Positions 1-64,000 of a stretch of 64,000 bases of DNA are shown here, one piece after another. Location of the stretch: contig CP143429.1 in the NCBI GenBank assembly GCA_039636775.1, positions 2,914,001 to 2,978,000 of the forward strand, in the 5' to 3' direction. The stretch comes from Micrococcaceae bacterium Sec5.8. Lineage in GTDB: Bacteria; Actinomycetota; Actinomycetes; Actinomycetales; Micrococcaceae. A model generated the notes under the pieces. It searched no databases, was not told the origin of the DNA, and worked only from the letters and a program-made list of their open reading frames with translations. Positions within the stretch are counted from its first letter, which is position 1. Each line of letters opens with the position of its first letter. The position numbers and the translations under genes are program-made.

Positions 1-174
1 CACAACCTGCAGGTAGCCCTGCGCTCCATCCTCCGGATCAAGGGAGTCATCCGGACCGAAACGGTCCTTGCCCTGCATACCCACATCCAGTACCGCACCG
101 AGCCGCTGATCAGCCGGCTGGCGCAGGGCAGCTCGCTGCCGCCCGCAGCTCCGCGGGCACAAAACACGGCATAA
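1..174 (+). CDS. Lrp/AsnC-family regulator, C-terminal fragment
   Basis: Only the last 57 codons lie in the window; the gene starts before base 1. The visible peptide contains VIRTETVLALHT, which matches the effector-binding RAM/AsnC ligand domain of Lrp-type transcriptional regulators, where a strand of this kind carries the conserved T(x)3-4L pattern. The helix-turn-helix half is outside the window, so the regulated genes cannot be inferred. The stop is TAA at 172-174, seven bases before the GTG start of corA, so the two may be co-transcribed. Confidence 0.65.
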   Translation, partial: HNLQVALRSILRIKGVIRTETVLALHTHIQYRTEPLISRLAQGSSLPPAAPRAQNTA

Positions 175-181
175 TTACGCA

Positions 182-1177
182 GTGACTATTATCGATAACG
201 CCGTCTATGTGGACGGCGTCCGCAGCGCCGAGCCGCAGAGCCTCGAGCAGACTTTCGACAACCTGAGCCGCAACGGCGGGATGGCGTGGATCGGCCTGTA
301 CCGGCCCACTGCCGAGGAAATGGCCGCCGTCGCGGCTGAGTTTGGGCTGCACCGGCTGGCCGTTGAGGATGCGATTTCGGCCCATCAGCGTCCCAAGCTG
401 GAACGCTACGACGACAACCTCTTCACCGTGTTGCGGCCGGCGCGGTATCTGGACGCGACCGAGACGGTCGAGTTCGGCGAGCTGCACGTGTTCACCGGCA
501 GGAACTTCGTGGTGACCGTCCGGCATGCCGAAACCGGCGGAGTGGCGGAGGTGCGGCGAAAGCTGGAGCAACGCCCGGAGCTGCTGGCCCACGGCCCGGA
601 GGCGGTGCTTTACGCCTTGATGGACCAGGTGGTGGATGACTATGTACCCGTGGTGGCGGGGCTGGAGAACGACATCGACGAGATCGAGGACCAGCTGTTT
701 GCCGGCGACTCCGCCGTCTCCCGGCGGATCTACGAGCTGGCCCGGGAGGTCATCCAGTTCCAGCGGGCCATCCATCCCCTGCCTGCCATGATGCAGCTGT
801 TGCGGCGCGGGTTCGAAAAGTATGATGTCAAAACCGAACTCCAGCACAACCTCCGCGACGTCGAAGACCACGTGGAGCGGCTGGTCTCGCGGGCTGATTC
901 CTTCCGGGACCTTCTGCAAAACGCCCTCACCCTTGACGGCACTCTGACGGCCAACCGGATGAACGAGGCGAGCGCAGAGCAGAACGAGCAGGTCAAGAAA
1001 ATCTCGTCCTGGGCGGCCATCTTCTTCGCCCCGTCCATTGTGGCCGGAATCTACGGAATGAACTTTGACCAGATGCCCGAGCTGCACTGGACGTTCGGCT
1101 ACCCCATGGCGATCGGGCTGATGGTGGCCACCGCAACCCTGATGTACGGCATCTTCAAGAAGAAGGGCTGGCTCTGA
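182..1177 (+). CDS. corA: CorA-family magnesium/cobalt transporter
   Basis: A 331-residue protein of normal length for the CorA channel family, which carries Mg2+ (also Co2+ or Ni2+) across the cytoplasmic membrane as a homopentamer. A long, charged, helical cytoplasmic domain fills about residues 1-270. Two membrane helices follow (about 273-292 and 304-323), with the selectivity motif YGMNF at the end of the first. The family's basic C-terminal tail is present (KKKGW). The start is GTG at 182, seven bases after the preceding stop. Nothing in the sequence looks abnormal. Confidence 0.93.
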   Translation: MTIIDNAVYVDGVRSAEPQSLEQTFDNLSRNGGMAWIGLYRPTAEEMAAVAAEFGLHRLAVEDAISAHQRPKLERYDDNLFTVLRPARYLDATETVEFGELHVFTGRNFVVTVRHAETGGVAEVRRKLEQRPELLAHGPEAVLYALMDQVVDDYVPVVAGLENDIDEIEDQLFAGDSAVSRRIYELAREVIQFQRAIHPLPAMMQLLRRGFEKYDVKTELQHNLRDVEDHVERLVSRADSFRDLLQNALTLDGTLTANRMNEASAEQNEQVKKISSWAAIFFAPSIVAGIYGMNFDQMPELHWTFGYPMAIGLMVATATLMYGIFKKKGWL

Positions 1178-1214
1178 CCGGCGGCCCCGGCCCGGCGGAA
1201 CTGGACCTGGACTC

Positions 1215-1529
1215 TCAGCGGCGGTGCCGCGCCAGCCCGACGAGCCGGCTGAACGCGAGGATGAATATGGCCTCGATCAGCACCATGAGTCCGAGCAGCA
1301 GCCACTGGCGTTGGCCGATGAAGACGACGGCTCCGACCACCACCAGGACGGTCCCCAGGCACAGGGCGTAGACGGCAAAGCCGAGGGCGACTTTTGCGCT
1401 GCGGACTCCCGTCCGGAACCCGAAGCCCACGGGCTCACCACCGGGGTAGCCCTCCACCCGGTCCTGTCCTGCCGGTTTGAGCCGGTCGAACTCATCCCAG
1501 GGGTCGTGATCGTGCTCCTGTGCGGCCAT
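1215..1529 (-). CDS. small two-TM membrane protein, function unknown
   Basis: A 104-residue protein starting MAAQEHDHDPWDEFDRL. The acidic N-terminus is followed by two hydrophobic helices, about residues 48-70 and 74-95, and a short basic tail (ARHRR) that suggests cytoplasmic termini. No family is recognised. It lies 32 bp downstream of the ABC-F gene on the same strand and may be read from its transcript. An upstream extension of the frame is antisense-like in composition and overlaps ABC-F, so the ATG at 1529 is preferred. Confidence 0.7.
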   Translation of the reverse strand: MAAQEHDHDPWDEFDRLKPAGQDRVEGYPGGEPVGFGFRTGVRSAKVALGFAVYALCLGTVLVVVGAVVFIGQRQWLLLGLMVLIEAIFILAFSRLVGLARHRR

Positions 1530-1561
1530 AGGTCCATTATCCCGCACAGGCCTGATCGCCC

Positions 1562-3154
1562 TTAGGCGACGCGGACGTCGATTTGTCCGGGGACGGCACC
1601 GTCGGCACCGAACACCAGGAGGCGGTTGGCGATTTTTTCGCTGAAGAACCGGTCGTGGCTGACCACCACGACCGCTCCGGGGAAATGCACCAGTGCCCGT
1701 TCCATGACCTGGGTACTGGACATGTCCAGGTGGTTGGTCGGTTCGTCCAGCAGCAGCACCGAGGCGCCGGACAGGAGGCACTGTGCCATGGCGACACGGG
1801 CTTTCTGGCCGCCGGAGAGGTTTCCGATTTTCTGTTTGAGGTCGGCCTCGGAGAACTGGAACATCGCCAGGAACCGGTTGACCGATTTTTTCGTGGCGCT
1901 GAAGGCCAGGCTCTCAGGCAGCGCGTTGACCGCGTGGGAGACGGTGTCGGCGTCGTCGAGGTCATCAAGCATCTGGTTGTAGGAGACAAAGCCCGGCCCC
2001 TTGGCCCAGGTCACCTGCCCGGCGTCGGGTTGCTCTTCGCCGGTCAGGACCCGCAGCAGGGTGGACTTGCCGCTGCCGTTGGACCCAAGGACCACGATCC
2101 GGTTTCCCTTGCGGATCTCAAAGCTCAGGTCATCGAACAGTGTCTTATCCCCGTAGGACTTCCCCAGCCCGTCCACCCGGCAGAGGATGTCCTTGACGTG
2201 CAGCCCGCCGTAGATCTCAGTGACAATCTGATCCACCGGCCGCGGTGTGCGGGACTTTTTGATCTTGGCGAGCTGGCTTCCGAGCCCGCGGCTGGCCGCT
2301 TTCGCGGCCTCCCGGCGGTCGGCAATTCCTTCGGCTTCAAAGGCGAGCAGTTCGGACTCATGCACGAACTGCTGCTCAAGGGTTTTGAGGCGGAATTGCT
2401 TTTGGACGACGTATTCGCCGAAGTTGCCCGGGTATTCGTGCAGGTGGAAGTTCTCCACCTCGAGGATCCGCGTGACGACGGCGTCGAGGAATTTCCGGTC
2501 GTGCGAGACGATGATGGCTGCGCCTTTGAAGTCCCGGAACCAGCTTTCCAGCCATTCGACGCCGGCGACGTCCAGGAAGTTGGTGGGCTCGTCGAGGAGA
2601 AGCACGTCGGGGCCTTCGAGCAGGATCTTGGCCAGGGCGGCACGGTTGCGCCAACCGCCGGACAACTCATCAATCGCGCACCGGCGGTGTCCTTCGTCGA
2701 AGCCCAGGGTGGTGAGAACGGTGTCGATGCGGCGCGGGTAGTCCCAGCCGTCGAGCCGTTCCATGTCCTCGAACAACTCGGCCTGCCGGCTGATGAGACG
2801 GTCGAGTTCGGCGTCGGCGGGACCGGCTGCAATGGATACGTCGATGGCGGCCAGTTCGGCTTCCACCGCCTTGATCCCGGAGAACAGGGCATCGAGCACC
2901 TCGAGGATTGTGGCGTCCCCGTTAAGTTCGGAGAACTGCGAGAAATAGCCCACCTTGGTGCCCTGCTCCACTGTGACCACGCCGGTATCCGGCTGTACCT
3001 GGTCGAGGACCAGTTTGAGGATGGTGGTCTTGCCGGAGCCGTTCTTGCCGATCAGACCCACCCGGTCCCCGGCCTCGAGGCGGAAGAACGCTTCCCGCAG
3101 AATCTGGGTATTGTCGTAGCGCACGCTGACATCTTGCAGCCGGATCAGGCTCAT
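1562..3154 (-). CDS. ABC-F family ATP-binding protein
   Basis: A 530-residue protein with two ATP-binding cassettes and no membrane segments, the architecture of ABC-F ribosome-associated ATPases (EttA/Uup-like translation factors or ribosome-protection proteins). Walker A motifs are GKNGSGKT (residues 36-43) and GSNGSGKS (about 354-361). Signature motifs LSGGWRN and LSGGQKA and Walker B LLLDEPTN are in both halves, joined by a charged linker with an arginine/lysine-rich stretch (KIKKSRTPRP). The cytoplasmic role is inferred from the family. Resistance function cannot be told from housekeeping on sequence alone. The ATG at 3154 is 58 bp downstream of the methyltransferase gene on the same strand. 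Confidence 0.92.
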   Translation of the reverse strand: MSLIRLQDVSVRYDNTQILREAFFRLEAGDRVGLIGKNGSGKTTILKLVLDQVQPDTGVVTVEQGTKVGYFSQFSELNGDATILEVLDALFSGIKAVEAELAAIDVSIAAGPADAELDRLISRQAELFEDMERLDGWDYPRRIDTVLTTLGFDEGHRRCAIDELSGGWRNRAALAKILLEGPDVLLLDEPTNFLDVAGVEWLESWFRDFKGAAIIVSHDRKFLDAVVTRILEVENFHLHEYPGNFGEYVVQKQFRLKTLEQQFVHESELLAFEAEGIADRREAAKAASRGLGSQLAKIKKSRTPRPVDQIVTEIYGGLHVKDILCRVDGLGKSYGDKTLFDDLSFEIRKGNRIVVLGSNGSGKSTLLRVLTGEEQPDAGQVTWAKGPGFVSYNQMLDDLDDADTVSHAVNALPESLAFSATKKSVNRFLAMFQFSEADLKQKIGNLSGGQKARVAMAQCLLSGASVLLLDEPTNHLDMSSTQVMERALVHFPGAVVVVSHDRFFSEKIANRLLVFGADGAVPGQIDVRVA

Positions 3155-3212
3155 GGGTAGTTCTCTTTCGGGGAAGGGTTCGTAAACGGCTGATGGCGCG
3201 GCGGGACGGCTG

Positions 3213-4418
3213 CTAACGGACGGCGAGCCGCCACAGCGAGGTGACCTCCGCCGAGCGGGCGGCGAACAAGCGGTCGGTGGGGTCGGACGCCTTGGCGTGG
3301 GTGGGCCGGGTGTCTAAACGCTCTACCACCTGCAGCCCGGCCGCCTCGATGGCGTCCAGCAGCGCGCTCCGGGACCGCAGGCCCAGGTGTTCGGCCAGGT
3401 CCGACAGGACGAGCCAGCCTTCCCCGCCCGGCTCCAAATGGCGGGGAAGTTCTTTCAGGAAACGCAACAGCATGCGGCTGCCGGGGTCGTAGACGGCATT
3501 GTCCAGGGAGGAGTGCGGTGTGGCCGGAATCCACGGCGGGTTGCACACGATCAGCGGCGCACGGCCGGGCGGGAACATATCGCCCAGGACCGCCTCGGCA
3601 CGGGCCTCCACGCCGAGGTTCCGGAAGTTCTCCGCGGCGCAGGCAATCGCGCGGGGTTCATTGTCCGTCGCCAGTACGCGGCGGACGCCGCGGCGGGCGA
3701 GCACGGCTGCCAGCACCCCGGTGCCGGTTCCGACGTCGAACGCCAACGAATCGGAGGGAAGCGGTGCGGTGCCTACCAGATCCACATACTCGCTGCGGGT
3801 CGGGAAAAACGTGCCGTAGTGCGGATGGATGCGGCCCTGCAGGGCATCAACGTAGACCCCGTTCCGGCGCCACTCGTGGGCACCGATCGCCCCGACGAGC
3901 TCATGGAGCGAGACCACCGAGGGTTCGCTGATGCCCCCGTAGGCCTCTTCGGCAGCGGCCCGGATGTCCGGAGAGCGCCGAAGCGGCACCACCGGGCCCG
4001 GGTGAAGCGGAATCAACAGCAGCCCCAGGATGCGTGCCCGGTGCGAGCGGGACTGGCGGTGGCGGTAGAACTCGTCGGCCGGAGTCTCGGCGGACTTCTT
4101 TTTCCCGGAAGCCAGCCGCCGGTCCAAGGCGTTAAGGATTTGCCGCGCGTTGTGGAAGTCTCCATGCCACAGCATGGCGGTGCCCTGGGACGCCATCCGG
4201 TTCGCCTGGTCAGCCGTCAGGGAGTCGGTCACCACCTCAACGCGTGCGGGCGCGGGCCTGCCGTTGGCTGAACGCCAGCGCGCCGTCCGGACCTGGCCGG
4301 CGTCGGTCCAGCTCACGAGGGCGGGGTCATTCACTGCTGGCGCCGGCAGGGGCACGCAGGCCGGCGTCGGGGATGATTGAGGGCGGCCTGGCAGGGCGGT
4401 TGCGATAAGTATTCCCAT
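3213..4418 (-). CDS. class I SAM-dependent methyltransferase
   Basis: About 401 residues. A Rossmann methyltransferase core occupies the second half: SAM-binding motif DVGTGTGVL at about residue 226 and catalytic NPPW (in CNPPWIP) at about 292. NPPY/NPPW is typical of enzymes methylating an amide or exocyclic amino nitrogen (HemK/PrmC, RsmC-like). The N-terminal 200 residues form a separate domain that may recognise the substrate, which cannot be named from sequence. The start is uncertain: ATG at 4418 is used; GTG at 4334 (V-N-D-P-A-L) is plausible, and the frame stays open to 4556. None of these has a good Shine-Dalgarno sequence. Confidence 0.78.
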   Translation of the reverse strand: MGILIATALPGRPQSSPTPACVPLPAPAVNDPALVSWTDAGQVRTARWRSANGRPAPARVEVVTDSLTADQANRMASQGTAMLWHGDFHNARQILNALDRRLASGKKKSAETPADEFYRHRQSRSHRARILGLLLIPLHPGPVVPLRRSPDIRAAAEEAYGGISEPSVVSLHELVGAIGAHEWRRNGVYVDALQGRIHPHYGTFFPTRSEYVDLVGTAPLPSDSLAFDVGTGTGVLAAVLARRGVRRVLATDNEPRAIACAAENFRNLGVEARAEAVLGDMFPPGRAPLIVCNPPWIPATPHSSLDNAVYDPGSRMLLRFLKELPRHLEPGGEGWLVLSDLAEHLGLRSRSALLDAIEAAGLQVVERLDTRPTHAKASDPTDRLFAARSAEVTSLWRLAVR

Positions 4419-4552
4419 CCCAGCGTCCGGGGGCGGATCGGAGACTGTACCTCTCAGGATACAGGGCAGCCTCTGCCCGCAGCGCTGCGCCCGGACCCTC
4501 CACGCGGCGCCCGCCCAGAACCCTGCAGGCAGGGCCGGCGCCGGCAGACCGG

Positions 4553-5020
4553 TCACGGGGCCATGCGGCTCCGGACGATTTCGCTGACGGCTTTCCCGTC
4601 AAAGCGTCCGGCGACCTTGGCGGTCACCGGCTTCATCACGGCGCCCAACTGGCGCATGGTCAGTGCGGTGCCATCGGCGGTGAGGGAGCCCACGACCTCG
4701 TCCACGATCGCCTCCACTTCGGCTGCGGTGAGTGCCTTCGGCAGGTAGGCCTCGATGATTTCCGCCTCGGCGATTTCCGCGGCCGCCCGGCCGGACTCCC
4801 CTGCCTCGGTGTAGATCCGGGCCGTGTCGCGGCGCTTGGCGGCTTCCTTCTGCAGAAGCGACGTCACCTGGGCATCGTCCAGCACGATCGGGGTCTTGCC
4901 GGACTTCTCGCGGGTCTCGATTTCGCCCAGGACGTTGCGCACCGTGGTGAGTGCGACCTTGTTGCGGTCCTTCATGTGGCCGACGACGTCAGCGTGCAGG
5001 CGTTCTTTCAGGGTGGTCAT
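4553..5020 (-). CDS. GatB/YqeY domain-containing protein
   Basis: A 155-residue protein, the usual length of the YqeY family, whose fold matches the tRNA-binding tail of the GatB amidotransferase subunit. It starts MTTLKERLHADV, with helical repeats and the family-like C-terminus KPVTAKVAGRFDGKAVSEIV. The start ATG at 5020 is preceded by GAGGAG at ideal spacing. A role in tRNA metabolism is a family-level guess. It lies just upstream of the methyltransferase gene on the same strand with a 134 bp gap. Confidence 0.9.
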   Translation of the reverse strand: MTTLKERLHADVVGHMKDRNKVALTTVRNVLGEIETREKSGKTPIVLDDAQVTSLLQKEAAKRRDTARIYTEAGESGRAAAEIAEAEIIEAYLPKALTAAEVEAIVDEVVGSLTADGTALTMRQLGAVMKPVTAKVAGRFDGKAVSEIVRSRMAP

Positions 5021-5088
5021 GATTCTCCTCGTGTCACTGGACAGAATACCGGGCGGGCCCGTCCCGGCCCGCCCGGTGTTCTGCCCAA

Positions 5089-6744
5089 CTACTTGGCCGT
5101 GAGGACCGGATTGACCGGTGCCTTCAGCGACTCCAGCTGCACGCCGGCGGTCCGTTTGAGCCCCGGAAGGATGGTGGCCGCCCAGTCGGAGCCCGTGCAG
5201 GTCACGGAAACCTTCGGAACGATGGTGCAGTTCACGCCCCAGGAGTTGACCACTTTGGTGACGTTGGGATCTCGCCAGGAAACGGACCAGCTGGGCGCTA
5301 TCCGCCGGCCGGTGGCCTCGATAGTGGCAACGTACCCGCCATTCCATGAGCTGGTGGCCTTCCAGGTCGCGCTGATGGACGCCCCGCCGGACGCAGCCGT
5401 GGGCGACGGAGTGGCGGTGGGTTTGGGACTGGTTGTGGCTGGGGGTTTGGGACTGGCGGGAGCGGTAGGCGACGGCGTGGCGGTCGCGCTAGCGGTCGGG
5501 GAAGGTGACGGTACCGGAACGGTGCCTGCCGGGCCCGGGGTGAGGATCGGCGCCAGGGCGGCGAGCTTCGCGGTTTCCTGCGTCCGCCAGTCGGCCTTCA
5601 CGAGCCCGCCGGTGACGCCGGAATTGGGGTTGAAGGACCAGTAGGCGTAGCTCATCGTGTTGGTGGCGAGGTAGGAGACGATCGACGTCATCCACTGCTT
5701 GTCCGATTCGGTGGCCAGCGCGGAGCCAAATTCACCCAGCAGCACGGGGGCGATGCCCTGCTTCTGGATGTAGCCCCAGTTTTTGTCCCAGACGGACGGC
5801 AGGTTGGCCGGGTAGGCCGGGTCACTGAACCATTTCTGCGCGTACAGCGATGCCGGGTAGTCATGCGGGGAGTAAACCACGCGGTGGGGCGTGTTGAGCA
5901 CGACGGGCTTGGCGCCGACGTCGGCGAGGCCGCCGCCCCACCAGGTGGCAGTTCCGTTGCCTTGGTTCTCGATGCCTTCGACGATGATCAAAAGGTTGGG
6001 GTTGGAGGCCAGCACGGCGTTACCTCCCCGGGTGGCGGCTGCCTGCCAATCGGTGGCGGCGGTGCCACGGCCCCAGGTTGCCGCGCCGGCGGGTTCGTTG
6101 TGCAGGTCGGCCCCGATAACGGTGGGGTCGGCCTTGTAGCGGGTGGCGAGCATTTTCCAGTCGGCAATCCACTTGGTCTCCGGAACGGCGGACGTGTACC
6201 ACAGCGGCGACTGGTCAGCGGAGCTGGGGCGGTGGCGGTCCAGGATGATCTTCAACCCGTTGGCCTTGGCGCGGGCGATGACCGTGTCCAGAACGTCCAG
6301 CGGTCGTCTGCCCTCAAGGTTGTAGGCGCGGTTCGCCCAGTAGTTGACGCTGCCCTTGATCGAAGTCGCTGCCAGGCACTCATTGGAGAAAGGCAGGCGG
6401 ACAGTGTTGAAGCCCATCGACTTGATGTTGGCCAGCGCCTCGTCGATGGTGAGTGTCCCCCAGAGACCGTGCGGGACACAGTCCGGGGTCTCGAGCCCGA
6501 ACCAGGACGTGGCCTTGACGGTGTACGGGTTGTTGTTGGAATCCCTGATGACCCCACCGTCGGTGTGCAACCACCCGGTCGCAGCCGGCGCGGCCTCGAC
6601 GGCCCGGTCAGCGGCGAAAGGCGCCGGGCCGGCGCAGCCCGAGACGGCCAGCAAACCGGTCAGGGTCGCGGCGGTCACAGCAACAGACGCGGCACCTCGA
6701 CGCAGGCGCACCCGGGCGGTATCGAGGGGATGGTTGCTCCGCAA
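5089..6744 (-). CDS. secreted GH5-type glycoside hydrolase lipoprotein with CBM2
   Basis: About 551 residues. A signal peptide with a lipobox (AVSGC, Cys at about 37) predicts a membrane-anchored extracellular lipoprotein. The catalytic domain (about 65-400) carries the GH5 acid/base in DLHNEP (about residue 215) and the nucleophile in LLGEFG (about 336), with RLPFSNEC upstream. A proline/threonine/serine linker (about 400-450) leads to a carbohydrate-binding module of CBM2 type (WNGGYVATIEATG, then spaced tryptophans). Likely substrate is cellulose or another beta-glucan. The start is TTG at 6744, preceded by GGAGG; the ORF extends to 6849 but that part has no signal-peptide character. Confidence 0.87.
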   Translation of the reverse strand: MRSNHPLDTARVRLRRGAASVAVTAATLTGLLAVSGCAGPAPFAADRAVEAAPAATGWLHTDGGVIRDSNNNPYTVKATSWFGLETPDCVPHGLWGTLTIDEALANIKSMGFNTVRLPFSNECLAATSIKGSVNYWANRAYNLEGRRPLDVLDTVIARAKANGLKIILDRHRPSSADQSPLWYTSAVPETKWIADWKMLATRYKADPTVIGADLHNEPAGAATWGRGTAATDWQAAATRGGNAVLASNPNLLIIVEGIENQGNGTATWWGGGLADVGAKPVVLNTPHRVVYSPHDYPASLYAQKWFSDPAYPANLPSVWDKNWGYIQKQGIAPVLLGEFGSALATESDKQWMTSIVSYLATNTMSYAYWSFNPNSGVTGGLVKADWRTQETAKLAALAPILTPGPAGTVPVPSPSPTASATATPSPTAPASPKPPATTSPKPTATPSPTAASGGASISATWKATSSWNGGYVATIEATGRRIAPSWSVSWRDPNVTKVVNSWGVNCTIVPKVSVTCTGSDWAATILPGLKRTAGVQLESLKAPVNPVLTAK

Positions 6745-6922
6745 AGTTCCTCCGTATCCGGGACATCTGGCCCGTTCCAAGACATGCCCAGGCGGGCGCC
6801 GAGTCCACCTTGGCACAGGAACGGGACGACGGACGCCACGCCACCGCATATTTCTTTTGATTCGCGGCCCGTTCAGTTGGGGACCGCCTGCGGTGCGGGC
6901 GGCGAAAGACGGGCCAGCGGGC

Positions 6923-8635
6923 TCAGAGGCCGCTGCGTCCCGCCCACAGTCCGTGCAACAAGGGCACCACCGACGCGATCATCAAGACATTGCCGAACAC
7001 CGTGTCGTCCGCGCGGACCACGGAACCGGCGATGAGCAGGGCGCCAAAAACCAGTACCGATGCCGTTCGCCGGGCCGTGCGGTCAAGCCGTTTCACCTGT
7101 TGCTCGAGGCGCGGATTGGCCACTGCCAGTGAACCGTCCTCCAGCCTGGTCAAGAGCCCATCCAGACGTTTTGGCAGGCTCAGGGCCAGCCCGGCGGCGT
7201 CGAGTGCCTGCTGGGCCACGTCCTGCACGATATTGCCGCGTTCGTCGCGCAGCAGCTGCGCCGCGTAGGGTTCGACCGAGTCCCACAGGTTGAACCTTGC
7301 GTCCAGCGAACTGCACACCCCCGAGGTCAATGACATCGCCCTGATGATGAGCAGGAAGTTTTCCGGCAACTGGAACGGCAGCGAACGGACGACGTCGCCG
7401 AACTCCACCGCAAAGTCCCGGAACTCCCGGGGGTCCACTTCGCGGAGCTCAGCGAAGCCCATGCCACCGAACCGGGCGAAGAGGTGCGTCATCGCCCGCT
7501 CCAGCTCGACCGTGTCCGCTGAGGGCAGCAGAACACCCACGTTCCGGATCGCGGCCACCAACCCCTTTCCGTCACGCGAGGCGGCCGCTAGGAGCAGCTT
7601 CCGCAAGCCACTGCGCGTGTTTGTAGGAACCTCGCCCATCATGCCGAAGTCGATGAAGGTCAGCTTCCAGGGGTGCGGAGCGGCGGGATCAGCTACCGGA
7701 GTGACAAAGATGTTGCCCGGGTGTGGATCGGCGTGGAAGAAGCCGGTTGTAAACATCTGGTCGAACATGACCGAAGCGAATACCGGAGCGACCTGCGCCG
7801 GATCAATCCCGGCTGCCAGCAACGCCTCCGCGTCCGTAATCTTGATCGCCGTAACATCTTCGAGGGTCAGCACTCGGCGGGTGCTGCGCTCCCATACGAC
7901 TGCGGGTACGTCCACCCGGCGGTCATCGGCAAACTCGGCGGCGAACCGCTCGGAGTTTGCCCCCTCGTGCAGGTAGTCGATCTCCTCCAGGCTGGTCTGT
8001 GCAAACTCCTCCACCAGCGCGGGCATGTCGGCCCGGTTGGAAATCAGGCGGACGTGGCTGAGCCAGCCGCCAATTTTGCGCAGGGCGGCCAGGTCGACGT
8101 CGACAATGGCGTCGATGCCCGGGCGCTGAACTTTCAGCACAACACCCTCAAGTCCGGTGTCGGCCGCATCGCGGGGAAGGAGCCGTGCCCGGTGCGCCTG
8201 CCCCAGGGACGCGGCTGCGATGGGGATCTCTTCGACCGAGGCGAACAACTGTTCCAGTGGTGAGCCCAGCTCCGCCTCGGCGAGCTTGCGGATGGCGGCG
8301 AACGCCACTGGCGGCACCTCGTCCTGCAGTCCCTCCAGTTCCTTGGTGATCTCGGGCGGCAGCACGTCGAGCCTGGAGGACAGGAATTGACCCACCTTGA
8401 TCATGAGGCCGCCCAGCTCCACGGCGAGTACGTGAAAACGCTGCGCGAAGCGGTGCATCCTCTTGGCCCTCGTCCGCTCGGCAATCCAGCCCATTCCAAG
8501 GCGCGGGAGGAACAGCTCGAACCACCAGGTCACCGCGAGATTCCAGGCGGCGAAGCGCAGGATGCGGCGGTAGCGGGCACGGGTGTCCCCGGCGCCGGTT
8601 ACCGGATCTGCGCGGTCCCGGCGAACCGACGTCAC
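6923..8635 (-). CDS. ABC1/UbiB-family atypical kinase
   Basis: About 570 residues of the ABC1/ADCK/UbiB family of atypical protein-kinase-like proteins, linked in other organisms to isoprenoid quinone biosynthesis and lipid homeostasis. Family landmarks are the KxGQ motif (MIKVGQFLSSR), the alanine-rich loop (AAASLGQAHRA), the nucleotide-binding lysine (VLKVQRPG), the catalytic loop FHADPHPGN and the metal-binding FIDFG (about residue 327). Two C-terminal membrane helices match the family. The start is GTG at 8635, five bases after the PadR stop, which implies co-transcription and probably PadR control. The start could be a little downstream. Confidence 0.88.
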   Translation of the reverse strand: MTSVRRDRADPVTGAGDTRARYRRILRFAAWNLAVTWWFELFLPRLGMGWIAERTRAKRMHRFAQRFHVLAVELGGLMIKVGQFLSSRLDVLPPEITKELEGLQDEVPPVAFAAIRKLAEAELGSPLEQLFASVEEIPIAAASLGQAHRARLLPRDAADTGLEGVVLKVQRPGIDAIVDVDLAALRKIGGWLSHVRLISNRADMPALVEEFAQTSLEEIDYLHEGANSERFAAEFADDRRVDVPAVVWERSTRRVLTLEDVTAIKITDAEALLAAGIDPAQVAPVFASVMFDQMFTTGFFHADPHPGNIFVTPVADPAAPHPWKLTFIDFGMMGEVPTNTRSGLRKLLLAAASRDGKGLVAAIRNVGVLLPSADTVELERAMTHLFARFGGMGFAELREVDPREFRDFAVEFGDVVRSLPFQLPENFLLIIRAMSLTSGVCSSLDARFNLWDSVEPYAAQLLRDERGNIVQDVAQQALDAAGLALSLPKRLDGLLTRLEDGSLAVANPRLEQQVKRLDRTARRTASVLVFGALLIAGSVVRADDTVFGNVLMIASVVPLLHGLWAGRSGL

Positions 8636-8640
8636 CCCCG

Positions 8641-9186
8641 TCAGCCCTGGGCGAGAATTGCGTACAGCCGGCGGCGGGCGTCGTCGAGCACCGCCACGGC
8701 CTCCTGCACCTGCTCGGGAGTGCCGGTGCGGCCCACCTGCGACGCGGCCTGCGCGAGCTCGACGCCCGCCTTGGGCAGGGCCGCGAACCCGCTGCCGGAC
8801 GCCGGACCCGATGCCTCCCACGGCGCCGAGGTACCGGCGCCGGCCACCTCTTCGCGGCCGGCGTCGGTCAAGGAATAGATCTTGCGGCCGTTGGATTCCT
8901 CGGCACGGATGAACCCCTCGTCGGCCAGAAGCTGCAACGTGGGATAGACGGACCCGGCGCTGGGCTTCCAGCTTCCGCCGCTGCGCTCCTCGATTTCACG
9001 AATGATCTGGTAGCCGTGCATCGGCCGTTCCGCAAGCAGTGCCAGCACGGCCGAGCGCACCTCGCCCCGCCCCGCCCGGGAACCTGTCCGCTTCTCGAAC
9101 CTTGAACGCAGCTCTTCGACGGCCTGCCACATGCTGTCGACATTGTTGCCGCGGAATCCGCCTGCCGGGTATGAATTGCGCATCAT
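8641..9186 (-). CDS. PadR-family transcriptional regulator
   Basis: About 181 residues. The winged helix-turn-helix domain (about 35-115) has the PadR signature LLAERPMHGYQIIREIEER, then SAGSVYPTLQLLADEGFI, followed by a helical C-terminal dimerisation region. PadR proteins are ligand-responsive repressors that usually control themselves and the next gene, here the ABC1 kinase. The first ATG at 9186 has GAGGAG three bases upstream. Three direct TATCGTT repeats at 9207-9233 lie just upstream of the start and are a probable operator. Confidence 0.92.
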   Translation of the reverse strand: MMRNSYPAGGFRGNNVDSMWQAVEELRSRFEKRTGSRAGRGEVRSAVLALLAERPMHGYQIIREIEERSGGSWKPSAGSVYPTLQLLADEGFIRAEESNGRKIYSLTDAGREEVAGAGTSAPWEASGPASGSGFAALPKAGVELAQAASQVGRTGTPEQVQEAVAVLDDARRRLYAILAQG

Positions 9187-9206
9187 GCTCTCCTCGGGAC
9201 ATCGTG

Positions 9207-9233
9207 AACGATATATAACGATAGTCAACGATA
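9207..9233 (-). promoter_or_regulatory. three helically phased TATCGTT repeats, putative PadR operator
   Basis: On the minus strand the heptamer TATCGTT occurs three times with an exact 10-base period (9227-9233, 9217-9223, 9207-9213), separated by GAC and ATA. It ends 20 bases before the padR start codon. One repeat per helical turn places three half-sites on one DNA face, suiting cooperative regulator binding. Autoregulation is inferred from position and PadR family habit. Confidence 0.55.
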
Positions 9234-9300
9234 CATCCGGGAATTCCTGAAACCAAGAGTCGTGCCGGTTACCCCGACGACGAGATATGCCTGCTGGTCC

Positions 9301-9500
9301 ATTCAGTGACCGGCCGCAGCGAACGCTCCCCGGAAGGAGCCGTCGTACTGGGTCAAACGCCCGCGCCCCGAGCTTTCCAGACCCGCGACGTCAAGGCCAC
9401 CGTTGCCGGTCAGGGTGATCCCGGCCAGCAACACACCCGCCAGCCCGGACAACACACTCAGACCGGCCCCGCCGGGTACGCTCCCCCGCGTCATTCAAAT
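9301..9500 (-). pseudogene. frameshifted relic of an RHS core terminus
   Basis: Translated on the minus strand, 9494 downward reads GITLTGNGGLDVAGLE, closely matching GVSLTGSGGVDIAGLE near the core end of the intact RHS gene at 11942-17710. One base later, in another frame, 9349-9372 encodes LGARAFDP, the hallmark end-of-core motif (LGARAYDP in the intact gene). The intact copy reads GAATGGCTCGG where the relic reads GAAAGCTCGG, so a single-base deletion explains the shift. Homology stops shortly after, and a stop codon lies directly upstream of 9494. It is a decayed piece of a second RHS gene, not a functional CDS. Confidence 0.72.
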
Positions 9501-9558
9501 GCCCGACATGACATCATGGGCACTCGCTTCTCGACCGTCAGTCGCTAAACAACGGCTC

Positions 9559-9972
9559 TCATTTCACCATCCGATAGTCCTGCACAGATGGGGTTTCATT
9601 CCGGATTCCCTTAGTCACTACTCGTGAGAACCAGCCAATATCAAAATCGTATTCACTACCAGGTTTGAAAGACGCGGCAACCTCGTCTTGATTGTCAAAA
9701 GTCACCCTCGGAGACACATAGATACTTCCGCAGTTCGCCGTCTCAACGAAAACCCCCGCCGTCGATGCTGAACCCCTAGATCCGCCAGAACTCGTTTCCG
9801 GTTTCGCGGTGAGTATTTCGCAACGGACAGTCTCGACACCGATCGAATCCCATACGGGAAGCAGTAAAACAAAAGCACCGAACCCGAGAACTAAGACTCC
9901 CAGCACGTTCCAATACCACTTCAACGTCGGCCGCTTGGGTATACGCCGCAAATCGTCGTCCGTCTTAACCAT
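9559..9972 (-). CDS. membrane-anchored protein, candidate immunity protein
   Basis: 137 residues. The polar N-terminus (MVKTDDDLRRIPKRP) is followed by one membrane helix (about 19-42) and a roughly 95-residue, beta-rich extracytoplasmic region with two cysteines. The start ATG at 9972 has GGAG five bases upstream. An alternative GTG at 9993 overlaps the stop of the preceding tip-like fragment as GTGA. The family is not recognised. Immunity function is inferred from position: it follows an orphan toxin-tip-like sequence within an RHS locus and precedes an RHS relic. A membrane anchor would suit a toxin acting at or outside the membrane. Confidence 0.6.
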   Translation of the reverse strand: MVKTDDDLRRIPKRPTLKWYWNVLGVLVLGFGAFVLLLPVWDSIGVETVRCEILTAKPETSSGGSRGSASTAGVFVETANCGSIYVSPRVTFDNQDEVAASFKPGSEYDFDIGWFSRVVTKGIRNETPSVQDYRMVK

Positions 9973-9989
9973 TCCATCTCCCATTCCGA

Positions 9990-10250
9990 TCACCAGCCAC
10001 TCGCACGACGTCCACTCCCGGGCCCAGCGGAACCGTTGGCAAACCCCTGAACCGCGCCGTTTAACAAATCCTCGCGCCTAGCATCACCTGGCTGCAGTTC
10101 CGTATTGACCGCACCAACGACAGACCCACCTAACCGATTTGTTAGGTCCTCCGTCAAAATTGATCCCCAGTTATAGGGTGCGCCAGCGTGCTGACCGCTT
10201 GAGACTGGACCCGTCCCGCCAGCGACCAGACGAAGCCGACAGTACCAACA
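9990..10250 (-). pseudogene. orphan RHS/toxin-tip-like fragment
   Basis: An open frame of 86 codons on the minus strand bounded by TAG at 10251-10253 and ending TGA at 9990-9992. The C-terminal part looks protein-like (for example EDLTNRLGGSVVGAVNTEL, then a Gly-rich end). Its only in-frame start candidate is TTG at 10157, preceded by GGGGA at normal spacing, which would give a 55-residue product. The stop overlaps an alternative GTG start of the next gene as GTGA, the overlap seen between toxin tips and immunity genes. No core is attached. It may be a displaced C-terminal tip or simply a short leader ORF. Confidence 0.42.
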
Positions 10251-10267
10251 CTACTGAATAAATCCAA
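10239..10267 (-). promoter_or_regulatory. duplicated WXG100-type promoter
   Basis: Minus-strand -35 TTGGAT (10262-10267) and -10 TACTGT (10239-10244) with a 17-base spacer. The 16 bases at 10257-10272 are identical to 18338-18353 upstream of the WXG100 gene, and similarity continues through the -10 and beyond (TGTTGGTA, then GTC, GC, TCGT). It would drive transcription towards the orphan tip fragment and the immunity candidate. It is read as a copy of the RHS-operon promoter. Confidence 0.55.
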
Positions 10268-11615
10268 CAAAAGGACAAATTAAGGCGACCCGAACATGCC
10301 CGCAGCCACCAGGACACGCAGCGCCTTGCGTTTCGGCGACGGGCTTGCTCAGGTCGGGGGGCGGCCTTCCGGTAGCCTGTGGAGGAATACAAGGCACTGC
10401 ATGGCTCAGCGGGAAGCCGGCAGGCCGATGCATTCCTCGGCATACGTGCCGGCTCGGGTGAAACTCGGTGGCCGCCTTCTGGGGGCCGCTGCGTGAGTGT
10501 CGGCATGAACGCGACGAGCTCGACTCCCACGGCGACCGATCTGACGGCCGAACAGAGCTGCTCGCGTTGTCTCGACTTCTCCTGTCATGAAACGACCCAT
10601 GTGTCGCCTGGCCTGCCGCGCGAGGTCACGTGCTTGCTACCAGGTCCTCCCGGGACCGTTCGTGATGGGCAAGGCGGGGTGAATGTTCCCCGCTCCCACT
10701 CGCTGAAATCCCGTTGCACACCGGCCCCTCATCCGATCCGCGACTGTCGGCAGATCCCGTACAGAACTCGGAGTGAGCCTGGGCGAGAGTCCATCGAGCA
10801 TCTTCATGACAGTTGAGAGCTGATCTCTCGGCCATGGCTCACCCGCTGTTTGCTCTGCATCGCCGGGAGTCAACAGGAATTCTACGCGGAGCTGGACGAG
10901 CAGGAAGCGGGCTTCAGTCCATCGCCGACCACCAAGTAGGAACCACTACGGCACATTTCGCATCCGGAGGATTGGGCGGGAGCTTCCGAAGAGTTCCGCA
11001 ACTCGGAACCCGGGCAGGAAGGCTACACAACGTCATAACCACAAATACAAAGTGCCCCGCCGGGATATTGACCTAGACGGAGCACTTCGGACTGAGAGAT
11101 AGTTGCTCGGCGGAATCAAACCGAGCCTGAGCCTTATTAGTACGCAGAGGCTTCCGGAACCCGGAAAAGACACCCGGGCCTATACATTAAATCTAAATTC
11201 CACCACGTTCCGTAGCAAACCAACCTCTGCCCGCGATTTCCCGGACGTCCTAGCGCCCTACCGTTCACACCGCTACGAACCGCGGAGACCGCATTGGGCT
11301 CGCCCGGGCAGAAGCTGATCGGTCATCGCGATTGTGCTCAGCGAGATTGCCGTTCTGTAGATTCAGACCAAGCCGAGTTTGTGGCGGTCACTGCGGTCAG
11401 GCGCCGGACGCGTCACGGGCAAAGACGGCCTCGCCACCCCGGAAAGCCCTATACACCCGAGACAGCGATGGCAGTCCCGTACTCCACCAAGTCCTCCCGT
11501 CGACCCTCCGAGAAGAGACGCCCGACTGTTCGCTGACACTCCTGCAAGCCATCCCCAAACTTTAGGGAAATTCGCGCTCAGACCGTCGAGACTCAATTCC
11601 GGGCTGCGAGTCTTG
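10268..11615. other. 1.35 kb AT-richer region with no confident gene
   Basis: Both strands contain only short frames with poor codon structure. Base composition is visibly more AT-rich and mixed than the flanks. The most protein-like traces are a plus-strand frame interrupted by TAG (10817-11038) and a minus-strand frame ending TGA near 11400 that contains RVYRAFRGGE. These look like remains of former toxin, immunity or mobile genes, but no family can be assigned. The left edge contains the diverged upstream flank of the duplicated promoter. Confidence 0.5.
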
Positions 11616-11945
11616 TCAGACGATGAAGAGAGACCAAGGTGGCACCCTGTGCCGTGCAAATCGCCGGACCGCCCGAATGGTCTCAAGATAGTCGTTGGTG
11701 CGCGAGATGTCAGGCTTACCATCAAGGCTTGCAAAGTAGAGGTCGGGAATTCGACCCGGTCCGTTATTCAGCGATTCGCCGAGATCACGACAGATCTCGA
11801 CCTCTCGCTTCCTGGAGGGTCCTTCTTGCAGATCATGCATCACTTTACGGATCCATGACGCGGATTCGTCTTTTCCGAGCTCATCCAAATATGCGGACAG
11901 CTTGGACAAGAGCAGGATACCTTCGGCAAGCTCGGTCCTTCTCAT
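11616..11945 (-). CDS. candidate immunity protein for the RHS toxin
   Basis: 109 residues, soluble and largely helical (MRRTELAEGILLLSKL..., with LNNGPGRIPDLYFA in the middle). The ATG at 11945 overlaps the RHS stop as ATGA, and GGAG lies five bases upstream inside the RHS coding end, so translation is probably coupled. Small genes directly after polymorphic toxins usually encode the cognate immunity protein; that is the basis for the call. The helical layout loosely resembles small helical immunity-type proteins found beside actinobacterial toxins, but no family is claimed. An ATG at 11957 is an alternative start. Confidence 0.68.
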   Translation of the reverse strand: MRRTELAEGILLLSKLSAYLDELGKDESASWIRKVMHDLQEGPSRKREVEICRDLGESLNNGPGRIPDLYFASLDGKPDISRTNDYLETIRAVRRFARHRVPPWSLFIV

Positions 11946-14900
11946 TTCAGCTCCCATTGATCAATAATAGTGCCGTGTTCATATGACTTCGGAATAAAGA
12001 CTTGCGGCGTCCCACCTTGGTACACGGTTCCGTCAAGTCCTATCTGGCGCCTCACCGTACCGGCGTACATCGTCGTCCCCGGTGGGAATTCAGCGGTATA
12101 CCCCATGCTGAGTGGGCTTGTACCAGTGATCTCACGGTTCTTGTTGTACCACTCGGGAAGGATCGCTTTGTCCCTTCGCGCCTGAAGGACCGATGTGGGA
12201 GCATCTGCTGACCAAAAGCTACCAAACTCATTCCGATACCCGGCGTCTCCTGCACGCGACAGAACCGACACGTCATGTGAATAACTGGAACGATAGATTC
12301 CGTACTTGAAAGTCTGCCTATCAGCCGCTCCAAGCCATTTCGGCTTGTAGCCGGTGATCCCCCCTGTTGCTGCCCCGACCGCGGCTGCCGTCGACGTTGC
12401 CTGGATGAAGCCGCGTGGCGTGTGGGGGCCCTGCGACATGGCGTAACCGGCGCCCCCACTTACCCCGCCTTCCGCTGCGCCTCCAGCAGCTGCGGTCGCG
12501 GCACGAGCTGCCAGGCCGGCGCCCATTTTTGATGCGACAATCGCCCCAGTGCCAGCGCCCAGCCCTCCCGCGAGGGCTCCGACAGCCGAATCAACCCCCA
12601 CCCGGCCCCAGTCGACGGCTCCCCTGTCGGCCTTCTGGGTTGCAACAGAGATACCACCTGATACAAGGGCGCCAGCGCCCATCATCAGGGCCAGGCCTGC
12701 TGGCCCGCCGACTCCAGTACACATCAGGGCGACACCGGCCACGATCGCGGCTCCGGCGGCAACGTATTCCCAGTTGTCCTTCCACCAGTCTCCGGCCGCG
12801 GCCATAGCGCCGCCGGTCGTGCCGTCATAGGCCCGAAGTTCGTCATCGGTCAGGGGCCTCTGACCGGTGGGGTCGGTGGTGTTCAGCGGGTTGTTGCCCG
12901 CATAGGCGTAAGGGTTGCCGTCCCAACCCGCCCCCAGGATCGGGGCGAGCGGGTCCGTGGACAGGAACCCCTTGGTCAGGGGGTCATAGGCCCTAGCTCC
13001 GAGCCATTCCAGGCCTGCGATGTCCACGCCGCCACTACCAGTCAGGCTGACACCCGCCGGCAGCAACCCGACCGGCCCGGCACCAGCACCGAGTCCGGCG
13101 GAACCTGCACCGGCCATTGCGTCGGGGTTTAGGCCGGGCGAGGGGTCGGGCATGATGGGGGTACCGAGGACCGCCCATGGGTCGGTCTGATCGGTGGGCC
13201 GGGCGGCTCGCCAGCCCGACGCCGTCCAGGCATCCCCGATCCCTGTCACACCACCGGGCAGGGACAGGAGCTGCCCACCACCACCTGCGATGCCGATACC
13301 GGCGGTGCCTCCGGAGCCATCACCAACCGTGCTGGTCGTGATGCCGGTGAGGGTGGGGACGGGGTTCGCGGTGTCCCACCACAGGAGGGCGCCGTCGATG
13401 CCGGCAAGTTCGCCGAGGGCGTCGACCCACAGCTCGTGCCGGGAGGTTTCCATGCCGTCGGGTGTGCGGTCGGCAACGCTCTTCAGCTGGCCGGTCTGGC
13501 CCCATGCGTATTCGGTCCAGGACCCGTCCGCGCCGATGAGCCGGGTCCGCCGGCCCAGCCCGTCATGGACGAACTCCACCCTCGACCCCTCCGGGCCGGT
13601 GACGGCGACAAGTTGTCCCGCGGCGTCGTACTCGTAGGCCCGGGACCCCGCCGGGGTGGCCTCGCGGACCAGGCGTCCACCGGCGTCGTACTCCCACTCC
13701 GACATCACCGACACTGCCTGTGCTGCGGGCCCTTCCGCACCACCAGCCGCGGTGGTGACCGGGGTGGTAGTCGCCGAGACCATCTGTCCGGCACCGTCGT
13801 AGCCGTACCGGGTGATGGTTCCGGCGCGGGTCAGTGCCGTGATGCGGCCGTCGTCGTCCCTACCGATCAGCGTCACATCCGTCCCACCGCCACTGCCCGA
13901 GTTGTCGGTGCGGCTGTGTTCGGCGAGGTTCCCGCCCCGGTAGGCCCATTCCTGGACGAGGTCCCCGGCGGTGGCCGAGGTGAGGCGCCCGGACGCATCA
14001 TGGGTGAACACCGCGTCCCGGAGCAGGGGGTTGGTGACGGTGGTGAGCCGTCCGGCGGCGTCCCGGGTGTAGGTGGTGGTGGTGCCGTGGGCGTCGGTGA
14101 ACGCGGTACGGTTCCCGTCGCCGTCGTACTTCCAGGACAGGCCCTGGCCGCCGCGGGTGCGGGAGGTCAGCCGCCCACAACGGTCAAAGCCGAGTTCGTG
14201 CTCCACGGCCAGCCCGTCAGCAGCCGCACCGGCGCCGGCGTTGCGGGTGTGGTCGGTGATGACGACGCGGCGGCGGAGCAGGTCCCGGTCAATTGAGGCC
14301 AGGAGTTTCCCGTCCACCGAGGTGGTGGCCTCCTGCCCGGCGGCGTCGTACGTCCAGGTGGTGGTGTGCCCGTCCGGGTCCGTCTGGGACAGTTGCCGCC
14401 CGGCAGGATCATACGTCGCGGTGGTCACCCGGCCGAGGGGGTCGGTCACCGCATCGACCAAGTCCGTGGCCGTGTAGGTGCGGGTGGTCACCCCGCCCAA
14501 GGGGTCGGTGATCCGGACCAGGCGCCCGCGGACGTCGTAGTCGAAGAAGGTCCGGCCGCCGACGCCGTTGATGGTCCCGGTCAGTTCCCCGGCGGTGTTG
14601 TATGTGAACCGGCGGGTCCCGTACCAGGTGTCCTGGGAGAAGCTCAGCCGCCCGGCCTTGTCGTAGCCGTACCGGGACACGCCCTGGCCGGGGGTGTTGC
14701 GGGTCAGGAGCCGCCCGCACGGGTCGTACTCGAAGGTTTCGACCTCGCCGGTGGGCAGTGTCCGGGCGGTGACCCGCTGGTCGGCGTCGTAAGCCAGTTC
14801 CGTGACCGCGCCGAGCGGGTCCGTGGTCCGCCAGGGGCGCCCGCACCCGTCGTATTCATACCTGGTGACGGCGCCGGAGGGGGAAGTGATCGAGGTGATC

Positions 14901-17710
14901 TTCCCGGCCACGTCCCGGCCGAGGACCGTCAGGCCGCCTTCACCGTCGAGGAGTTCCACCGGGTTCCCGGCCGCGTCATAGGTGACCAGTTCCGCGGAGC
15001 CGTCCATCCCCTGGACCCGCGTGGGGCGCCCGTACTCGTCAAAGCTGTACGTTGAGGACGCGAACGCGTCCGTCAGGGTCGCCGTGCCCGCCAAACGGTC
15101 GGTCGTGGCGTCCGCGCGGACACCGGTCGGGTCGACGACGGCGGTCAGGGCACCGACCTTGTCGTACTCCCGCACCCAGTCGTGGCCGGCGGGGTCCGTG
15201 ATCCCGACGAGCCGGGACAGCGTGTCGTGGGCGAAGCCCCAGCGGGCACCGTCCGGCAGCACCGCGGCCGTGACGTTGCCCAGCTCATCGAAGACCCGCT
15301 CGATGGCCCGGCCCAACGGATCGATTGTCCGGACCAGTTCACCATTGACGGCGTAATCGAGTTCGGTCCGGCCCCCGTCCGGGGCGATGGACGCCGTCGT
15401 CCGCCCTGCCGAGTCGTGTTCAAAGGCCCGGACGGCGCCGTCCGGGTCCACCCGCCGCACCAGCAGGCCCGCAGCGTCGTAGGTGAAGCGGGTCTCGGCG
15501 CCGGAGGGGCTGAGCGCCGCGACGGGGCGGCCCGCCTGGTCTCGGATGATCCTCGCGACGTCCCCGGCTGCGTTCCGGGTCGAGACCAGGTCCCCGAACC
15601 CGTCGTATTCAAAGCCGACCGCAACGCCGGCCGGGTCTATCACCCGGGCCAGCTGACCGTTCCGCCACTGGAGCTCAGTGCGCCCGCCCAGCGGGTCCAG
15701 GATGACCGAGGGGTCCCGCGACACCTCATCGGCATACTCATACGAGATGACCGAGCCTGTTTCGGTCACCAGGGTGGTGATGCGGTCCTGCTCATCCCAG
15801 CCGTACGTGAGGTCCGCGCCTTCCGGGGTGACTGTCCGGGTCTTCCGGCCCCGCGCGTCGTAGGCATGCACCGTCACGGCCCCGTCGCGTTCCGTGAAGG
15901 ACACCAGGTTCCCGTGGCCGTCATACGCCATCGACTGGCGCTGATCATGGGAATCGAGCACACCCACCAGGCGGCCCTTCGCGTCGGCGATCCAGGAGTT
16001 CGACCGGGAACCGTCTTCATCCGAGACCACCGTGACGCGGCCCGGCAAATACGCGAACCTGGTCCGGCGCCCGTGCTGGGTCACCTGCAGCACAACCCTG
16101 CCGTGCTCGTCATAGGTGTTCTCCGCCTCAACAACACCCGCGGACGAGACCACCGCCTCGATCAGGCCCTGCTCATTCCACCGGTACGCCCGCGCCCCCA
16201 GCTCCGTCGCCACACCCGTCAGCCGGCCTGCGTCGTCATAGCCGTACTCCACCCGGCGCCCGTCCGAGGCCCGCACCACGGCAACGAGCCCGTCCACGTA
16301 CTCCACGTCAAGGAACCGGCCCTGCACATGCGCCAACCGGGTCACCTGTCCCACACTGCCGCCGTCGGCGGGCTTTTCCCGGACCACGGACACCGTCCGG
16401 CCCGGCCCCGACCCGGACCCGAGCCACACGCCCGCGAGGCTGTAGGTCCACCAGCCGCCCTCATTGTCCCGGACCACAAGCAGCTCGACCGTACCCTCCG
16501 GCACGGAGCTTGACTCCCTGAGGTCAGCTGCGGTCGCAGGCTCTGCGGTGAGCCAGTAGTTCTCGCCCACCGCCCGCGCCCAGCCGGACCCCTCACGAGG
16601 AAAATCGACGGCCCGGCCGTCGGCCATCACCCAGCGGCACCCCTCATCCGAGACCGCAAGGTGCTGGTCCAGGACCGAGGCCCACCCCGGGCCAAACACC
16701 CCGGGCACGTCCAGTCCCGAGGCCAAAGAGTTGTACATCCGCGACAAAACCACGTCGGAAGCGACACCGGCAAACCGCAGATCCTCTTCCGGTTCAATGA
16801 AGTTTCCGGTGGCGGTGTTCACGGGGTCGTTTGCGTACCCGCTGGTGGGCATCGCACCGGCCGCCATCGGCGGAGCCACGACCAGCGTGGACCGGCTGGC
16901 GCTGACTCCTGCTGCTGCAAGCGCTTCATTCACGGCCGCGTCCGAGACGGTCGAGACACTGCCCTCGCCCCCGGCGGCCGCAAACGCATCCGCGACAGTG
17001 ACCGCCCACTTCGCGTCGTTCTCGTTGGCCCGTAGATACTCCCGGTAGGCGCTGACCACGCCCGAGGCTTCGATCCGCCCCCAGTAGCAATCGGACGCGA
17101 AATCGGAGAGATGTCCTTCCAGCGCACCTGGGGCTGAGGCCAACCCCTCATCCAAGCCCCGGGAGTTTACCGCGAAAGACCGCAGGCTTTCCGGGCGCGC
17201 CGAGGACGTCCCGCCCCCGTACCCCCCGCCGGGCGGCGGTGTTTCCCGGCTCCCGACGGTGGGAGCTGCCGGTTCGAACGTCGGAGCTTTGCCCGGCGCC
17301 GCGTTCGGCCGGTCTCCCTCACCGAAGACCGAGTCCCAGCCCTTCTCGAACGCGTTACGGTCATTGTGCTCCCGGACCCACTCGTTATTCTTCGCACGCC
17401 GGGTGTCCTCTTCATGCCCGGCCTCGACCATCTGTCCCACGTATCCGGCTACGGTCCGCAGCGCGGTCGCCAACGCTTCCGCGTCCTTGCCCGCGGTGGC
17501 AGCGTTGGAGGCAAAAACCTCAGAGAAATGCCCCTTGAAGTCCTCCTTCGCGGAGGAGACGAACGTCGCCCGCGAACCTGCCTGCTCCTCGAGCTTTGAT
17601 GCCGCCAGCTCAAACGCAGACTTCACCGACCCGGCCACGGCGTAACTGAATCGCCCTCCATCAGAACCGTCTGACGCCGGCAACAGCGGCACCTCAACGA
17701 ACTCGGTCAC
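11942..17710 (-). CDS. RHS/YD-repeat polymorphic toxin, putative type VII effector
   Basis: About 1,922 residues. An N-terminal helical region (about 1-120, with DFKGHF) resembles WXG/LXG-type export domains. A DUF6531-like segment follows (TGNFIEPEEDLRF, about residue 300), then many YD repeats forming the RHS shell (about 480-1560). The core-end motif LGARAYDP is at about 1569, followed by NPYAYAGNNPLN. A hydrophobic Gly/Ala-rich pre-toxin segment (about 1650-1790) leads to a roughly 125-residue tip. The tip contains YRSSYSHDV, FGSFWSAD, YTAEFPPGTTMYAG and GGTPQVFIP. That arrangement recalls NAD-using ART/TNT-type toxins, but the assignment is tentative. The start is GTG at 17710; GTG at 17779 would add a hydrophobic stretch. 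Confidence 0.88.
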   Translation of the reverse strand: MTEFVEVPLLPASDGSDGGRFSYAVAGSVKSAFELAASKLEEQAGSRATFVSSAKEDFKGHFSEVFASNAATAGKDAEALATALRTVAGYVGQMVEAGHEEDTRRAKNNEWVREHNDRNAFEKGWDSVFGEGDRPNAAPGKAPTFEPAAPTVGSRETPPPGGGYGGGTSSARPESLRSFAVNSRGLDEGLASAPGALEGHLSDFASDCYWGRIEASGVVSAYREYLRANENDAKWAVTVADAFAAAGGEGSVSTVSDAAVNEALAAAGVSASRSTLVVAPPMAAGAMPTSGYANDPVNTATGNFIEPEEDLRFAGVASDVVLSRMYNSLASGLDVPGVFGPGWASVLDQHLAVSDEGCRWVMADGRAVDFPREGSGWARAVGENYWLTAEPATAADLRESSSVPEGTVELLVVRDNEGGWWTYSLAGVWLGSGSGPGRTVSVVREKPADGGSVGQVTRLAHVQGRFLDVEYVDGLVAVVRASDGRRVEYGYDDAGRLTGVATELGARAYRWNEQGLIEAVVSSAGVVEAENTYDEHGRVVLQVTQHGRRTRFAYLPGRVTVVSDEDGSRSNSWIADAKGRLVGVLDSHDQRQSMAYDGHGNLVSFTERDGAVTVHAYDARGRKTRTVTPEGADLTYGWDEQDRITTLVTETGSVISYEYADEVSRDPSVILDPLGGRTELQWRNGQLARVIDPAGVAVGFEYDGFGDLVSTRNAAGDVARIIRDQAGRPVAALSPSGAETRFTYDAAGLLVRRVDPDGAVRAFEHDSAGRTTASIAPDGGRTELDYAVNGELVRTIDPLGRAIERVFDELGNVTAAVLPDGARWGFAHDTLSRLVGITDPAGHDWVREYDKVGALTAVVDPTGVRADATTDRLAGTATLTDAFASSTYSFDEYGRPTRVQGMDGSAELVTYDAAGNPVELLDGEGGLTVLGRDVAGKITSITSPSGAVTRYEYDGCGRPWRTTDPLGAVTELAYDADQRVTARTLPTGEVETFEYDPCGRLLTRNTPGQGVSRYGYDKAGRLSFSQDTWYGTRRFTYNTAGELTGTINGVGGRTFFDYDVRGRLVRITDPLGGVTTRTYTATDLVDAVTDPLGRVTTATYDPAGRQLSQTDPDGHTTTWTYDAAGQEATTSVDGKLLASIDRDLLRRRVVITDHTRNAGAGAAADGLAVEHELGFDRCGRLTSRTRGGQGLSWKYDGDGNRTAFTDAHGTTTTYTRDAAGRLTTVTNPLLRDAVFTHDASGRLTSATAGDLVQEWAYRGGNLAEHSRTDNSGSGGGTDVTLIGRDDDGRITALTRAGTITRYGYDGAGQMVSATTTPVTTAAGGAEGPAAQAVSVMSEWEYDAGGRLVREATPAGSRAYEYDAAGQLVAVTGPEGSRVEFVHDGLGRRTRLIGADGSWTEYAWGQTGQLKSVADRTPDGMETSRHELWVDALGELAGIDGALLWWDTANPVPTLTGITTSTVGDGSGGTAGIGIAGGGGQLLSLPGGVTGIGDAWTASGWRAARPTDQTDPWAVLGTPIMPDPSPGLNPDAMAGAGSAGLGAGAGPVGLLPAGVSLTGSGGVDIAGLEWLGARAYDPLTKGFLSTDPLAPILGAGWDGNPYAYAGNNPLNTTDPTGQRPLTDDELRAYDGTTGGAMAAAGDWWKDNWEYVAAGAAIVAGVALMCTGVGGPAGLALMMGAGALVSGGISVATQKADRGAVDWGRVGVDSAVGALAGGLGAGTGAIVASKMGAGLAARAATAAAGGAAEGGVSGGAGYAMSQGPHTPRGFIQATSTAAAVGAATGGITGYKPKWLGAADRQTFKYGIYRSSYSHDVSVLSRAGDAGYRNEFGSFWSADAPTSVLQARRDKAILPEWYNKNREITGTSPLSMGYTAEFPPGTTMYAGTVRRQIGLDGTVYQGGTPQVFIPKSYEHGTIIDQWELK

Positions 17711-17970
17711 AACCAAAGCCCCCCACTGAACAAGAATTGGAACAAGAAGAACAACCACCAACGCCGCAGAACCCAACACCTGCCTGGAAACAACTGCGCC
17801 AGGCGCAGGACCAGTCCAACGAGGGATTCAATGCAGGACGATACAACCCAAAAAGCCGGACCGGAGAAATCCAGGACCGGCCGGAAAGACCAAAACCGTG
17901 TAGTGGCCAGGTAACCGCCCACTCATCAGAGCGCCGCGGCTACCCGGCCTTTACACCATCGACTGCAGGC

Positions 17971-18252
17971 TTAGGCGCCGCCGCCGGCGGAGAAAATGTC
18001 CTGCGAGATCTTCTGCAGCTGGGTCCGCAGCTCCTCGAGTTCCTGGCGGGCCTTGTCCAGCGCCGCCTTCGTCTCCGGCCACGTGGACCCGCGGAACTGC
18101 GTAGCCAGCGGACCGTCCCAGATATTCGGATCCGACAGGATCTTGCCCTGCGCATCCAGCGCCGAGATCTGATCCGTGAAACCACCATTGATGATCGACT
18201 GCACCTGCCCGATGGCAGCCTTCGCTTGCTCGGTTGACAACACACGCGACAT
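17971..18252 (-). CDS. WXG100-family protein, likely secretion partner
   Basis: 93 residues, the normal WXG100 size, with a predicted helix-turn-helix hairpin and the turn motif WDG (in NIWDGPLATQF). It ends in a Gly-rich tail (AGGGA). ATG at 18252 is preceded by GGAGG at seven bases. ESX/WXG100 proteins form dimers and are exported by, or guide export through, type VII secretion ATPases. It precedes the RHS gene by 260 bp on the same strand and is divergent from the EssC operon, so it is the obvious partner for the RHS effector. The 260 bp gap contains no convincing gene. Confidence 0.88.
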   Translation of the reverse strand: MSRVLSTEQAKAAIGQVQSIINGGFTDQISALDAQGKILSDPNIWDGPLATQFRGSTWPETKAALDKARQELEELRTQLQKISQDIFSAGGGA

Positions 18253-18319
18253 AGAAATTCCTCCCAAAAGAAACCGCTTCCCCGCCGGACACATGATCGT
18301 CGGCGAGCGAACGATGCTG

Positions 18320-18348
18320 ACGCTACCAACAGATGCTAATAAATCCAA
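18320..18348 (-). promoter_or_regulatory. promoter of the WXG100-RHS operon
   Basis: -35 TTGGAT (18343-18348) and -10 TAGCGT (18320-18325) with a 17-base spacer, giving a leader of about 60 bases before the WXG100 ATG. It is nearly repeated at 10239-10267, which supports it being functional. The divergent operon may use TATCAT at 18443-18448 as a -10, but no good -35 is visible there. Confidence 0.55.
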
Positions 18349-18481
18349 CAAAAAGAAGAACCAGGATGGCTCGGCATGTCGGCGAAGGCCACACGCCCGC
18401 AACCCGGAGGCCAAGATTAGTCCATTCGCGAGCGCAACCCAGTATCATGCTGAAGGCACCGTGAACAGAAGAGGGACGATT

Positions 18482-21340
18482 ATGCCCAGACTGACCCATA
18501 CCCACCAGCGCACCCTGGCGCGCAGCAGCACCCCGGGCCGCGCCATAAGCGCAGTCATCGTCTCCTTGGGGCTGGTGGCGTCGACGTCGTGCACTCCAAC
18601 TCCCGAAGCTGCGCCGGTATCCAACCCTGTCAAGCTCCTGCAGAACGTGCGGGTAGGCCTTTCCGCTGCCGCAGGAGTCGAGACTGTAGAGGGGACCACC
18701 ATCTCTGTCTCCGCAGCGGGCGGTTCCTCCGCAGAGGACGCGAAGTACGACACCGCCCAGGTGGTGGGTGAACTCCCGGTGCGTGTGAGCCTGCAATACC
18801 GGGCGGGGTCAAAGTCCGGCTCAGATCTCGCCGAACTGCAGGGCCACACCGGGCCGGTCGAAATCAATGTGACGCTGGAAAACCTCACGGTCAAGCCGCG
18901 GGTCATTGAGTACGACGCTGCGGGCCAGACACGTTCCGACACGGCCCTCGTCGGCGCCCCGCTGACCATCGCAGCCTCGACGAAGCTCGACGGCGTACGG
19001 GCAGACCACGTCACGGCAGGCTCTGCGGATGGCGCCACGGGCACCAACGGTGTCCTAAGCAGCACCGAGGATGGCGCAGCCGTGGTGCAATGGGCGACCA
19101 TTCTGGCCCCGCCGCGTTCGGGCGCAAGCACCACCCTGCGCCTCGTGGCCGACGTCGAAAACTTCAAGGTCCCCGCGTTCGACGTAGCAATCCAGCCGGG
19201 CCTCAACACGGACCTCAGCGCAGATGGAGTCCTCAACGGCGCCTTTTCGTCCGGCACCGGCTCGGTACTGGAGCTGCAGCGCCGAACCATCACGCTGGTC
19301 TCGGACATCAACACTGTGCTGACCCAGGCCGGATCCACTATTACCGACGTCCGGCGGAACCTGCAGGTGACCTCGCAGACAGTGGGCGCGAAAACGGCGG
19401 GCGAGCTGCGGGACAATTCCCAGGCGCTGGCCGCGACCATGTCAGGGCTCAAGGACCAGCTGAAGACTCTCGGCGCTGATTTGGAGTCCGCAACGACCAC
19501 AACGCAGTCAGCTACCGCGGCGCAGTTGAAGCAGACCGTTTCCGCTGTGGACGCGATGCTGGGAGACACGTCGGCCGTGCCCGCGACGGCCCCCATCAAC
19601 GGCGAGGGCTGCTCCGCCGAAGTCCCCAAGTCCGAGAAGGCCGCCACGGTGTACTCGAGCGTCGTGACCATGGCCTCACAGCTGGACGCCTACGCGAAGG
19701 TCAGCGCGGGCTGCCGGGACATTGTTGCGGGCGCCATCAAGGCCACCATGGGGCCCGAGGACCCCACCGCGGTGGAATGCGCAGAGCAGGGCTCCATGAC
19801 GTGCTCGCTCTACGGATCAGCCATGAGCGTCACTGGAGCGCTGCTGGGGCTGGTGGAGACGGGTGATGAGCTCGTGGCGGACCTGCAGCCGCAGGTCGTC
19901 GAAGGAGCAATCAAAAACCAAGAGGCCTCAACCCTCGAACTGGAGCGGGTCCGCGCCGGCTTTGCCGTAATCCTCGACGGCGCCGATACCCCCGAGGACT
20001 ACGAGACAGCGCTGGCGAAGGTGGACAAGGCGATGAAGTCCGTTCGGGCCTCCGTTGCCGCAACCCGGGATGCAGCCACCGCAGCCCGCGACAGCATCAA
20101 AGGGCTGCGGCAACAACTGATCGACATCGACGAGACTGCGCAAAGCGCCCGGAGCGAGCTGGGTGACGGCTCGCTGCTGAAGGGCTCGATGATGCAACAA
20201 AACCAGCGGCTCGCGGACGAACTCTGCAAGATGGCGGACGCCGGTCTCCCTGCCCCAGGCCGGCTATCGGCCGAGGACGTGGCGCGGCTGCGCGCCTACC
20301 TGACGTCCGCTCCCTGCGGGCCCACCCCTGAGAATGAAAACCCGGCCCGGGCAGTGAAGCTTCCGACCGGGTTTAAGGATCCGTTGGACGTCCGGCTGAA
20401 ATCCCAGTCGGAGGCATGGGACACGGCCCTCGCGGCCACTGACACGGCTGACCAGGACCAGGCGATCGGCAAGGCGTTCACTACCCTGGAGGCGAGTATC
20501 GGCGACATCGACGCGAAACTGGATGCAGTCGACGACGCTGCGAAGGCCCTTGACCGGGCGGCTACAGGCAATGCTGCCGGCACAAAGCGCGGGCTCGAAA
20601 CCCTGGCGGCTGCGCTGGGTAAAGCCATTGAATCCTCCGGCCAGGTGGGCGCAACACTGGCGAAGTTGAAGGTGCAGCAGGACGGGCTCGGCGACAAGAT
20701 CAAGGAGTCCCTCCGCGACGTCTCGGCTGATACTGCGGCCGAGGTCTACAAAACCGTGGGCGAGCAAGTCCGCCAGGTGGCCGAGATCGGTGACGCGGGT
20801 TCAGACTCCGTGATCACCGCTTTCAACCGCTCCATCTCCGGCTTGAAGTCCACCTCCGACGAGGTGGTAGGTGACGCCGGGGGCACAGTGGACAAGCAGC
20901 GGGGCGAATTGTTGGAGCAGAGCGGCGCCCTGGCCGCCTCCCTGGCCAAGACCACGCAGTCCTCGCTCGCCAGCATCGCTTCGAGCACGTCCGGTTCAAC
21001 GCGGGACGTCGAGGGCGCGAACGCGCTCCTGTCCTCCAGCCTCAACAAGGTGATGCTTGACCTGGGCGACCGCTCGGTGAACGGATCCGGTCTGCTCGGC
21101 TCCATGGCTACCAACGCCGCCAAAGCCGATACAGCCGACTACCAGCTGGCGCTGGCCTCCCAGAACGCAGAAGGTTACGCCAACATCAGGTCCCGCGATG
21201 TTGCCGGGTTGCTGCTGCGTCAGGCGCAGTTCAAGGCCTCACTCACCGCGATCGATGAACTGCCGCCGTTCCACCTCGAGGTGCCGGCCGGCGCGACATC
21301 CCAGACCCTGTACACGCTGAAGATCGGCGGCACCGAATGA
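18482..21340 (+). CDS. extracytoplasmic long-helical protein of the T7SS-like operon
   Basis: 952 residues. The N-terminal signal sequence (about 1-36) ends VASTSC, a loose lipobox, so it is probably a lipoprotein or otherwise secreted. A beta-rich region (about 40-270) is followed by some 650 residues of Ala/Asp/Thr-rich predicted helices and coiled coil, with Cys pairs near 380-440 and 580-620. There is no second membrane segment. The helical part resembles the extracellular stalk of YueB/EsaA or phage-infection-protein types in general character, without the flanking membrane helices. ATG at 18482 has AGAGGG upstream. It overlaps the next gene as ATGA. Function is not recognised; a role in the export apparatus is inferred from the operon. 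Confidence 0.75.
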   Translation: MPRLTHTHQRTLARSSTPGRAISAVIVSLGLVASTSCTPTPEAAPVSNPVKLLQNVRVGLSAAAGVETVEGTTISVSAAGGSSAEDAKYDTAQVVGELPVRVSLQYRAGSKSGSDLAELQGHTGPVEINVTLENLTVKPRVIEYDAAGQTRSDTALVGAPLTIAASTKLDGVRADHVTAGSADGATGTNGVLSSTEDGAAVVQWATILAPPRSGASTTLRLVADVENFKVPAFDVAIQPGLNTDLSADGVLNGAFSSGTGSVLELQRRTITLVSDINTVLTQAGSTITDVRRNLQVTSQTVGAKTAGELRDNSQALAATMSGLKDQLKTLGADLESATTTTQSATAAQLKQTVSAVDAMLGDTSAVPATAPINGEGCSAEVPKSEKAATVYSSVVTMASQLDAYAKVSAGCRDIVAGAIKATMGPEDPTAVECAEQGSMTCSLYGSAMSVTGALLGLVETGDELVADLQPQVVEGAIKNQEASTLELERVRAGFAVILDGADTPEDYETALAKVDKAMKSVRASVAATRDAATAARDSIKGLRQQLIDIDETAQSARSELGDGSLLKGSMMQQNQRLADELCKMADAGLPAPGRLSAEDVARLRAYLTSAPCGPTPENENPARAVKLPTGFKDPLDVRLKSQSEAWDTALAATDTADQDQAIGKAFTTLEASIGDIDAKLDAVDDAAKALDRAATGNAAGTKRGLETLAAALGKAIESSGQVGATLAKLKVQQDGLGDKIKESLRDVSADTAAEVYKTVGEQVRQVAEIGDAGSDSVITAFNRSISGLKSTSDEVVGDAGGTVDKQRGELLEQSGALAASLAKTTQSSLASIASSTSGSTRDVEGANALLSSSLNKVMLDLGDRSVNGSGLLGSMATNAAKADTADYQLALASQNAEGYANIRSRDVAGLLLRQAQFKASLTAIDELPPFHLEVPAGATSQTLYTLKIGGTE

Positions 21341-22680
21341 GCTCCCGCAGCCGGCTGATTGCCCTTATCATTGCGGGCGTCGCGGCCGTCGTCGTGGTTG
21401 CGATCGTCCTGACAGTGACGCTGAACCGCCCAAAGGAGGCTTCCCGGCCCGATCCTGTTGCCGCGACGGTTCCCGTAGCGCTGAAGGCCGACGGCTTGCC
21501 GAAGGACTTCTCGATCGGAGTTGTCCTTACTTTGGGCCGGTCCGGCGAGCCGGGTTCGGAACACAACCGCTCGGCACAAGGCGCGATTGTTGCCGCGCAG
21601 CGCTTTGCCCGGGGCGGTTCCACACTCAGCTTGTCAGCCCAGAATGACCGGGGCACGGAGGATGGCGCAAGCGCCGCCGTACGGGCCCTCGCCGAGCAGG
21701 GAGCGTCCGGCGTCATCGTGACAAGCACGGGGCCGCAGGCCCTGGCCGCGGCAAAAACTGCCGAAGAGCTCGGGCTCCCGGCCATCCTGCCCTACGTTGA
21801 ACCGTCGGACCCCGCGCCGACCACCTGGACCACGCGCCCCTCGGGAGCGTCCGTCGAAACTGCCCTACGAACTGCCCTGACCGGCAAGAACAGGGTGCTG
21901 CTCGTAGAAGACGGCGGCCAGATCCCCGCATCAGTTGCCATCTCGCAAACACTGAGCCTTAGCGGCTTCGAAGAAGTGACGGCCCTGGCCCAGGAGGCCG
22001 CCATCAGAACCGGCGACCAGCTGCGCCCGGCGGCCGAAGACGCCCCGGCCGGCGCCGAGTCGACCAGGGTTGCCGAGCCCGCTGACGCCGTGGTCGTCTC
22101 GGCCGCCACGCCGCAGAGGCTGGCCCGGCTGGTCCAGGCCCTGCAGTCCCGCGACGTATCCGTGCCCCTCATTCTTCCGGAGGGCGCCACAACTCCGGCC
22201 TTCGCCTCCTCGCTCGCCGAGCTCGACGGCACCGCGTCCGGCCAACTGGTCAGCGTTGCCCCCGCCGGCGGCGATGCCACTGCGCTGCAAAAAGATGCCC
22301 AGGGGCGGGGTATGTCCGCCTTCCTCTCCGCAGTGCGCCTGGTGTCCGGCGACCCCGCAATTAAGAACCTAAGCGACGACGCCCCCTTCTCCGCCGACGC
22401 CTGGGCTGCGGACGCACGCAGCCACGACGCCGTCGTCGCCCTGGTGCGCGCGGGCGCTGCGGCTGGGAGCGGTGATCCGTCCAAGGTGGGCGCAGCCCTC
22501 CGCACGCTATCGTTCGGCCCCGGTGACGGCCTTGCCGGGCCGGAGCTGGACTTCTCTCGCGCTGCCGCGCTGAGCGCAGAGACCATCCCGGTGTACGCTA
22601 CCGCGCAGGACCTGGGCCTCCGCCCGCCGGACGAGGCAGCTCCCCGCCTCGTCTGGGTACCGGCGCCGGCAAGCCCTTGA
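21337..22680 (+). CDS. membrane-anchored periplasmic-binding-fold protein
   Basis: 447 residues. One N-terminal membrane helix (about 6-28) anchors an extracytoplasmic domain whose layout (FSIGVVLTLGRSGEPG at about 58, SGVIVTSTGP at about 128, LGLPAILPY) matches the Leu/Ile/Val-type substrate-binding fold (Peripla_BP_6). Such proteins normally serve ABC importers, but no permease genes are here. It sits between the coiled-coil protein (ATGA overlap) and the EssC-like ATPase, so it may have been adapted as a sensor or structural part. Ligand unknown. Confidence 0.72.
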   Translation: MSSRSRLIALIIAGVAAVVVVAIVLTVTLNRPKEASRPDPVAATVPVALKADGLPKDFSIGVVLTLGRSGEPGSEHNRSAQGAIVAAQRFARGGSTLSLSAQNDRGTEDGASAAVRALAEQGASGVIVTSTGPQALAAAKTAEELGLPAILPYVEPSDPAPTTWTTRPSGASVETALRTALTGKNRVLLVEDGGQIPASVAISQTLSLSGFEEVTALAQEAAIRTGDQLRPAAEDAPAGAESTRVAEPADAVVVSAATPQRLARLVQALQSRDVSVPLILPEGATTPAFASSLAELDGTASGQLVSVAPAGGDATALQKDAQGRGMSAFLSAVRLVSGDPAIKNLSDDAPFSADAWAADARSHDAVVALVRAGAAAGSGDPSKVGAALRTLSFGPGDGLAGPELDFSRAAALSAETIPVYATAQDLGLRPPDEAAPRLVWVPAPASP

Positions 22681-22744
22681 TCGTCCTGTCCCGTCCTGCC
22701 GCTGTGCGGGCGGGGCGCCATGTCCCCACGGAAGGAACGCCCTG

Positions 22745-25700
22745 ATGCGCGTGCTGATCGACTTGGATGAGCGTCGCTTTGAGTGCGAGGTAGCCCACGC
22801 CGCGCCGTCCACTACGCTCTCAGACTTGGTGGAGGCCGCCGGCGGCCCGCGGCTGGCGCCCGATGAGGCAGTGTTCCTGAACGAAGCCGAGGTGCGGGGC
22901 TCCACCCCAGTTTCTGAGCTGATCGTCCTGGAAGGCAGCCGCATCTCGCGAACGCCGTGGCCAATCCCAGAGCGTGTGCGGGACTGGAGCGTGACGCTCG
23001 CCGGCGGCCAGCGAACCGGCGGTGTCATTGCCGTTCCGCCAGGGCGCGACATGCTCATCGGCCGGTCTCCGCATGCCGACCTGAGCCTTCCCACCGAGAG
23101 CGCGTCGTGGGACCACTGCCGCCTTCGCCGGGAGGAGGACGGGCTGCGGGTCCTGGACGGGGGGTCCACGAATGGCACTCTCGTCAACGGCGAGCCGGTG
23201 AATGAGGACGGCACCCTTGTCACCGAGACCGCCACGATCACCGCCGGCGGCACCGTGCTCCTCCTGCGCCGGGCTCTGGACGAGACTTCCGCCCCGACGC
23301 CGGGAAGCCTGCATAACCTCACGCCGGCGGCGACAGCCCCCTTCAACCGCCCTCCCCGTCCCGGGCAAGCCCCGCTAGGCGACCCTTTGTTGCCACCGAG
23401 CCGCAGCGAAGTGCCTCCGGCCGGCAAGTTCAACGTCATCACGGTACTGGCGCCTCTCGTCATGGCGGCGGCGATGGTGGTGATACTGCGGGATTTGCGC
23501 TTCGCAATGTTCGCCATGCTTAGCCCTGTGATGGCCGTAGGTATGTGGTTCGAACAAAAGCGACGATACGCCCGGGGCCTGAAAGAGGAGGAAGAGCGCT
23601 TCACCAGGGCGCTCGAGGAATTCGAGCAGCAGGTCCGCACGGCCGCTGCGGCGGAGACTGGGCGGCGCCATCGGCTGATCCCCGATCCCGCCACCGTCGT
23701 CCGGCGCGCGTCCCTGCCCACCACGTCCCTGTGGCAGCGCCGCGCAGACTCTGAGGACTTCCTCGCTCTCCATGCGGGCACAGGCGACGTGCCGTGGCAT
23801 CCCGAGATGGATCGCAATGCCGGCACGCGCCTCGATGAGAAGGTGAAAGACTCCCTCGCGGCGGCACGCCTGCAGTCGGCGCCCGTGCTGGTTGACCTGA
23901 CAGACGCCGGGGTGGTGGGCATGGTGGGCCCTCGGGAAGGTGTACTGGCACTCGCGCGCTCCCTCCTGGCCCAGGCTGCGGTGCACGTTGGTCCAGCTGA
24001 TCTGACAATCGGCGTCTTCTGCGACGCCGGGCGCGCCGACGAGTGGGAGTGGGCCTCGTGGCTGCCGCACACCCGCCAAGCCGGCAGCAGCACAGGCGAG
24101 CGGTGGATGTCCGCGCACCGCGAGACGAGTCTGGCCATGCTGCGCACGCTCAAGGACAGTGTCCAGGAGCTGCCCACGCCGGCGATGTTGGTAGTCCTGG
24201 ACTCCGAGGTGCTCACGGAGGGCAGGGATTCCCCGGCGCGCGCGCTTCTCGGCGTGGGCCGCTCCGTGCCAGGGGCCCACATCAACCCGCAGCAGCGTCA
24301 CTCCCGGGTTGCGGGCATTGTCATCGCCACCTCAGAAGAGCAACTGCCGGCCTCCTGCACCACGATCATCCGGGTGGGGGCGGACGCTGCGGCCACTGTG
24401 GACCAGCCGGAGACCCTGACCCGGGTTGAGGACGTCATCCTGGCGGGCCTCGACCAGGAGGAGGCCCTTCGTTGCGCGATGAACCTGGCTCACTTTGATG
24501 ATCCGGAGTTGAGCGTACCTGGTGCCTCGCTGCCCTCGCTGGTCCGGCTCCCCGGGCTGCTCGGCTACGAGCGCCCGGACGCCGCGACGGTCCGCCGCCT
24601 GTGGCAGGCCCCTACGGGAGTTTCCACACCGATAGGCGCCGGGGAAAATGGGCCCCTGACCCTTGACTTGGTCAAGGATGGCCCCCACGGCCTGGTCGGC
24701 GGCACGACCGGATCCGGCAAGTCCGAATTCCTGCGCTCGCTCGTGGCCGGCCTCGCGGCACGCAACGATCCGACGCGCCTGAACTTCATCCTGGTCGACT
24801 TCAAAGGCGGTGCGGCTTTCAAGGCCTGTGAGCGCCTCCCGCACACCATCGGCACAATCTCCAACCTGGACGAACAACTCGCCGACCGGGCCCTCCGCGC
24901 GTTGGAGGCGGAGATGGAGCGGCGCCAGCGTGTGTTTGCCGGGGCCGGCGAGGGCGTGGACAACCTGAACGCTTATCTGGCGACAAACCCGGCCGAGCCC
25001 ATGCCCCGGCTGCTGCTGGTGATTGACGAGTTTGCCATGCTGGCCAAGGACTTCCCGGATGTGCTGAAAGCATTGGTCAGCGTGGGTGCCGTGGGCCGCA
25101 CCCTGGGTGTGCACATGATCCTGGCCACCCAGCGCCCGGCCGGCGTCGTCAGCGACGACATCCTCGCGAACACGAACCTTCGGGTTGCCCTGCGCGTGCA
25201 GAGCCGCGACGACTCCAACAACGTCATCGGCGTGCCCGCCGCCTCGGCGATCGGGCGGGCCCAGATGGGCCGCGCCTTCGTGAAGCTGGGCCAGGACGAC
25301 ATCACCCCAGTACAGACCGCCCTTGTCACCGGACAGGCACAGCTTGAAGGCGGCGCCACGGTAGAGGTGCGTGGGATCCGCCAGTTCGGCGTCCCCGTGC
25401 CGGCGGCGGCGGCGCCACGGTCTACGGACGCGGACGACAACGACTTGGATCTTCTCATCGACGCGGTGATCGAAGCCAACACCGAAGCCGGGTACGCCCG
25501 GCCCCGGCAGGTCTGGCCGGAAGCCCTCGGCGAGCGTGTGGAGCTGGCAGGTTTCCTCCCTCAGCCGGACGGCGGCGGCCCTGCTGCGCCTTCCGGCGCT
25601 CCCGCCGACCCCGAAGCCTGGAACCTGCCGATCGTAGGCGCCGTGCGGGACTCGTCTGTCCTGGTGTCCATCGTGGACGAGCCGGATCTGCAGCGCCAGT

Positions 25701-27064
25701 CGGCGGCGGGATGGGACATGTCCGTGGGAAACCTGATGCTCCTGGGCGTAGCCGGCTCCGGCACGAGCACCACGCTGGCCTCGATCGCGTTGACGCTTGC
25801 CAGAGACGTTGATCCGGCGGAGCTCGATCTGATGATTCTCGATATGGGCTCCCGTGAGCTTGAACCACTCGAATCCCTGCCACACACCGTGGCCTATGTT
25901 GGAACGGGTGCCGGCGCCAAGGAGCAGCAGGCCCGCTTCCTGCGGCACTTGCACACCGAACTGGAGCGCCGCCGCGCCGAACCCGGCCAGCACCGCCGCA
26001 CGGTGGTGCTGCTGGACGGCCTGGCCTCGCTGCGGGATGAGTTCCAGGATTTCGAAGGGCAACAACTGCTGGCCTTGCTGTACAGCGCCTACGCGGACGG
26101 CCCCGCGCTGGGACTTTCGTTCGCTGTCTCCACCACACGCGCCAAGGCGGTGCCCTCGGCCATGAACGAGGTGACGCTGCAGAAGTGGCTCTTCCGGCTG
26201 GCGGACACCTACGACTACTCCTCGCTCGGTGTCCGCGGCAAGGAGATCCCTGCGCCGCTTCCCGGCCGTTGTGTGGACCCCCGCACCTCCCTCCAGATGC
26301 ATGTAGCCACGCCCGGCGTCGGGATGGCCGCCGCGGTGGGCCGTGTCCGGCAGCGCTGGGCGCACGTACCGGCGAAGACTGCGGCCATCAGGCGCCTGCC
26401 CGGCAAAGTCACGCTGCCGGAGTTGGGCGTCGGCGCCAGGCTGGAGGGCGAGCCTTGGCTTATACCGGTGGGGTTGTGTGAGTCGGACCTCTCCCCTGCG
26501 TTCCTGGAGATTTACGAGGGTGAGCACGCACTGATCGCCGGGCCAGCCCGATCGGGCAAGTCCACACTGCTCCTGGCCCTGGCCGCAGCGGTGCGTGGCG
26601 CGGCCACGTCCCGGGGACCGGCGCAGGTGTGGGGCATCTGCGATCGTCGTTCGTCGTTGGCCGCCGCCGACCTGGACCGCGTGGCCGTCGGCGCGGATGA
26701 GGTGCCCGCTTTGCTGGCTGCCTTGCGCCTCGAGCGCGGGACGGTGTTCCTGCTGATTGACGACGCAGAGCGCTTCGAAGACGCCGATCAATCCATCTCG
26801 GGGGTGGTGGCGTCCGGCCGGCCGGGGCTGTGTGTCATCGCTGCCGGACGGGCCGCGGATCTCCGCGGCCTGTACAGTCACTGGACCAAGACGCTCCGCA
26901 AATCCCGCCTGGGCGTGCTTCTGCAGCCGGATGTAGATTACGACGGCGAACTGCTGGGGGCTGTTCTTCCCCGCAAATCGCCCGTGGCGCTGACTGTTGG
27001 GCGAGGCTATATCGGGGTAGGCGGACAAATGGCACTCATCCAGTCAATGAGCCCCGAGGGTTAA
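22745..27064 (+). CDS. EssC/EccC-type FtsK/SpoIIIE ATPase with FHA domain
   Basis: 1,439 residues. Residues 1-70 look like a ubiquitin-like beta-grasp domain. An FHA domain follows (about 80-170; GRSPHADLS and STNGT), then two membrane helices (about 232-268) and three FtsK/SpoIIIE modules. Module 1 has intact Walker A GGTTGSGKSE (about 651) and Walker B LLVIDEFAML. Module 2 has GVAGSGTST (about 1001), where the Walker lysine is replaced by threonine. Module 3 has GPARSGKST (about 1264) and FLLIDDAE. This is the motor of type VII secretion, closer to EssC in domain order. ATG at 22745 follows GGAAGGA. Its neighbours supply the likely substrate (WXG100/RHS) and a kinase. Confidence 0.9.
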   Translation: MRVLIDLDERRFECEVAHAAPSTTLSDLVEAAGGPRLAPDEAVFLNEAEVRGSTPVSELIVLEGSRISRTPWPIPERVRDWSVTLAGGQRTGGVIAVPPGRDMLIGRSPHADLSLPTESASWDHCRLRREEDGLRVLDGGSTNGTLVNGEPVNEDGTLVTETATITAGGTVLLLRRALDETSAPTPGSLHNLTPAATAPFNRPPRPGQAPLGDPLLPPSRSEVPPAGKFNVITVLAPLVMAAAMVVILRDLRFAMFAMLSPVMAVGMWFEQKRRYARGLKEEEERFTRALEEFEQQVRTAAAAETGRRHRLIPDPATVVRRASLPTTSLWQRRADSEDFLALHAGTGDVPWHPEMDRNAGTRLDEKVKDSLAAARLQSAPVLVDLTDAGVVGMVGPREGVLALARSLLAQAAVHVGPADLTIGVFCDAGRADEWEWASWLPHTRQAGSSTGERWMSAHRETSLAMLRTLKDSVQELPTPAMLVVLDSEVLTEGRDSPARALLGVGRSVPGAHINPQQRHSRVAGIVIATSEEQLPASCTTIIRVGADAAATVDQPETLTRVEDVILAGLDQEEALRCAMNLAHFDDPELSVPGASLPSLVRLPGLLGYERPDAATVRRLWQAPTGVSTPIGAGENGPLTLDLVKDGPHGLVGGTTGSGKSEFLRSLVAGLAARNDPTRLNFILVDFKGGAAFKACERLPHTIGTISNLDEQLADRALRALEAEMERRQRVFAGAGEGVDNLNAYLATNPAEPMPRLLLVIDEFAMLAKDFPDVLKALVSVGAVGRTLGVHMILATQRPAGVVSDDILANTNLRVALRVQSRDDSNNVIGVPAASAIGRAQMGRAFVKLGQDDITPVQTALVTGQAQLEGGATVEVRGIRQFGVPVPAAAAPRSTDADDNDLDLLIDAVIEANTEAGYARPRQVWPEALGERVELAGFLPQPDGGGPAAPSGAPADPEAWNLPIVGAVRDSSVLVSIVDEPDLQRQSAAGWDMSVGNLMLLGVAGSGTSTTLASIALTLARDVDPAELDLMILDMGSRELEPLESLPHTVAYVGTGAGAKEQQARFLRHLHTELERRRAEPGQHRRTVVLLDGLASLRDEFQDFEGQQLLALLYSAYADGPALGLSFAVSTTRAKAVPSAMNEVTLQKWLFRLADTYDYSSLGVRGKEIPAPLPGRCVDPRTSLQMHVATPGVGMAAAVGRVRQRWAHVPAKTAAIRRLPGKVTLPELGVGARLEGEPWLIPVGLCESDLSPAFLEIYEGEHALIAGPARSGKSTLLLALAAAVRGAATSRGPAQVWGICDRRSSLAAADLDRVAVGADEVPALLAALRLERGTVFLLIDDAERFEDADQSISGVVASGRPGLCVIAAGRAADLRGLYSHWTKTLRKSRLGVLLQPDVDYDGELLGAVLPRKSPVALTVGRGYIGVGGQMALIQSMSPEG

Positions 27065-27143
27065 CCCCGGCGGGGGGCGCCCACACGGAAGTCGTGGCCG
27101 GGCTGACTTGAAGAATCAGATGGACGAAGCTGGAGGACACGGG

Positions 27144-29126
27144 ATGCAAATCGCACAGACGGGACAGGCGCTGGGAGCGTCGTACCGCTTCGGCGAACGG
27201 GTGGGCTCCGGTGCCGTGGGCGATGTTTGGACCGTCACCTCGGCCGACGGTCAAACGTTTGCGGCCAAGGTCCTGCGGCCGGAGCATGCAGATGATCCTT
27301 CGCTCGTGGAACGGTTCGTCCGTGAGCGCTCCGTGCTGCTCGGGCTCCGGGACCCCCACATCGTGACGGTGCGCGACATGGTGGTGGAAGGCCCGCGGCT
27401 GGCTATCGTCATGGACTATATCGCTGGCGGATCCCTGCGTGACGCGGTGAAGGAAACCGGCCCGCTGCGTCCCCTGGATGCGCTCACCGTCACCGCCGAA
27501 GTGTTCGACGCATTGGCTTTCGCCCATGCCCGGGGTGTGACGCACCGGGACATAAAGCCGGACAACGTGCTCCTCACCCGGCCGTGGCCCGAGTGCGGCG
27601 TGGGCGACGTTCGGGTCTCTGACTTCGGCATCTCCAACGTGGTGGGCGAACGGATCCGTCAGACCACCGGCCTCATCGGCACCCCGCTGTACATGCCTCC
27701 CGAGCTCATCAGTCGGGGCCTGTCCGGACCGCCAGGGGATGTGTACTCAACCGGCGTCATGCTCTATGAGCTCCTCGCCGGGCGCACTCCTTTTGCCGGG
27801 CCGGGAACGGATTTCAGCGTCGCTTACCGCCACGTTTCCGCGCGCCCGCCGAGAATCCCCGTCGACGATGCGGTGTGGGACGTACTTGATGGGCTGTTGT
27901 CCAAAGACCCCGCGCAGCGCCCGACCGCGGCCGAAGCTGCGTCGACACTCCGGCGTCTCGCGCCACGTCTTGCCGGCAGCGCTGCCATCGCCCGGGGGGA
28001 AGCCCCCGCTGACTTCGCCGCCGTCGACCGCCCCGCGACTGTGGTCCGGGGCGCTTTCTCGGAGGAGGAACTCGCAGCCTTGGCGGCGCCTCCTCCCGCC
28101 GGAGACGGCGGGGAGGCTCCGGAACTCGGGGAAGCGGGCAGCGCGACGATCGCCCGTCCAATCCCGCGTCGCGTGGTGCGGCCGCTGGCGGAAGTCCGGC
28201 CCGAGGAAACCTCTGCCGTCCCTTTCTGGCGCACGCGCAAAGCCCTGCTGCTCGCCGGCACCGCTGGCCTTTTGCTCGTAGCGATGGTTGTCGGGTTCGC
28301 TGTCCTGGCACCGGGAAACCAGCAGAACGCGCCTGCGGCCGCCGGCGAACGGCTGTCCGCGCAGTTGCAGGACACCGCCCTTCCGACGGGCTTGACGATT
28401 TCGCGTGCGGCCTCCTACGAGCCCTCTTCCGGTCAGATCCGGTTGACCATCGCTTATGCGGCACAGAAGGCCCCGTTGTCCGGTGATTTCCTGGAGGTAA
28501 TCCCCGGACTGGCCGGTGGGGACGCGTGCCCGGCGGCCTCATGGGACGGGTCGTCAGTGAGCCGGAACCAGCCCTCGATCACCGGTCTCGACGTAGAGTG
28601 CGGCTGGAAGGTGTCAGGACTGGAGATCCCGGCAGGAGGTTCCGTCCAGGTGACCGCGACCGTGCCGGTATCACCCGCAGATCAGAAAGCGCTCGACGCG
28701 TGGCTGCGTGCCGGGTCCGGGACGACGACCACCGCGACGCAGGACCCGGCCGTCAAGAGCACCGAATATCCAGTGCAGCGGCTGAAAGGCGTGGAGGTGC
28801 GCACTCCGACACGCGTGGTGACGCCCAGCCCGCTGAAGATCACCCTGGTTCCGGTCTGGGCCGGTGGCGCCGACGAGCTGAACCCGATGTACGTGAGTCC
28901 GACGTCCGGCAAGCCCTCGCAGATGCTTGTGGCGGTAAGCGGCGGCGAAAAGGGGGTGCGGTTCTCCGATGGCTGCGGCGGGGCGCTGGCGGTCGACAGC
29001 GCGGGGCTCACCGTAACGGCCCTGCAGATCACGCCTCAGTGCACCGTGCGTGCCAGCGTCGGTAACTTCACCGAGTTGCAGTCCCAGAGCTTTGGCATTA
29101 CTTCACGCGAAAATTCGCAGGACTGA
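27144..29126 (+). CDS. transmembrane Ser/Thr protein kinase (PknB-like)
   Basis: 660 residues. The Hanks-type kinase domain (about 10-280) is complete: Gly-rich loop GSGAVG (21-26), lysine in AAKVLRP (42), catalytic HRDIKPDN (about 133), DFG in VSDFGIS, and activation segment GTPLYMPPE. After a linker there is one membrane helix (about 368-392) and a 265-residue extracytoplasmic region without PASTA repeats that I can see. ATG at 27144 follows GGAGGACACGGG; TTG at 27108 and ATG at 27120 are weaker. The FHA domain of the preceding ATPase binds phosphothreonine by family habit, so this kinase probably regulates the secretion ATPase. Confidence 0.9.
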   Translation: MQIAQTGQALGASYRFGERVGSGAVGDVWTVTSADGQTFAAKVLRPEHADDPSLVERFVRERSVLLGLRDPHIVTVRDMVVEGPRLAIVMDYIAGGSLRDAVKETGPLRPLDALTVTAEVFDALAFAHARGVTHRDIKPDNVLLTRPWPECGVGDVRVSDFGISNVVGERIRQTTGLIGTPLYMPPELISRGLSGPPGDVYSTGVMLYELLAGRTPFAGPGTDFSVAYRHVSARPPRIPVDDAVWDVLDGLLSKDPAQRPTAAEAASTLRRLAPRLAGSAAIARGEAPADFAAVDRPATVVRGAFSEEELAALAAPPPAGDGGEAPELGEAGSATIARPIPRRVVRPLAEVRPEETSAVPFWRTRKALLLAGTAGLLLVAMVVGFAVLAPGNQQNAPAAAGERLSAQLQDTALPTGLTISRAASYEPSSGQIRLTIAYAAQKAPLSGDFLEVIPGLAGGDACPAASWDGSSVSRNQPSITGLDVECGWKVSGLEIPAGGSVQVTATVPVSPADQKALDAWLRAGSGTTTTATQDPAVKSTEYPVQRLKGVEVRTPTRVVTPSPLKITLVPVWAGGADELNPMYVSPTSGKPSQMLVAVSGGEKGVRFSDGCGGALAVDSAGLTVTALQITPQCTVRASVGNFTELQSQSFGITSRENSQD

Positions 29127-29209
29127 GAATTCGGGCACAACGGTGAGGTGGTGACGGTGGCGGGGCGAGTCCGCAGGGCACGGCGCTGCGAACCACGAAG
29201 CCTTACCGG

Positions 29210-30241
29210 CTAGCCTGCGGACACATCGATCAACACCTTGCCGACGATGCTCTCTTCCACCGCCGCGTGGGCCGCAGCCGTCCCGGCCAGGTCAAAGCGA
29301 TGCAGCGGCAGGCCTGCGGCCTCTCCCACCGGAAGAGCGCCATCGGCGATGGCCGCATTGATGTCCTCGGCAGCGGCGTGCACCGCCGCCATACCAACGG
29401 TATAAAGCAACACGAACTGGTAGCGGACGTTGAGGCTGAAATGCCGGCGCACATCCAGGCTCACCAGATCGCCGCCGTTGTTGGCGTAAACCGCCACGGA
29501 GCCGCGGTTGCGGATCACTGCCAGGTCGAGCTCGGCGTTCTGCGCGGGTGCCACCTCCACGATCTGGTCGACGCCCCCGGGAGCTATCCGGCGGATCTCA
29601 GCCACTGCGCTGGTTTCCCGATAATTGATGACGTGATCGGCGCCGGCGGCCCTGACCAGCGCAGCCTTCGCCGGTCCGCTCACGGTGGTGATCACAACCG
29701 CGCCGGCCCACTTAGCGAGCTGAATCGCCGCATGGCCCACGGCGCCGGCCCCACCAGCGACGAGAACCACCTTGCCGTCCAAGGCCCCCGGGTGCAGCCG
29801 CCGCGGCCCATCCTCGGCGACCGTCAGGGCGCGGTGGGCGGTGATCGCAGGAACGCCCAGGCTTGCGCCGAGGTCGAACCCGGCGTTCTCCGGCAGCGGA
29901 AAGATCCGCTCGGCCGGCACGACGGCGAACTCCTGGGCTGTCCCGCCGTCGGCCCGCTGGTAAGCTGCCAAGGCCAACCAGACCCTGTCACCGACGTGGA
30001 GGTGCTTGACACCGGGCCCGACGGCGTCCACCACTCCGGCGCCGTCCTGGTTCGGCACGACCTCCGGGAAGGGCAACGCCTCACCCGGTTTGGCGCCGCG
30101 GCGCGACTTCCAGTCGGTGGGGTTCACAGCGGAGACCACCATCCGTACACGCGCCTCCCCGCGCCCCGGATCGCGGACCTCACGGTCGATGAGCTCAAGA
30201 ACAGACGGATCGCCGGTGGCGCGGTACACGATTGCTTTCAT
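29210..30241 (-). CDS. zinc-type alcohol dehydrogenase-like / quinone oxidoreductase
   Basis: 343 residues of the medium-chain dehydrogenase/reductase superfamily, quinone oxidoreductase (QOR) branch. The N-terminal GroES-like domain starts MKAIVYRATGDPSVLEL and contains NPTDWKSR. The Rossmann nucleotide motif is VLVAGGAGAVGHAAIQLAK. The structural and catalytic zinc ligands of true alcohol dehydrogenases are absent, consistent with a zinc-independent NADPH reductase of quinones or enones. The start at 30241 fixes the N-terminus at the family's usual place; the frame runs open to 30409. Substrate unknown. Confidence 0.9.
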   Translation of the reverse strand: MKAIVYRATGDPSVLELIDREVRDPGRGEARVRMVVSAVNPTDWKSRRGAKPGEALPFPEVVPNQDGAGVVDAVGPGVKHLHVGDRVWLALAAYQRADGGTAQEFAVVPAERIFPLPENAGFDLGASLGVPAITAHRALTVAEDGPRRLHPGALDGKVVLVAGGAGAVGHAAIQLAKWAGAVVITTVSGPAKAALVRAAGADHVINYRETSAVAEIRRIAPGGVDQIVEVAPAQNAELDLAVIRNRGSVAVYANNGGDLVSLDVRRHFSLNVRYQFVLLYTVGMAAVHAAAEDINAAIADGALPVGEAAGLPLHRFDLAGTAAAHAAVEESIVGKVLIDVSAG

Positions 30242-30458
30242 ACTCAGAACCAACGCCGGCCCGGACCGAAAATTCCCGCCGGTGCCGGACCAGCCACGGT
30301 CCACGATCGTTCCGGGCCTTGGCACCCGCCATATCCGGTGCCTATCCCGGCAGGTCACCACCACGGTTAGCCCGGCGAGGCCAGGGTTCCTCCGGGAGCT
30401 GCAAGACAAGGGCCAGTGCCATGAACGGCATCGAGTCTCTGAAGTGGAACGCCGCCTC

Positions 30459-30700
30459 CTACGCCGGGACCGGCTCCCAGCTACCGGGTTCGCCCGCGAG
30501 TCGGCGAACGATGCCGTACCCGCCGGAGGCCTTCAGGACCGGGAGCTGGTCCAGGGCTGCCTTGGTGGCATCCAGCGAGCCGCGGACGGCGACGTCGTGC
30601 GGCGGGGCAGGAACGTGACGCCGTGCCAGACATAGGCTCCGGGTGCTCCGTGAGTCAGCCTCGAACATCTCCTGTGGCATGAGACGGCCGGGCCGGGCCA
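30459..30700 (-). pseudogene. possible gene relic
   Basis: In the 490 bp between two genes, minus-strand frames show protein-like peptide at the end (ALDQLPVLKASGGYGIVRRL, then GEPGSWEPVPA before TAG at 30459-30461). A different frame slightly upstream gives GAPGAYVWHGVTFLP, as though one frameshift separates them. No family is recognised. It may equally be chance in GC-rich sequence. Nothing else is seen between 30242 and 30734. Confidence 0.3.
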
Positions 30701-30734
30701 CGGGTACTCCGTCCGCAAGTGCAGGGCAGAGTAG

Positions 30735-31334
30735 TCATGGGGAGCATGGCTTCCCGCTCCGTGACGGGGGAGCCCCGGTGAATTGTTGCACGCTGGATTT
30801 AATGGTCTGCAGCGCGGCCAGGTCGTCGCCGGTGGGTTCGGTCCGGCCGATGGTCAGGGACTGGATCATGTGGCCGAGTTCCACCCGGGTGATGACGTGC
30901 CTCTCCGCGTCGACTGTGAGGGTTCCGGTGAATTCCGGCTTCTCCAGGTTCGTCAGCGGCACCCGCCAGGCCCCGTCCGTTTCCTCGACCGGTTCCCCGG
31001 CGTTGATCTGCCAGTCATCGCCGAGCCGTCCCAGGAAAGCGGACCAGCGGGGAAGTACCAGCGACCAGGGCGGCCTCATCGGAAGGTTCTCCATCGCAGG
31101 GCCGTCCTCCGCCGAGCCGTCCGTCTGGATCATTCTGGAGCCGCCGGGCGCATGCAGGAACGCTGGGCCCCCGTCCATCCGGACATCCCAGTAGCCGCCG
31201 TCAAAGAAAAGGACGGTCCCCCGCTCCCCTTCCCGGTCAGGGTACGCGGGGAAGTCGGTGGCGAAGCGTGCCGCAAGGAACGCCGGCTCGGCCGCTTCGA
31301 AGAGGCCAAGAAGCTGGTGGTGGTTCGGGATCAT
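30735..31334 (-). CDS. hypothetical protein
   Basis: 199 residues, soluble, no signal peptide or membrane segment. It begins MIPNHHQLLGLFEAAEPAFL and is mixed alpha/beta with several Trp and aromatic residues (LFFDGGYWDVRMDG; ENLPMRPPWSLVLPRW). The latter half (FTGTLTVDAERHVITRVELG) reads like a beta-sheet scaffold. No family is recognised. The start ATG at 31334 has GGAG five bases upstream, and codon use agrees with a real gene. Confidence 0.72.
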   Translation of the reverse strand: MIPNHHQLLGLFEAAEPAFLAARFATDFPAYPDREGERGTVLFFDGGYWDVRMDGGPAFLHAPGGSRMIQTDGSAEDGPAMENLPMRPPWSLVLPRWSAFLGRLGDDWQINAGEPVEETDGAWRVPLTNLEKPEFTGTLTVDAERHVITRVELGHMIQSLTIGRTEPTGDDLAALQTIKSSVQQFTGAPPSRSGKPCSP

Positions 31335-31714
31335 CGTCACTCCGGTTACTTGACCTTGCAGGAGAGGCTCGTCTGGCAGGTGGCCCGGTGGACGCCTCAC
31401 TCCGGCGCATCCCGAGCCAGCCGTTATGCAGGAGCCGTGTGCGTCGTACAGGACCGTGGGGAGAGACCACAGCTGTTCAGGAGGGCCCGATCAATGCCGA
31501 TCGCGACGAGTCCCGACCGGAAATTGCCAAGGGTTCCGGGCATCCTCCGGACGTTTGACGGACCGGGTGACGGCGACAAGGGGAGCCCTTTCCCCGCTCC
31601 ACGGCAGCATGTATCCAGACCCCGTCGTCCGCCCCGCCACTCAGCCTTTCGACCGGAGCCGCTGGCCAGGCCTGTATTAGCCGGGGAGAGCTACTGCCCA
31701 AGACCTAGACACAG
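31335..31714. other. intergenic region without a recognised gene
   Basis: About 380 bp between the hypothetical gene and the hairpin downstream of cspA. Only short, poorly structured frames are present and no RNA gene is seen. Confidence 0.5.
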
Positions 31715-31754
31715 CAAGAGACTGGCCAGCGATGATCGCCTGGCCAGTCTCTTG
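31715..31754 (-). terminator. hairpin downstream of cspA
   Basis: A perfect 15-bp inverted repeat, CAAGAGACTGGCCAG (31715-31729) and CTGGCCAGTCTCTTG (31740-31754), with a 10-base loop, beginning nine bases after the cspA stop. There is no U-run beyond it, so it may be a terminator of the GC-rich actinobacterial kind or an mRNA 3'-end stabiliser. Confidence 0.65.
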
Positions 31755-31763
31755 TGCCGACCG

Positions 31764-31967
31764 CTACAGCGGCTGGATGTTCTCCGCCTGGGGACCCTTA
31801 GGACCCTGGGTGATGTCGAACTGGACCTTCTGGTTCTCGTCCAGGGACTTGTATCCGCTGGAGGCGATTGCCGAATAGTGTGCGAACACGTCAGCGCTTC
31901 CGTCCTCGGGGGCGATGAAACCAAAGCCCTTTTCGGCGTTGAACCACTTGACAGTACCTGTTGCCAT
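31764..31967 (-). CDS. cspA: cold-shock protein
   Basis: 67 residues, a single cold-shock (OB-fold) domain. RNP1-like KGFGFIAP and RNP2-like DVFAHYSAI are intact, and the protein starts [16 protein letters not shown]. It binds single-stranded RNA and DNA as an RNA chaperone. ATG at 31967 follows GAAGGAAT. A possible promoter lies about 70 bases upstream (TTGCCC, 18-base spacer, TAGGCT at 32039-32044), giving a leader of moderate length. The stable hairpin 31715-31754 probably ends the transcript. Confidence 0.95.
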
Positions 31968-32537
31968 GTTGCTATTCCTTCACGGGTCGCTGGTCGGTTC
32001 CGCTTATCGGATTGCCATCCCAGCCACTCACAGTCACGAGCCTACGTGTCAGCCCCGACGGGGGGCAACAAGTGACCGACCCTGTAACGCTTCAAAGGCT
32101 AAGCCGCCCTGACAATATTCAGCAGACCGGCGGGGGGTGTGGTCCAGTGCCGCGTGGGTCACCCCGGGCCTCACTGCCGCTGGTGCGCTGGAAGCCCGCT
32201 CGTCAACGGGATCTTTTCCGCCCACCCCTCTCCCTATGCCCACCCGGCTTCGAGAGATGAATCGATCCGGGCTCTGCCCCCGGCACCAGTGACACCGCAC
32301 GGAAAGTCCGGCCGGATGTCATGGGCGTGCTGCTGACAAAAGTCAGACCAGCACATGGCTCTCACGGTCGCTCCGAGGGCGAACGAAGCTGCCTTCGGGA
32401 TCCAATGCGCCGTTGGGGTGACCGGGATGGCGCACACCATTTACACACCGAAGCGTGCTCCGGGAGTCACCCCTCGGAGCAAAGTATTACTAAAGTGTTT
32501 ATTCCATGTCTGGGGAGGCCGTAAATCCCACAATCTG
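31968..32537. other. intergenic region upstream of cspA
   Basis: About 570 bp. The first 80-100 bases should hold the cspA leader and promoter. The remainder has only short unconvincing frames on both strands and no recognisable RNA gene or repeat. Confidence 0.5.
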
Positions 32538-32610
32538 TGGAGCTAAGGAGATTCGAACTCCTGACCTCTTCGATGCGAACGAAGCGCTCTACCAACTGAG
32601 CTATAGCCCC
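32538..32610 (-). tRNA. tRNA-Ala (anticodon CGC)
   Basis: 73 bases folding into a full cloverleaf on the minus strand: acceptor GGGGCTA pairing with TAGCTCC plus discriminator A, D-arm GCTC/GAGC, anticodon stem CTTCG/CGAAG with loop TTCGCAT (anticodon CGC, codon GCG), and T-arm AGGAG/CTCCT with loop TTCGAAT. The CCA end is not encoded. No integrase or direct-repeat attachment site is seen beside it. Confidence 0.95.
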
Positions 32611-32656
32611 GAAGCAACGCCGGTCCCGAAGGAACGGCGTTGCCGGTGTCCCTAGG

Positions 32657-33457
32657 CTACAAACTATCTGCGCTCTTTGCCAGCCAGCCGCGGAAAGTCT
32701 CACCGGCGTGGCGTTCCTCCGGCACCAGGTTCAGCCCCGCGCGCAGGTATTTTCCCATCGCGCCGGGCAGCGGCATCCTCACTAAGCGGCCATGGGAGCC
32801 GGTGGCGGCCTTCCATTCCAGCGCAAGCTCCCCCATGTCCTGGATCTCGGGGCCGCCGATGGTTCTCTCCCTGTGCCGCGGTCCCGACGCCGGCTTCAGG
32901 GCCTCTGCCAGCAGCTCCCCGGCGACGTCCGAGGGTGCGATCGGCTGGAACCGGGCACCTTTGACCACGGGGATGACCCGCATCCTCGAACCGGCGGCAA
33001 ACATTGTCGCGAGCAGGGAATGAAACTGTGTCGCCCGGAGAACGACGGTTTCCAGCCCCGACCGTTGAAAGACGAGTTCCTTGGCTGCCTTTGAGGTGTA
33101 GTAGCGGAAGCGGCTCCGGTCGCAGTTGACGATCGAGAGCACGACGGCCCTGGCCACACCGGCGTCCTGGGCTGCAGCCAGCAGCCGTGCGCCGCCGTCG
33201 GCGAAGTTGACTTGGGCCCGTCCGGAACGCGCCTCCAGACAGTCGATCACGACGTCGGCCCCTGCCAGTGCCGCCGCCAGCCCCTCGCCGGTGCGGACAT
33301 CCGCCGGGAAGTACTCGGCCCCGGCTGCCCGGGCCACCGATCCGACGTGCGGTGGATTCCTGCAAAGCGCCGCGACCGAGTGGCCTTGCGCCACCGCCAG
33401 CCGCACAACTTCCCGTCCCACCTGGCCGGTTCCGCCGGCAACACAAATCCGAGTCAT
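32657..33457 (-). CDS. NAD(P)-binding NmrA/atypical SDR-family protein
   Basis: 266 residues. The N-terminal Rossmann motif GGTGQVGREV and a later LSIVNCDRSRFRYYTSKAAK segment match atypical short-chain dehydrogenase/NmrA-like proteins. These bind NAD(P)H as regulators or reduce small substrates. The YxxxK pair is approximated by YYTSK, so catalysis is possible. No pathway is suggested by the neighbours: tRNA-Ala downstream, the SepX-like gene upstream. ATG at 33457. Confidence 0.85.
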   Translation of the reverse strand: MTRICVAGGTGQVGREVVRLAVAQGHSVAALCRNPPHVGSVARAAGAEYFPADVRTGEGLAAALAGADVVIDCLEARSGRAQVNFADGGARLLAAAQDAGVARAVVLSIVNCDRSRFRYYTSKAAKELVFQRSGLETVVLRATQFHSLLATMFAAGSRMRVIPVVKGARFQPIAPSDVAGELLAEALKPASGPRHRERTIGGPEIQDMGELALEWKAATGSHGRLVRMPLPGAMGKYLRAGLNLVPEERHAGETFRGWLAKSADSL

Positions 33458-33575
33458 GCCCTGAGGCTACCGCGTCCGCGGTTCCTAGTGGCCGGGGCGC
33501 GTGAATTTCGATCCGCGGGCACAAAGAAGCCCCGGTCTGCCACTGCGGGCGGGCCGGGGCTCGAACAAACCAGCC

Positions 33576-34556
33576 TTAGGCCCTGCGGCGCTGCAAGACA
33601 TCGTCCAGGTTGCTCAGGGCGCTCTGGGCCTTACCCACGGGTTTGGGGTCGGCATCCCTGGCGCGACTAGCAGCCTGTGCCTGCGGGTGGCCCTGCTTCA
33701 GAGAGGGCTTTCCGACCGCTTTGGGGGCTTCTGGCAGGTCAAGCGGCACGGGTGCGGCCCGTTCGGCTTTGGGTGCCTCCACGTAGGTGGGCTTGGGGAC
33801 CTCCACCGGGTCCCAACTGGCTCCTTGCCCCACACGGGCATCGGCGGCGCGGACCGAGGCGTCGGCGGAGGCCGCGGCTTCCGCCAGTGCAGCCTGACGA
33901 AGCTCAGGGGCGGTCAACGCAATCGGCGCTGGCTTCTGATCCGCCGCGCCGGCCTGGGCGTCGAACAGCGGGTTATCGGCCCGTTCGCGGAGCTCTTCGG
34001 GCGCGTGCAGCGGAAAGTGTGACGGAGCGGACCGGTCAGGGTGCGTCGGCGCGGACATGGCCGCGCGGAAGGCTGCGTCCACCTTGCGGCGCCGGTCCCG
34101 GACCGCAAGCCAGCGGAGAGTAAACACGGCGGCAGCGGCACCGAGCAAAGTGGTAACCGGCAGCCAGAATGAACCGAGACCGAAGAGTCCCAGGACCGCA
34201 GATACGAATCCGGTGAGCAGCAGCAGCAGCCCTGCCGCCGCCAAGACCAGCCGTCCGTAGCGGATTTTGAATGCCGGGGCGGGCGCTTGAGTCCAGGGGC
34301 CGCCGTCGGACGTGATGTTCCCGGAACCGGATCCGGTCCGGTGTGTGCTGGTCATAGTTCTCTCCTGCTGGGCCGCCATCTTCATGACGTACCCGGCTTG
34401 CGGGCTTGCTGTTTCAAGATTGCTGGCGTCCGGTGCGTGCTCACCAGCGGGCTGAACCAGGTGGCGTCCGTTCCGGAGCAAGTACGGAGCTACCCACACA
34501 ATCCAGAGCGCAACAGCAATGACAAGGATCACAGAGCTGCTAAGGGGAAAGTCCAC
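33576..34556 (-). CDS. SepX/GlpR-like membrane protein
   Basis: About 326 residues. The N-terminal membrane helix (about 5-27, VILVIAVALWIVWVAPYLL) is followed by a polar linker and two more helices (about 100-145). A long cytoplasmic Ala/Pro-rich tail ends LDDVLQRRRA. It is directly downstream of a GNAT acetyltransferase gene and galU. In many actinobacteria the gene at this place encodes the divisome membrane protein called SepX (Streptomyces) or GlpR (Corynebacterium), partner of the gephyrin-like Glp. The assignment rests on synteny and topology. The start is GTG at 34556, whose ribosome-binding site is weak; the frame stays open to 34697. Confidence 0.6.
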   Translation of the reverse strand: MDFPLSSSVILVIAVALWIVWVAPYLLRNGRHLVQPAGEHAPDASNLETASPQAGYVMKMAAQQERTMTSTHRTGSGSGNITSDGGPWTQAPAPAFKIRYGRLVLAAAGLLLLLTGFVSAVLGLFGLGSFWLPVTTLLGAAAAVFTLRWLAVRDRRRKVDAAFRAAMSAPTHPDRSAPSHFPLHAPEELRERADNPLFDAQAGAADQKPAPIALTAPELRQAALAEAAASADASVRAADARVGQGASWDPVEVPKPTYVEAPKAERAAPVPLDLPEAPKAVGKPSLKQGHPQAQAASRARDADPKPVGKAQSALSNLDDVLQRRRA

Positions 34557-34672
34557 ATCAAAACCGTATGAGCAATGCCCGGTGCAGCCCGGCATTGTCC
34601 CCGGTGTGTCGCGGGGCAACTGGCAATTGACCGAATGAGTCGCACAACGGCGGTTCCGGAGGGGCCGGCCGG

Positions 34673-35293
34673 CTACGCGGGGCGGCCCCGCTGCCACCGT
34701 TCCAGCAGGCCTCCGGGCACTTCTTCGGAGGTCAACGCGAAGCTTCTGTGGTCAGCCCATTCGCCGTTTATGTGAAGGAACCGCGGCCGGTAGCCTTCGT
34801 CGCGGAACCCGAGTTTCTCAACCACCCGGAGGCTCGGCGCGTTTTGCGGACGGATGTTGATTTCCATCCGGTGCAGTCCCAGTGTCTGGAAGCAATAGTC
34901 GGTCACCAAAGCAACGGCGGTGGGGGCAATGCCGTGTCCGGCACGGTCCTTATCCACCCAGTAGCCCAGGGTAGCCATCATGGCCGAGCCCCACACGATG
35001 GAGGAAACCGTCAACTGCCCCACGATCACAGGGTCCCGGAAGCCGGGCGTCCTGGCTGTGATGAGAAACGGCAACGACGTTCCTTGGGCAGCCTGAATCT
35101 TCAGGGACCGCACCATTTGCCGGTAATCGGGAAGGCCGCCCCCGGGGACAGGGTTGGACGCTTCCCATGGGGCCAGCCACTCGCTGTTGCGCGAGCGTAC
35201 CTCGGACCATTCCCTGCGGTCCCGGTAGCGGATAGGCCGCAACACCAGGTCGCCGGTTTCAAGCGTTACCGGCCACTGGAAGCTCCCCGCCAC
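34673..35293 (-). CDS. GNAT N-acetyltransferase (RimJ-like)
   Basis: About 206 residues with a GNAT fold of the RimJ/RimL type: substrate segment LVLRPIRYRDRREW, the acetyl-CoA region around YWVDKDRAGHGIA, and the C-terminal INIRPQNAPSLRVVEKLGF. Homologues at this locus are annotated as ribosomal-protein N-terminal acetyltransferases, but the substrate is unproven. GTG at 35293 lies five bases after the galU stop, so it is probably co-transcribed and translationally coupled. The same frame runs upstream inside galU, so the exact start is uncertain. Confidence 0.88.
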   Translation of the reverse strand: MAGSFQWPVTLETGDLVLRPIRYRDRREWSEVRSRNSEWLAPWEASNPVPGGGLPDYRQMVRSLKIQAAQGTSLPFLITARTPGFRDPVIVGQLTVSSIVWGSAMMATLGYWVDKDRAGHGIAPTAVALVTDYCFQTLGLHRMEINIRPQNAPSLRVVEKLGFRDEGYRPRFLHINGEWADHRSFALTSEEVPGGLLERWQRGRPA

Positions 35294-35298
35294 GTGCG

Positions 35299-36216
35299 CT
35301 ACTTGGTCAGGGTGGGCGCCAGGCTCGCCGCGAAGCCGGGGAGCCATTCCCGCAGGCCGGGTCCCAGGTCCTCGCTGTCGATGGCCAGCTGGACGCACGC
35401 CTTCAGGTAGCTGAGCTTATCGCCGGTGTCGTAGCGGCGGCCGCGGAAGATCACGCCGTAAACGCCGTACCCTTCACCTTCACCGGAGGCCAGTTCCTGC
35501 AGCGCGTCGGTGAGCTGAATTTCGCCGCCCCGCCCGGGCTTGGTGTGTTCCAGGACTTCGAAGGCGGCCGGGTGGAGGACGTACCGGCCAATTATCGCGA
35601 GGTTGGACGGGGCATCTTTGACGTCAGGCTTCTCGACCAGGTGCTTGATCTGGACGTAGTCCTCGCCGGCAATCGTTTGAACATCCGCACAGCCGTATGC
35701 GCTGATTTCAGACGGCTCAACCTCGATCAGCGCTACCACCGATCCGCCGGTCTTGGCCTGGACCTCGATCATGGTGCTGAGGAGTTCGTCCCGGGCATCG
35801 ATCAGGTCATCGCCCAGGAGGACGGCGAACGGCTCGTAACCGACGTGCTGCTTTGCACGGAGGACGGCGTGGCCGAGACCCATCGGATCGCCCTGGCGCA
35901 CATAGTGGATGTCGCCGAGGTTGCTGGCGGCCTGAATCGACTCAAGCTTGGCGGTGTCGCCCTTGGCCTCCAAGGTGGCTTCCAGGGTGGGGACGCGGTC
36001 AAAATGGTCCTCCAGGGCGCGCTTGTTGCGGCCGGTGATCATCAGGATGTCGCTCAGCCCAACGTTGACGGCTTCTTCGACGACGTACTGAATGGCGGGC
36101 TTGTCGACGACAGGCAGCATTTCCTTGGGCATGGCCTTGGTGGCCGGAAGGAACCTGGTGCCGAGGCCGGCTGCGGGGATGACGGCCTTGCGGACGGGAG
36201 CGTTGGGTGTAGTCAC
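35299..36216 (-). CDS. galU: UTP-glucose-1-phosphate uridylyltransferase
   Basis: 305 residues, full length. It makes UDP-glucose from UTP and glucose-1-phosphate for cell-wall and polysaccharide synthesis. The nucleotide-binding signature AAGLGTRFLPATKAMPKEM is at residues 15-33, with LLGDDLID, EKPDVKDAPSN and a GRRYDTGDKLSYLKA segment later, all conserved in GalU. The start is GTG at 36216. It heads a minus-strand group galU, GNAT, SepX-like membrane protein. The moeA/glp gene often placed between galU and the acetyltransferase is absent. Confidence 0.95.
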   Translation of the reverse strand: MTTPNAPVRKAVIPAAGLGTRFLPATKAMPKEMLPVVDKPAIQYVVEEAVNVGLSDILMITGRNKRALEDHFDRVPTLEATLEAKGDTAKLESIQAASNLGDIHYVRQGDPMGLGHAVLRAKQHVGYEPFAVLLGDDLIDARDELLSTMIEVQAKTGGSVVALIEVEPSEISAYGCADVQTIAGEDYVQIKHLVEKPDVKDAPSNLAIIGRYVLHPAAFEVLEHTKPGRGGEIQLTDALQELASGEGEGYGVYGVIFRGRRYDTGDKLSYLKACVQLAIDSEDLGPGLREWLPGFAASLAPTLTK

Positions 36217-36313
36217 TGGACTAATCTAACGGAGGGACCAAGCATTAGGTAATCATTGGAGCCGGCGCGGGCCGCAGCCTCAGGGGCCGGATCCGCCGAA
36301 CGGACAGGACGTC

Positions 36314-36979
36314 ATGGCATCGAAAGAAGAGATCCGGGCAAGCCACCGGGCCCGGCGCACTGCCCTGGCGCCGGCCGAGGTAGAGGCCGCCGGCATGGGC
36401 ATCGCCCGGCACGGTCTCTCCTGGGCTGCGAGCCTGACCGGCGGCAGCCCCGGCACCTTCGCCGTTTACCTGGGCGTGGGCACAGAGCCGCCAACCTTCC
36501 CCCTGCTGGGGGTGCTGCATGCGGCGGGGCACCGGCTGCTGCTTCCGGTCTGCGAGCCCGGCCTGACCCTGAGCTGGGTGCACTGGACGCCGGCGTCCGA
36601 GTACGTCCGGAGCCGCTACGCACCAATCCTGGAACCTGCGGGGGATCGCCTCGACACCACCGCACTGCGGCACGCGGATGGCATTTTCCTGCCTGCCACC
36701 GCTCTTGACTTCTCCGGCAACCGGATCGGCCAGGGTGGCGGCTACTACGACAAGTTCCTGGCGGCGCTGGGCACCCTCCTGGCCACCCGGGCTCCGGCGC
36801 CCGACGGCGGTCTGTTGGCGCCGCTGCCCACCGCAGCCGTCGTCTATGACAGCGAGGTGCTGTCCGCCGGGAGCATCCCTGCGGAGTCGTTCGACCGGAA
36901 AGTGGCCGCTGCTCTCACCCCGTCAGGGCTACTGGAACTCCTGGACCCGGCATCCGGGGACGCACGGCCGGGATGCTAG
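36314..36979 (+). CDS. 5-formyltetrahydrofolate cyclo-ligase
   Basis: 221 residues. It converts 5-formyl-THF to 5,10-methenyl-THF using ATP. The family signatures are visible: N-terminal KEEIRASHRARR (phosphate and folate contacts) and the loop NRIGQGGGYYDKFL at about residue 136, followed by the AVVYDSEV strand. ATG at 36314, divergent from galU with about 97 bp between starts. Downstream genes (FmdB zinc ribbon, SAF protein) are on the same strand. Confidence 0.93.
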   Translation: MASKEEIRASHRARRTALAPAEVEAAGMGIARHGLSWAASLTGGSPGTFAVYLGVGTEPPTFPLLGVLHAAGHRLLLPVCEPGLTLSWVHWTPASEYVRSRYAPILEPAGDRLDTTALRHADGIFLPATALDFSGNRIGQGGGYYDKFLAALGTLLATRAPAPDGGLLAPLPTAAVVYDSEVLSAGSIPAESFDRKVAAALTPSGLLELLDPASGDARPGC

Positions 36980-37095
36980 AATTGGCACTCAGGCCCTGCG
37001 ACTGCTAAGGGACGGATCTGGCTGGAGACATATCGGCCGGGACCGTTGGCTCAGCGGCACGGGACCTGCTCGTTTGTTCCAGAGGAGGATTCCCA

Positions 37096-37353
37096 GTGCC
37101 CACCTATGCGTACGCCTGCAAGGACTGCAGCCACGCCTTCGAGATCGTGCAGTCGTTCACCGACAGCTCCCTCACGTCCTGCCCGGAATGCCACGGGACC
37201 CTGCGCAAGAAGTTCAACAGCGTGGGTGTGGTCTTCAAGGGGTCTGGTTTTTACCGGACAGACTCCCGCGAAGCTAAAGGCAGCACTGTTGCACCGGCTC
37301 CCGCCCCGGCGGCAACGCCTGCGCCCGCCGCCGTTTCTTCTTCCGCCAGCTAA
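37096..37353 (+). CDS. FmdB-family zinc ribbon protein
   Basis: 85 residues. The first 45 form a zinc ribbon with two CxxC pairs (YACKDCSHAF and TSCPECHGTL), the FmdB/CxxC_CxxC_SSSS regulatory-protein family. The rest is a low-complexity Ala/Pro/Ser tail. The start is GTG at 37096 after GAGGAGG. Function unknown; family members are small putative nucleic-acid-binding regulators. Confidence 0.93.
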   Translation: MPTYAYACKDCSHAFEIVQSFTDSSLTSCPECHGTLRKKFNSVGVVFKGSGFYRTDSREAKGSTVAPAPAPAATPAPAAVSSSAS

Positions 37354-37444
37354 CGGCCGCCGCCTTGGGGTCTCCTCGGCGGCATTGTCCACATAGCCGC
37401 GGCAGGGTCTGACCCACGACCGGTCCCCTGCGTAGTGTCGGCCT

Positions 37445-38278
37445 ATGCCCACTCGCGACCTTCCCTTGCCGGTCGGCGGATTTCGTTCCGTACGGTCCCC
37501 CGCATCCCCGGTGCGCCCGGCATCGGGCCCCTACTGGTTCCAGAGGGGCGGGCCCTCCGCCAGCCACCGACCCGGCGGGCTAAGCCCGGGACGGCTTCAG
37601 CAGGGCCGCAGACCAAAAAGGCAGCCGGCCCGCCGGCAGATGGTCCGGTGGCTCGGACGCAACCGGCGGTTGGCGGTGGCGTTGCTGCTGTGCCTCGCAG
37701 CAGCTCTCACGGTGCAACAGCTGACCCCGGCTCCCGCTGACAGTGTCTCCGCGGTCGCCGCGGCCAGGGATCTCCCGGCAGGCGAAACCCTCAGTCCGGA
37801 CGACCTGACACTCCTGAGCGTCCCCCACGCCCTGGTTCCGGCCGGAAGCAGCTATGGCAGCACCGACGCCCTGCAGGGCCAGCAGTTGGCCGTCGCCCTG
37901 CGCCAGGGTCAGTTGCTCTCCGATTCCCAGCTCCTTGGCCCCGGACTGCTGGCCGGAAGCCGGCCGGGATCAGCGGCCGTGCCGCTCCGGATGGCGGATC
38001 CGGCCTCGATCCAGCTGCTCTCCCCCGGGCAACTCGTCAATGTGGTCATGACGAGCGGCGACGCCTTCGATCAGCCCGCTTCGTCCCAAGTATTGGCCGC
38101 AGCCGTTCCGGTGCTGTGGACTTCCGGGCGCGGCAGCGACGCCGGCCCCTGGGCGGGCGCGGGAGATATCGACGGTCTCCTGGTGGTCGCCGCGGACGCC
38201 GAGCAGGCCCGTCGTCTCGCCGGCGCGTCCACGCAGGGCAAGCTGTTTTTCGTCCTAGTCCCGGCAGATTCGGGCTAG
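37445..38278 (+). CDS. SAF-domain (CpaB-like) membrane protein
   Basis: 277 residues. The basic N-terminal region is followed by one membrane helix (about 73-92) and a SAF domain (about 103-175: AARDLPAGETLSPDDLTLLS) plus a C-terminal region resembling RcpC/CpaB, the inner-membrane-linked component of Flp/Tad pili. No other pilus genes are in the window. ATG at 37445 is used; ATG at 37640 (M-V-R-W-L, just before the membrane helix) is equally possible, because the first 65 residues are basic and low-complexity. Confidence 0.8.
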   Translation: MPTRDLPLPVGGFRSVRSPASPVRPASGPYWFQRGGPSASHRPGGLSPGRLQQGRRPKRQPARRQMVRWLGRNRRLAVALLLCLAAALTVQQLTPAPADSVSAVAAARDLPAGETLSPDDLTLLSVPHALVPAGSSYGSTDALQGQQLAVALRQGQLLSDSQLLGPGLLAGSRPGSAAVPLRMADPASIQLLSPGQLVNVVMTSGDAFDQPASSQVLAAAVPVLWTSGRGSDAGPWAGAGDIDGLLVVAADAEQARRLAGASTQGKLFFVLVPADSG

Positions 38279-38345
38279 CAACCCCGGACGCCGGAGAGGC
38301 GGCCCCGCGGGTGCCCCCCGGAACCGCCCCGTCTCTTGAGGTGCG

Positions 38346-41300
38346 TCAGCCCCAGTGCGGAGGCTTCTGCTCCTGTAGCCAGGAATCGTGGTCGTAGCCA
38401 CCGGTGTCGTCGCCCCAGCGGCGCGGATCGTCCTCAGCAGCCTTGTTCGGCAGCACATCGTCCGGGACCGACGCAGACAAGGACTTGGGCGCCGGGTCAT
38501 CCAGGCTTCCGTCCGTGGCGTCGCTGTTGGCATGGCCCGCTTCGTTGCCGTCCTGGACGTTGACGTCACCGTCACTGTTGGCGTGGCCGTCTCCGCCACC
38601 TTCCTGGGCATTGACGTCACCGGCGCCTGGAGCGGGGTGCGCGCCGCCGGTATCCCGGGGGGCGTCGTCGGCATCCACGGCGTCGGCATCCATGGCGTCG
38701 GCATCCATTGCATCGGCCTCCCTGTCGCCCTGACCTTCATCCTCCCGGGGTGCACTGCCCGGGCTTCCGGCCGGGGACTCATCCTCGCTGGCCGGTGCTT
38801 CGTTGACATCCAGGTTCTCCACGTCGTCGTCAAAGAACCCCGGCGACGCCTGGTTTCGGTGAGCTCCGACCGGCTTTTCCAGACCCAGATATCCACCGAT
38901 GCGGTCCGCGCAGGCCGATGGATCGGTAAACACCTCAATAGTCCACAGCGGCATGTACCGCCACCCGAGCCGTTCCAGGAGCTGCGGACGGAGCCTGCTG
39001 CGTTCGCGGACAGTCAGCCGGCGGTACTGCTCGGTGCCGTCGGACTCGATCGCCACGGGACGGGGAATTTCAGCATCGTCCTGGCCGAGGGTGCTCAGCG
39101 GGTCCGCCGCTGCCACCATATTCAGGACGCCGTCGTACTGGTGCCAGACCCGGGCTCCCCGGGCGCGCAGACGGTCGCCGAGATCTGCCACAAGCGGGTC
39201 CGCGCCCAAAGCCTGCTCGCTGGCCGCCGCCCGTGAGGCCGGGCTTCCAAGATCGGAGTTGCCCGCAATTTCACGGTCTATCAATTGGTAGAAGTCGACG
39301 GCGCCGTGACTGAGGCGGGTCACATCCAGGTCCTCGGGCCGGAAACAGCTGAGCACGTGCAGCGAGCGTCGCGCCCTCGTCATGGCCAGGGCGAACCGGG
39401 CCCGTCCGCCGTCGGCAGACAGGGGTCCGAGGCTGTGAAGTGCGCGGCCGTGCGGTGTACGTCCATAGCCGGGCGAGAAAATGATGTGATCGCGGACCAG
39501 GCCTTGTGCACGTTCCAGATCCACTACACGGAAGGATTCTTCCCCGGCCGTGAAGAAGCTGGCCAGCGACGGGTAGTTGGGCAACTGCAACCGAATGGAC
39601 TCGCCGATGCGGGCCGCGTGCCGAAGGCTCCCGGTAACAACAGCCAAGGAGGTCAGGGGCCGCAGTCTGGCGTGTTCGAAGACCAGTTCCACAGCGCGGT
39701 TCACTTCGGCCACGACGGATTCAACACCATCCTGGTCAGCGCTGGGCAGGCCCGTGCCATCCGGAAGATATTCCACTGTGAGCGCACGGTCCAGGCCCGT
39801 CGCCGATTGCCCCTCCGGCAGCCGGCTCAGCTCGCCACCGTAAAAGCTGTTGCTTAGTTGCCGCACGAGATCTTCGTCAACCGCGCGGTAGACGTGGCGC
39901 AGCTTGCAGACAGGCAGCACCGCCGACAGCGCACTGAACGCGCTTTCCACATCTTGATGGGAGCTTTCGCCGGCTGCGAGCCGTTCCACCCCGACGGAGA
40001 ACGTCCGCGGGCTGGCGATGCGGTCATCGCCGAACGCAACGATTTGTTTGCCGCGGGCGATGGCAGGCAGGACGGCTTGCAGGGACGTCGCTTCGGCGTC
40101 CAGGATGACAACAGCATCAAAGCGCTGCTCCACTGGCAGAACCGAGGAAAGCAGGTAGGGGCTGACGGACCACACCGGGATCAGCACGGGGAGCAGGTCC
40201 GGCGCCTGGGCTGTCAATGACGAAAGGGTCACCCGGCCGTCCTTGAGCAGGCTGCGCAACAGTTCCGCCTGCCGCGGGTGCTCCGCGATGGCCGCGCGCC
40301 AACGTTCTGCCAGCTGCCAGCGCAGCCGGGCGGCACCGCTGGCGATGTGGGCATTGTCCGCAAGACGGTACTCCGCTTCGAGCTGACGCAGGGCGTCGCC
40401 GTCGGACATGGCCAGGTAATCGTCGCCGCTGATCATGGCTTCCAACGCCGACTGCCACCAGGCGAGCTCAAGTTCGGCGGCCACCGATTCCGCCGGCACC
40501 TCCCGTTTGGCAAGGTCGTCCAGCAGTTCGCCGAGGCCGTGCTCGCGCATGTTCTCGACCAGGAGCGTCCGTTCGGGCAGGGTCTCCAGAATGGCGGTAT
40601 CGGCCACCAGCCGGCCCAGGCGTTCCATCAGCTCGTCGTAAGGCGTGCCGTGCAACTCGCCGCCGGCCGGCGTATGCCGGACGGCCTGACCCAGCTCGGC
40701 CAGTTCCGCGTCCAGCTCACGGTACAGCGAGATGATCTCCCCGAGACCTGCCGGGACTGCCGGATGACGCTGCGTCGTGGCGTAGCCGGCCCACGTGGCC
40801 CGCTGCTCTTGGACGAGGACCAGGGAGCTGTGCAGATCGGCGATGTGGACGCCCGGGCGGACGTACTCCTTTGCCACCCGGCGCAGGCGTGAGCGCTGCA
40901 TGGAGGGCATTTCAATGTTCCGTTCGCGCCGCCAGGAGGAGGCCGCGGTGGCGGAAATAAGGTCAAGGACCGGCCGGTCGAAGATGTCCGGGGTGAATTT
41001 ATCCAGGCTTCCGCGGACGGCAACCAGCAGTTCGACCTGGTCGCCCCACTCGGCAAAGGAACTTCCCAGGCGGATCTCGGCGTGATCGGCGACGCCGCTC
41101 ATCATCTCGCGCAGTTCCGGCAGCTTCCGGGCCACGGAGCTGGCCACCTGCTGTGCTTCCTCGGTTTCCTTGCGGGTCAGAAGGCGGGCGCCGTGCCAGG
41201 GGCTCGCTGTTGAAGCACGGTTGAAGCTCCCCAATTCAGCCGCCCGGTGCAGCCGCCCCGCCAGTTCCTCGCGGTCCCGGATATTGTCCAGCACGCTGCG

Positions 41301-42575
41301 CTTGAGCCGGACGGTGGTAGCAGGTGCCGGCTGGATGGCGGTAAGCCTGGCCAGCGACTGCATCGCCTCGTAGGGTGAGCAGCCCCAGCGTTCACGGACG
41401 TTGTGGAGCGAGGAGACATGATCCTGGAGGGCATGTCGGTGCTCGGTCAGGGTGGTGTGGAGGTTGCTGAGTTGGGGCTGAAGGGACTTCTCGTTGCGCA
41501 TAATGCCCCGGACCAGCTGGTCCTTGAACTGAAGGGGCGTGGCGTTGCCGGCAAGCGGGAGCAGGATCGAGTCCAGGCCCAGGAAATCCAGGTGCGCGGC
41601 GATTTCGGCCAGGCTGGCGCGCCGGTCCCCCACAACCAGGACCGTTTTTCCCTGGTCGACAAGGGCCCCGATGGTGTTGATCGCGGTCTGGGTCTGGCCC
41701 GTACCCGGCGCGGCGCTGACCACCAGCGAGTCTCCGGCCCGGACGGCGTCGACCACGTACTGCTGGTGGTTGTCGGCGTCGAGCAACAGCAGCTCATCGG
41801 CGGGATCGCGCTCGTCGGTGCTGGGGAACCGCCCGGCTTCGGGCTCGGGCACCTCCGCGGCGCCGCCTGTGGCGGCGCGCCCCAGGGCCTTGATGAGGGG
41901 ATGGTCCGCATTAATCCAGGGGTCGTCCAGGGTGCCGGACAGGTCGGCGAAGGTGGACACCAGGAGATTGTGCTCCACCTCGGCGCCGTGGATGGGCTGG
42001 ATGAGCGTGCCGAGCCGGTCCAGGACCGGTTGCGGGTCCAACCGGGCGGTGCTGTACGCCATACGGGTGACGGCGTTGACGTCGAAGCCGATCCCGTGAA
42101 TGGACTTCAGGTGCCGGACCAGGGCCGGGTTGATTTTGGCCTGCTCCGTCAGCTGGAGTTCGTAGTCGTCCTCGCCCGGGCGAACCGTGAGCGAGATTGC
42201 AGCCAGCATCACCGGAGCGGAGACGCGCTGGGGCTTACCCCCGACGGCGGACGTCCACACCACTGTGCCGGCCGAGAAGTACCCGGCGTCGATGCCGCGG
42301 TCATTGCCCAGCTCGAAGATCTTGGACCGCAGGTTGCGTGAGGCCTTCGCAGCGATAACGTACTGCTGATGGTCGCGAATCAAGGTGGAGAGGCGGGTCC
42401 GCCGCCCGGCCATCAGCTGGGCCAGCCCGGAGGGATGGGCATGGGTCAGGTCGATGGAACCCTCGGGGGTCTTGGTGAACCGCAACATGGTATCTGCCCC
42501 GGTGACGGGCTTGAGCCCCGACAGCCATTTCCTGAGCTCTTCGGAGCCCTCGGGGTGGCCTTGACCAACTGACAC
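38346..42575 (-). CDS. giant SF1 helicase-like protein with REase-fold C-terminus
   Basis: 1,409 residues. After an N-terminal domain (about 1-270) comes an SF1/AAA_11-12 helicase fold: Walker A-like AAPGTGQTQTA at about 290, motif II-like VILDAEATS, motif III-like VAFGDDRIAS and motif VI-like ALAMTRARRSL. The Walker lysine is glutamine and motif II is DAEA rather than DExx, so ATPase activity is doubtful. Near the C-terminus RPVAIESDGTEQYRR and a later WRYMPLWTIEVF resemble the DUF559/Vsr-like nuclease fold of such helicases. The last 130 residues are an acidic, repetitive tail (DADAMDADAMDADAV). GTG at 42575 follows GAAGG at five bases. Confidence 0.78.
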   Translation of the reverse strand: MSVGQGHPEGSEELRKWLSGLKPVTGADTMLRFTKTPEGSIDLTHAHPSGLAQLMAGRRTRLSTLIRDHQQYVIAAKASRNLRSKIFELGNDRGIDAGYFSAGTVVWTSAVGGKPQRVSAPVMLAAISLTVRPGEDDYELQLTEQAKINPALVRHLKSIHGIGFDVNAVTRMAYSTARLDPQPVLDRLGTLIQPIHGAEVEHNLLVSTFADLSGTLDDPWINADHPLIKALGRAATGGAAEVPEPEAGRFPSTDERDPADELLLLDADNHQQYVVDAVRAGDSLVVSAAPGTGQTQTAINTIGALVDQGKTVLVVGDRRASLAEIAAHLDFLGLDSILLPLAGNATPLQFKDQLVRGIMRNEKSLQPQLSNLHTTLTEHRHALQDHVSSLHNVRERWGCSPYEAMQSLARLTAIQPAPATTVRLKRSVLDNIRDREELAGRLHRAAELGSFNRASTASPWHGARLLTRKETEEAQQVASSVARKLPELREMMSGVADHAEIRLGSSFAEWGDQVELLVAVRGSLDKFTPDIFDRPVLDLISATAASSWRRERNIEMPSMQRSRLRRVAKEYVRPGVHIADLHSSLVLVQEQRATWAGYATTQRHPAVPAGLGEIISLYRELDAELAELGQAVRHTPAGGELHGTPYDELMERLGRLVADTAILETLPERTLLVENMREHGLGELLDDLAKREVPAESVAAELELAWWQSALEAMISGDDYLAMSDGDALRQLEAEYRLADNAHIASGAARLRWQLAERWRAAIAEHPRQAELLRSLLKDGRVTLSSLTAQAPDLLPVLIPVWSVSPYLLSSVLPVEQRFDAVVILDAEATSLQAVLPAIARGKQIVAFGDDRIASPRTFSVGVERLAAGESSHQDVESAFSALSAVLPVCKLRHVYRAVDEDLVRQLSNSFYGGELSRLPEGQSATGLDRALTVEYLPDGTGLPSADQDGVESVVAEVNRAVELVFEHARLRPLTSLAVVTGSLRHAARIGESIRLQLPNYPSLASFFTAGEESFRVVDLERAQGLVRDHIIFSPGYGRTPHGRALHSLGPLSADGGRARFALAMTRARRSLHVLSCFRPEDLDVTRLSHGAVDFYQLIDREIAGNSDLGSPASRAAASEQALGADPLVADLGDRLRARGARVWHQYDGVLNMVAAADPLSTLGQDDAEIPRPVAIESDGTEQYRRLTVRERSRLRPQLLERLGWRYMPLWTIEVFTDPSACADRIGGYLGLEKPVGAHRNQASPGFFDDDVENLDVNEAPASEDESPAGSPGSAPREDEGQGDREADAMDADAMDADAVDADDAPRDTGGAHPAPGAGDVNAQEGGGDGHANSDGDVNVQDGNEAGHANSDATDGSLDDPAPKSLSASVPDDVLPNKAAEDDPRRWGDDTGGYDHDSWLQEQKPPHWG

Positions 42576-42706
42576 TACTGCCTTCTTTTCTGTGCTTGCG
42601 TTTACTGTGCTCGTCACGTTATTCGTGCTCGCGCGGGACGTCATGGACCATACCGGCATGCTTCCGAGGGTAGCCGGAATCCGGTGCCCGCGAGAGGACG
42701 CAACAC

Positions 42707-42740
42707 TCGCGGGCTACAAATTCCGTTCCTTAGCCCGCGA
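42707..42740 (-). terminator. hairpin downstream of guaA
   Basis: Perfect 10-bp inverted repeat TCGCGGGCTA (42707-42716) and TAGCCCGCGA (42731-42740) around a 14-base loop, beginning five bases after the guaA stop. It lacks a T-run. Probably a terminator for guaA. Confidence 0.6.
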
Positions 42741-42745
42741 ACGGA

Positions 42746-44335
42746 CTATTCCCACTCAATGGTTCCCGGCGGCTTGCTGGTAACGTCCAGCACAACGCGG
42801 TTCACGCCGTCCACCTCGTTGGTGATGCGGTTGGAGATCCTGGCCAGCAGATCGTAGGGCAGCCGCGACCAGTCGGCCGTCATGGCGTCCTCGGAGGAGA
42901 CGGGCCGCAGCACGATCGGGTGTCCGTAGGTGCGGCCATCGCCCTGGACACCGACGCTGCGGACGTCTGCCAGCAGCACCACCGGCATCTGCCAGACCTC
43001 ATTGTCGAGCCCGGCAGCGGTCAGCTCCGCACGCGCGATCGCGTCTGCTTTCCGAAGCAGGTCAAGGCGTTCCTTGGTGACTTCGCCGACAATCCGGATG
43101 CCGAGGCCCGGCCCGGGGAACGGCTGGCGTCCGACGATCTCCTGCGGCAAGCCCAGCTGGGCGCCCACGGCGCGGACCTCATCCTTGAACAGGGCACGCA
43201 GCGGTTCGACGAGCTCGAACTGCAGGTCCTCGGGGAGACCGCCCACGTTGTGATGGCTCTTGATGTTGGCGGCACCTTCACCACCGCCGGATTCAACGAC
43301 GTCAGGGTAGAGGGTGCCTTGTACGAGGAATTTGATTTTCTCGCCGTGCGCGGCCGCTTCCGCGATGATGGCCTGCTCGGCTTCCTCAAAGGCGCGAATG
43401 AACTCGCGGCCAATGATTTTGCGTTTGGTCTCCGGGTCGCTGACGCCGGCCAGTGCTGACTGGAAGCGCTCCTGCTCGTTGGCGACGTAAAGCTTGACGC
43501 CCGTGGCGGCCACGAAGTCGCGCTCAACCTGTTCGGCTTCACCTTCCCGCAGCAGTCCGTGGTCAACGAATACGCAGGTCAGCTGGTCGCCGACGGCGCG
43601 CTGAACCAGGGCGGCAGCGACGGCGGAGTCGACACCGCCGGACAAGCCACAAATCACCCGGGCGTTGCCGATCTGTTCCCGGATCCTGTCGACCTGTTCC
43701 TCGAGGATATTGCCGGTGGTCCAGTTCGGTTCCAGCTTGGCACCCTTGAACAGGAAGTTCTCCAGGACCTGCTGGCCGTACGCAGAGTGCTTCACCTCGG
43801 GGTGCCACTGCACGCCGTAGAGGCTCTTCTCCTCGTTGGCGAAGGCGGCGACGTCGGCGCCGGCGGTCGTAGCAAGGACCTCGAAGCCTTCGGGAGCCTC
43901 GTGGACGGAGTCCCCGTGACTCATCCACGTGCTCTGGTGCTGGGGCATGCCCGTCAGGATGGAGCGGCCTTCGCCGACGGTGGTGGTCTCGGTCGCCCCG
44001 TATTCGCGAAGCCCGGTTTGGGCCACCTTGCCGCCGAGGGCATTGGCCATGGCCTGGAAGCCGTAGCAGATGCCAAAAACCGGCACTCCGGCTTCGAACA
44101 GGTCCGCGCCTACAGCCGGGGCGCCTTCGGCGTAGACGCTGGCGGGGCCACCCGACAAGATGATGGCGGCGGGGTTCTTGGCGAGCAGCTGCTCGGTGCT
44201 GTAGGTATGCGGAACCACTTCCGAATACACGTTCGCTTCCCGGACGCGGCGGGCGATCAGCTGCGCGTACTGGGCGCCGTAGTCAACAACCAGCACGGGC
44301 TTGTGGGACGTCTGGGATGCAGTGGGAGTAGTCAC
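42746..44335 (-). CDS. guaA: GMP synthase (glutamine-hydrolysing)
   Basis: 529 residues, full length. It aminates XMP to GMP using glutamine and ATP. The class I amidotransferase domain (about 1-210) has its nucleophile in [11 protein letters not shown] and histidine/glutamate in GVQWHPEV. The ATP pyrophosphatase domain has the P-loop [14 protein letters not shown], and the C-terminal dimerisation part ends [10 protein letters not shown]. The start at 44335 (GTG). guaB3 and guaB follow within 10 kb, so the three GMP-branch genes are clustered. Confidence 0.97.
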
Positions 44336-44462
44336 CGTACCAGCCTACTTTGCAGCAGCGTCCGCCCGCACATTGAGAAGCCGGTCCGGGCGGGGAAAGG
44401 CCACCGGGTAAGCGATCTCACAGGTGATGTTGTTGCCTCCCGGCTTTGTGCCGGTGAAATGC

Positions 44463-44975
44463 TCAGTAGCGTTGCGGCGCCTGCGGGTTTGCGGCCAGCT
44501 CGGCTTCCACCTCGGCGTGGAACTTCTTCTCCACGAAGAATGACAGGAAGGGCACCACACCGCCAAGAGCCAGAATAATCATCTTCGCGAACGGCCAGCG
44601 CATCAGGGACCACAGGCGGAAGTTGGACATCAGGTACACCACGTACATCCAGCCGTGCACGATCAAAACCGTGATGGACAGATTCACGCCGCCCACGACG
44701 CCTGGCGGTTCGGCGTCGGCGAAGCCGAATCCGAACGCCTCGCCGGTGACGGCGTTGGTGCCCCCCGCGAAGAGGTACTGGCCGAAGACGTACCGGGCGA
44801 TCAGTTCTGCGCAAAGCAGGAGCAGCATGCTGCCGGTCAGGTAGGCGAGGACCTTATAGAACTTCAGTGCCGAACGGATCTGGGCCTCGGTTCCGCCAAA
44901 CCGGCGCTTTTTACCGCGCCCGCCTCCCGGGACGTTGGACTGCTGCGGCTGGACGGCCGGCTGGGGCTCGATCAT
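44463..44975 (-). CDS. DUF3817 membrane protein
   Basis: 170 residues. An N-terminal polar segment is followed by three hydrophobic helices (about 44-66, 100-118, 127-148), the layout of the DUF3817 family (YdzA-like), whose function is unknown. It contains the family's conserved VHGWMYVVYL. ATG at 44975 overlaps the SURF1 stop as ATGA, so the two are translationally coupled. In actinobacteria these genes commonly travel together and may relate to cytochrome oxidase assembly, but that is inference. Confidence 0.88.
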   Translation of the reverse strand: MIEPQPAVQPQQSNVPGGGRGKKRRFGGTEAQIRSALKFYKVLAYLTGSMLLLLCAELIARYVFGQYLFAGGTNAVTGEAFGFGFADAEPPGVVGGVNLSITVLIVHGWMYVVYLMSNFRLWSLMRWPFAKMIILALGGVVPFLSFFVEKKFHAEVEAELAANPQAPQRY

Positions 44976-45850
44976 GATTGCACTTTCGGTTCGGTGGGGT
45001 GCTGGTCGGTGGGGTGCGGTTCAGAGGGATCCGGTTCGGACAGATACAGCTCGGCAGCTTCCTGGTCCTCGTCGAGGGCGTCCTCCAGACTTCGGCGGTA
45101 GTCATCCTTGACCAGCCGCCACCAGATGAACAGCGCGAAGCCGGCGAAGACCACCCACTCCGCAGCGTAGAAGAGGTTCAGCCAGTTGACCTTTTCGGCG
45201 GGAGGCTGCGGCCCGATATTCAGGGGTTTGAAGGCCCCGGCGGAGGCACTGGCGCTGACGTCGTTGCCGTCGGCGGTCTCGGAGCTCGCTGCGACAAAGC
45301 CCGGATAGCTGCTGACCTCCCAGATGTTGATGAGTTCGGCGACGGACACGGCGCTTGCCTTTCCGGGACCGGCGTCGGTTCCGGGCACGGGAGCCTCGGA
45401 CGGCAGCAGCCGTCCGGTCAGTTCGACGCTGCCCGACGGCGGTGCGGACGCGTCCGCGGGGTCAGCAACCCAGCCGCGCGCGACTGGAATCCAGGTCTGC
45501 TGCGTGGCACCGGCGCCGGTCAGGGCCGGGGCGTCCGCCACAGCCAGGGCGGCAACTACCCAGTAGCCCTTGGCGCCGTCGTGCAAGCGCCCCGGAACCA
45601 GGATTTGTTTCTGCGGGTCGTAGCTGCCGGTGAGCGTGACCACCTGGTCCGCCACTGAACCTGGGAAGAAGCCGCCTGGCTGCACAACCGTGGTCAGGGG
45701 TTTGGGTTCTTCCGTCGCGGTGGAGACTGTCACTTCGGATTGCGTTGAGCGGCCGAACTGCCACTGGCTGAGCAGCACAAACACCCCTGAGACGACGATC
45801 GCGAACACCAGTCCTGCGATCCAGCGGGGTTTGAGGGCAGTTTTCAGCAC
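44972..45850 (-). CDS. SURF1-family cytochrome oxidase assembly protein
   Basis: 292 residues. Two membrane helices (about 10-30 and 229-248) flank an extracytoplasmic domain, as in SURF1/Shy1, which helps insert haem a into the aa3-type oxidase. The N-terminal WIAGLVFAIVVS... QWQFGRS is the family's typical beginning, where the arginine-after-tryptophan pattern is conserved. A PGRLHDGAKGYWVV segment is also typical. The C-terminal acidic tail (SEPDPSEPHPTDQHPTEP) is low complexity. ATG at 45850. Confidence 0.9.
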   Translation of the reverse strand: MLKTALKPRWIAGLVFAIVVSGVFVLLSQWQFGRSTQSEVTVSTATEEPKPLTTVVQPGGFFPGSVADQVVTLTGSYDPQKQILVPGRLHDGAKGYWVVAALAVADAPALTGAGATQQTWIPVARGWVADPADASAPPSGSVELTGRLLPSEAPVPGTDAGPGKASAVSVAELINIWEVSSYPGFVAASSETADGNDVSASASAGAFKPLNIGPQPPAEKVNWLNLFYAAEWVVFAGFALFIWWRLVKDDYRRSLEDALDEDQEAAELYLSEPDPSEPHPTDQHPTEPKVQS

Positions 45851-45900
45851 CTCTTAACCGTACTTCGTCCGCGTGTAGAACAACGAAACGTGCCGGGACC

Positions 45901-46014
45901 GGGGCAGCAGGGTCCCTACGTGGCGACGGAGTCGACACGAAAGGGCCTGCCCCAAAAGTGGGGCAGCAGGGTCCCTACGTGGCGACGGAGTCGACACGAA
46001 AGGGCCTGCCCCAA
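45901..46014. repeat. two tandem 55-bp direct repeats
   Basis: The 55-bp unit at 45901-45955 is repeated exactly at 45960-46014 (59-bp period, 4-bp spacer AAGT or similar). Each unit begins GGGGCAG and ends CTGCCCCAA, so each can form a hairpin with those ends paired, and contains GTCGAC in the middle. The right copy abuts the PTS EIIA stop (46017). It lies between two same-strand genes and could act as a double terminator or be a REP-like element. Confidence 0.85.
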
Positions 46015-46016
46015 TT

Positions 46017-46505
46017 TCAGTGGTCGAAGAACACCAGGCTGGAATTAATCAGTTCCGCAATCACTTCGGGGTCGTAGGCCCGCCGAAGGGACTCGCGGAA
46101 CGACTCCTTAGACAACGACCGCGCAAGGGTGGCCAGTACTTCCAGGTGTTCGGAGAAGGAGCTTGCCGGGGTGGCAATCAGCAGCACCACCGTCGCAGGC
46201 CCGTCGGTGGCGCCGAAGTCGAGCGCCTTGCCGTATTTGGTGATGCCGACAGCGATCGTTGTCCGGGAGACGAACTCGCTGCGCGCGTGCGGCAGCCCGA
46301 TCCCGCCCGGCAGGCCGGTGGCCAGCTGGTGTTCGCGGGCATTGACGTGTTTGAGGAACCCGGGCAGGTCGGAGACGCGTCCGGCCGCGTGCATCCGCTC
46401 AGCCAACTGGGCGGCCGCGTCGAGCTTGTCGGTGGCGTCCATTTCGAGGATCACCATTTCAGGGGTGGTGAGCTCGGCGTCATACCGGTCCAGTGGTTCC
46501 GCCAA
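46017..46505 (-). CDS. PTS EIIA component (fructose/mannitol type)
   Basis: 162 residues. A PTS EIIA type-2 domain. The phosphorylated histidine is H73 in GIGLPHARSEF. Such domains take phosphate from HPr for sugar uptake, or act as regulators (PtsN-like) when no EIIB/EIIC genes are nearby. None are visible here, so a stand-alone or regulatory role is possible. It lies 68 bp downstream of glpD on the same strand. ATG at 46505. Confidence 0.9.
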   Translation of the reverse strand: MAEPLDRYDAELTTPEMVILEMDATDKLDAAAQLAERMHAAGRVSDLPGFLKHVNAREHQLATGLPGGIGLPHARSEFVSRTTIAVGITKYGKALDFGATDGPATVVLLIATPASSFSEHLEVLATLARSLSKESFRESLRRAYDPEVIAELINSSLVFFDH

Positions 46506-46573
46506 GAGATATCCCTTCGAAGTGGCGTCAGTGCGCCTGCAGTCCCGGCTGGGGCTGCAGGCGGGCGCCGCGG

Positions 46574-48325
46574 TCAGCGCAACGGAACGATGTCCTCAAC
46601 GCCCAGCCTTGCTGCGTCGGCGGATTCGTCGTCCGGCTGCTCCTGGCTGAGCCTTTCGGCGTCGACCCGGGCCAGGTAATGCTTGATCTCGCTTTCGCGC
46701 TGCGCATCGCTCCAGCCGAGGACATCTCCCATCAGTTTAGCGACTACCGGCGCGGCGGACACACCGCGGTCCCACGCCTCGATCGAGATCCGGGTCCGGC
46801 GGGTCAGCACGTCCTGCACGTGGCGGGCACCTTCGTGGGTTGCGGCGTAAACGGCCTCAGCTGCGAGGTAGTCGTCCGCGCCCGGCAGTGGCTCGCCCAG
46901 TTCCGGGTTCTCGGTGATGATCGCCAGTACCTCCGGGGCCATGGAACCGTACCGGTTGAGCAGGTGCTCGATCCGCGCCACGTGGACGCCGGTTTCCTCG
47001 GCCATCCGGTTGCGTTTGTTCCAGGCGGCCTTGAAGCCGCTGGCACCCAGCAGAGGAATGGATTCGGTGCAGCTGGGGGGAACGCGCTCGTCCATGCTGC
47101 GCGTTGCCTCGTCGACGGCGTCCTTGGCCATGACCCGGTATGTGGTCCATTTGCCGCCGGCCACCACCACGAGGCCGGGAACCGGATGCGCCACGACGTG
47201 TTCGCGGGATAGCTTGGCCGTGGAGTCATTTTCGCCGGCCAGCAGCGGCCGGAGGCCGGCGTAGACGCCTTCGACGTCCTCGCGGGTCAGCGGGCGCTTC
47301 AAAACCTTGTTCACATGTTCGAGAATGTAGTCGATGTCCTTGCTGGATGCAGCCGGGTGGGCCTTGTCCAGATGCCAGTCGGTATCGGTGGTCCCGATGA
47401 TCCAGTGCCGGCCCCAGGGTATGACAAACAGCACGGACTTCTCGGTCCGCAGGATCAGCCCGACGGTCGACTGGAACCGGTCGCGGGGCACCACGAGGTG
47501 GATGCCCTTGGAGGCGCGGACCTTAAGCTGGCCGCGGTCGGTCACCATGGCCTGGGTTTCATCCGTCCAGACACCCGTGGCGTTGATGACCTGCTTGGCT
47601 TTGATGTTGAAGGAGGAGCCGTCTTCATGGTTGACCACCTTCGCGCCGACGACGCGCTCGCCTTCCCGGAGGAAGTCGACCACGGACATCTGGTTGACGG
47701 CGTGGGCGCCGTAGTAGGCTGCGGTGCGGATGAGGTTGGCGCAGTATTTCGCGTCATCGACCTGACCGTCGTAGTACCGGATGGAACCGACAAAAGCGTC
47801 GTCCTTCAGGCTCGGCGCGGCCCGCAACGTCCCGCGGCGGCTCAGGTGCTTGTGGAACGGCACCCCCCGCTGCTGCCCGCCGGAGATGGACATGGCGTCG
47901 TACAGGGCAATGCCGGCACCCACGTAGGGCCGTTCGAAGAAGGGCTTGGTCAGTGGATACAGGAAGGGTACCGGCCGGGCCAGGTGCGGGGCGAGCGCTG
48001 AGAGGATCAACCCGCGTTCGTGCAGCGCTTCTTTGACCAGGGCGAAATCGAGCATTTCCAGGTAGCGCAGACCACCGTGGATCAGTTTGGAGGAACGGGA
48101 CGAGGTGCCCGCGGCCCAGTCATTGGCTTCAACGATGCCGACGGTCAGGCCGCGGGTGATGGCGTCAAGGGCGGCCCCCGTGCCCACGATGCCCCCGCCG
48201 ACGATCAGGATGTCGAGTTCCTTGCCCGGTTCCGTGGTGCCCCTGAGTACCGCCAGTGACGCTTCGCGTTCTGCGGGCCCCAGGGCACCTCCGGTCTTGG
48301 GTGAACCGCCGGGAAAACTGTTCAT
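46574..48325 (-). CDS. glpD: aerobic glycerol-3-phosphate dehydrogenase
   Basis: 583 residues. A membrane-associated flavoenzyme oxidising sn-glycerol-3-phosphate to dihydroxyacetone phosphate with electrons to the quinone pool. The N-terminal FAD motif is ILIVGGGIVGTGAALDA. SSRSSKLIHGGLRYLE is the family signature, with IIGTTDTDW later. A C-terminal GlpO-type extension is present. The start is ATG at 48325. Neighbours do not include glpK or glpF. Confidence 0.95.
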   Translation of the reverse strand: MNSFPGGSPKTGGALGPAEREASLAVLRGTTEPGKELDILIVGGGIVGTGAALDAITRGLTVGIVEANDWAAGTSSRSSKLIHGGLRYLEMLDFALVKEALHERGLILSALAPHLARPVPFLYPLTKPFFERPYVGAGIALYDAMSISGGQQRGVPFHKHLSRRGTLRAAPSLKDDAFVGSIRYYDGQVDDAKYCANLIRTAAYYGAHAVNQMSVVDFLREGERVVGAKVVNHEDGSSFNIKAKQVINATGVWTDETQAMVTDRGQLKVRASKGIHLVVPRDRFQSTVGLILRTEKSVLFVIPWGRHWIIGTTDTDWHLDKAHPAASSKDIDYILEHVNKVLKRPLTREDVEGVYAGLRPLLAGENDSTAKLSREHVVAHPVPGLVVVAGGKWTTYRVMAKDAVDEATRSMDERVPPSCTESIPLLGASGFKAAWNKRNRMAEETGVHVARIEHLLNRYGSMAPEVLAIITENPELGEPLPGADDYLAAEAVYAATHEGARHVQDVLTRRTRISIEAWDRGVSAAPVVAKLMGDVLGWSDAQRESEIKHYLARVDAERLSQEQPDDESADAARLGVEDIVPLR

Positions 48326-48399
48326 GTCACGCCTCCATCGGGATCAAAGCTCGTAGGGCACCAGACTACTTCGATCTTCCCGCGAAGGGCAGGGGGCTC

Positions 48400-49536
48400 T
48401 CAGTTCCCGGCGTAGGGCGAGACGACGACGTCGACGCGCTGGAATTCCTTGAGGTCCGAATAGCCGGTGGTGGCCATGGAACGGCGCAGCGCACCGATCA
48501 GGTTCGACGTTCCGCTCGTGTGGTGGCCCGGCCCGAAGAGGACCTCCTCCAGCGGTCCCACCGTGCCGACGTTGACCCTGTCGCCGCGGGGAAGTTCAAG
48601 GTGGTGCGCTTCCTGGCCCCAGTGCCAGCCCTTGCCCGGGGCTTCCTCGGCGCGGGCCAGGGCGCTGCCGAGCATGACGGCGTCGGCGCCCATGGCGATG
48701 GCCTTGACCATGTCGCCGGAGGACCCCATGCCGCCGTCGGCGATCACATGGACGTAACGTCCGCCGGATTCATCCATGTAGTCGCGGCGGGCGGCGGCGA
48801 CGTCGGAGATGGCGGACGCCATGGGCGAGTGGATGCCGAGGGCGCGCCGGGTGGTGCTGGTGGCGCCTCCGCCGAAACCGACCAGGACACCGGCGGCGCC
48901 GGTGCGCATCAGGTGCAGGGCCGGGGTGTAGCCGGCAGCCCCGCCGACAATCACGGGGACGTCGAGTTCGTAGATGAACTGTTTAAGGTTCAGCGGCTCG
49001 TGGTCTTTCGAGACGTGCTCGGCCGAGACCGTGGTGCCACGGATCACGAAGATGTCAACGCCGGCCGCCACGACGGTCTTGTAGTGCTCCTGGGTCCGTT
49101 GCGGGGTCAGGGAGCCCGCAACGGTGACGCCCGCGGCGCGGATCTCCGCGAGGCGGGACGTAATGAGTTCCGGCTGGATCGGGGCCTGGTACAGCTCCTG
49201 CATACGCCGGGTAACAGCGGGGCTGTTGGTCTCATCCTGGAGCGCACCGATCTGGTCCAGGACGGCCTGCGGGTCCTCGTACCGGGTCCAGAGGCCCTCA
49301 AGGTCCAGAACGCCGAGTCCGCCGAGCCGGCCCAGGGCGATGACGGTCTCCGGCGACATAGCCGAATCCATGGGTGCGGCAATAACGGGCATATCGAACT
49401 TGTAGGCGTCGATCTGCCAGGAAACAGAGACGTCCTTGGGGTCACGTGTACGTCGGTTGGGGACGATCGCAATGTCATCCAGGGAGTAGGCACGACGCCC
49501 ACGTTTGCCACGGCCAATCTCAATCTCGTAAGTCAC
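48400..49536 (-). CDS. guaB3: GuaB3-family IMP dehydrogenase-like protein
   Basis: 378 residues, TIM-barrel of the IMPDH/GMP reductase family without CBS domains. It starts MTYEIEIGRGKRGRRAYSLD, the standard beginning of the actinobacterial GuaB3 group, and contains VIAAPMDSAM, IVGGAAGY and DGGMGSSGDMVKA. The family's activity is still debated (IMPDH- or GMPR-like). Its position between guaA and guaB supports a guanine nucleotide role. Confidence 0.93.
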   Translation of the reverse strand: MTYEIEIGRGKRGRRAYSLDDIAIVPNRRTRDPKDVSVSWQIDAYKFDMPVIAAPMDSAMSPETVIALGRLGGLGVLDLEGLWTRYEDPQAVLDQIGALQDETNSPAVTRRMQELYQAPIQPELITSRLAEIRAAGVTVAGSLTPQRTQEHYKTVVAAGVDIFVIRGTTVSAEHVSKDHEPLNLKQFIYELDVPVIVGGAAGYTPALHLMRTGAAGVLVGFGGGATSTTRRALGIHSPMASAISDVAAARRDYMDESGGRYVHVIADGGMGSSGDMVKAIAMGADAVMLGSALARAEEAPGKGWHWGQEAHHLELPRGDRVNVGTVGPLEEVLFGPGHHTSGTSNLIGALRRSMATTGYSDLKEFQRVDVVVSPYAGN

Positions 49537-49645
49537 TGCTCTAGGTTATCCCAGCGGACGCGCACCGGGACGATGCCGGGCGCCGGGGTGATGCCGCGGC
49601 GGTCCCCCGCGAAAATACGCCGGAACCAGCCGGTACTCTGGCGGC

Positions 49646-50275
49646 ATGGGTACACGCTGGGTCTTCGATGGCCATATCGCCGGGATTGGCACGGAATCCG
49701 GTCTGCGGGCGGTGGTGGGGCTGTGGCGGCATTCCCCGTTCGGGACCTTTGCTGACGCCATGGTGGAGCTGCCTTCCGGGCACCGGATCCTGTGTGCCCC
49801 GACCGCCGAGATCGGCGGTTTCATCGCTGACGTCTATACCTTTGACGAGACCCAGGTGGTGGACGTTGCGGCGTCCCAGGACGGGCACCGGCTCACCGTG
49901 GATGCGGGCCCGCTCCGGATCCGGGCGGCCGTCGGCGTCCGTACCCGGCTGGGCAGCCTCCTCCGGCTGGTTCCCCGGCCCGTGGCAGTGCATCCGCAAT
50001 GGCTGCGGGCCATCAGCCCGCTGGCGGCCCGGCTCAGCCCCGGCGCGCGCACCGCGGGCGCCGCGAAGGGCGGGCGGCAGGAGTACTACGGCGTGACGGA
50101 TCTACATCGGATCGACTCGGCGAGCGTCACCTGGAACGGCGCCGACGCCGGCGCCCTCACCGCGATCCGGCCCGCCGTCTCCTTTGGTTTCAGCAGCGTT
50201 CCGGCGGAGCCCAGCTTGGCGCGGGTGCGGACCACCGTGGTTCAGTCGGACGCCGGCCCGTCGGAGCTCTCATGA
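49646..50275 (+). CDS. conserved hypothetical protein
   Basis: 209 residues, no signal or membrane segments, beta-rich (MGTRWVFDGHIAGIGTESG; LWRHSPFGTFADAMVELPSG). Similar proteins are seen near guaB3 in Arthrobacter, but no function is known to me. Starts at ATG 49646, divergent from guaB3. A short downstream frame overlaps its stop as ATGA. Confidence 0.8.
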   Translation: MGTRWVFDGHIAGIGTESGLRAVVGLWRHSPFGTFADAMVELPSGHRILCAPTAEIGGFIADVYTFDETQVVDVAASQDGHRLTVDAGPLRIRAAVGVRTRLGSLLRLVPRPVAVHPQWLRAISPLAARLSPGARTAGAAKGGRQEYYGVTDLHRIDSASVTWNGADAGALTAIRPAVSFGFSSVPAEPSLARVRTTVVQSDAGPSELS

Positions 50276-50529
50276 TGGTCCCGGACACCGGCGTGGTTCA
50301 TCGCGAAGTGGCCTTCGGCGTCGCCCAGCGCGGATCCTGGGTTTTCTCCGCCTGGTGGCACCCCGCGGTGCTGGCCGTCTCCGGGGCAGTCCTCAGCCCG
50401 GCTTCTCAACGCCCTTCGGCGTCGTCCACGGCGAGCTGGGATTCGAACATCCGGAAGTACCGGCCGCGCAGGGCCACGAGCTCCTTGTGGGTGCCCTGCT
50501 CCACCACCCGCCCGTCCTCCAGCATGTAG
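50272..50529 (+). CDS. questionable small ORF overlapping the ABC exporter 3' end
   Basis: 85 codons starting with ATG in an ATGA overlap with the previous stop. The first 45 residues (MVPDTGVVHREVAFGVAQRG then SWVFSAWWHPAVLAVSGAV) look protein-like, but the rest runs antisense through the last 124 bp of the ABC exporter gene. It could be a gene truncated by the neighbour, or chance. Listed for completeness. Confidence 0.25.
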   Translation: MMVPDTGVVHREVAFGVAQRGSWVFSAWWHPAVLAVSGAVLSPASQRPSASSTASWDSNIRKYRPRRATSSLWVPCSTTRPSSSM

Positions 50530-52247
50530 ACGATGTCCGCCTTCTCGATCGTCGCGAGGCGGTGGCTGATGGCGATGATCGTGCTGCTGCGGTCAGCGAA
50601 GAGCCTGGTGAAGATCCGGTGCTCGGCCAGGGCGTCGATCGCCGACGTCGGCTCGTCCATGACCATGAACGGGGCGTTGCGGTAAAAGTTCCGGGCCATC
50701 GCGAGCCGCTGCCACTGGCCGCCGGACAGGCCGCTGCCCTTGCGCCCGCGGGGATCCTCCATCCAGTTGCTGACGTGGTTGTCCAGGCCGTTGGGCAGCT
50801 TGGTGATGAACTCGAGGGCCTCGGCGTCGGACGCGGCCCGGCGGATCCGGTCGTCGTCGCGCGGAGTGTCAACGTCGCCGAAGAAGATGTTCTCCGCCGC
50901 GGTGGCGAACTCGTACTTCAGGAACTCCTGGCTGAGCACCGCCAGGTGGCGGTGCCAGGACTTCACGTCGACGGCGGCGAGGTCCACGCCGTCGAGCAGC
51001 ACCTGCCCGGAGTCCGGGCGGTAGAGCCCTGCGAGGATGCGGATGAGGGTGGACTTTCCGGCGCCGTTCTCCCCCACGATAGCGATGTGCTGGCCCTCGC
51101 GGATGGTCAGCGTGATGCCCTTAATGACTTCGAGTTCGCTGCCGGTGTAGGTGAAGCGGATCTCGCGCAGTTCTACGACCGCCGGCGCCTGCAGCAGCGG
51201 CGGCGCGTGCTCGGAGCGCACCGGCAGCGCCATGAACAGCTCATAGTCCTTGAGGTTGGCGAGGTCCTCATCGATGGAGCTCAGGGAGGAGACCAGGCTG
51301 TTGGCGGTGGACAGGGCGCGGCTGACAATCTGCTGGACGTAGAGGAACTGGCCCACCGGCTGGGCCCGGGCGATGATCTGCCCGACCACCCAGATCAGCG
51401 AGACCACCTCCGCGCCGTACTGCAGGGCGTCCGCGGCGAGCTGCTTGGGAATGTAGCGCTTCTGGAAATCCAGGCGGCGGCGCTCATCCGCGTCACGAAG
51501 CCGGGAACGCAGCCCCATCAGGTATCCGACGATCCCGTAGAGGCGCATCTCCGCAATGTGCTGGGGCCGCAGGAGGTTAGTCTCGATCATCCGCCGCTGC
51601 CGGCGCGAATCGATCTGGGTGTTCCAGTGCGCGATCTGCTCGCGGGACAGCTTGAACTGCAGGTAGACGCTGGGCACGATCGCGACGAGGACGATCACGG
51701 CGATCCACCAGCTGACCAGCAGCAGGGCGCCGATGGCGAGCAGGACCGAGACCAGCTGGGTGAAGATGGCCGCGATCCGGTCCAGGACCCGGGCGTAGGA
51801 ATCGGAGAAGCGCTTGGCCCGGTCGTACAGGTCCACCGTTTCCTTGTCGTCGTACCGCCAGAACTCCAGGGCCAGAAAGCGCTCGTACATGAGGTCGCCC
51901 ACGATCGCGCCGACTTTGAAACTCATGAGCTGCTGGATGTACCGGTCCACACTGCTGAAGGCGCCCCAGAACAGCCCCAGCGCGGCCGTGATAACGACGT
52001 AAACAACAGCCTGCTGCCCCGCCGCGGCGTTACCCGCGTAGGCGGCCGCGAGGGCCGTGGTGGTCAGGGCGGCGAAATACGTGGTGACCAGCGGCAACAG
52101 TGCCGAAATCAGCGAGCCGACAACTTTCATCACGACGGCGGCGGGCGAGGCCCGGAAGCTAACGCGCAGCACCTGGGCCACGGCCCGGGCGTAGGGCCGC
52201 AGCGCCAGTTTGCGTTTGGGCTCACGCGCAGGCAGGAGTTCGGACAT
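50406..52247 (-). CDS. ABC exporter (permease-ATPase fusion)
   Basis: 613 residues, a half-transporter. The N-terminal membrane domain has about six helices (for example SLISALLPLVTTYFAAL and VSVLLAIGALLLVSW). The C-terminal nucleotide-binding domain has Walker A VGENGAGKS, Q-loop VLSQEF, signature GLSGGQWQRLA and Walker B FMVMDEPTS. It acts as a homodimer or heterodimer exporting an unknown substrate (lipid, peptide or drug). ATG at 52247; upstream is the guaB gene on the same strand with about 105 bp between. Confidence 0.92.
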   Translation of the reverse strand: MSELLPAREPKRKLALRPYARAVAQVLRVSFRASPAAVVMKVVGSLISALLPLVTTYFAALTTTALAAAYAGNAAAGQQAVVYVVITAALGLFWGAFSSVDRYIQQLMSFKVGAIVGDLMYERFLALEFWRYDDKETVDLYDRAKRFSDSYARVLDRIAAIFTQLVSVLLAIGALLLVSWWIAVIVLVAIVPSVYLQFKLSREQIAHWNTQIDSRRQRRMIETNLLRPQHIAEMRLYGIVGYLMGLRSRLRDADERRRLDFQKRYIPKQLAADALQYGAEVVSLIWVVGQIIARAQPVGQFLYVQQIVSRALSTANSLVSSLSSIDEDLANLKDYELFMALPVRSEHAPPLLQAPAVVELREIRFTYTGSELEVIKGITLTIREGQHIAIVGENGAGKSTLIRILAGLYRPDSGQVLLDGVDLAAVDVKSWHRHLAVLSQEFLKYEFATAAENIFFGDVDTPRDDDRIRRAASDAEALEFITKLPNGLDNHVSNWMEDPRGRKGSGLSGGQWQRLAMARNFYRNAPFMVMDEPTSAIDALAEHRIFTRLFADRSSTIIAISHRLATIEKADIVYMLEDGRVVEQGTHKELVALRGRYFRMFESQLAVDDAEGR

Positions 52248-52351
52248 GACTCCAGCCTAGGACACGCCGCCGCCCCGCTAACCCGCAGGAAAGTCCGCTG
52301 TGAGCCGTCACGACGGACCCTGCTGCGGGCTGGTTGCGCGGGCCGGCCGGG

Positions 52352-53926
<1,575 letters not shown>

Positions 53927-54032
53927 TCATTACGGGCGTGGCCTGTGCAGAAGTGTTGAATAAATACTAGAACCTCGGCGGCGATCCCCATATTCCGGGC
54001 CGGAAGTGTGAGCAACGGCACCCGGCGGCGCG

Positions 54033-56123
54033 TTAGGTCCAGCCAGTGGCTGCGAGCAGCCGCTCCTCGAACATGGGGATCATGCTCTCCACGTAGGTCT
54101 TGGTCAGGTGGTTGTCATCCTTATAGACGTAAACGTTGCCGACGACGGCAGGGCAGACCCCGTCGGCGCAGATGAAATCACTCAGGTCCATCAGATGGAG
54201 TCCGGGCACCCGCCCCCGGTAAGCGTCCAGGGGCGAGGATCCGGCCAGCGATTCCTGCAGCGGCACCCGGCACTTCGGGGCATCCGGGCCGTTTTTCTGC
54301 ACGCATTCGGGCATGTTCATGGTGAAGCGCGGATTGTCGCGGATGCCCACCACGTCCATGCCGGCGTCCGTGAAAGGCAGGATGCCTTCCAGGTACTGCG
54401 GCACCTCGGTCTCGAACGGCGCATCTTTGAGTGTCAGGGAGGCCACCGTGAAGACAGCGTCGGGTTTGTGGTCCAGGACGTACTGGGCGCTGGCTTGATT
54501 GAAGGCGTTGCATTCGGCGTTCCGGTCCGGGGACTCGGCGCCGAAGCGGCAGCCGCCTTTCAGGAGCGCGACGACTTCCCAGCCGCGGCTGCGGGCAATG
54601 GGGCCGAGTGCCGCCATGTACTGCTGCGCGTGCGAGTCACCGAGCACCACGATCCGTTTTGATACGGCGTCCGGGCGGCTGTTTTGCAGACACCCTGCCA
54701 GCAGCGGATCGCCGGGGACGTTGTCGTCCGTGCACGGCCCGTCGAAGTCGGCCCAATCGCTCTTCATGGCCACCGGAGCCGGAATGATCCTCGCGTCCGG
54801 CGTCGGCCTGCCCGCATTTCCCGGCGCCAGGGCGGCCGCGCCGGGGGTCAATTCCCGGGGCTGCGACGCGGCGGTGGCCTCGTCGGCCATCATCCGGCTC
54901 TGCCACACTGACACCGGACCGGCCAGCAGCGCCCCGCACACCGCGACGACGACGGCGGCGCGCCAGCTGCGCCGCTGCGGCCAGTGCCATTCGCGCAGTG
55001 GCGTCTCCACGAACCTGGTGGTTAGCGCGGCCAGCACCAGCGAGGCGGCCACGATCAGAAGGCCCTGGACCAGGTTCGGCGCGGCGATGCCCGTTCCGGC
55101 CAGGGCCAGCACCAGCAGCGGCCAGTGCCAGAGGTACAGGGCGTAGGAGTTGTCGCCGAGGGCCACCAGGGGCCGCCAGGTCAGGAGACGGTCCACGCCG
55201 AATCGGCTGCCGCTCCGTCCCGCCACGATGATGGCGGCTGCGGCAAGGGTCGGCCACAGCGCGATGAAACCGGGGAAGGAACGGTCCACGGTGAGCAGGA
55301 GTCCACAGGAAAGCATCGCCGCCAGGCCGGCCCAGCCGAGAACAACCCGCAGCATTTTGCCGGGTTTCAGGTGCGGCACAGCCAACGCCAGCAGCGAACC
55401 GAGAGCGAACTCCCACAGCCTGGTCCGGGTGTCGAAGTAGGCGTAGGACTGGTTGGAGCTGGTCTGCTCAATGGAGAACATCAACGATCCTGCGAAAACC
55501 GCGCCGAAGACTACCGCCAGGAGCGCAGCGTAACTGACCCGGCCGCCCCAGGAGGTCCGGCGCAGACAGCGCAGCAGCAAGGCCGTTCCGGCAAACGCGA
55601 GCGGCCACAGCACGAACACCTGGCCCTGGATGGACAGGGACCAGAAGTGCTGCAACGGGCTGGCGCCGGAATGATCCTGGGCATAGTAGTCAACGGCGGA
55701 GTCGGCGAGGAGCCAGTTCTGCCGGTACAACAGGGAGGCCCAGACCTGGTCCAGGACGTCCGCCCAGCGGCTCTCCGGCAGGATCACCCGGGTACCGGCA
55801 AGGACGCCCAGGATCACGACGACGATGGCGGGCAGCAGCCGCTTGAGCAGATGAAGCCAGTGGGTCCCCAGGCGCAGAGGTTTGCCGGCCTCGACTTTGC
55901 GTACGAAACTGAGAGTCATCAGGAACGCCGAAATCAGCAGGAAGATATCCACGCCGCCGGAAACCCGTCCCAGCCACACATGGTAGGCGACCACCATCAG
56001 GACCGCGAGGGCGCGGAGGCCCTGGACCTCGGGACGGTAGCCGGGCTGTGCGCGCGCCGGGTCCGTCGGCGCCGGAGAGCCGGGATCCGCAGCCAGTGGG
56101 GCTACGGTTCGGTCGTTGGACAC
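54033..56123 (-). CDS. acyltransferase-3/SGNH protein (OafA-like)
   Basis: About 696 residues. The N-terminal acyltransferase-3 domain has about ten membrane helices (about 20-395), beginning YRPEVQGLRALAVLMVVAYH, with the family histidine. The extracytoplasmic SGNH hydrolase-like domain (about 455-696) has GDSHAQQYMA and DDNHLTKTY. Proteins of this type O-acetylate surface polysaccharide or peptidoglycan. GTG at 56123 follows GGAAGGG. A paralogue lies at 57283-59343. Confidence 0.9.
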   Translation of the reverse strand: MSNDRTVAPLAADPGSPAPTDPARAQPGYRPEVQGLRALAVLMVVAYHVWLGRVSGGVDIFLLISAFLMTLSFVRKVEAGKPLRLGTHWLHLLKRLLPAIVVVILGVLAGTRVILPESRWADVLDQVWASLLYRQNWLLADSAVDYYAQDHSGASPLQHFWSLSIQGQVFVLWPLAFAGTALLLRCLRRTSWGGRVSYAALLAVVFGAVFAGSLMFSIEQTSSNQSYAYFDTRTRLWEFALGSLLALAVPHLKPGKMLRVVLGWAGLAAMLSCGLLLTVDRSFPGFIALWPTLAAAAIIVAGRSGSRFGVDRLLTWRPLVALGDNSYALYLWHWPLLVLALAGTGIAAPNLVQGLLIVAASLVLAALTTRFVETPLREWHWPQRRSWRAAVVVAVCGALLAGPVSVWQSRMMADEATAASQPRELTPGAAALAPGNAGRPTPDARIIPAPVAMKSDWADFDGPCTDDNVPGDPLLAGCLQNSRPDAVSKRIVVLGDSHAQQYMAALGPIARSRGWEVVALLKGGCRFGAESPDRNAECNAFNQASAQYVLDHKPDAVFTVASLTLKDAPFETEVPQYLEGILPFTDAGMDVVGIRDNPRFTMNMPECVQKNGPDAPKCRVPLQESLAGSSPLDAYRGRVPGLHLMDLSDFICADGVCPAVVGNVYVYKDDNHLTKTYVESMIPMFEERLLAATGWT

Positions 56124-56259
56124 AAGAAGACCCTTCCGGCCGGTTTCCAAAGCACCAATGTTACCGACCCGTAATTTCGCTGGCCAATCCCTGAGGGCTG
56201 CGGGACGCCCTCTCCGGGCGCCCGGGGGCTACCCTGTAACGAGCCAGAGGAGGCCCATT

Positions 56260-57228
56260 GTGATCGCACAGCTGCGTATCTGTGTTCCGGACGACCTGTC
56301 CGCCGCTGTGGTGGACTGCTGCACCGGCGAGCTCGGCGTCGCGGAAGTTTCCCGCCAACATGGTGCCTCCGTCCTCCCGCCCGGTGACATCATCGATGTG
56401 CTCCTGGCCCGGGAGTCAGTGGAGCAGCTCGTGGAGAAGCTTCAGGCCCTCGATGTCCAGGAGCGGGGTTCGATCGCAGTCACCATGCCGGAGCTGGTGC
56501 TCTCCGACCGGGCAGACAAGGCTACAGCCGATGCCCCCGGGGAAGGAGCGGATGCGGTTATCTGGGACGAGGTTTCCCGGCAGACCGGCGAAGACTCACG
56601 GCTCACGTGGAGCTTCCTGGCCTTCTTGATTCTTGCGACCCAGCTGGCTGCCATCGGGATCGTCACGGATTCGACCATCGCCATTGTGGGGGCCATGGCA
56701 GTAGGACCGGAGTTCGGCCCTCTGGCTGCCTTGGCCGTGGCCCTTGTCCGGCGCCAGTGGCCGCTTGGCCGCAGTGCGGCCGTGGCGCTTGGTGTCGGCT
56801 TTCCGGTGGCGATGCTGGCGGCTGCGCTCACGGCGTGGCTGTCCGTGCCGCTGGGGCTCTTTCCGCGCGATGTGCTCGACCGCGGATCCGCCGTCGAGTT
56901 CATTTACCATCCCGGCCCCTATTCGCTCATCGTCGCGGTGCTCGCGGGCACCGCGGGGATGCTGTCGGTGATCAGCCGGCGGTCTGCGGCGCTGGTCGGT
57001 GTGTTCATCTCCGTGACGACGGTCCCGGCCGCGGGGTTCGTGGCGGTGTCGTTAGTTCTCGGCGAATACCAGAAAGCTGCCGGCTCCGCCCTGCAGCTGG
57101 GGCTGAACCTGGTGGGAATCGTGGCGTCCGCCGTCGCGGTGCTGATCTTTTACCGGCTGGTCACCAAGCGCCTTCCCCGGGGCGCCGCCGCCCGGTTGCG
57201 GCGCAAGGCCCTCCGCTCCGGAAGCTGA
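56260..57228 (+). CDS. DUF389 membrane protein
   Basis: 322 residues. An N-terminal cytoplasmic ferredoxin-like domain (about 1-95) is followed by about six membrane helices of the DUF389 (TIGR00271/00341) family, with the conserved GAMAVGPEFGPLAALAVA motif. Function unknown. The start is GTG at 56260 after AGGAGG at six bases; the open frame extends to 56116 in another gene's promoter area. It sits between two acyltransferase paralogues. Confidence 0.9.
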   Translation: MIAQLRICVPDDLSAAVVDCCTGELGVAEVSRQHGASVLPPGDIIDVLLARESVEQLVEKLQALDVQERGSIAVTMPELVLSDRADKATADAPGEGADAVIWDEVSRQTGEDSRLTWSFLAFLILATQLAAIGIVTDSTIAIVGAMAVGPEFGPLAALAVALVRRQWPLGRSAAVALGVGFPVAMLAAALTAWLSVPLGLFPRDVLDRGSAVEFIYHPGPYSLIVAVLAGTAGMLSVISRRSAALVGVFISVTTVPAAGFVAVSLVLGEYQKAAGSALQLGLNLVGIVASAVAVLIFYRLVTKRLPRGAAARLRRKALRSGS

Positions 57229-57232
57229 GCGG

Positions 57233-57260
57233 GCCGGCCGCACCGCGGCGGGCGGCCGGC
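57233..57260. terminator. hairpin between convergent genes
   Basis: Nine-base inverted repeat GCCGGCCGC (57233-57241) and GCGGCCGGC (57252-57260) with a 10-base loop, in the 54 bp between the DUF389 gene and the convergent acyltransferase gene. Suits a bidirectional terminator; no T-run. Confidence 0.5.
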
Positions 57261-57282
57261 TCAGGAGCAGAACGACGGCGGC

Positions 57283-59343
57283 CTAGTCCCAGTCCGTGCC
57301 TGCCAGGAGCCGCTCCCGGAACATCGGCGCCATGCTGGCGGTGTAGGTCCGGCTCATGTGGTTGTCGTCCAGATAGACGAACATGTTTCCGACCGCTCCC
57401 GGGCAGTCGGTCGGCTCGCAGATCAGGTCCGTCATGTCGATGGTGGCCACGCCCGGAGCCGCTTCCCCCAGCAGCTCAAAGGGACTTGCTGCCGCGAAGA
57501 GACTCTCCCGGCTGGGTCTGCACTCCCGTGCGTCCACGCCTTTGGTCACGACGCAGTCCGCCATGTTGAAACCGAAGCGGGGGTTGTCCCGCACGAGAAC
57601 CACGTCGATTCCCAGGTTCTTCCAGGCTTGAAGGCTCGACTTCAGGCCGGGGATGAGTCGCTCGCCGGGCGAGGAGGGCGCCGCAGCCGTGCCGACCACC
57701 ACAATGGCGTCCGGCGGGTTTCTTTCGACCTCGGCGGTGACCTTGGTGTTGAAGCTGTCGCATTCAGCATTCTGGTGCTGGTCGGTCGTGCTCGGCTTGC
57801 AGCCTCCCATCAGCATCGCGTAGAGCCGCCAGCCCTTCTCCGTGCTGACCGGCGTCATGGCCGGCAACCACTGCTCGGCGTGGGAATCACCCACAACGAG
57901 GATGGTTCTCGCCCCGGGATCGGTTTGGCCATTTTCAAAGCACGCGTCCCTAAGCCCTGAGTCCTGCGGCTCCAGCGTGCCTTTGCAAGGGTGCGGAAGG
58001 CTCGCCCAGTCCTTTCCGAGGTTTTCCGGGGCTGGAAGCAGGACGGCGTCAGCCTCTGCCTGATTCACAAATCCCGGCAGCAGGGCCGGGGCACCAGGAT
58101 TGTTTTGTGCGGCCTTGGCGAGCACCGCCTGGTTCTCGAAGTAGAGGTTGATTTGGACTCCGGCGAGGGGCACGGCTGCGACGGTCAGGGCTGCTGTGAT
58201 CGCAATGACGGCGCGCCGCCGCTTGAGTTCCGGCCATCTCCACTGCCGCCAGGGCTTCTCGATGAAGCGGGTGGTGAGGTAGGCCAGAGCCAACGAGAGA
58301 GCAATGACAACGGCACCCGTCAGCGGCCCCGCGGAGTCGCGGCCGGTCCAGGCCAGCGAGATCACCAGGACGGGCCAGTGCCACAGGTACAGCGCGTAGG
58401 ACATGTCCCCCAGCCGGACCAGTGGCCCGGTGCTGAGGAAGCGGTCAACTCCGAACTTGCTGCCGGTCTGTCCGGCGACGATCACGCAGGCAGCGGCGAG
58501 GGTGGGCCAGAGCGCGATGCTTCCCGGAAAGGATGCCTGGACATCGAGGACGAAGCCGCAGCTAAGCATCGCCGCCAGGCCGAGCCAGCCGAGCCAGACC
58601 CGCCAGCTCCGGGGTATCCGGAGCGACGGAAGGGCCAAAGCCACCAAGGACCCCAGCGCAAACTCCCAAAGCCGCGCAGGGGTGTCAAAATACGCTTCTG
58701 TCTGGTTGGCGGCGGTGAAGGCCATTGATCGGGTCAGCGAAATGACAAACACGAGCGCGAAAATGTAGCAGAGCAGGGCACGGTATTTGAGTCTGAAGTG
58801 CCTCGCGGTCAGCGCCGCTCCCACGAAAATAAGCGGCCACAGGATGAAGACCTGTCCCTGGATCGACAGCGACCAGAAATGCTGGAAGGGGCTGGCCAGG
58901 CCATGGTTCGAGGCGTTGTAGTCGGTGGCCTGGGCCTGCAGGAGCCAGTTTTCGGAATAGAACAGCGAGGCCCAGCCCTGGCCGATGACGTCCAGCCAGC
59001 GGGTCCGGGGCAGGAAAAGGACGCTGGCGGCGACCACGGCGGCCACCACGACGGCAGCAGCAGGGATGAGGCGCCGGAACAGATGCAGCCAGTGTTTGAG
59101 CAACGCCGTCGGCCGGCCGTCGTAGTAGCGTCCAACGAACTGCAGGGTCATCAGGAAGGCCGAGACAAGCAGGAACACGTCCACACCGCCGGAGACGCGG
59201 CCGAACCAGATGTGGTATGTCATCACCATGAGCACAGCCAGCGACCGCAGGCCCTGGATCTCAGGCTTGAAACCAGGCGCCCGGCCCGGCCGGGATGGGG
59301 AAGCTCGTGGCACGGGTGTGCGAAGCCTTGTTTGCTCCGTCAT
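57283..59343 (-). CDS. acyltransferase-3/SGNH protein, second paralogue
   Basis: About 686 residues, the same architecture as the protein at 54033-56123: acyltransferase-3 membrane domain (FKPEIQGLRSLAVLMVMTYH near the start) and a C-terminal SGNH domain (VVGDSHAEQWLPAM; DDNHMSRTY). Both end with closely similar sequence (MAPMFRERLLAGTDWD here, MIPMFEERLLAATGWT there), so they are tandem duplicates separated by the DUF389 gene. ATG at 59343 follows GAGAGG; GTG at 59349 is an alternative. Likely target is a cell-surface glycan. Confidence 0.9.
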   Translation of the reverse strand: MTEQTRLRTPVPRASPSRPGRAPGFKPEIQGLRSLAVLMVMTYHIWFGRVSGGVDVFLLVSAFLMTLQFVGRYYDGRPTALLKHWLHLFRRLIPAAAVVVAAVVAASVLFLPRTRWLDVIGQGWASLFYSENWLLQAQATDYNASNHGLASPFQHFWSLSIQGQVFILWPLIFVGAALTARHFRLKYRALLCYIFALVFVISLTRSMAFTAANQTEAYFDTPARLWEFALGSLVALALPSLRIPRSWRVWLGWLGLAAMLSCGFVLDVQASFPGSIALWPTLAAACVIVAGQTGSKFGVDRFLSTGPLVRLGDMSYALYLWHWPVLVISLAWTGRDSAGPLTGAVVIALSLALAYLTTRFIEKPWRQWRWPELKRRRAVIAITAALTVAAVPLAGVQINLYFENQAVLAKAAQNNPGAPALLPGFVNQAEADAVLLPAPENLGKDWASLPHPCKGTLEPQDSGLRDACFENGQTDPGARTILVVGDSHAEQWLPAMTPVSTEKGWRLYAMLMGGCKPSTTDQHQNAECDSFNTKVTAEVERNPPDAIVVVGTAAAPSSPGERLIPGLKSSLQAWKNLGIDVVLVRDNPRFGFNMADCVVTKGVDARECRPSRESLFAAASPFELLGEAAPGVATIDMTDLICEPTDCPGAVGNMFVYLDDNHMSRTYTASMAPMFRERLLAGTDWD

Positions 59344-59502
59344 CTTCACCTCTCGCCAGGGAACGTAATGGAAGACCGTTCCCCCGGAAAGCCTGGAGCG
59401 ACCACTTTACGCAAAGCTCAAGGTGTATGACCAATCGCCGCGGCGCACCCGGCCCCGATTCATCCACGAGCGGCTGTGCGGTTCCTGCGTCAACCGGGCA
59501 CA

Positions 59503-59540
59503 GAAAAGGGACGCCCCGGCGCAGCGGCCGGAACGTCCCT
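59503..59540 (-). terminator. rho-independent terminator of groEL
   Basis: Minus-strand stem from 59528-59540 and 59507-59519: 13 pairs including two G-U wobbles, an eight-base loop, and a TTTT run immediately after. It begins eleven bases after the groEL stop. Confidence 0.85.
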
Positions 59541-59551
59541 GATCATGGGTG

Positions 59552-61174
<1,623 letters not shown>

Positions 61175-61239
61175 TCAAAGACAGAACCCCGCGCAACTGA
61201 CCCGTCAAAGAAGGATCGGCGGCGCGGGGTCCAAGAGAG

Positions 61240-61536
61240 TTACTTTACGACGATCGCCAGAACGTCGCGGGCGGAGAGCACGAGGTACTCAGTGCCGCCG
61301 GTCTTGACTTCAGTTCCGCCGTACTTGGAGTAGATCACGACGTCGCCAACGGTGACGTCGATCGGAACGCGGTTGCCGTTGTCGTCAAAGCGGCCGGGGC
61401 CTACTGCAACAACTTCGCCTTCCTGGGGCTTTTCCTGCGCGGAGTCCGGGATGACCAGGCCGGAAGCCGTAGTCTGCTCGGCTTCGAGCGGGCGGACAAC
61501 AATACGATCCTCAAGAGGCTTAATAGAGACCGACAA
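61240..61536 (-). CDS. groS: GroES co-chaperonin (Hsp10)
   Basis: 98 residues of full GroES family length. It begins [20 protein letters not shown] and has the mobile-loop region [20 protein letters not shown]. It forms the heptameric lid for GroEL. ATG at 61536 with AGAGG upstream. First gene of the operon, behind two CIRCE sites and a sigma-70-like promoter. Confidence 0.97.
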
Positions 61537-61645
61537 TGACCTCTCCTTTTCGTCAGCAAATTCGTGGACTTTAAAGCTGTGGTGCCAAGGCGTACAGACC
61601 GTCGTCGCGGTGCCGGCAGCAGCCTGGCTGATAAAGCTTCAGGTG

Positions 61646-61672
61646 TTAGCACCCTCCTAGGGAGAGTGCTAA
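61646..61672 (-). promoter_or_regulatory. CIRCE operator 1 (HrcA site)
   Basis: Plus-strand TTAGCACCC, nine bases, GAGTGCTAA: nine-base arms with one mismatch to the CIRCE consensus. Overlaps the predicted transcription start of groES-groEL; bound by the HrcA repressor until heat shock. Confidence 0.9.
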
Positions 61673-61677
61673 TGATG

Positions 61678-61707
61678 ACTCTATGTAAGGAGTTAGCACT
61701 CGGTCAA
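61678..61707 (-). promoter_or_regulatory. groES-groEL promoter
   Basis: Minus-strand -35 TTGACC (61702-61707) and -10 TAGAGT (61678-61683) with an 18-base spacer, lying between and across the two CIRCE elements. Confidence 0.6.
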
Positions 61708-61719
61708 GGCGAGTGCCAG
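61693..61719 (-). promoter_or_regulatory. CIRCE operator 2 (HrcA site)
   Basis: Plus-strand TTAGCACTC, nine bases, GAGTGCCAG: a perfect left arm and a right arm with two mismatches. It covers the -35 region. Confidence 0.75.
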
Positions 61720-61755
61720 AATTACGTTCGCGGTGAACGCCGGGCCCGCGCCAGC

Positions 61756-62181
61756 CTACTGTTCGCCGAGGTCCGCGAAGTCCACGTCCTCGCCGTCCGG
61801 GCCGCCGGCTCCGGCGTCGTTCCGGTGCCGGTAGAGCAGCAGTCCGGCGCCTGCGGCCAGGGCACCACCGGCGATCAGGAAAGCGATGCCGCCGGTGCGG
61901 GCCGCGGCGTAGGTGTCCCGGATGGCCCTGGCTTCGTCGGTGGCGTCCGAAACATCGGCGCCGCCGACGGAATAGACGGTGGCGTTGAAGGAGTCCAGCA
62001 AGAAGATGATGACCAAAAGCGCCGCGCAGACCACCGTGATGCCAAGTCCTGCGATGAGGGCCGGCCGGGCGTAACGGGCGGCCGCCCGGCGGGCGGGGCG
62101 GCCGCCGCCGGCGCCCTGCCCGCCAGCACTCTCTTCCGGGCTTGCCGCGTCCGGGCTCTCCGCCGGGCCGCTGTCATCCAT
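61756..62181 (-). CDS. two-TM membrane protein, function unknown
   Basis: 141 residues: an acidic and Gly-rich N-terminus, membrane helix about 40-63, a short extracytoplasmic stretch (NATVYSVGGADVSDATDEA), a second helix about 96-115, and an acidic cytoplasmic tail (DGEDVDFADLGEQ). No family is recognised. Its position between groES and the THUMP-like methyltransferase gives no functional clue. The start ATG at 62181 has only a weak Shine-Dalgarno sequence. Confidence 0.7.
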   Translation of the reverse strand: MDDSGPAESPDAASPEESAGGQGAGGGRPARRAAARYARPALIAGLGITVVCAALLVIIFLLDSFNATVYSVGGADVSDATDEARAIRDTYAAARTGGIAFLIAGGALAAGAGLLLYRHRNDAGAGGPDGEDVDFADLGEQ

Positions 62182-62238
62182 GCCATTAAGCCTATCCCGC
62201 GCATGGCCGCAATCACCCTCTGAACTAGGCTTGATCCC

Positions 62239-63456
62239 ATGGCTGACGCACCGCAGGACCAGATTGCCCCGCTTCTCAACCCCGAAGGCTGGGAGCTGTT
62301 GGCATCGCTGGGCCCGTACCGGGAGGACGAGGCGTTCCGTCTCAACGCCTCCCTCCGGAAGGCCGGCCACTCCCCCGGACTCGTCTCGGCCGTTCTCACC
62401 CAGTCCCGGCTGCGGACCAAGGCCGAAGCGAAGTTTGGCGAGTTCGCCCGCCAGATGATCTTTACCCAGGCGGGCCTGGAGCAGGCCACCCGGCTGCCGG
62501 TGGCGGCACGGCACGCCCAGCGTTTCGCCGGGGCCGGCGTGCAGCATGTGGCCGACCTCGGCTGCGGGCTCGGCGGCGACGCCATGGCGTTCGCGTCGCT
62601 GGACATTACCGTCACGGCCGTGGAGAAAGACGAGACGACGGCGGCGTGCGCCACCGTGAACCTGATCCCCTTCCGGAACGCCACTGTGGTCCACTCGGAC
62701 GCGATGACGGTTGCCCTCGACGGGATCGACGGTGTCTGGCTCGACCCGGCGCGCCGGACCACCTCCACGTCGGGTACGAAGCGACTGTGGGACCCGGAGG
62801 ACTTCTCCCCTCCCCTGTCCTTCGTCGAGTCATTGGCCGGGTCGGGCCTGGCCGTAGGCGTGAAAATGGGCCCGGGCATGCCGCACGGCTCGGTGCCGGC
62901 GGACTGCGAGGCCCAGTGGGTCTCGGTAGGCGGGGATGTCACCGAAGTGGCGCTGTGGTTCAACGCGGTCCGGCGCCCCGGAATCCGTCGGGCAGCCTTG
63001 GTCCTGGGCCCGCAGGGTGCCGCGGAGATCAGCAGCACCGAGGACTTCGGCGCCGGCCCGGTGGCCCCGGTGGGTCCGGTCGAGGGATACCTCTACGAGC
63101 CCGACGGCGCCGTCATCCGTGCCGGGCTGGTGGCCGATATTGCCCTCCGGCTCGACGGGCACCTCGTGGACGAGCACATTGCCTACATCTGCGCCCCGGA
63201 ACTGCGGGACACCCCCTTCGCCCGGGCGTACAAAGTCCTGGACGTCATGCCCTACAACGTCAAAGCCCTCAAGTCCTGGGTCAAGGACCAGGGCATCGGC
63301 GTGCTGGACATCAAAAAGCGCGGCACCTCTGTCACTCCGGAGGAGCTGCGCAAACAACTCCTGCCCGGCGGCAAAAACAAAGCTAAAAAAACGGCCACCC
63401 TGGTCCTCACCCGGATCGGTGACGAGCGGGTGGCCGTTTCGGTCGAACCGGTCTAG
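62239..63456 (+). CDS. THUMP-like SAM-dependent methyltransferase
   Basis: 405 residues. The SAM-binding motif is DLGCGLGGDAMAFA at about residue 110, followed by DPARRT in a nucleic-acid methyltransferase context (VWLDPARR). The C-terminal part (LKSWVKDQGIGVLDIKKRG) is the THUMP-like domain that recognises structured RNA. Likely a tRNA or rRNA methyltransferase; the modified base cannot be told. ATG at 62239. It converges on aroE with 18 bp between. Confidence 0.88.
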   Translation: MADAPQDQIAPLLNPEGWELLASLGPYREDEAFRLNASLRKAGHSPGLVSAVLTQSRLRTKAEAKFGEFARQMIFTQAGLEQATRLPVAARHAQRFAGAGVQHVADLGCGLGGDAMAFASLDITVTAVEKDETTAACATVNLIPFRNATVVHSDAMTVALDGIDGVWLDPARRTTSTSGTKRLWDPEDFSPPLSFVESLAGSGLAVGVKMGPGMPHGSVPADCEAQWVSVGGDVTEVALWFNAVRRPGIRRAALVLGPQGAAEISSTEDFGAGPVAPVGPVEGYLYEPDGAVIRAGLVADIALRLDGHLVDEHIAYICAPELRDTPFARAYKVLDVMPYNVKALKSWVKDQGIGVLDIKKRGTSVTPEELRKQLLPGGKNKAKKTATLVLTRIGDERVAVSVEPV

Positions 63457-63474
63457 CGTCGGAGCCGCGGCCTG

Positions 63475-64000
63475 CTACTGGGCCCGCATGAAGTCCTCGG
63501 CTGCCTGGATCTGCGCTGCTGTGGGCCGGGTTCCGGTGTAGAGCACAAACTGCTCCAGCGCCTGGATGGTGGCCACTTCCGCGCCGGTGATGACGGTCTT
63601 GCCGGCCGCGCGGGCGGCCCTGATCAGCGGCGTCTCAGCGGGCAGCGCGACGACGTCGAAGACCACCTTCGCGGCGTCCACCGCCTTCTGCGGGAAGGAC
63701 AGGGAATCGGCGTCGGGGCCCCCCGCCATACCAATGGGTGTCACGTTGATGATCATGTCGGCCGCCCCCGCTGCGGTCGTGTCGATGCCGGCGCGGAAAG
63801 CGAACCCGTACTGTCCGGCGAGCGCCCGTCCGGCGTCCTGGTTGCGCGCCATCACGGTGACGTCTTTGAAGCCGGCGTCCCGCAGCGCGGCCACGGTCGC
63901 CTTGGCCATGCCACCGGAGCCCTGGACCAGCACCGAATAGTCCGTCGGTACGGCGTTGCGCTGCAGCAGCTGCTCAATGGCCGTGTAGTCGGTGTTGTAC
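63475..64000 (-). CDS. aroE: shikimate dehydrogenase, C-terminal part
   Basis: The C-terminal ~174 residues; the gene continues past base 64000. It reduces 3-dehydroshikimate with NADPH in aromatic amino acid synthesis. Visible features are NTDYTAI (from the catalytic Asp-containing NTDxxG region), the Rossmann loop VQGSGGMAKATVAALRDAG with an altered glycine pattern (QGSGG rather than GAGG), and INVTPIGMAGG. The quinate/shikimate dehydrogenase or AroE-like paralogues remain possible because the substrate lobe is missing. Confidence 0.87.
   Translation of the reverse strand, partial: YNTDYTAIEQLLQRNAVPTDYSVLVQGSGGMAKATVAALRDAGFKDVTVMARNQDAGRALAGQYGFAFRAGIDTTAAGAADMIINVTPIGMAGGPDADSLSFPQKAVDAAKVVFDVVALPAETPLIRAARAAGKTVITGAEVATIQALEQFVLYTGTRPTAAQIQAAEDFMRAQ

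Follow-up and report, generated by a model that had tools for sequence, protein, structure and literature searches.

The window, the whole stretch of 64,000 nucleotides analysed here, comes from an Arthrobacter-group soil bacterium. It carries what is probably a compact variant of the type VII secretion system (T7SS), one that has no name so far, together with a toxin that the module probably exports against rival bacteria. All six genes are present in the window, with the WXG100-like and RHS genes (minus strand) divergent from an operon encoding a long lipoprotein (LIP), a periplasmic-binding-fold protein (PBP), an FHA/FtsK ATPase and a transmembrane Ser/Thr kinase (plus strand). Gene set and layout are thus as an earlier note on this DNA had described them, and the families were matched (Table 1). 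The reading we consider likely is a compact T7SS-type system whose dedicated cargo is WXG100 and polymorphic toxins of the RHS type, and which forms a subtype alongside T7SSd. It is based on the gene set and its co-inheritance, the domain make-up, the conserved catalytic and FHA residues and the absence of EccB, EccD and EssB.

Table 1. Features of the locus, with positions numbered from the first letter of the window.
Feature	Coordinates	Strand	Basis
Candidate immunity gene, small ORF of ~109 aa	11616..11945	-	overlaps RHS stop codon (ATGA)
RHS polymorphic toxin, 1,922 aa from GTG at 17710 (open frame to 17779)	11942..17710	-	RHS_repeat, DUF6531, Rhs_assc_core
RHS variable C-terminal toxin region	11945..12586	-	alignments end early among genus loci; diverges from second RHS
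RHS N-terminal helical module, candidate export domain	17240..17710	-	HMM matches in other loci
WXG100-like protein, 93 aa	17971..18252	-	PF06013 17.7 bits; conserved relatives
Intergenic region between divergent units, 229 bp	18253..18481	.	sequence
LIP, long lipoprotein, 952 aa, beta domain and long helical insertion	18482..21340	+	lipobox cysteine; AF2 model
PBP, single-TM-anchored periplasmic-binding-fold protein, 447 aa	21337..22680	+	Peripla_BP_6; TM near residue 2
Ubl-FHA-FtsK ATPase, 1,439 aa	22745..27064	+	FtsK_SpoIIIE, FHA; structure profile matches; tree
Ubiquitin-like (Ubl) domain of ATPase, residues ~1–71 (about 72)	22745..22957	+	HHalign, PDB profile, YukD Pfam in relatives
FHA domain of ATPase, residues ~82–180	22988..23284	+	phosphothreonine-binding residues conserved
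Transmembrane Ser/Thr kinase, 672 aa from TTG 27108 (ATG alternative 27144)	27108..29126	+	Pkinase; TM near residue 377

That homologues of EccB, EccD and EssB are missing was borne out by profile searches. EccB (PF05108) and EccD (TIGR03920) were each found in none of eight genus genomes, the window's own included, and both matched in 5/5 positive-control genomes; EssB/YukC (PF10140) was found in 0/11 genomes, with a match in the Bacillus subtilis control. Likewise, a conventional ESX or Ess locus, which the earlier note had named as a refutation, was not found elsewhere in the genome by these three profiles. Its comparison set of ESX and Firmicute systems is, however, out of date, as a 2024 study added eight more, T7SSc-j (PMC11217815).

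The ATPase scored 165.9 bits against FtsK_SpoIIIE and 43.8 bits against FHA, and matched the solved structures 4nh0 (234 bits) and YukB 9qks (211 bits). A TM segment near residue 227 and FtsK domains are features of the EccC/EssC type, as had been proposed. However, the full-length protein fell below the cut-offs for EssC (465.2 against 778.4 bits), EccCa (387.7 of 509.15 bits) and EccCb (240.6 of 346.55 bits) and lies in a separate clade, so that by tree and score cut-offs it is neither EccC nor EssC. Its second Walker A motif has no lysine (GSGTST). The phosphothreonine-binding residues G106, R107, N143 and G144 of the FHA domain are invariant among 34 sequences, with S121 and H124 conserved in at least 90%.

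By sequence comparison, the ATPase falls in an actinobacterial lineage whose members have a Ubl domain fused at the N-terminus, ahead of the FHA domain. HHalign against EccD N-termini gave a probability of 93.8 for the wider family and 28.4 for the window's clade alone, with at most 0.7 for 23 control slices. The domain matched the PDB profile of a redesigned ubiquitin (7.6e-7), and YukD Pfam matches were obtained for 4/27 family members, the window's own ATPase not among them; fold searches with a Ubl-FHA model returned FHA domains throughout. An EsaB/EccD-like part is therefore probably built into the ATPase N-terminus. The earlier note had recognised only the ATPase and the WXG100 class as known parts, which holds for EccB, EccD and EssB but not for these first ~72 residues, which are YukD/EccD-related.

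The WXG100 assignment is the weakest of the family calls at the locus: the score of 17.7 bits against PF06013 is below the 27.3 cut-off. A W-x-G motif is nevertheless visible (NIWDGPL), the relatives are strongly conserved, and a close WXG100 is present for 28 of the 29 LIP-bearing genomes or loci examined, L171 not being included in the genome-wide search.

The RHS protein contains RHS repeats (371.8 bits), DUF6531 (73.8 bits), the RHS core end and a variable C-terminus. Its reported length of 1,922 residues holds if it is read from the GTG, but the gene lies outside the interval 17971..29126 that had been given for the module. The N-terminal part and core are 68–82% identical in 14 genus loci; over the last 305 residues the alignment ends by residue 125 in 12 of these 14 and reaches 187 in L120; L105 aligns over all 305 at 41%. 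No Pfam or NCBIfam family was found above cut-off for the C-terminus, or for the small downstream ORF, which by its position is a candidate immunity gene. At the other end, the N-terminal module also occurs, by HMM, as a separate ORF of 158–180 aa beside WXG100 in L190, L191 and L193 (with W-R-G), and on ORFs without an RHS core in L178 and L188; it had no Pfam match, and a profile comparison with WXG100 showed no resemblance (HHalign probability 1.6). A second, intact WXG100 and RHS pair lies 41 kb away in the genome. The second WXG100 is identical to the first in 92/93 residues, and the second RHS is 75% identical with a different C-terminus, diverging after about residue 1731 of the window's open frame. 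The genome holds no second ATPase of the Ubl-FHA-FtsK kind.

The start site of LIP was chosen by comparison of orthologues. The lipobox cysteine is aligned in the 15 genus orthologues with an available N-terminus and in Rothia, and C37 is near-invariant in 40 sequences. The AF2 model is of low overall confidence (mean pLDDT 65, pTM 0.35). P0003 had no match among solved structures. PBP scored 35.3 bits against Peripla_BP_6 (cut-off 31.7); a search of 198 order genomes with it (P0004) gave a single strong match, in the window's own genome, and four weak hits. Six genomes with ATPases of 44–60% identity have no LIP anywhere, so that not all relatives require it. B. apri, Leucobacter, Solirubrobacter and two Actinoplanes have related ATPases along with the same WXG100 and RHS-type toxins but no LIP, and the earlier proposal of LIP and PBP as substitutes for the standard membrane subunits is accordingly only a hypothesis.

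The operon and the WXG100/RHS genes form a co-inherited module. Among the best 80 of 589 ATPase loci, the order of LIP, PBP and ATPase is the same in 30 of the 36 loci with a related ATPase (~44% identity or more). This table omits the window itself and L156 (proteins the same as L157) and includes near relatives, so that its counts are of loci rather than independent events. In the same best 80, all 30 LIP-bearing loci have PBP and ATPase in the same order and strand, 28/30 have the same kinase ectodomain, in three different placements, and none of the 44 more distant ATPase loci has LIP, PBP or this ectodomain; by record titles the families with the module include Micrococcaceae, Microbacteriaceae, Promicromonosporaceae, Propionibacteriaceae, Nocardioidaceae and Actinomycetaceae. 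Pairwise distances are correlated between LIP, PBP, ATPase and kinase over 28 loci (rho 0.91–0.97; L192, with no kinase found, left out), although this would also be expected from plain vertical descent. A close ATPase is present in 18/150 genus genomes, and in the fetched loci of these the other genes are present as far as the contig reaches. Six genes in the same layout were found in 14/17 fetched genus relatives, with L106, L111 and L113 cut by contig ends, and in Rothia terrae the six lie on two plasmids in rearranged order. The grouping thus exceeds chance, and the co-conservation that the earlier note had called for is present.

The patchy occurrence in the genus might instead suggest an RHS toxin island whose secretion operon is decayed or mere cargo and no longer works, as might an ATPase split over two frames in G595, a LIP split likewise in Nocardioides ungokensis and the orphan RHS fragments that lie close to the second RHS gene. 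We regard this as very improbable. Reading frames are intact in the window and most relatives, and protein identities of 32–89% across several families, together with conserved catalytic residues, argue for selection.

T7SSd, known from Olsenella and Bifidobacterium (Garrett, Higginson and Palmer 2024; PMC11217815), is the nearest described subtype. It shares with the window the phylum Actinomycetota, WXG100, an FHA-bearing FtsK ATPase, a transmembrane Ser/Thr kinase and an adjoining RHS, and it too has no separate ubiquitin-like gene. Both ATPases fall in one lineage of 37 (support 1.0), and the T7SSd-type ATPase of L219 (Bifidobacteriaceae) matches the Ubl in part (E 1.8e-4 over 31 residues). 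LIP and PBP could on these grounds be merely diverged TsdI and TsdH, and the system T7SSd itself; the differences make this unlikely. TsdI is very large (1,654 aa), with Ig-like domains and a C-terminal TM, whereas the lipoprotein LIP has a helical body, no C-terminal TM and no Ig-like Pfam match. TsdH has one TM and a short unstructured part, in contrast to the periplasmic-binding fold of PBP. L219 has all five T7SSd parts, including a 1,849-aa protein that has a signal peptide, Ig-like domains and a TM at its C-terminus, but no LIP, PBP or window-type kinase ectodomain at the locus and no LIP in its genome. Its ATPase is only 30% identical to that of the window and lies in another subclade (support 1.0), L219 being typed by composition and O. 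uli not being in the tree. Moreover, the kinase outer part of T7SSd is described as helical, whereas that of the window has its own conserved sequence with no Pfam match, and the window RHS has, unlike T7SSd, its own N-terminal module.

The remaining subtypes are further removed. T7SSa (ESX) shares the phylum, WXG100 and an FtsK-type ATPase, but its EccB and EccD were not found, the window ATPase is in another clade and carries Ubl and FHA domains that had no match in 8/8 EccC tested, and the window locus has a single WXG100. T7SSb (Ess/Yuk, Bacillota) is similar in its FHA-ATPase, kinase-type membrane protein, one WXG100 and polymorphic toxins, and its long extracellular EsaA may be likened to LIP, for which there was no NCBIfam match (the fold search used the low-confidence model). 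However, its EssB is a pseudokinase and its EsaB separate, whereas the window FHA keeps its phosphothreonine-binding residues and the kinase (Pkinase, 167.1 bits) its motifs, with HRD in 28/29 and DFG in 29/29 sequences. T7SSc and T7SSe (Bacillota) are described as combining a kinase and T7SS ATPase with WXG100 and RHS or other toxins, but their separate TsxB and their PPM phosphatase were not seen at the window locus. An FHA-ATPase together with a transmembrane Ser/Thr kinase is found in several of T7SSc-j (PMC11217815), so both parts have a precedent.

Signalling systems, too, typically use kinase, FHA and PBP parts, and the operon might be a phosphorylation-controlled envelope-stress or signalling complex beside a WXG100 and RHS exported otherwise. 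In the genus relatives L057 and L121 a related Ubl-FHA-ATPase lies with kinase, PP2C and FHA genes beside a DNA-ligase-like gene, with no WXG100 in the stretch fetched, and in some genomes WXG100 is away from the ATPase locus. The same WXG100 nonetheless accompanies the ATPase across families and classes, even without LIP, and profile searches found no EccB/EccD/EssB system to export it. We therefore think a signalling role improbable and favour a secretion system.

In such a system the FtsK-like ATPase would form hexamers and act as the motor, its N-terminal Ubl doing the job of EsaB or the EccD Ubl domain in other T7SS, and WXG100 together with the helical N-terminal module of RHS may form the export signal. 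With the kinase acting on itself or on a partner and the FHA domain reading the resulting phosphothreonine, phosphorylation would switch assembly or activity. The extracytoplasmic part would consist of LIP, with its anchor in the outer leaflet, and TM-anchored PBP, LIP perhaps as a long stalk guiding the toxin through the wall and PBP as an envelope or ligand-sensing subunit. More tentatively, and to our minds possible but doubtful, this would be a new subtype beyond T7SSa-j in which kinase and FHA gate the Ubl-fused motor, LIP stalk and PBP receptor form a ligand-sensing, wall-crossing channel before RHS is fired, and the Ubl is ancestral to the actinobacterial Ubl-FHA-ATPase lineage, which would explain the missing ubiquitin-like gene of T7SSd.

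If the favoured reading is correct, the T7SS of Actinomycetota would comprise more than ESX (T7SSa) and T7SSd, with several families carrying another machine, one of few parts with a candidate receptor and a predicted active kinase. It might also account for the ubiquitin-like protein missing from T7SSd. In harmless soil bacteria it would be a small and genetically complete model for asking which of its envelope components a T7SS really requires, what the ubiquitin-like subunit is needed for and whether secretion is turned on by phosphorylation.

All six genes lay where an earlier note, which had described a non-canonical type VII secretion (T7SS) module tied to an RHS toxin, had placed them, except that the RHS gene lies just outside its stated range. 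The source genome is a single contig of 3.87 Mb, with the window at C1:2914001-2978000. The gene for the long lipoprotein (LIP) overlaps that of the membrane-anchored periplasmic-binding-fold protein (PBP) by 4 bases, and the gaps that follow measure 64 bases (PBP-ATPase) and 43-79 bases (ATPase-kinase), so that LIP, PBP, ATPase and kinase are likely to form one operon.

Features of the locus and of other loci examined (L-numbers; G000:C1, contig of the source genome; unprefixed positions refer to the window)
Feature	Coordinates	Remark
LIP start, refined	18482	
WXG100 start, refined	18252	
RHS start, refined	17710	
ATPase	22745-27064	
Small ORF overlapping the RHS stop codon	11616-11945	candidate immunity gene
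Stand-alone RHS N-terminal module	L190:1604-2083; L191:16638-17111; L193:20188-20727	next to WXG100, then RHS gene without the module
Second WXG100-RHS pair	G000:C1:2884887-2891177 (L133:3888-10178)	41 kb from the window's locus
Orphan RHS fragments	L133:2011-3192	adjoin the second pair
Orphan WXG100	G000:C1:645291-645542 (L131:9265-9600)	61.7 bits, above Pfam cut-off; adjoins groEL and two-component system
Second large FtsK-type protein	G000:C1:2731227-2732795 (L005:12446-16915)	partial alignment to the window's ATPase at 35% identity; whiB-like gene adjacent
Other Ubl-FHA-ATPase (~31%) clustered with FHA and kinase genes	L057:2719-12131; L121:2829-11832	DNA-ligase-like gene downstream; in L057 the cluster includes a PP2C-like gene

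A close ATPase (85-100% identity) was found in 18 of the 150 genus genomes sampled, the source genome included, while most others carry only paralogues (~31-37%). The co-conservation of the four-gene operon with WXG100 and RHS, for which the earlier note had proposed a search, was borne out, with all six genes in the same layout in 14/17 other genus loci with a close ATPase and the remaining three interrupted by contig ends. In Rothia terrae two plasmids bear the six genes; there the kinase is inverted and relocated (identities to the window: ATPase 58%, WXG100 72%, kinase 47%, PBP 33%, LIP 32%, RHS core 41-48%). The ATPase of locus L120 (genome G595) and LIP of Nocardioides ungokensis (L192) are each split over two reading frames, reflecting a broken gene or a sequencing error.

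A scan of ATPases from named species gave 79 loci from the best 80 of 589, to which Rothia terrae was added. Thirty-six had an ATPase identity of ~44% or more; LIP and PBP were both present in 30 of these and both absent in six, and LIP, PBP and this kinase ectodomain occurred in none of the 44 more distant loci. Every one of the 30 LIP-bearing loci keeps the order LIP-PBP-ATPase on a single strand, and 28 have a kinase bearing this ectodomain, placed in three ways (14, 7 and 7 loci), one of the two misses being a contig end. In 18 of these loci WXG100 is no more than ~10 kb away. Genome searches covered 11 of the remaining 12, and ten of those genomes encode it elsewhere (75-85% identical), the one in which it was not found being a 1.5-Mb Rothia assembly. 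Across 28 loci, pairwise protein distances show correlations of 0.91-0.97, exceeding those of 500 permutations, which is consistent with joint descent, correlation alone not proving interaction.

LIP is 99% identical to a lipoprotein of an unclassified Arthrobacter, and its lipobox cysteine is common to Rothia and the 15 genus orthologues with an available N-terminus. Its structural model, of low overall confidence, places a beta domain between residues 45 and 240 (for the most part at pLDDT 80-90), continues in long helices as far as residue 926 and brings a final strand back to the beta domain. Homologues numbered 211 at an E cut-off of 0.001; named ones among the 120 matches listed belong to Micrococcaceae and Microbacteriaceae and are mostly annotated as hypothetical. 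PBP combines one transmembrane segment with a periplasmic-binding fold, and the outer part of the kinase had no match in Pfam. By an analogy drawn from passages on TsdI and EsaA in PMC11217815, EsaA may be comparable as an envelope-spanning part.

RHS toxins count among T7SS cargo, according to passages of PMC3482391. Across the 14 genus loci identity is 68-82% in the core and the N-terminal part of RHS, whereas alignment of the last 305 residues ends by residue 125 in 12, reaches residue 187 in one and is full length (41%) in one other, a divergence that would be expected of polymorphic toxins. Neither the RHS C-terminus nor the small downstream ORF gave a family match above cut-off. The N-terminal ~150 residues form a separate module. 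In Solirubrobacter and two Actinoplanes a small gene of its own, next to WXG100, encodes this module, with W-R-G where the window's module has F-K-G, and in two further loci the module heads ORFs without an RHS core. Profile comparison of this module with WXG100 was negative; its occurrence both fused and alone fits an export domain of a T7SS for which either state is possible.

EccB, EccD and EssB, homologues of which the earlier note had wanted sought, were absent from the source genome under searches in which the positive controls were detected. This genome holds a second copy of the locus WXG100 (92/93 residues identical), followed by an RHS gene 75% identical with a different C-terminus. 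As with any mechanism beyond gene content, we infer that one ATPase of this kind would serve two RHS toxins, which, with the duplication of WXG100 together with RHS, argues for a WXG100-RHS partnership.

The FHA domain of the ATPase keeps G, R, S, H, N and G in 34 sequences at what we take to be the phosphothreonine-binding positions, and the solved FHA domains it matched include phosphothreonine readers. Kinase motifs are likewise conserved (HRD 28/29, DFG 29/29). The first and third FtsK domains retain GSGKS or RSGKS, and the second has GSGTST (residues ~1000-1010), without the Walker A lysine.

Passages of PMC11217815 name subtypes T7SSa-j and give Actinomycetota only one added subtype, T7SSd, which comprises TsdA, C, D, H and I and has no ubiquitin-like gene. 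A Bifidobacteriaceae locus, L219, agrees with this composition part by part, and differs from the window's set. An ATPase tree built from 48 sequences and 973 columns gave local support (FastTree) of 1.0 to each of three groups: EccC; EssC with a coriobacterial protein; and an actinobacterial Ubl-FHA lineage (n=37). T7SSd fell within a subclade of 6 (1.0) and the window's ATPase within a different subclade of 24 (0.98). Every sampled LIP-bearing locus belongs to a single group of 16 (0.77), which also contains B. apri and Propioniciclava, both without LIP genome-wide, so that loss or replacement has taken place.

ATPase residues 1-72 are ubiquitin-like (Ubl), their predicted order being strand-strand-helix-strand-strand-strand at high confidence (mean pLDDT 89.8 over 185 residues). 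The Ubl profile of the wider actinobacterial family matched EccD N-termini at probability 93.8-94.1 (88.9 with an independent alignment), whereas that of the window's clade alone reached only 28.4; the two Ubl profiles matched each other at 97.4, EccD against YukD gave 24.4, and 23 control slices gave at most 0.7. A PDB profile search matched a redesigned ubiquitin at 7.6e-7, and YukD was the Pfam family with most member matches (4/27). The domain is present in 37/37 clade ATPases, 17 of which were used in the profile, and in 6/6 of the T7SSd-like subclade outside the profile (L206, L208, L212, L218, L219, L237; E 1.8e-4 to 3e-12), the L219 match (E 1.8e-4) covering 31 residues only. None was found at E <1 in eight EccC, two EssC and the coriobacterial ATPase. 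These T7SSd-like N-termini may be the ubiquitin-like component that T7SSd was reported to lack. Clusters of the L057/L121 type recur in many genus genomes, with no WXG100 among called genes, and were not found in the source genome.

Literature searches of openly accessible sources, judged from result listings and covering later T7SS subtypes, found no published description of the window's gene set, and its Ubl fusion to the FHA-ATPase is an arrangement other than those described in passages of PMC11217815. The best reading, which we consider probable, is that the window encodes an additional T7SS subtype.
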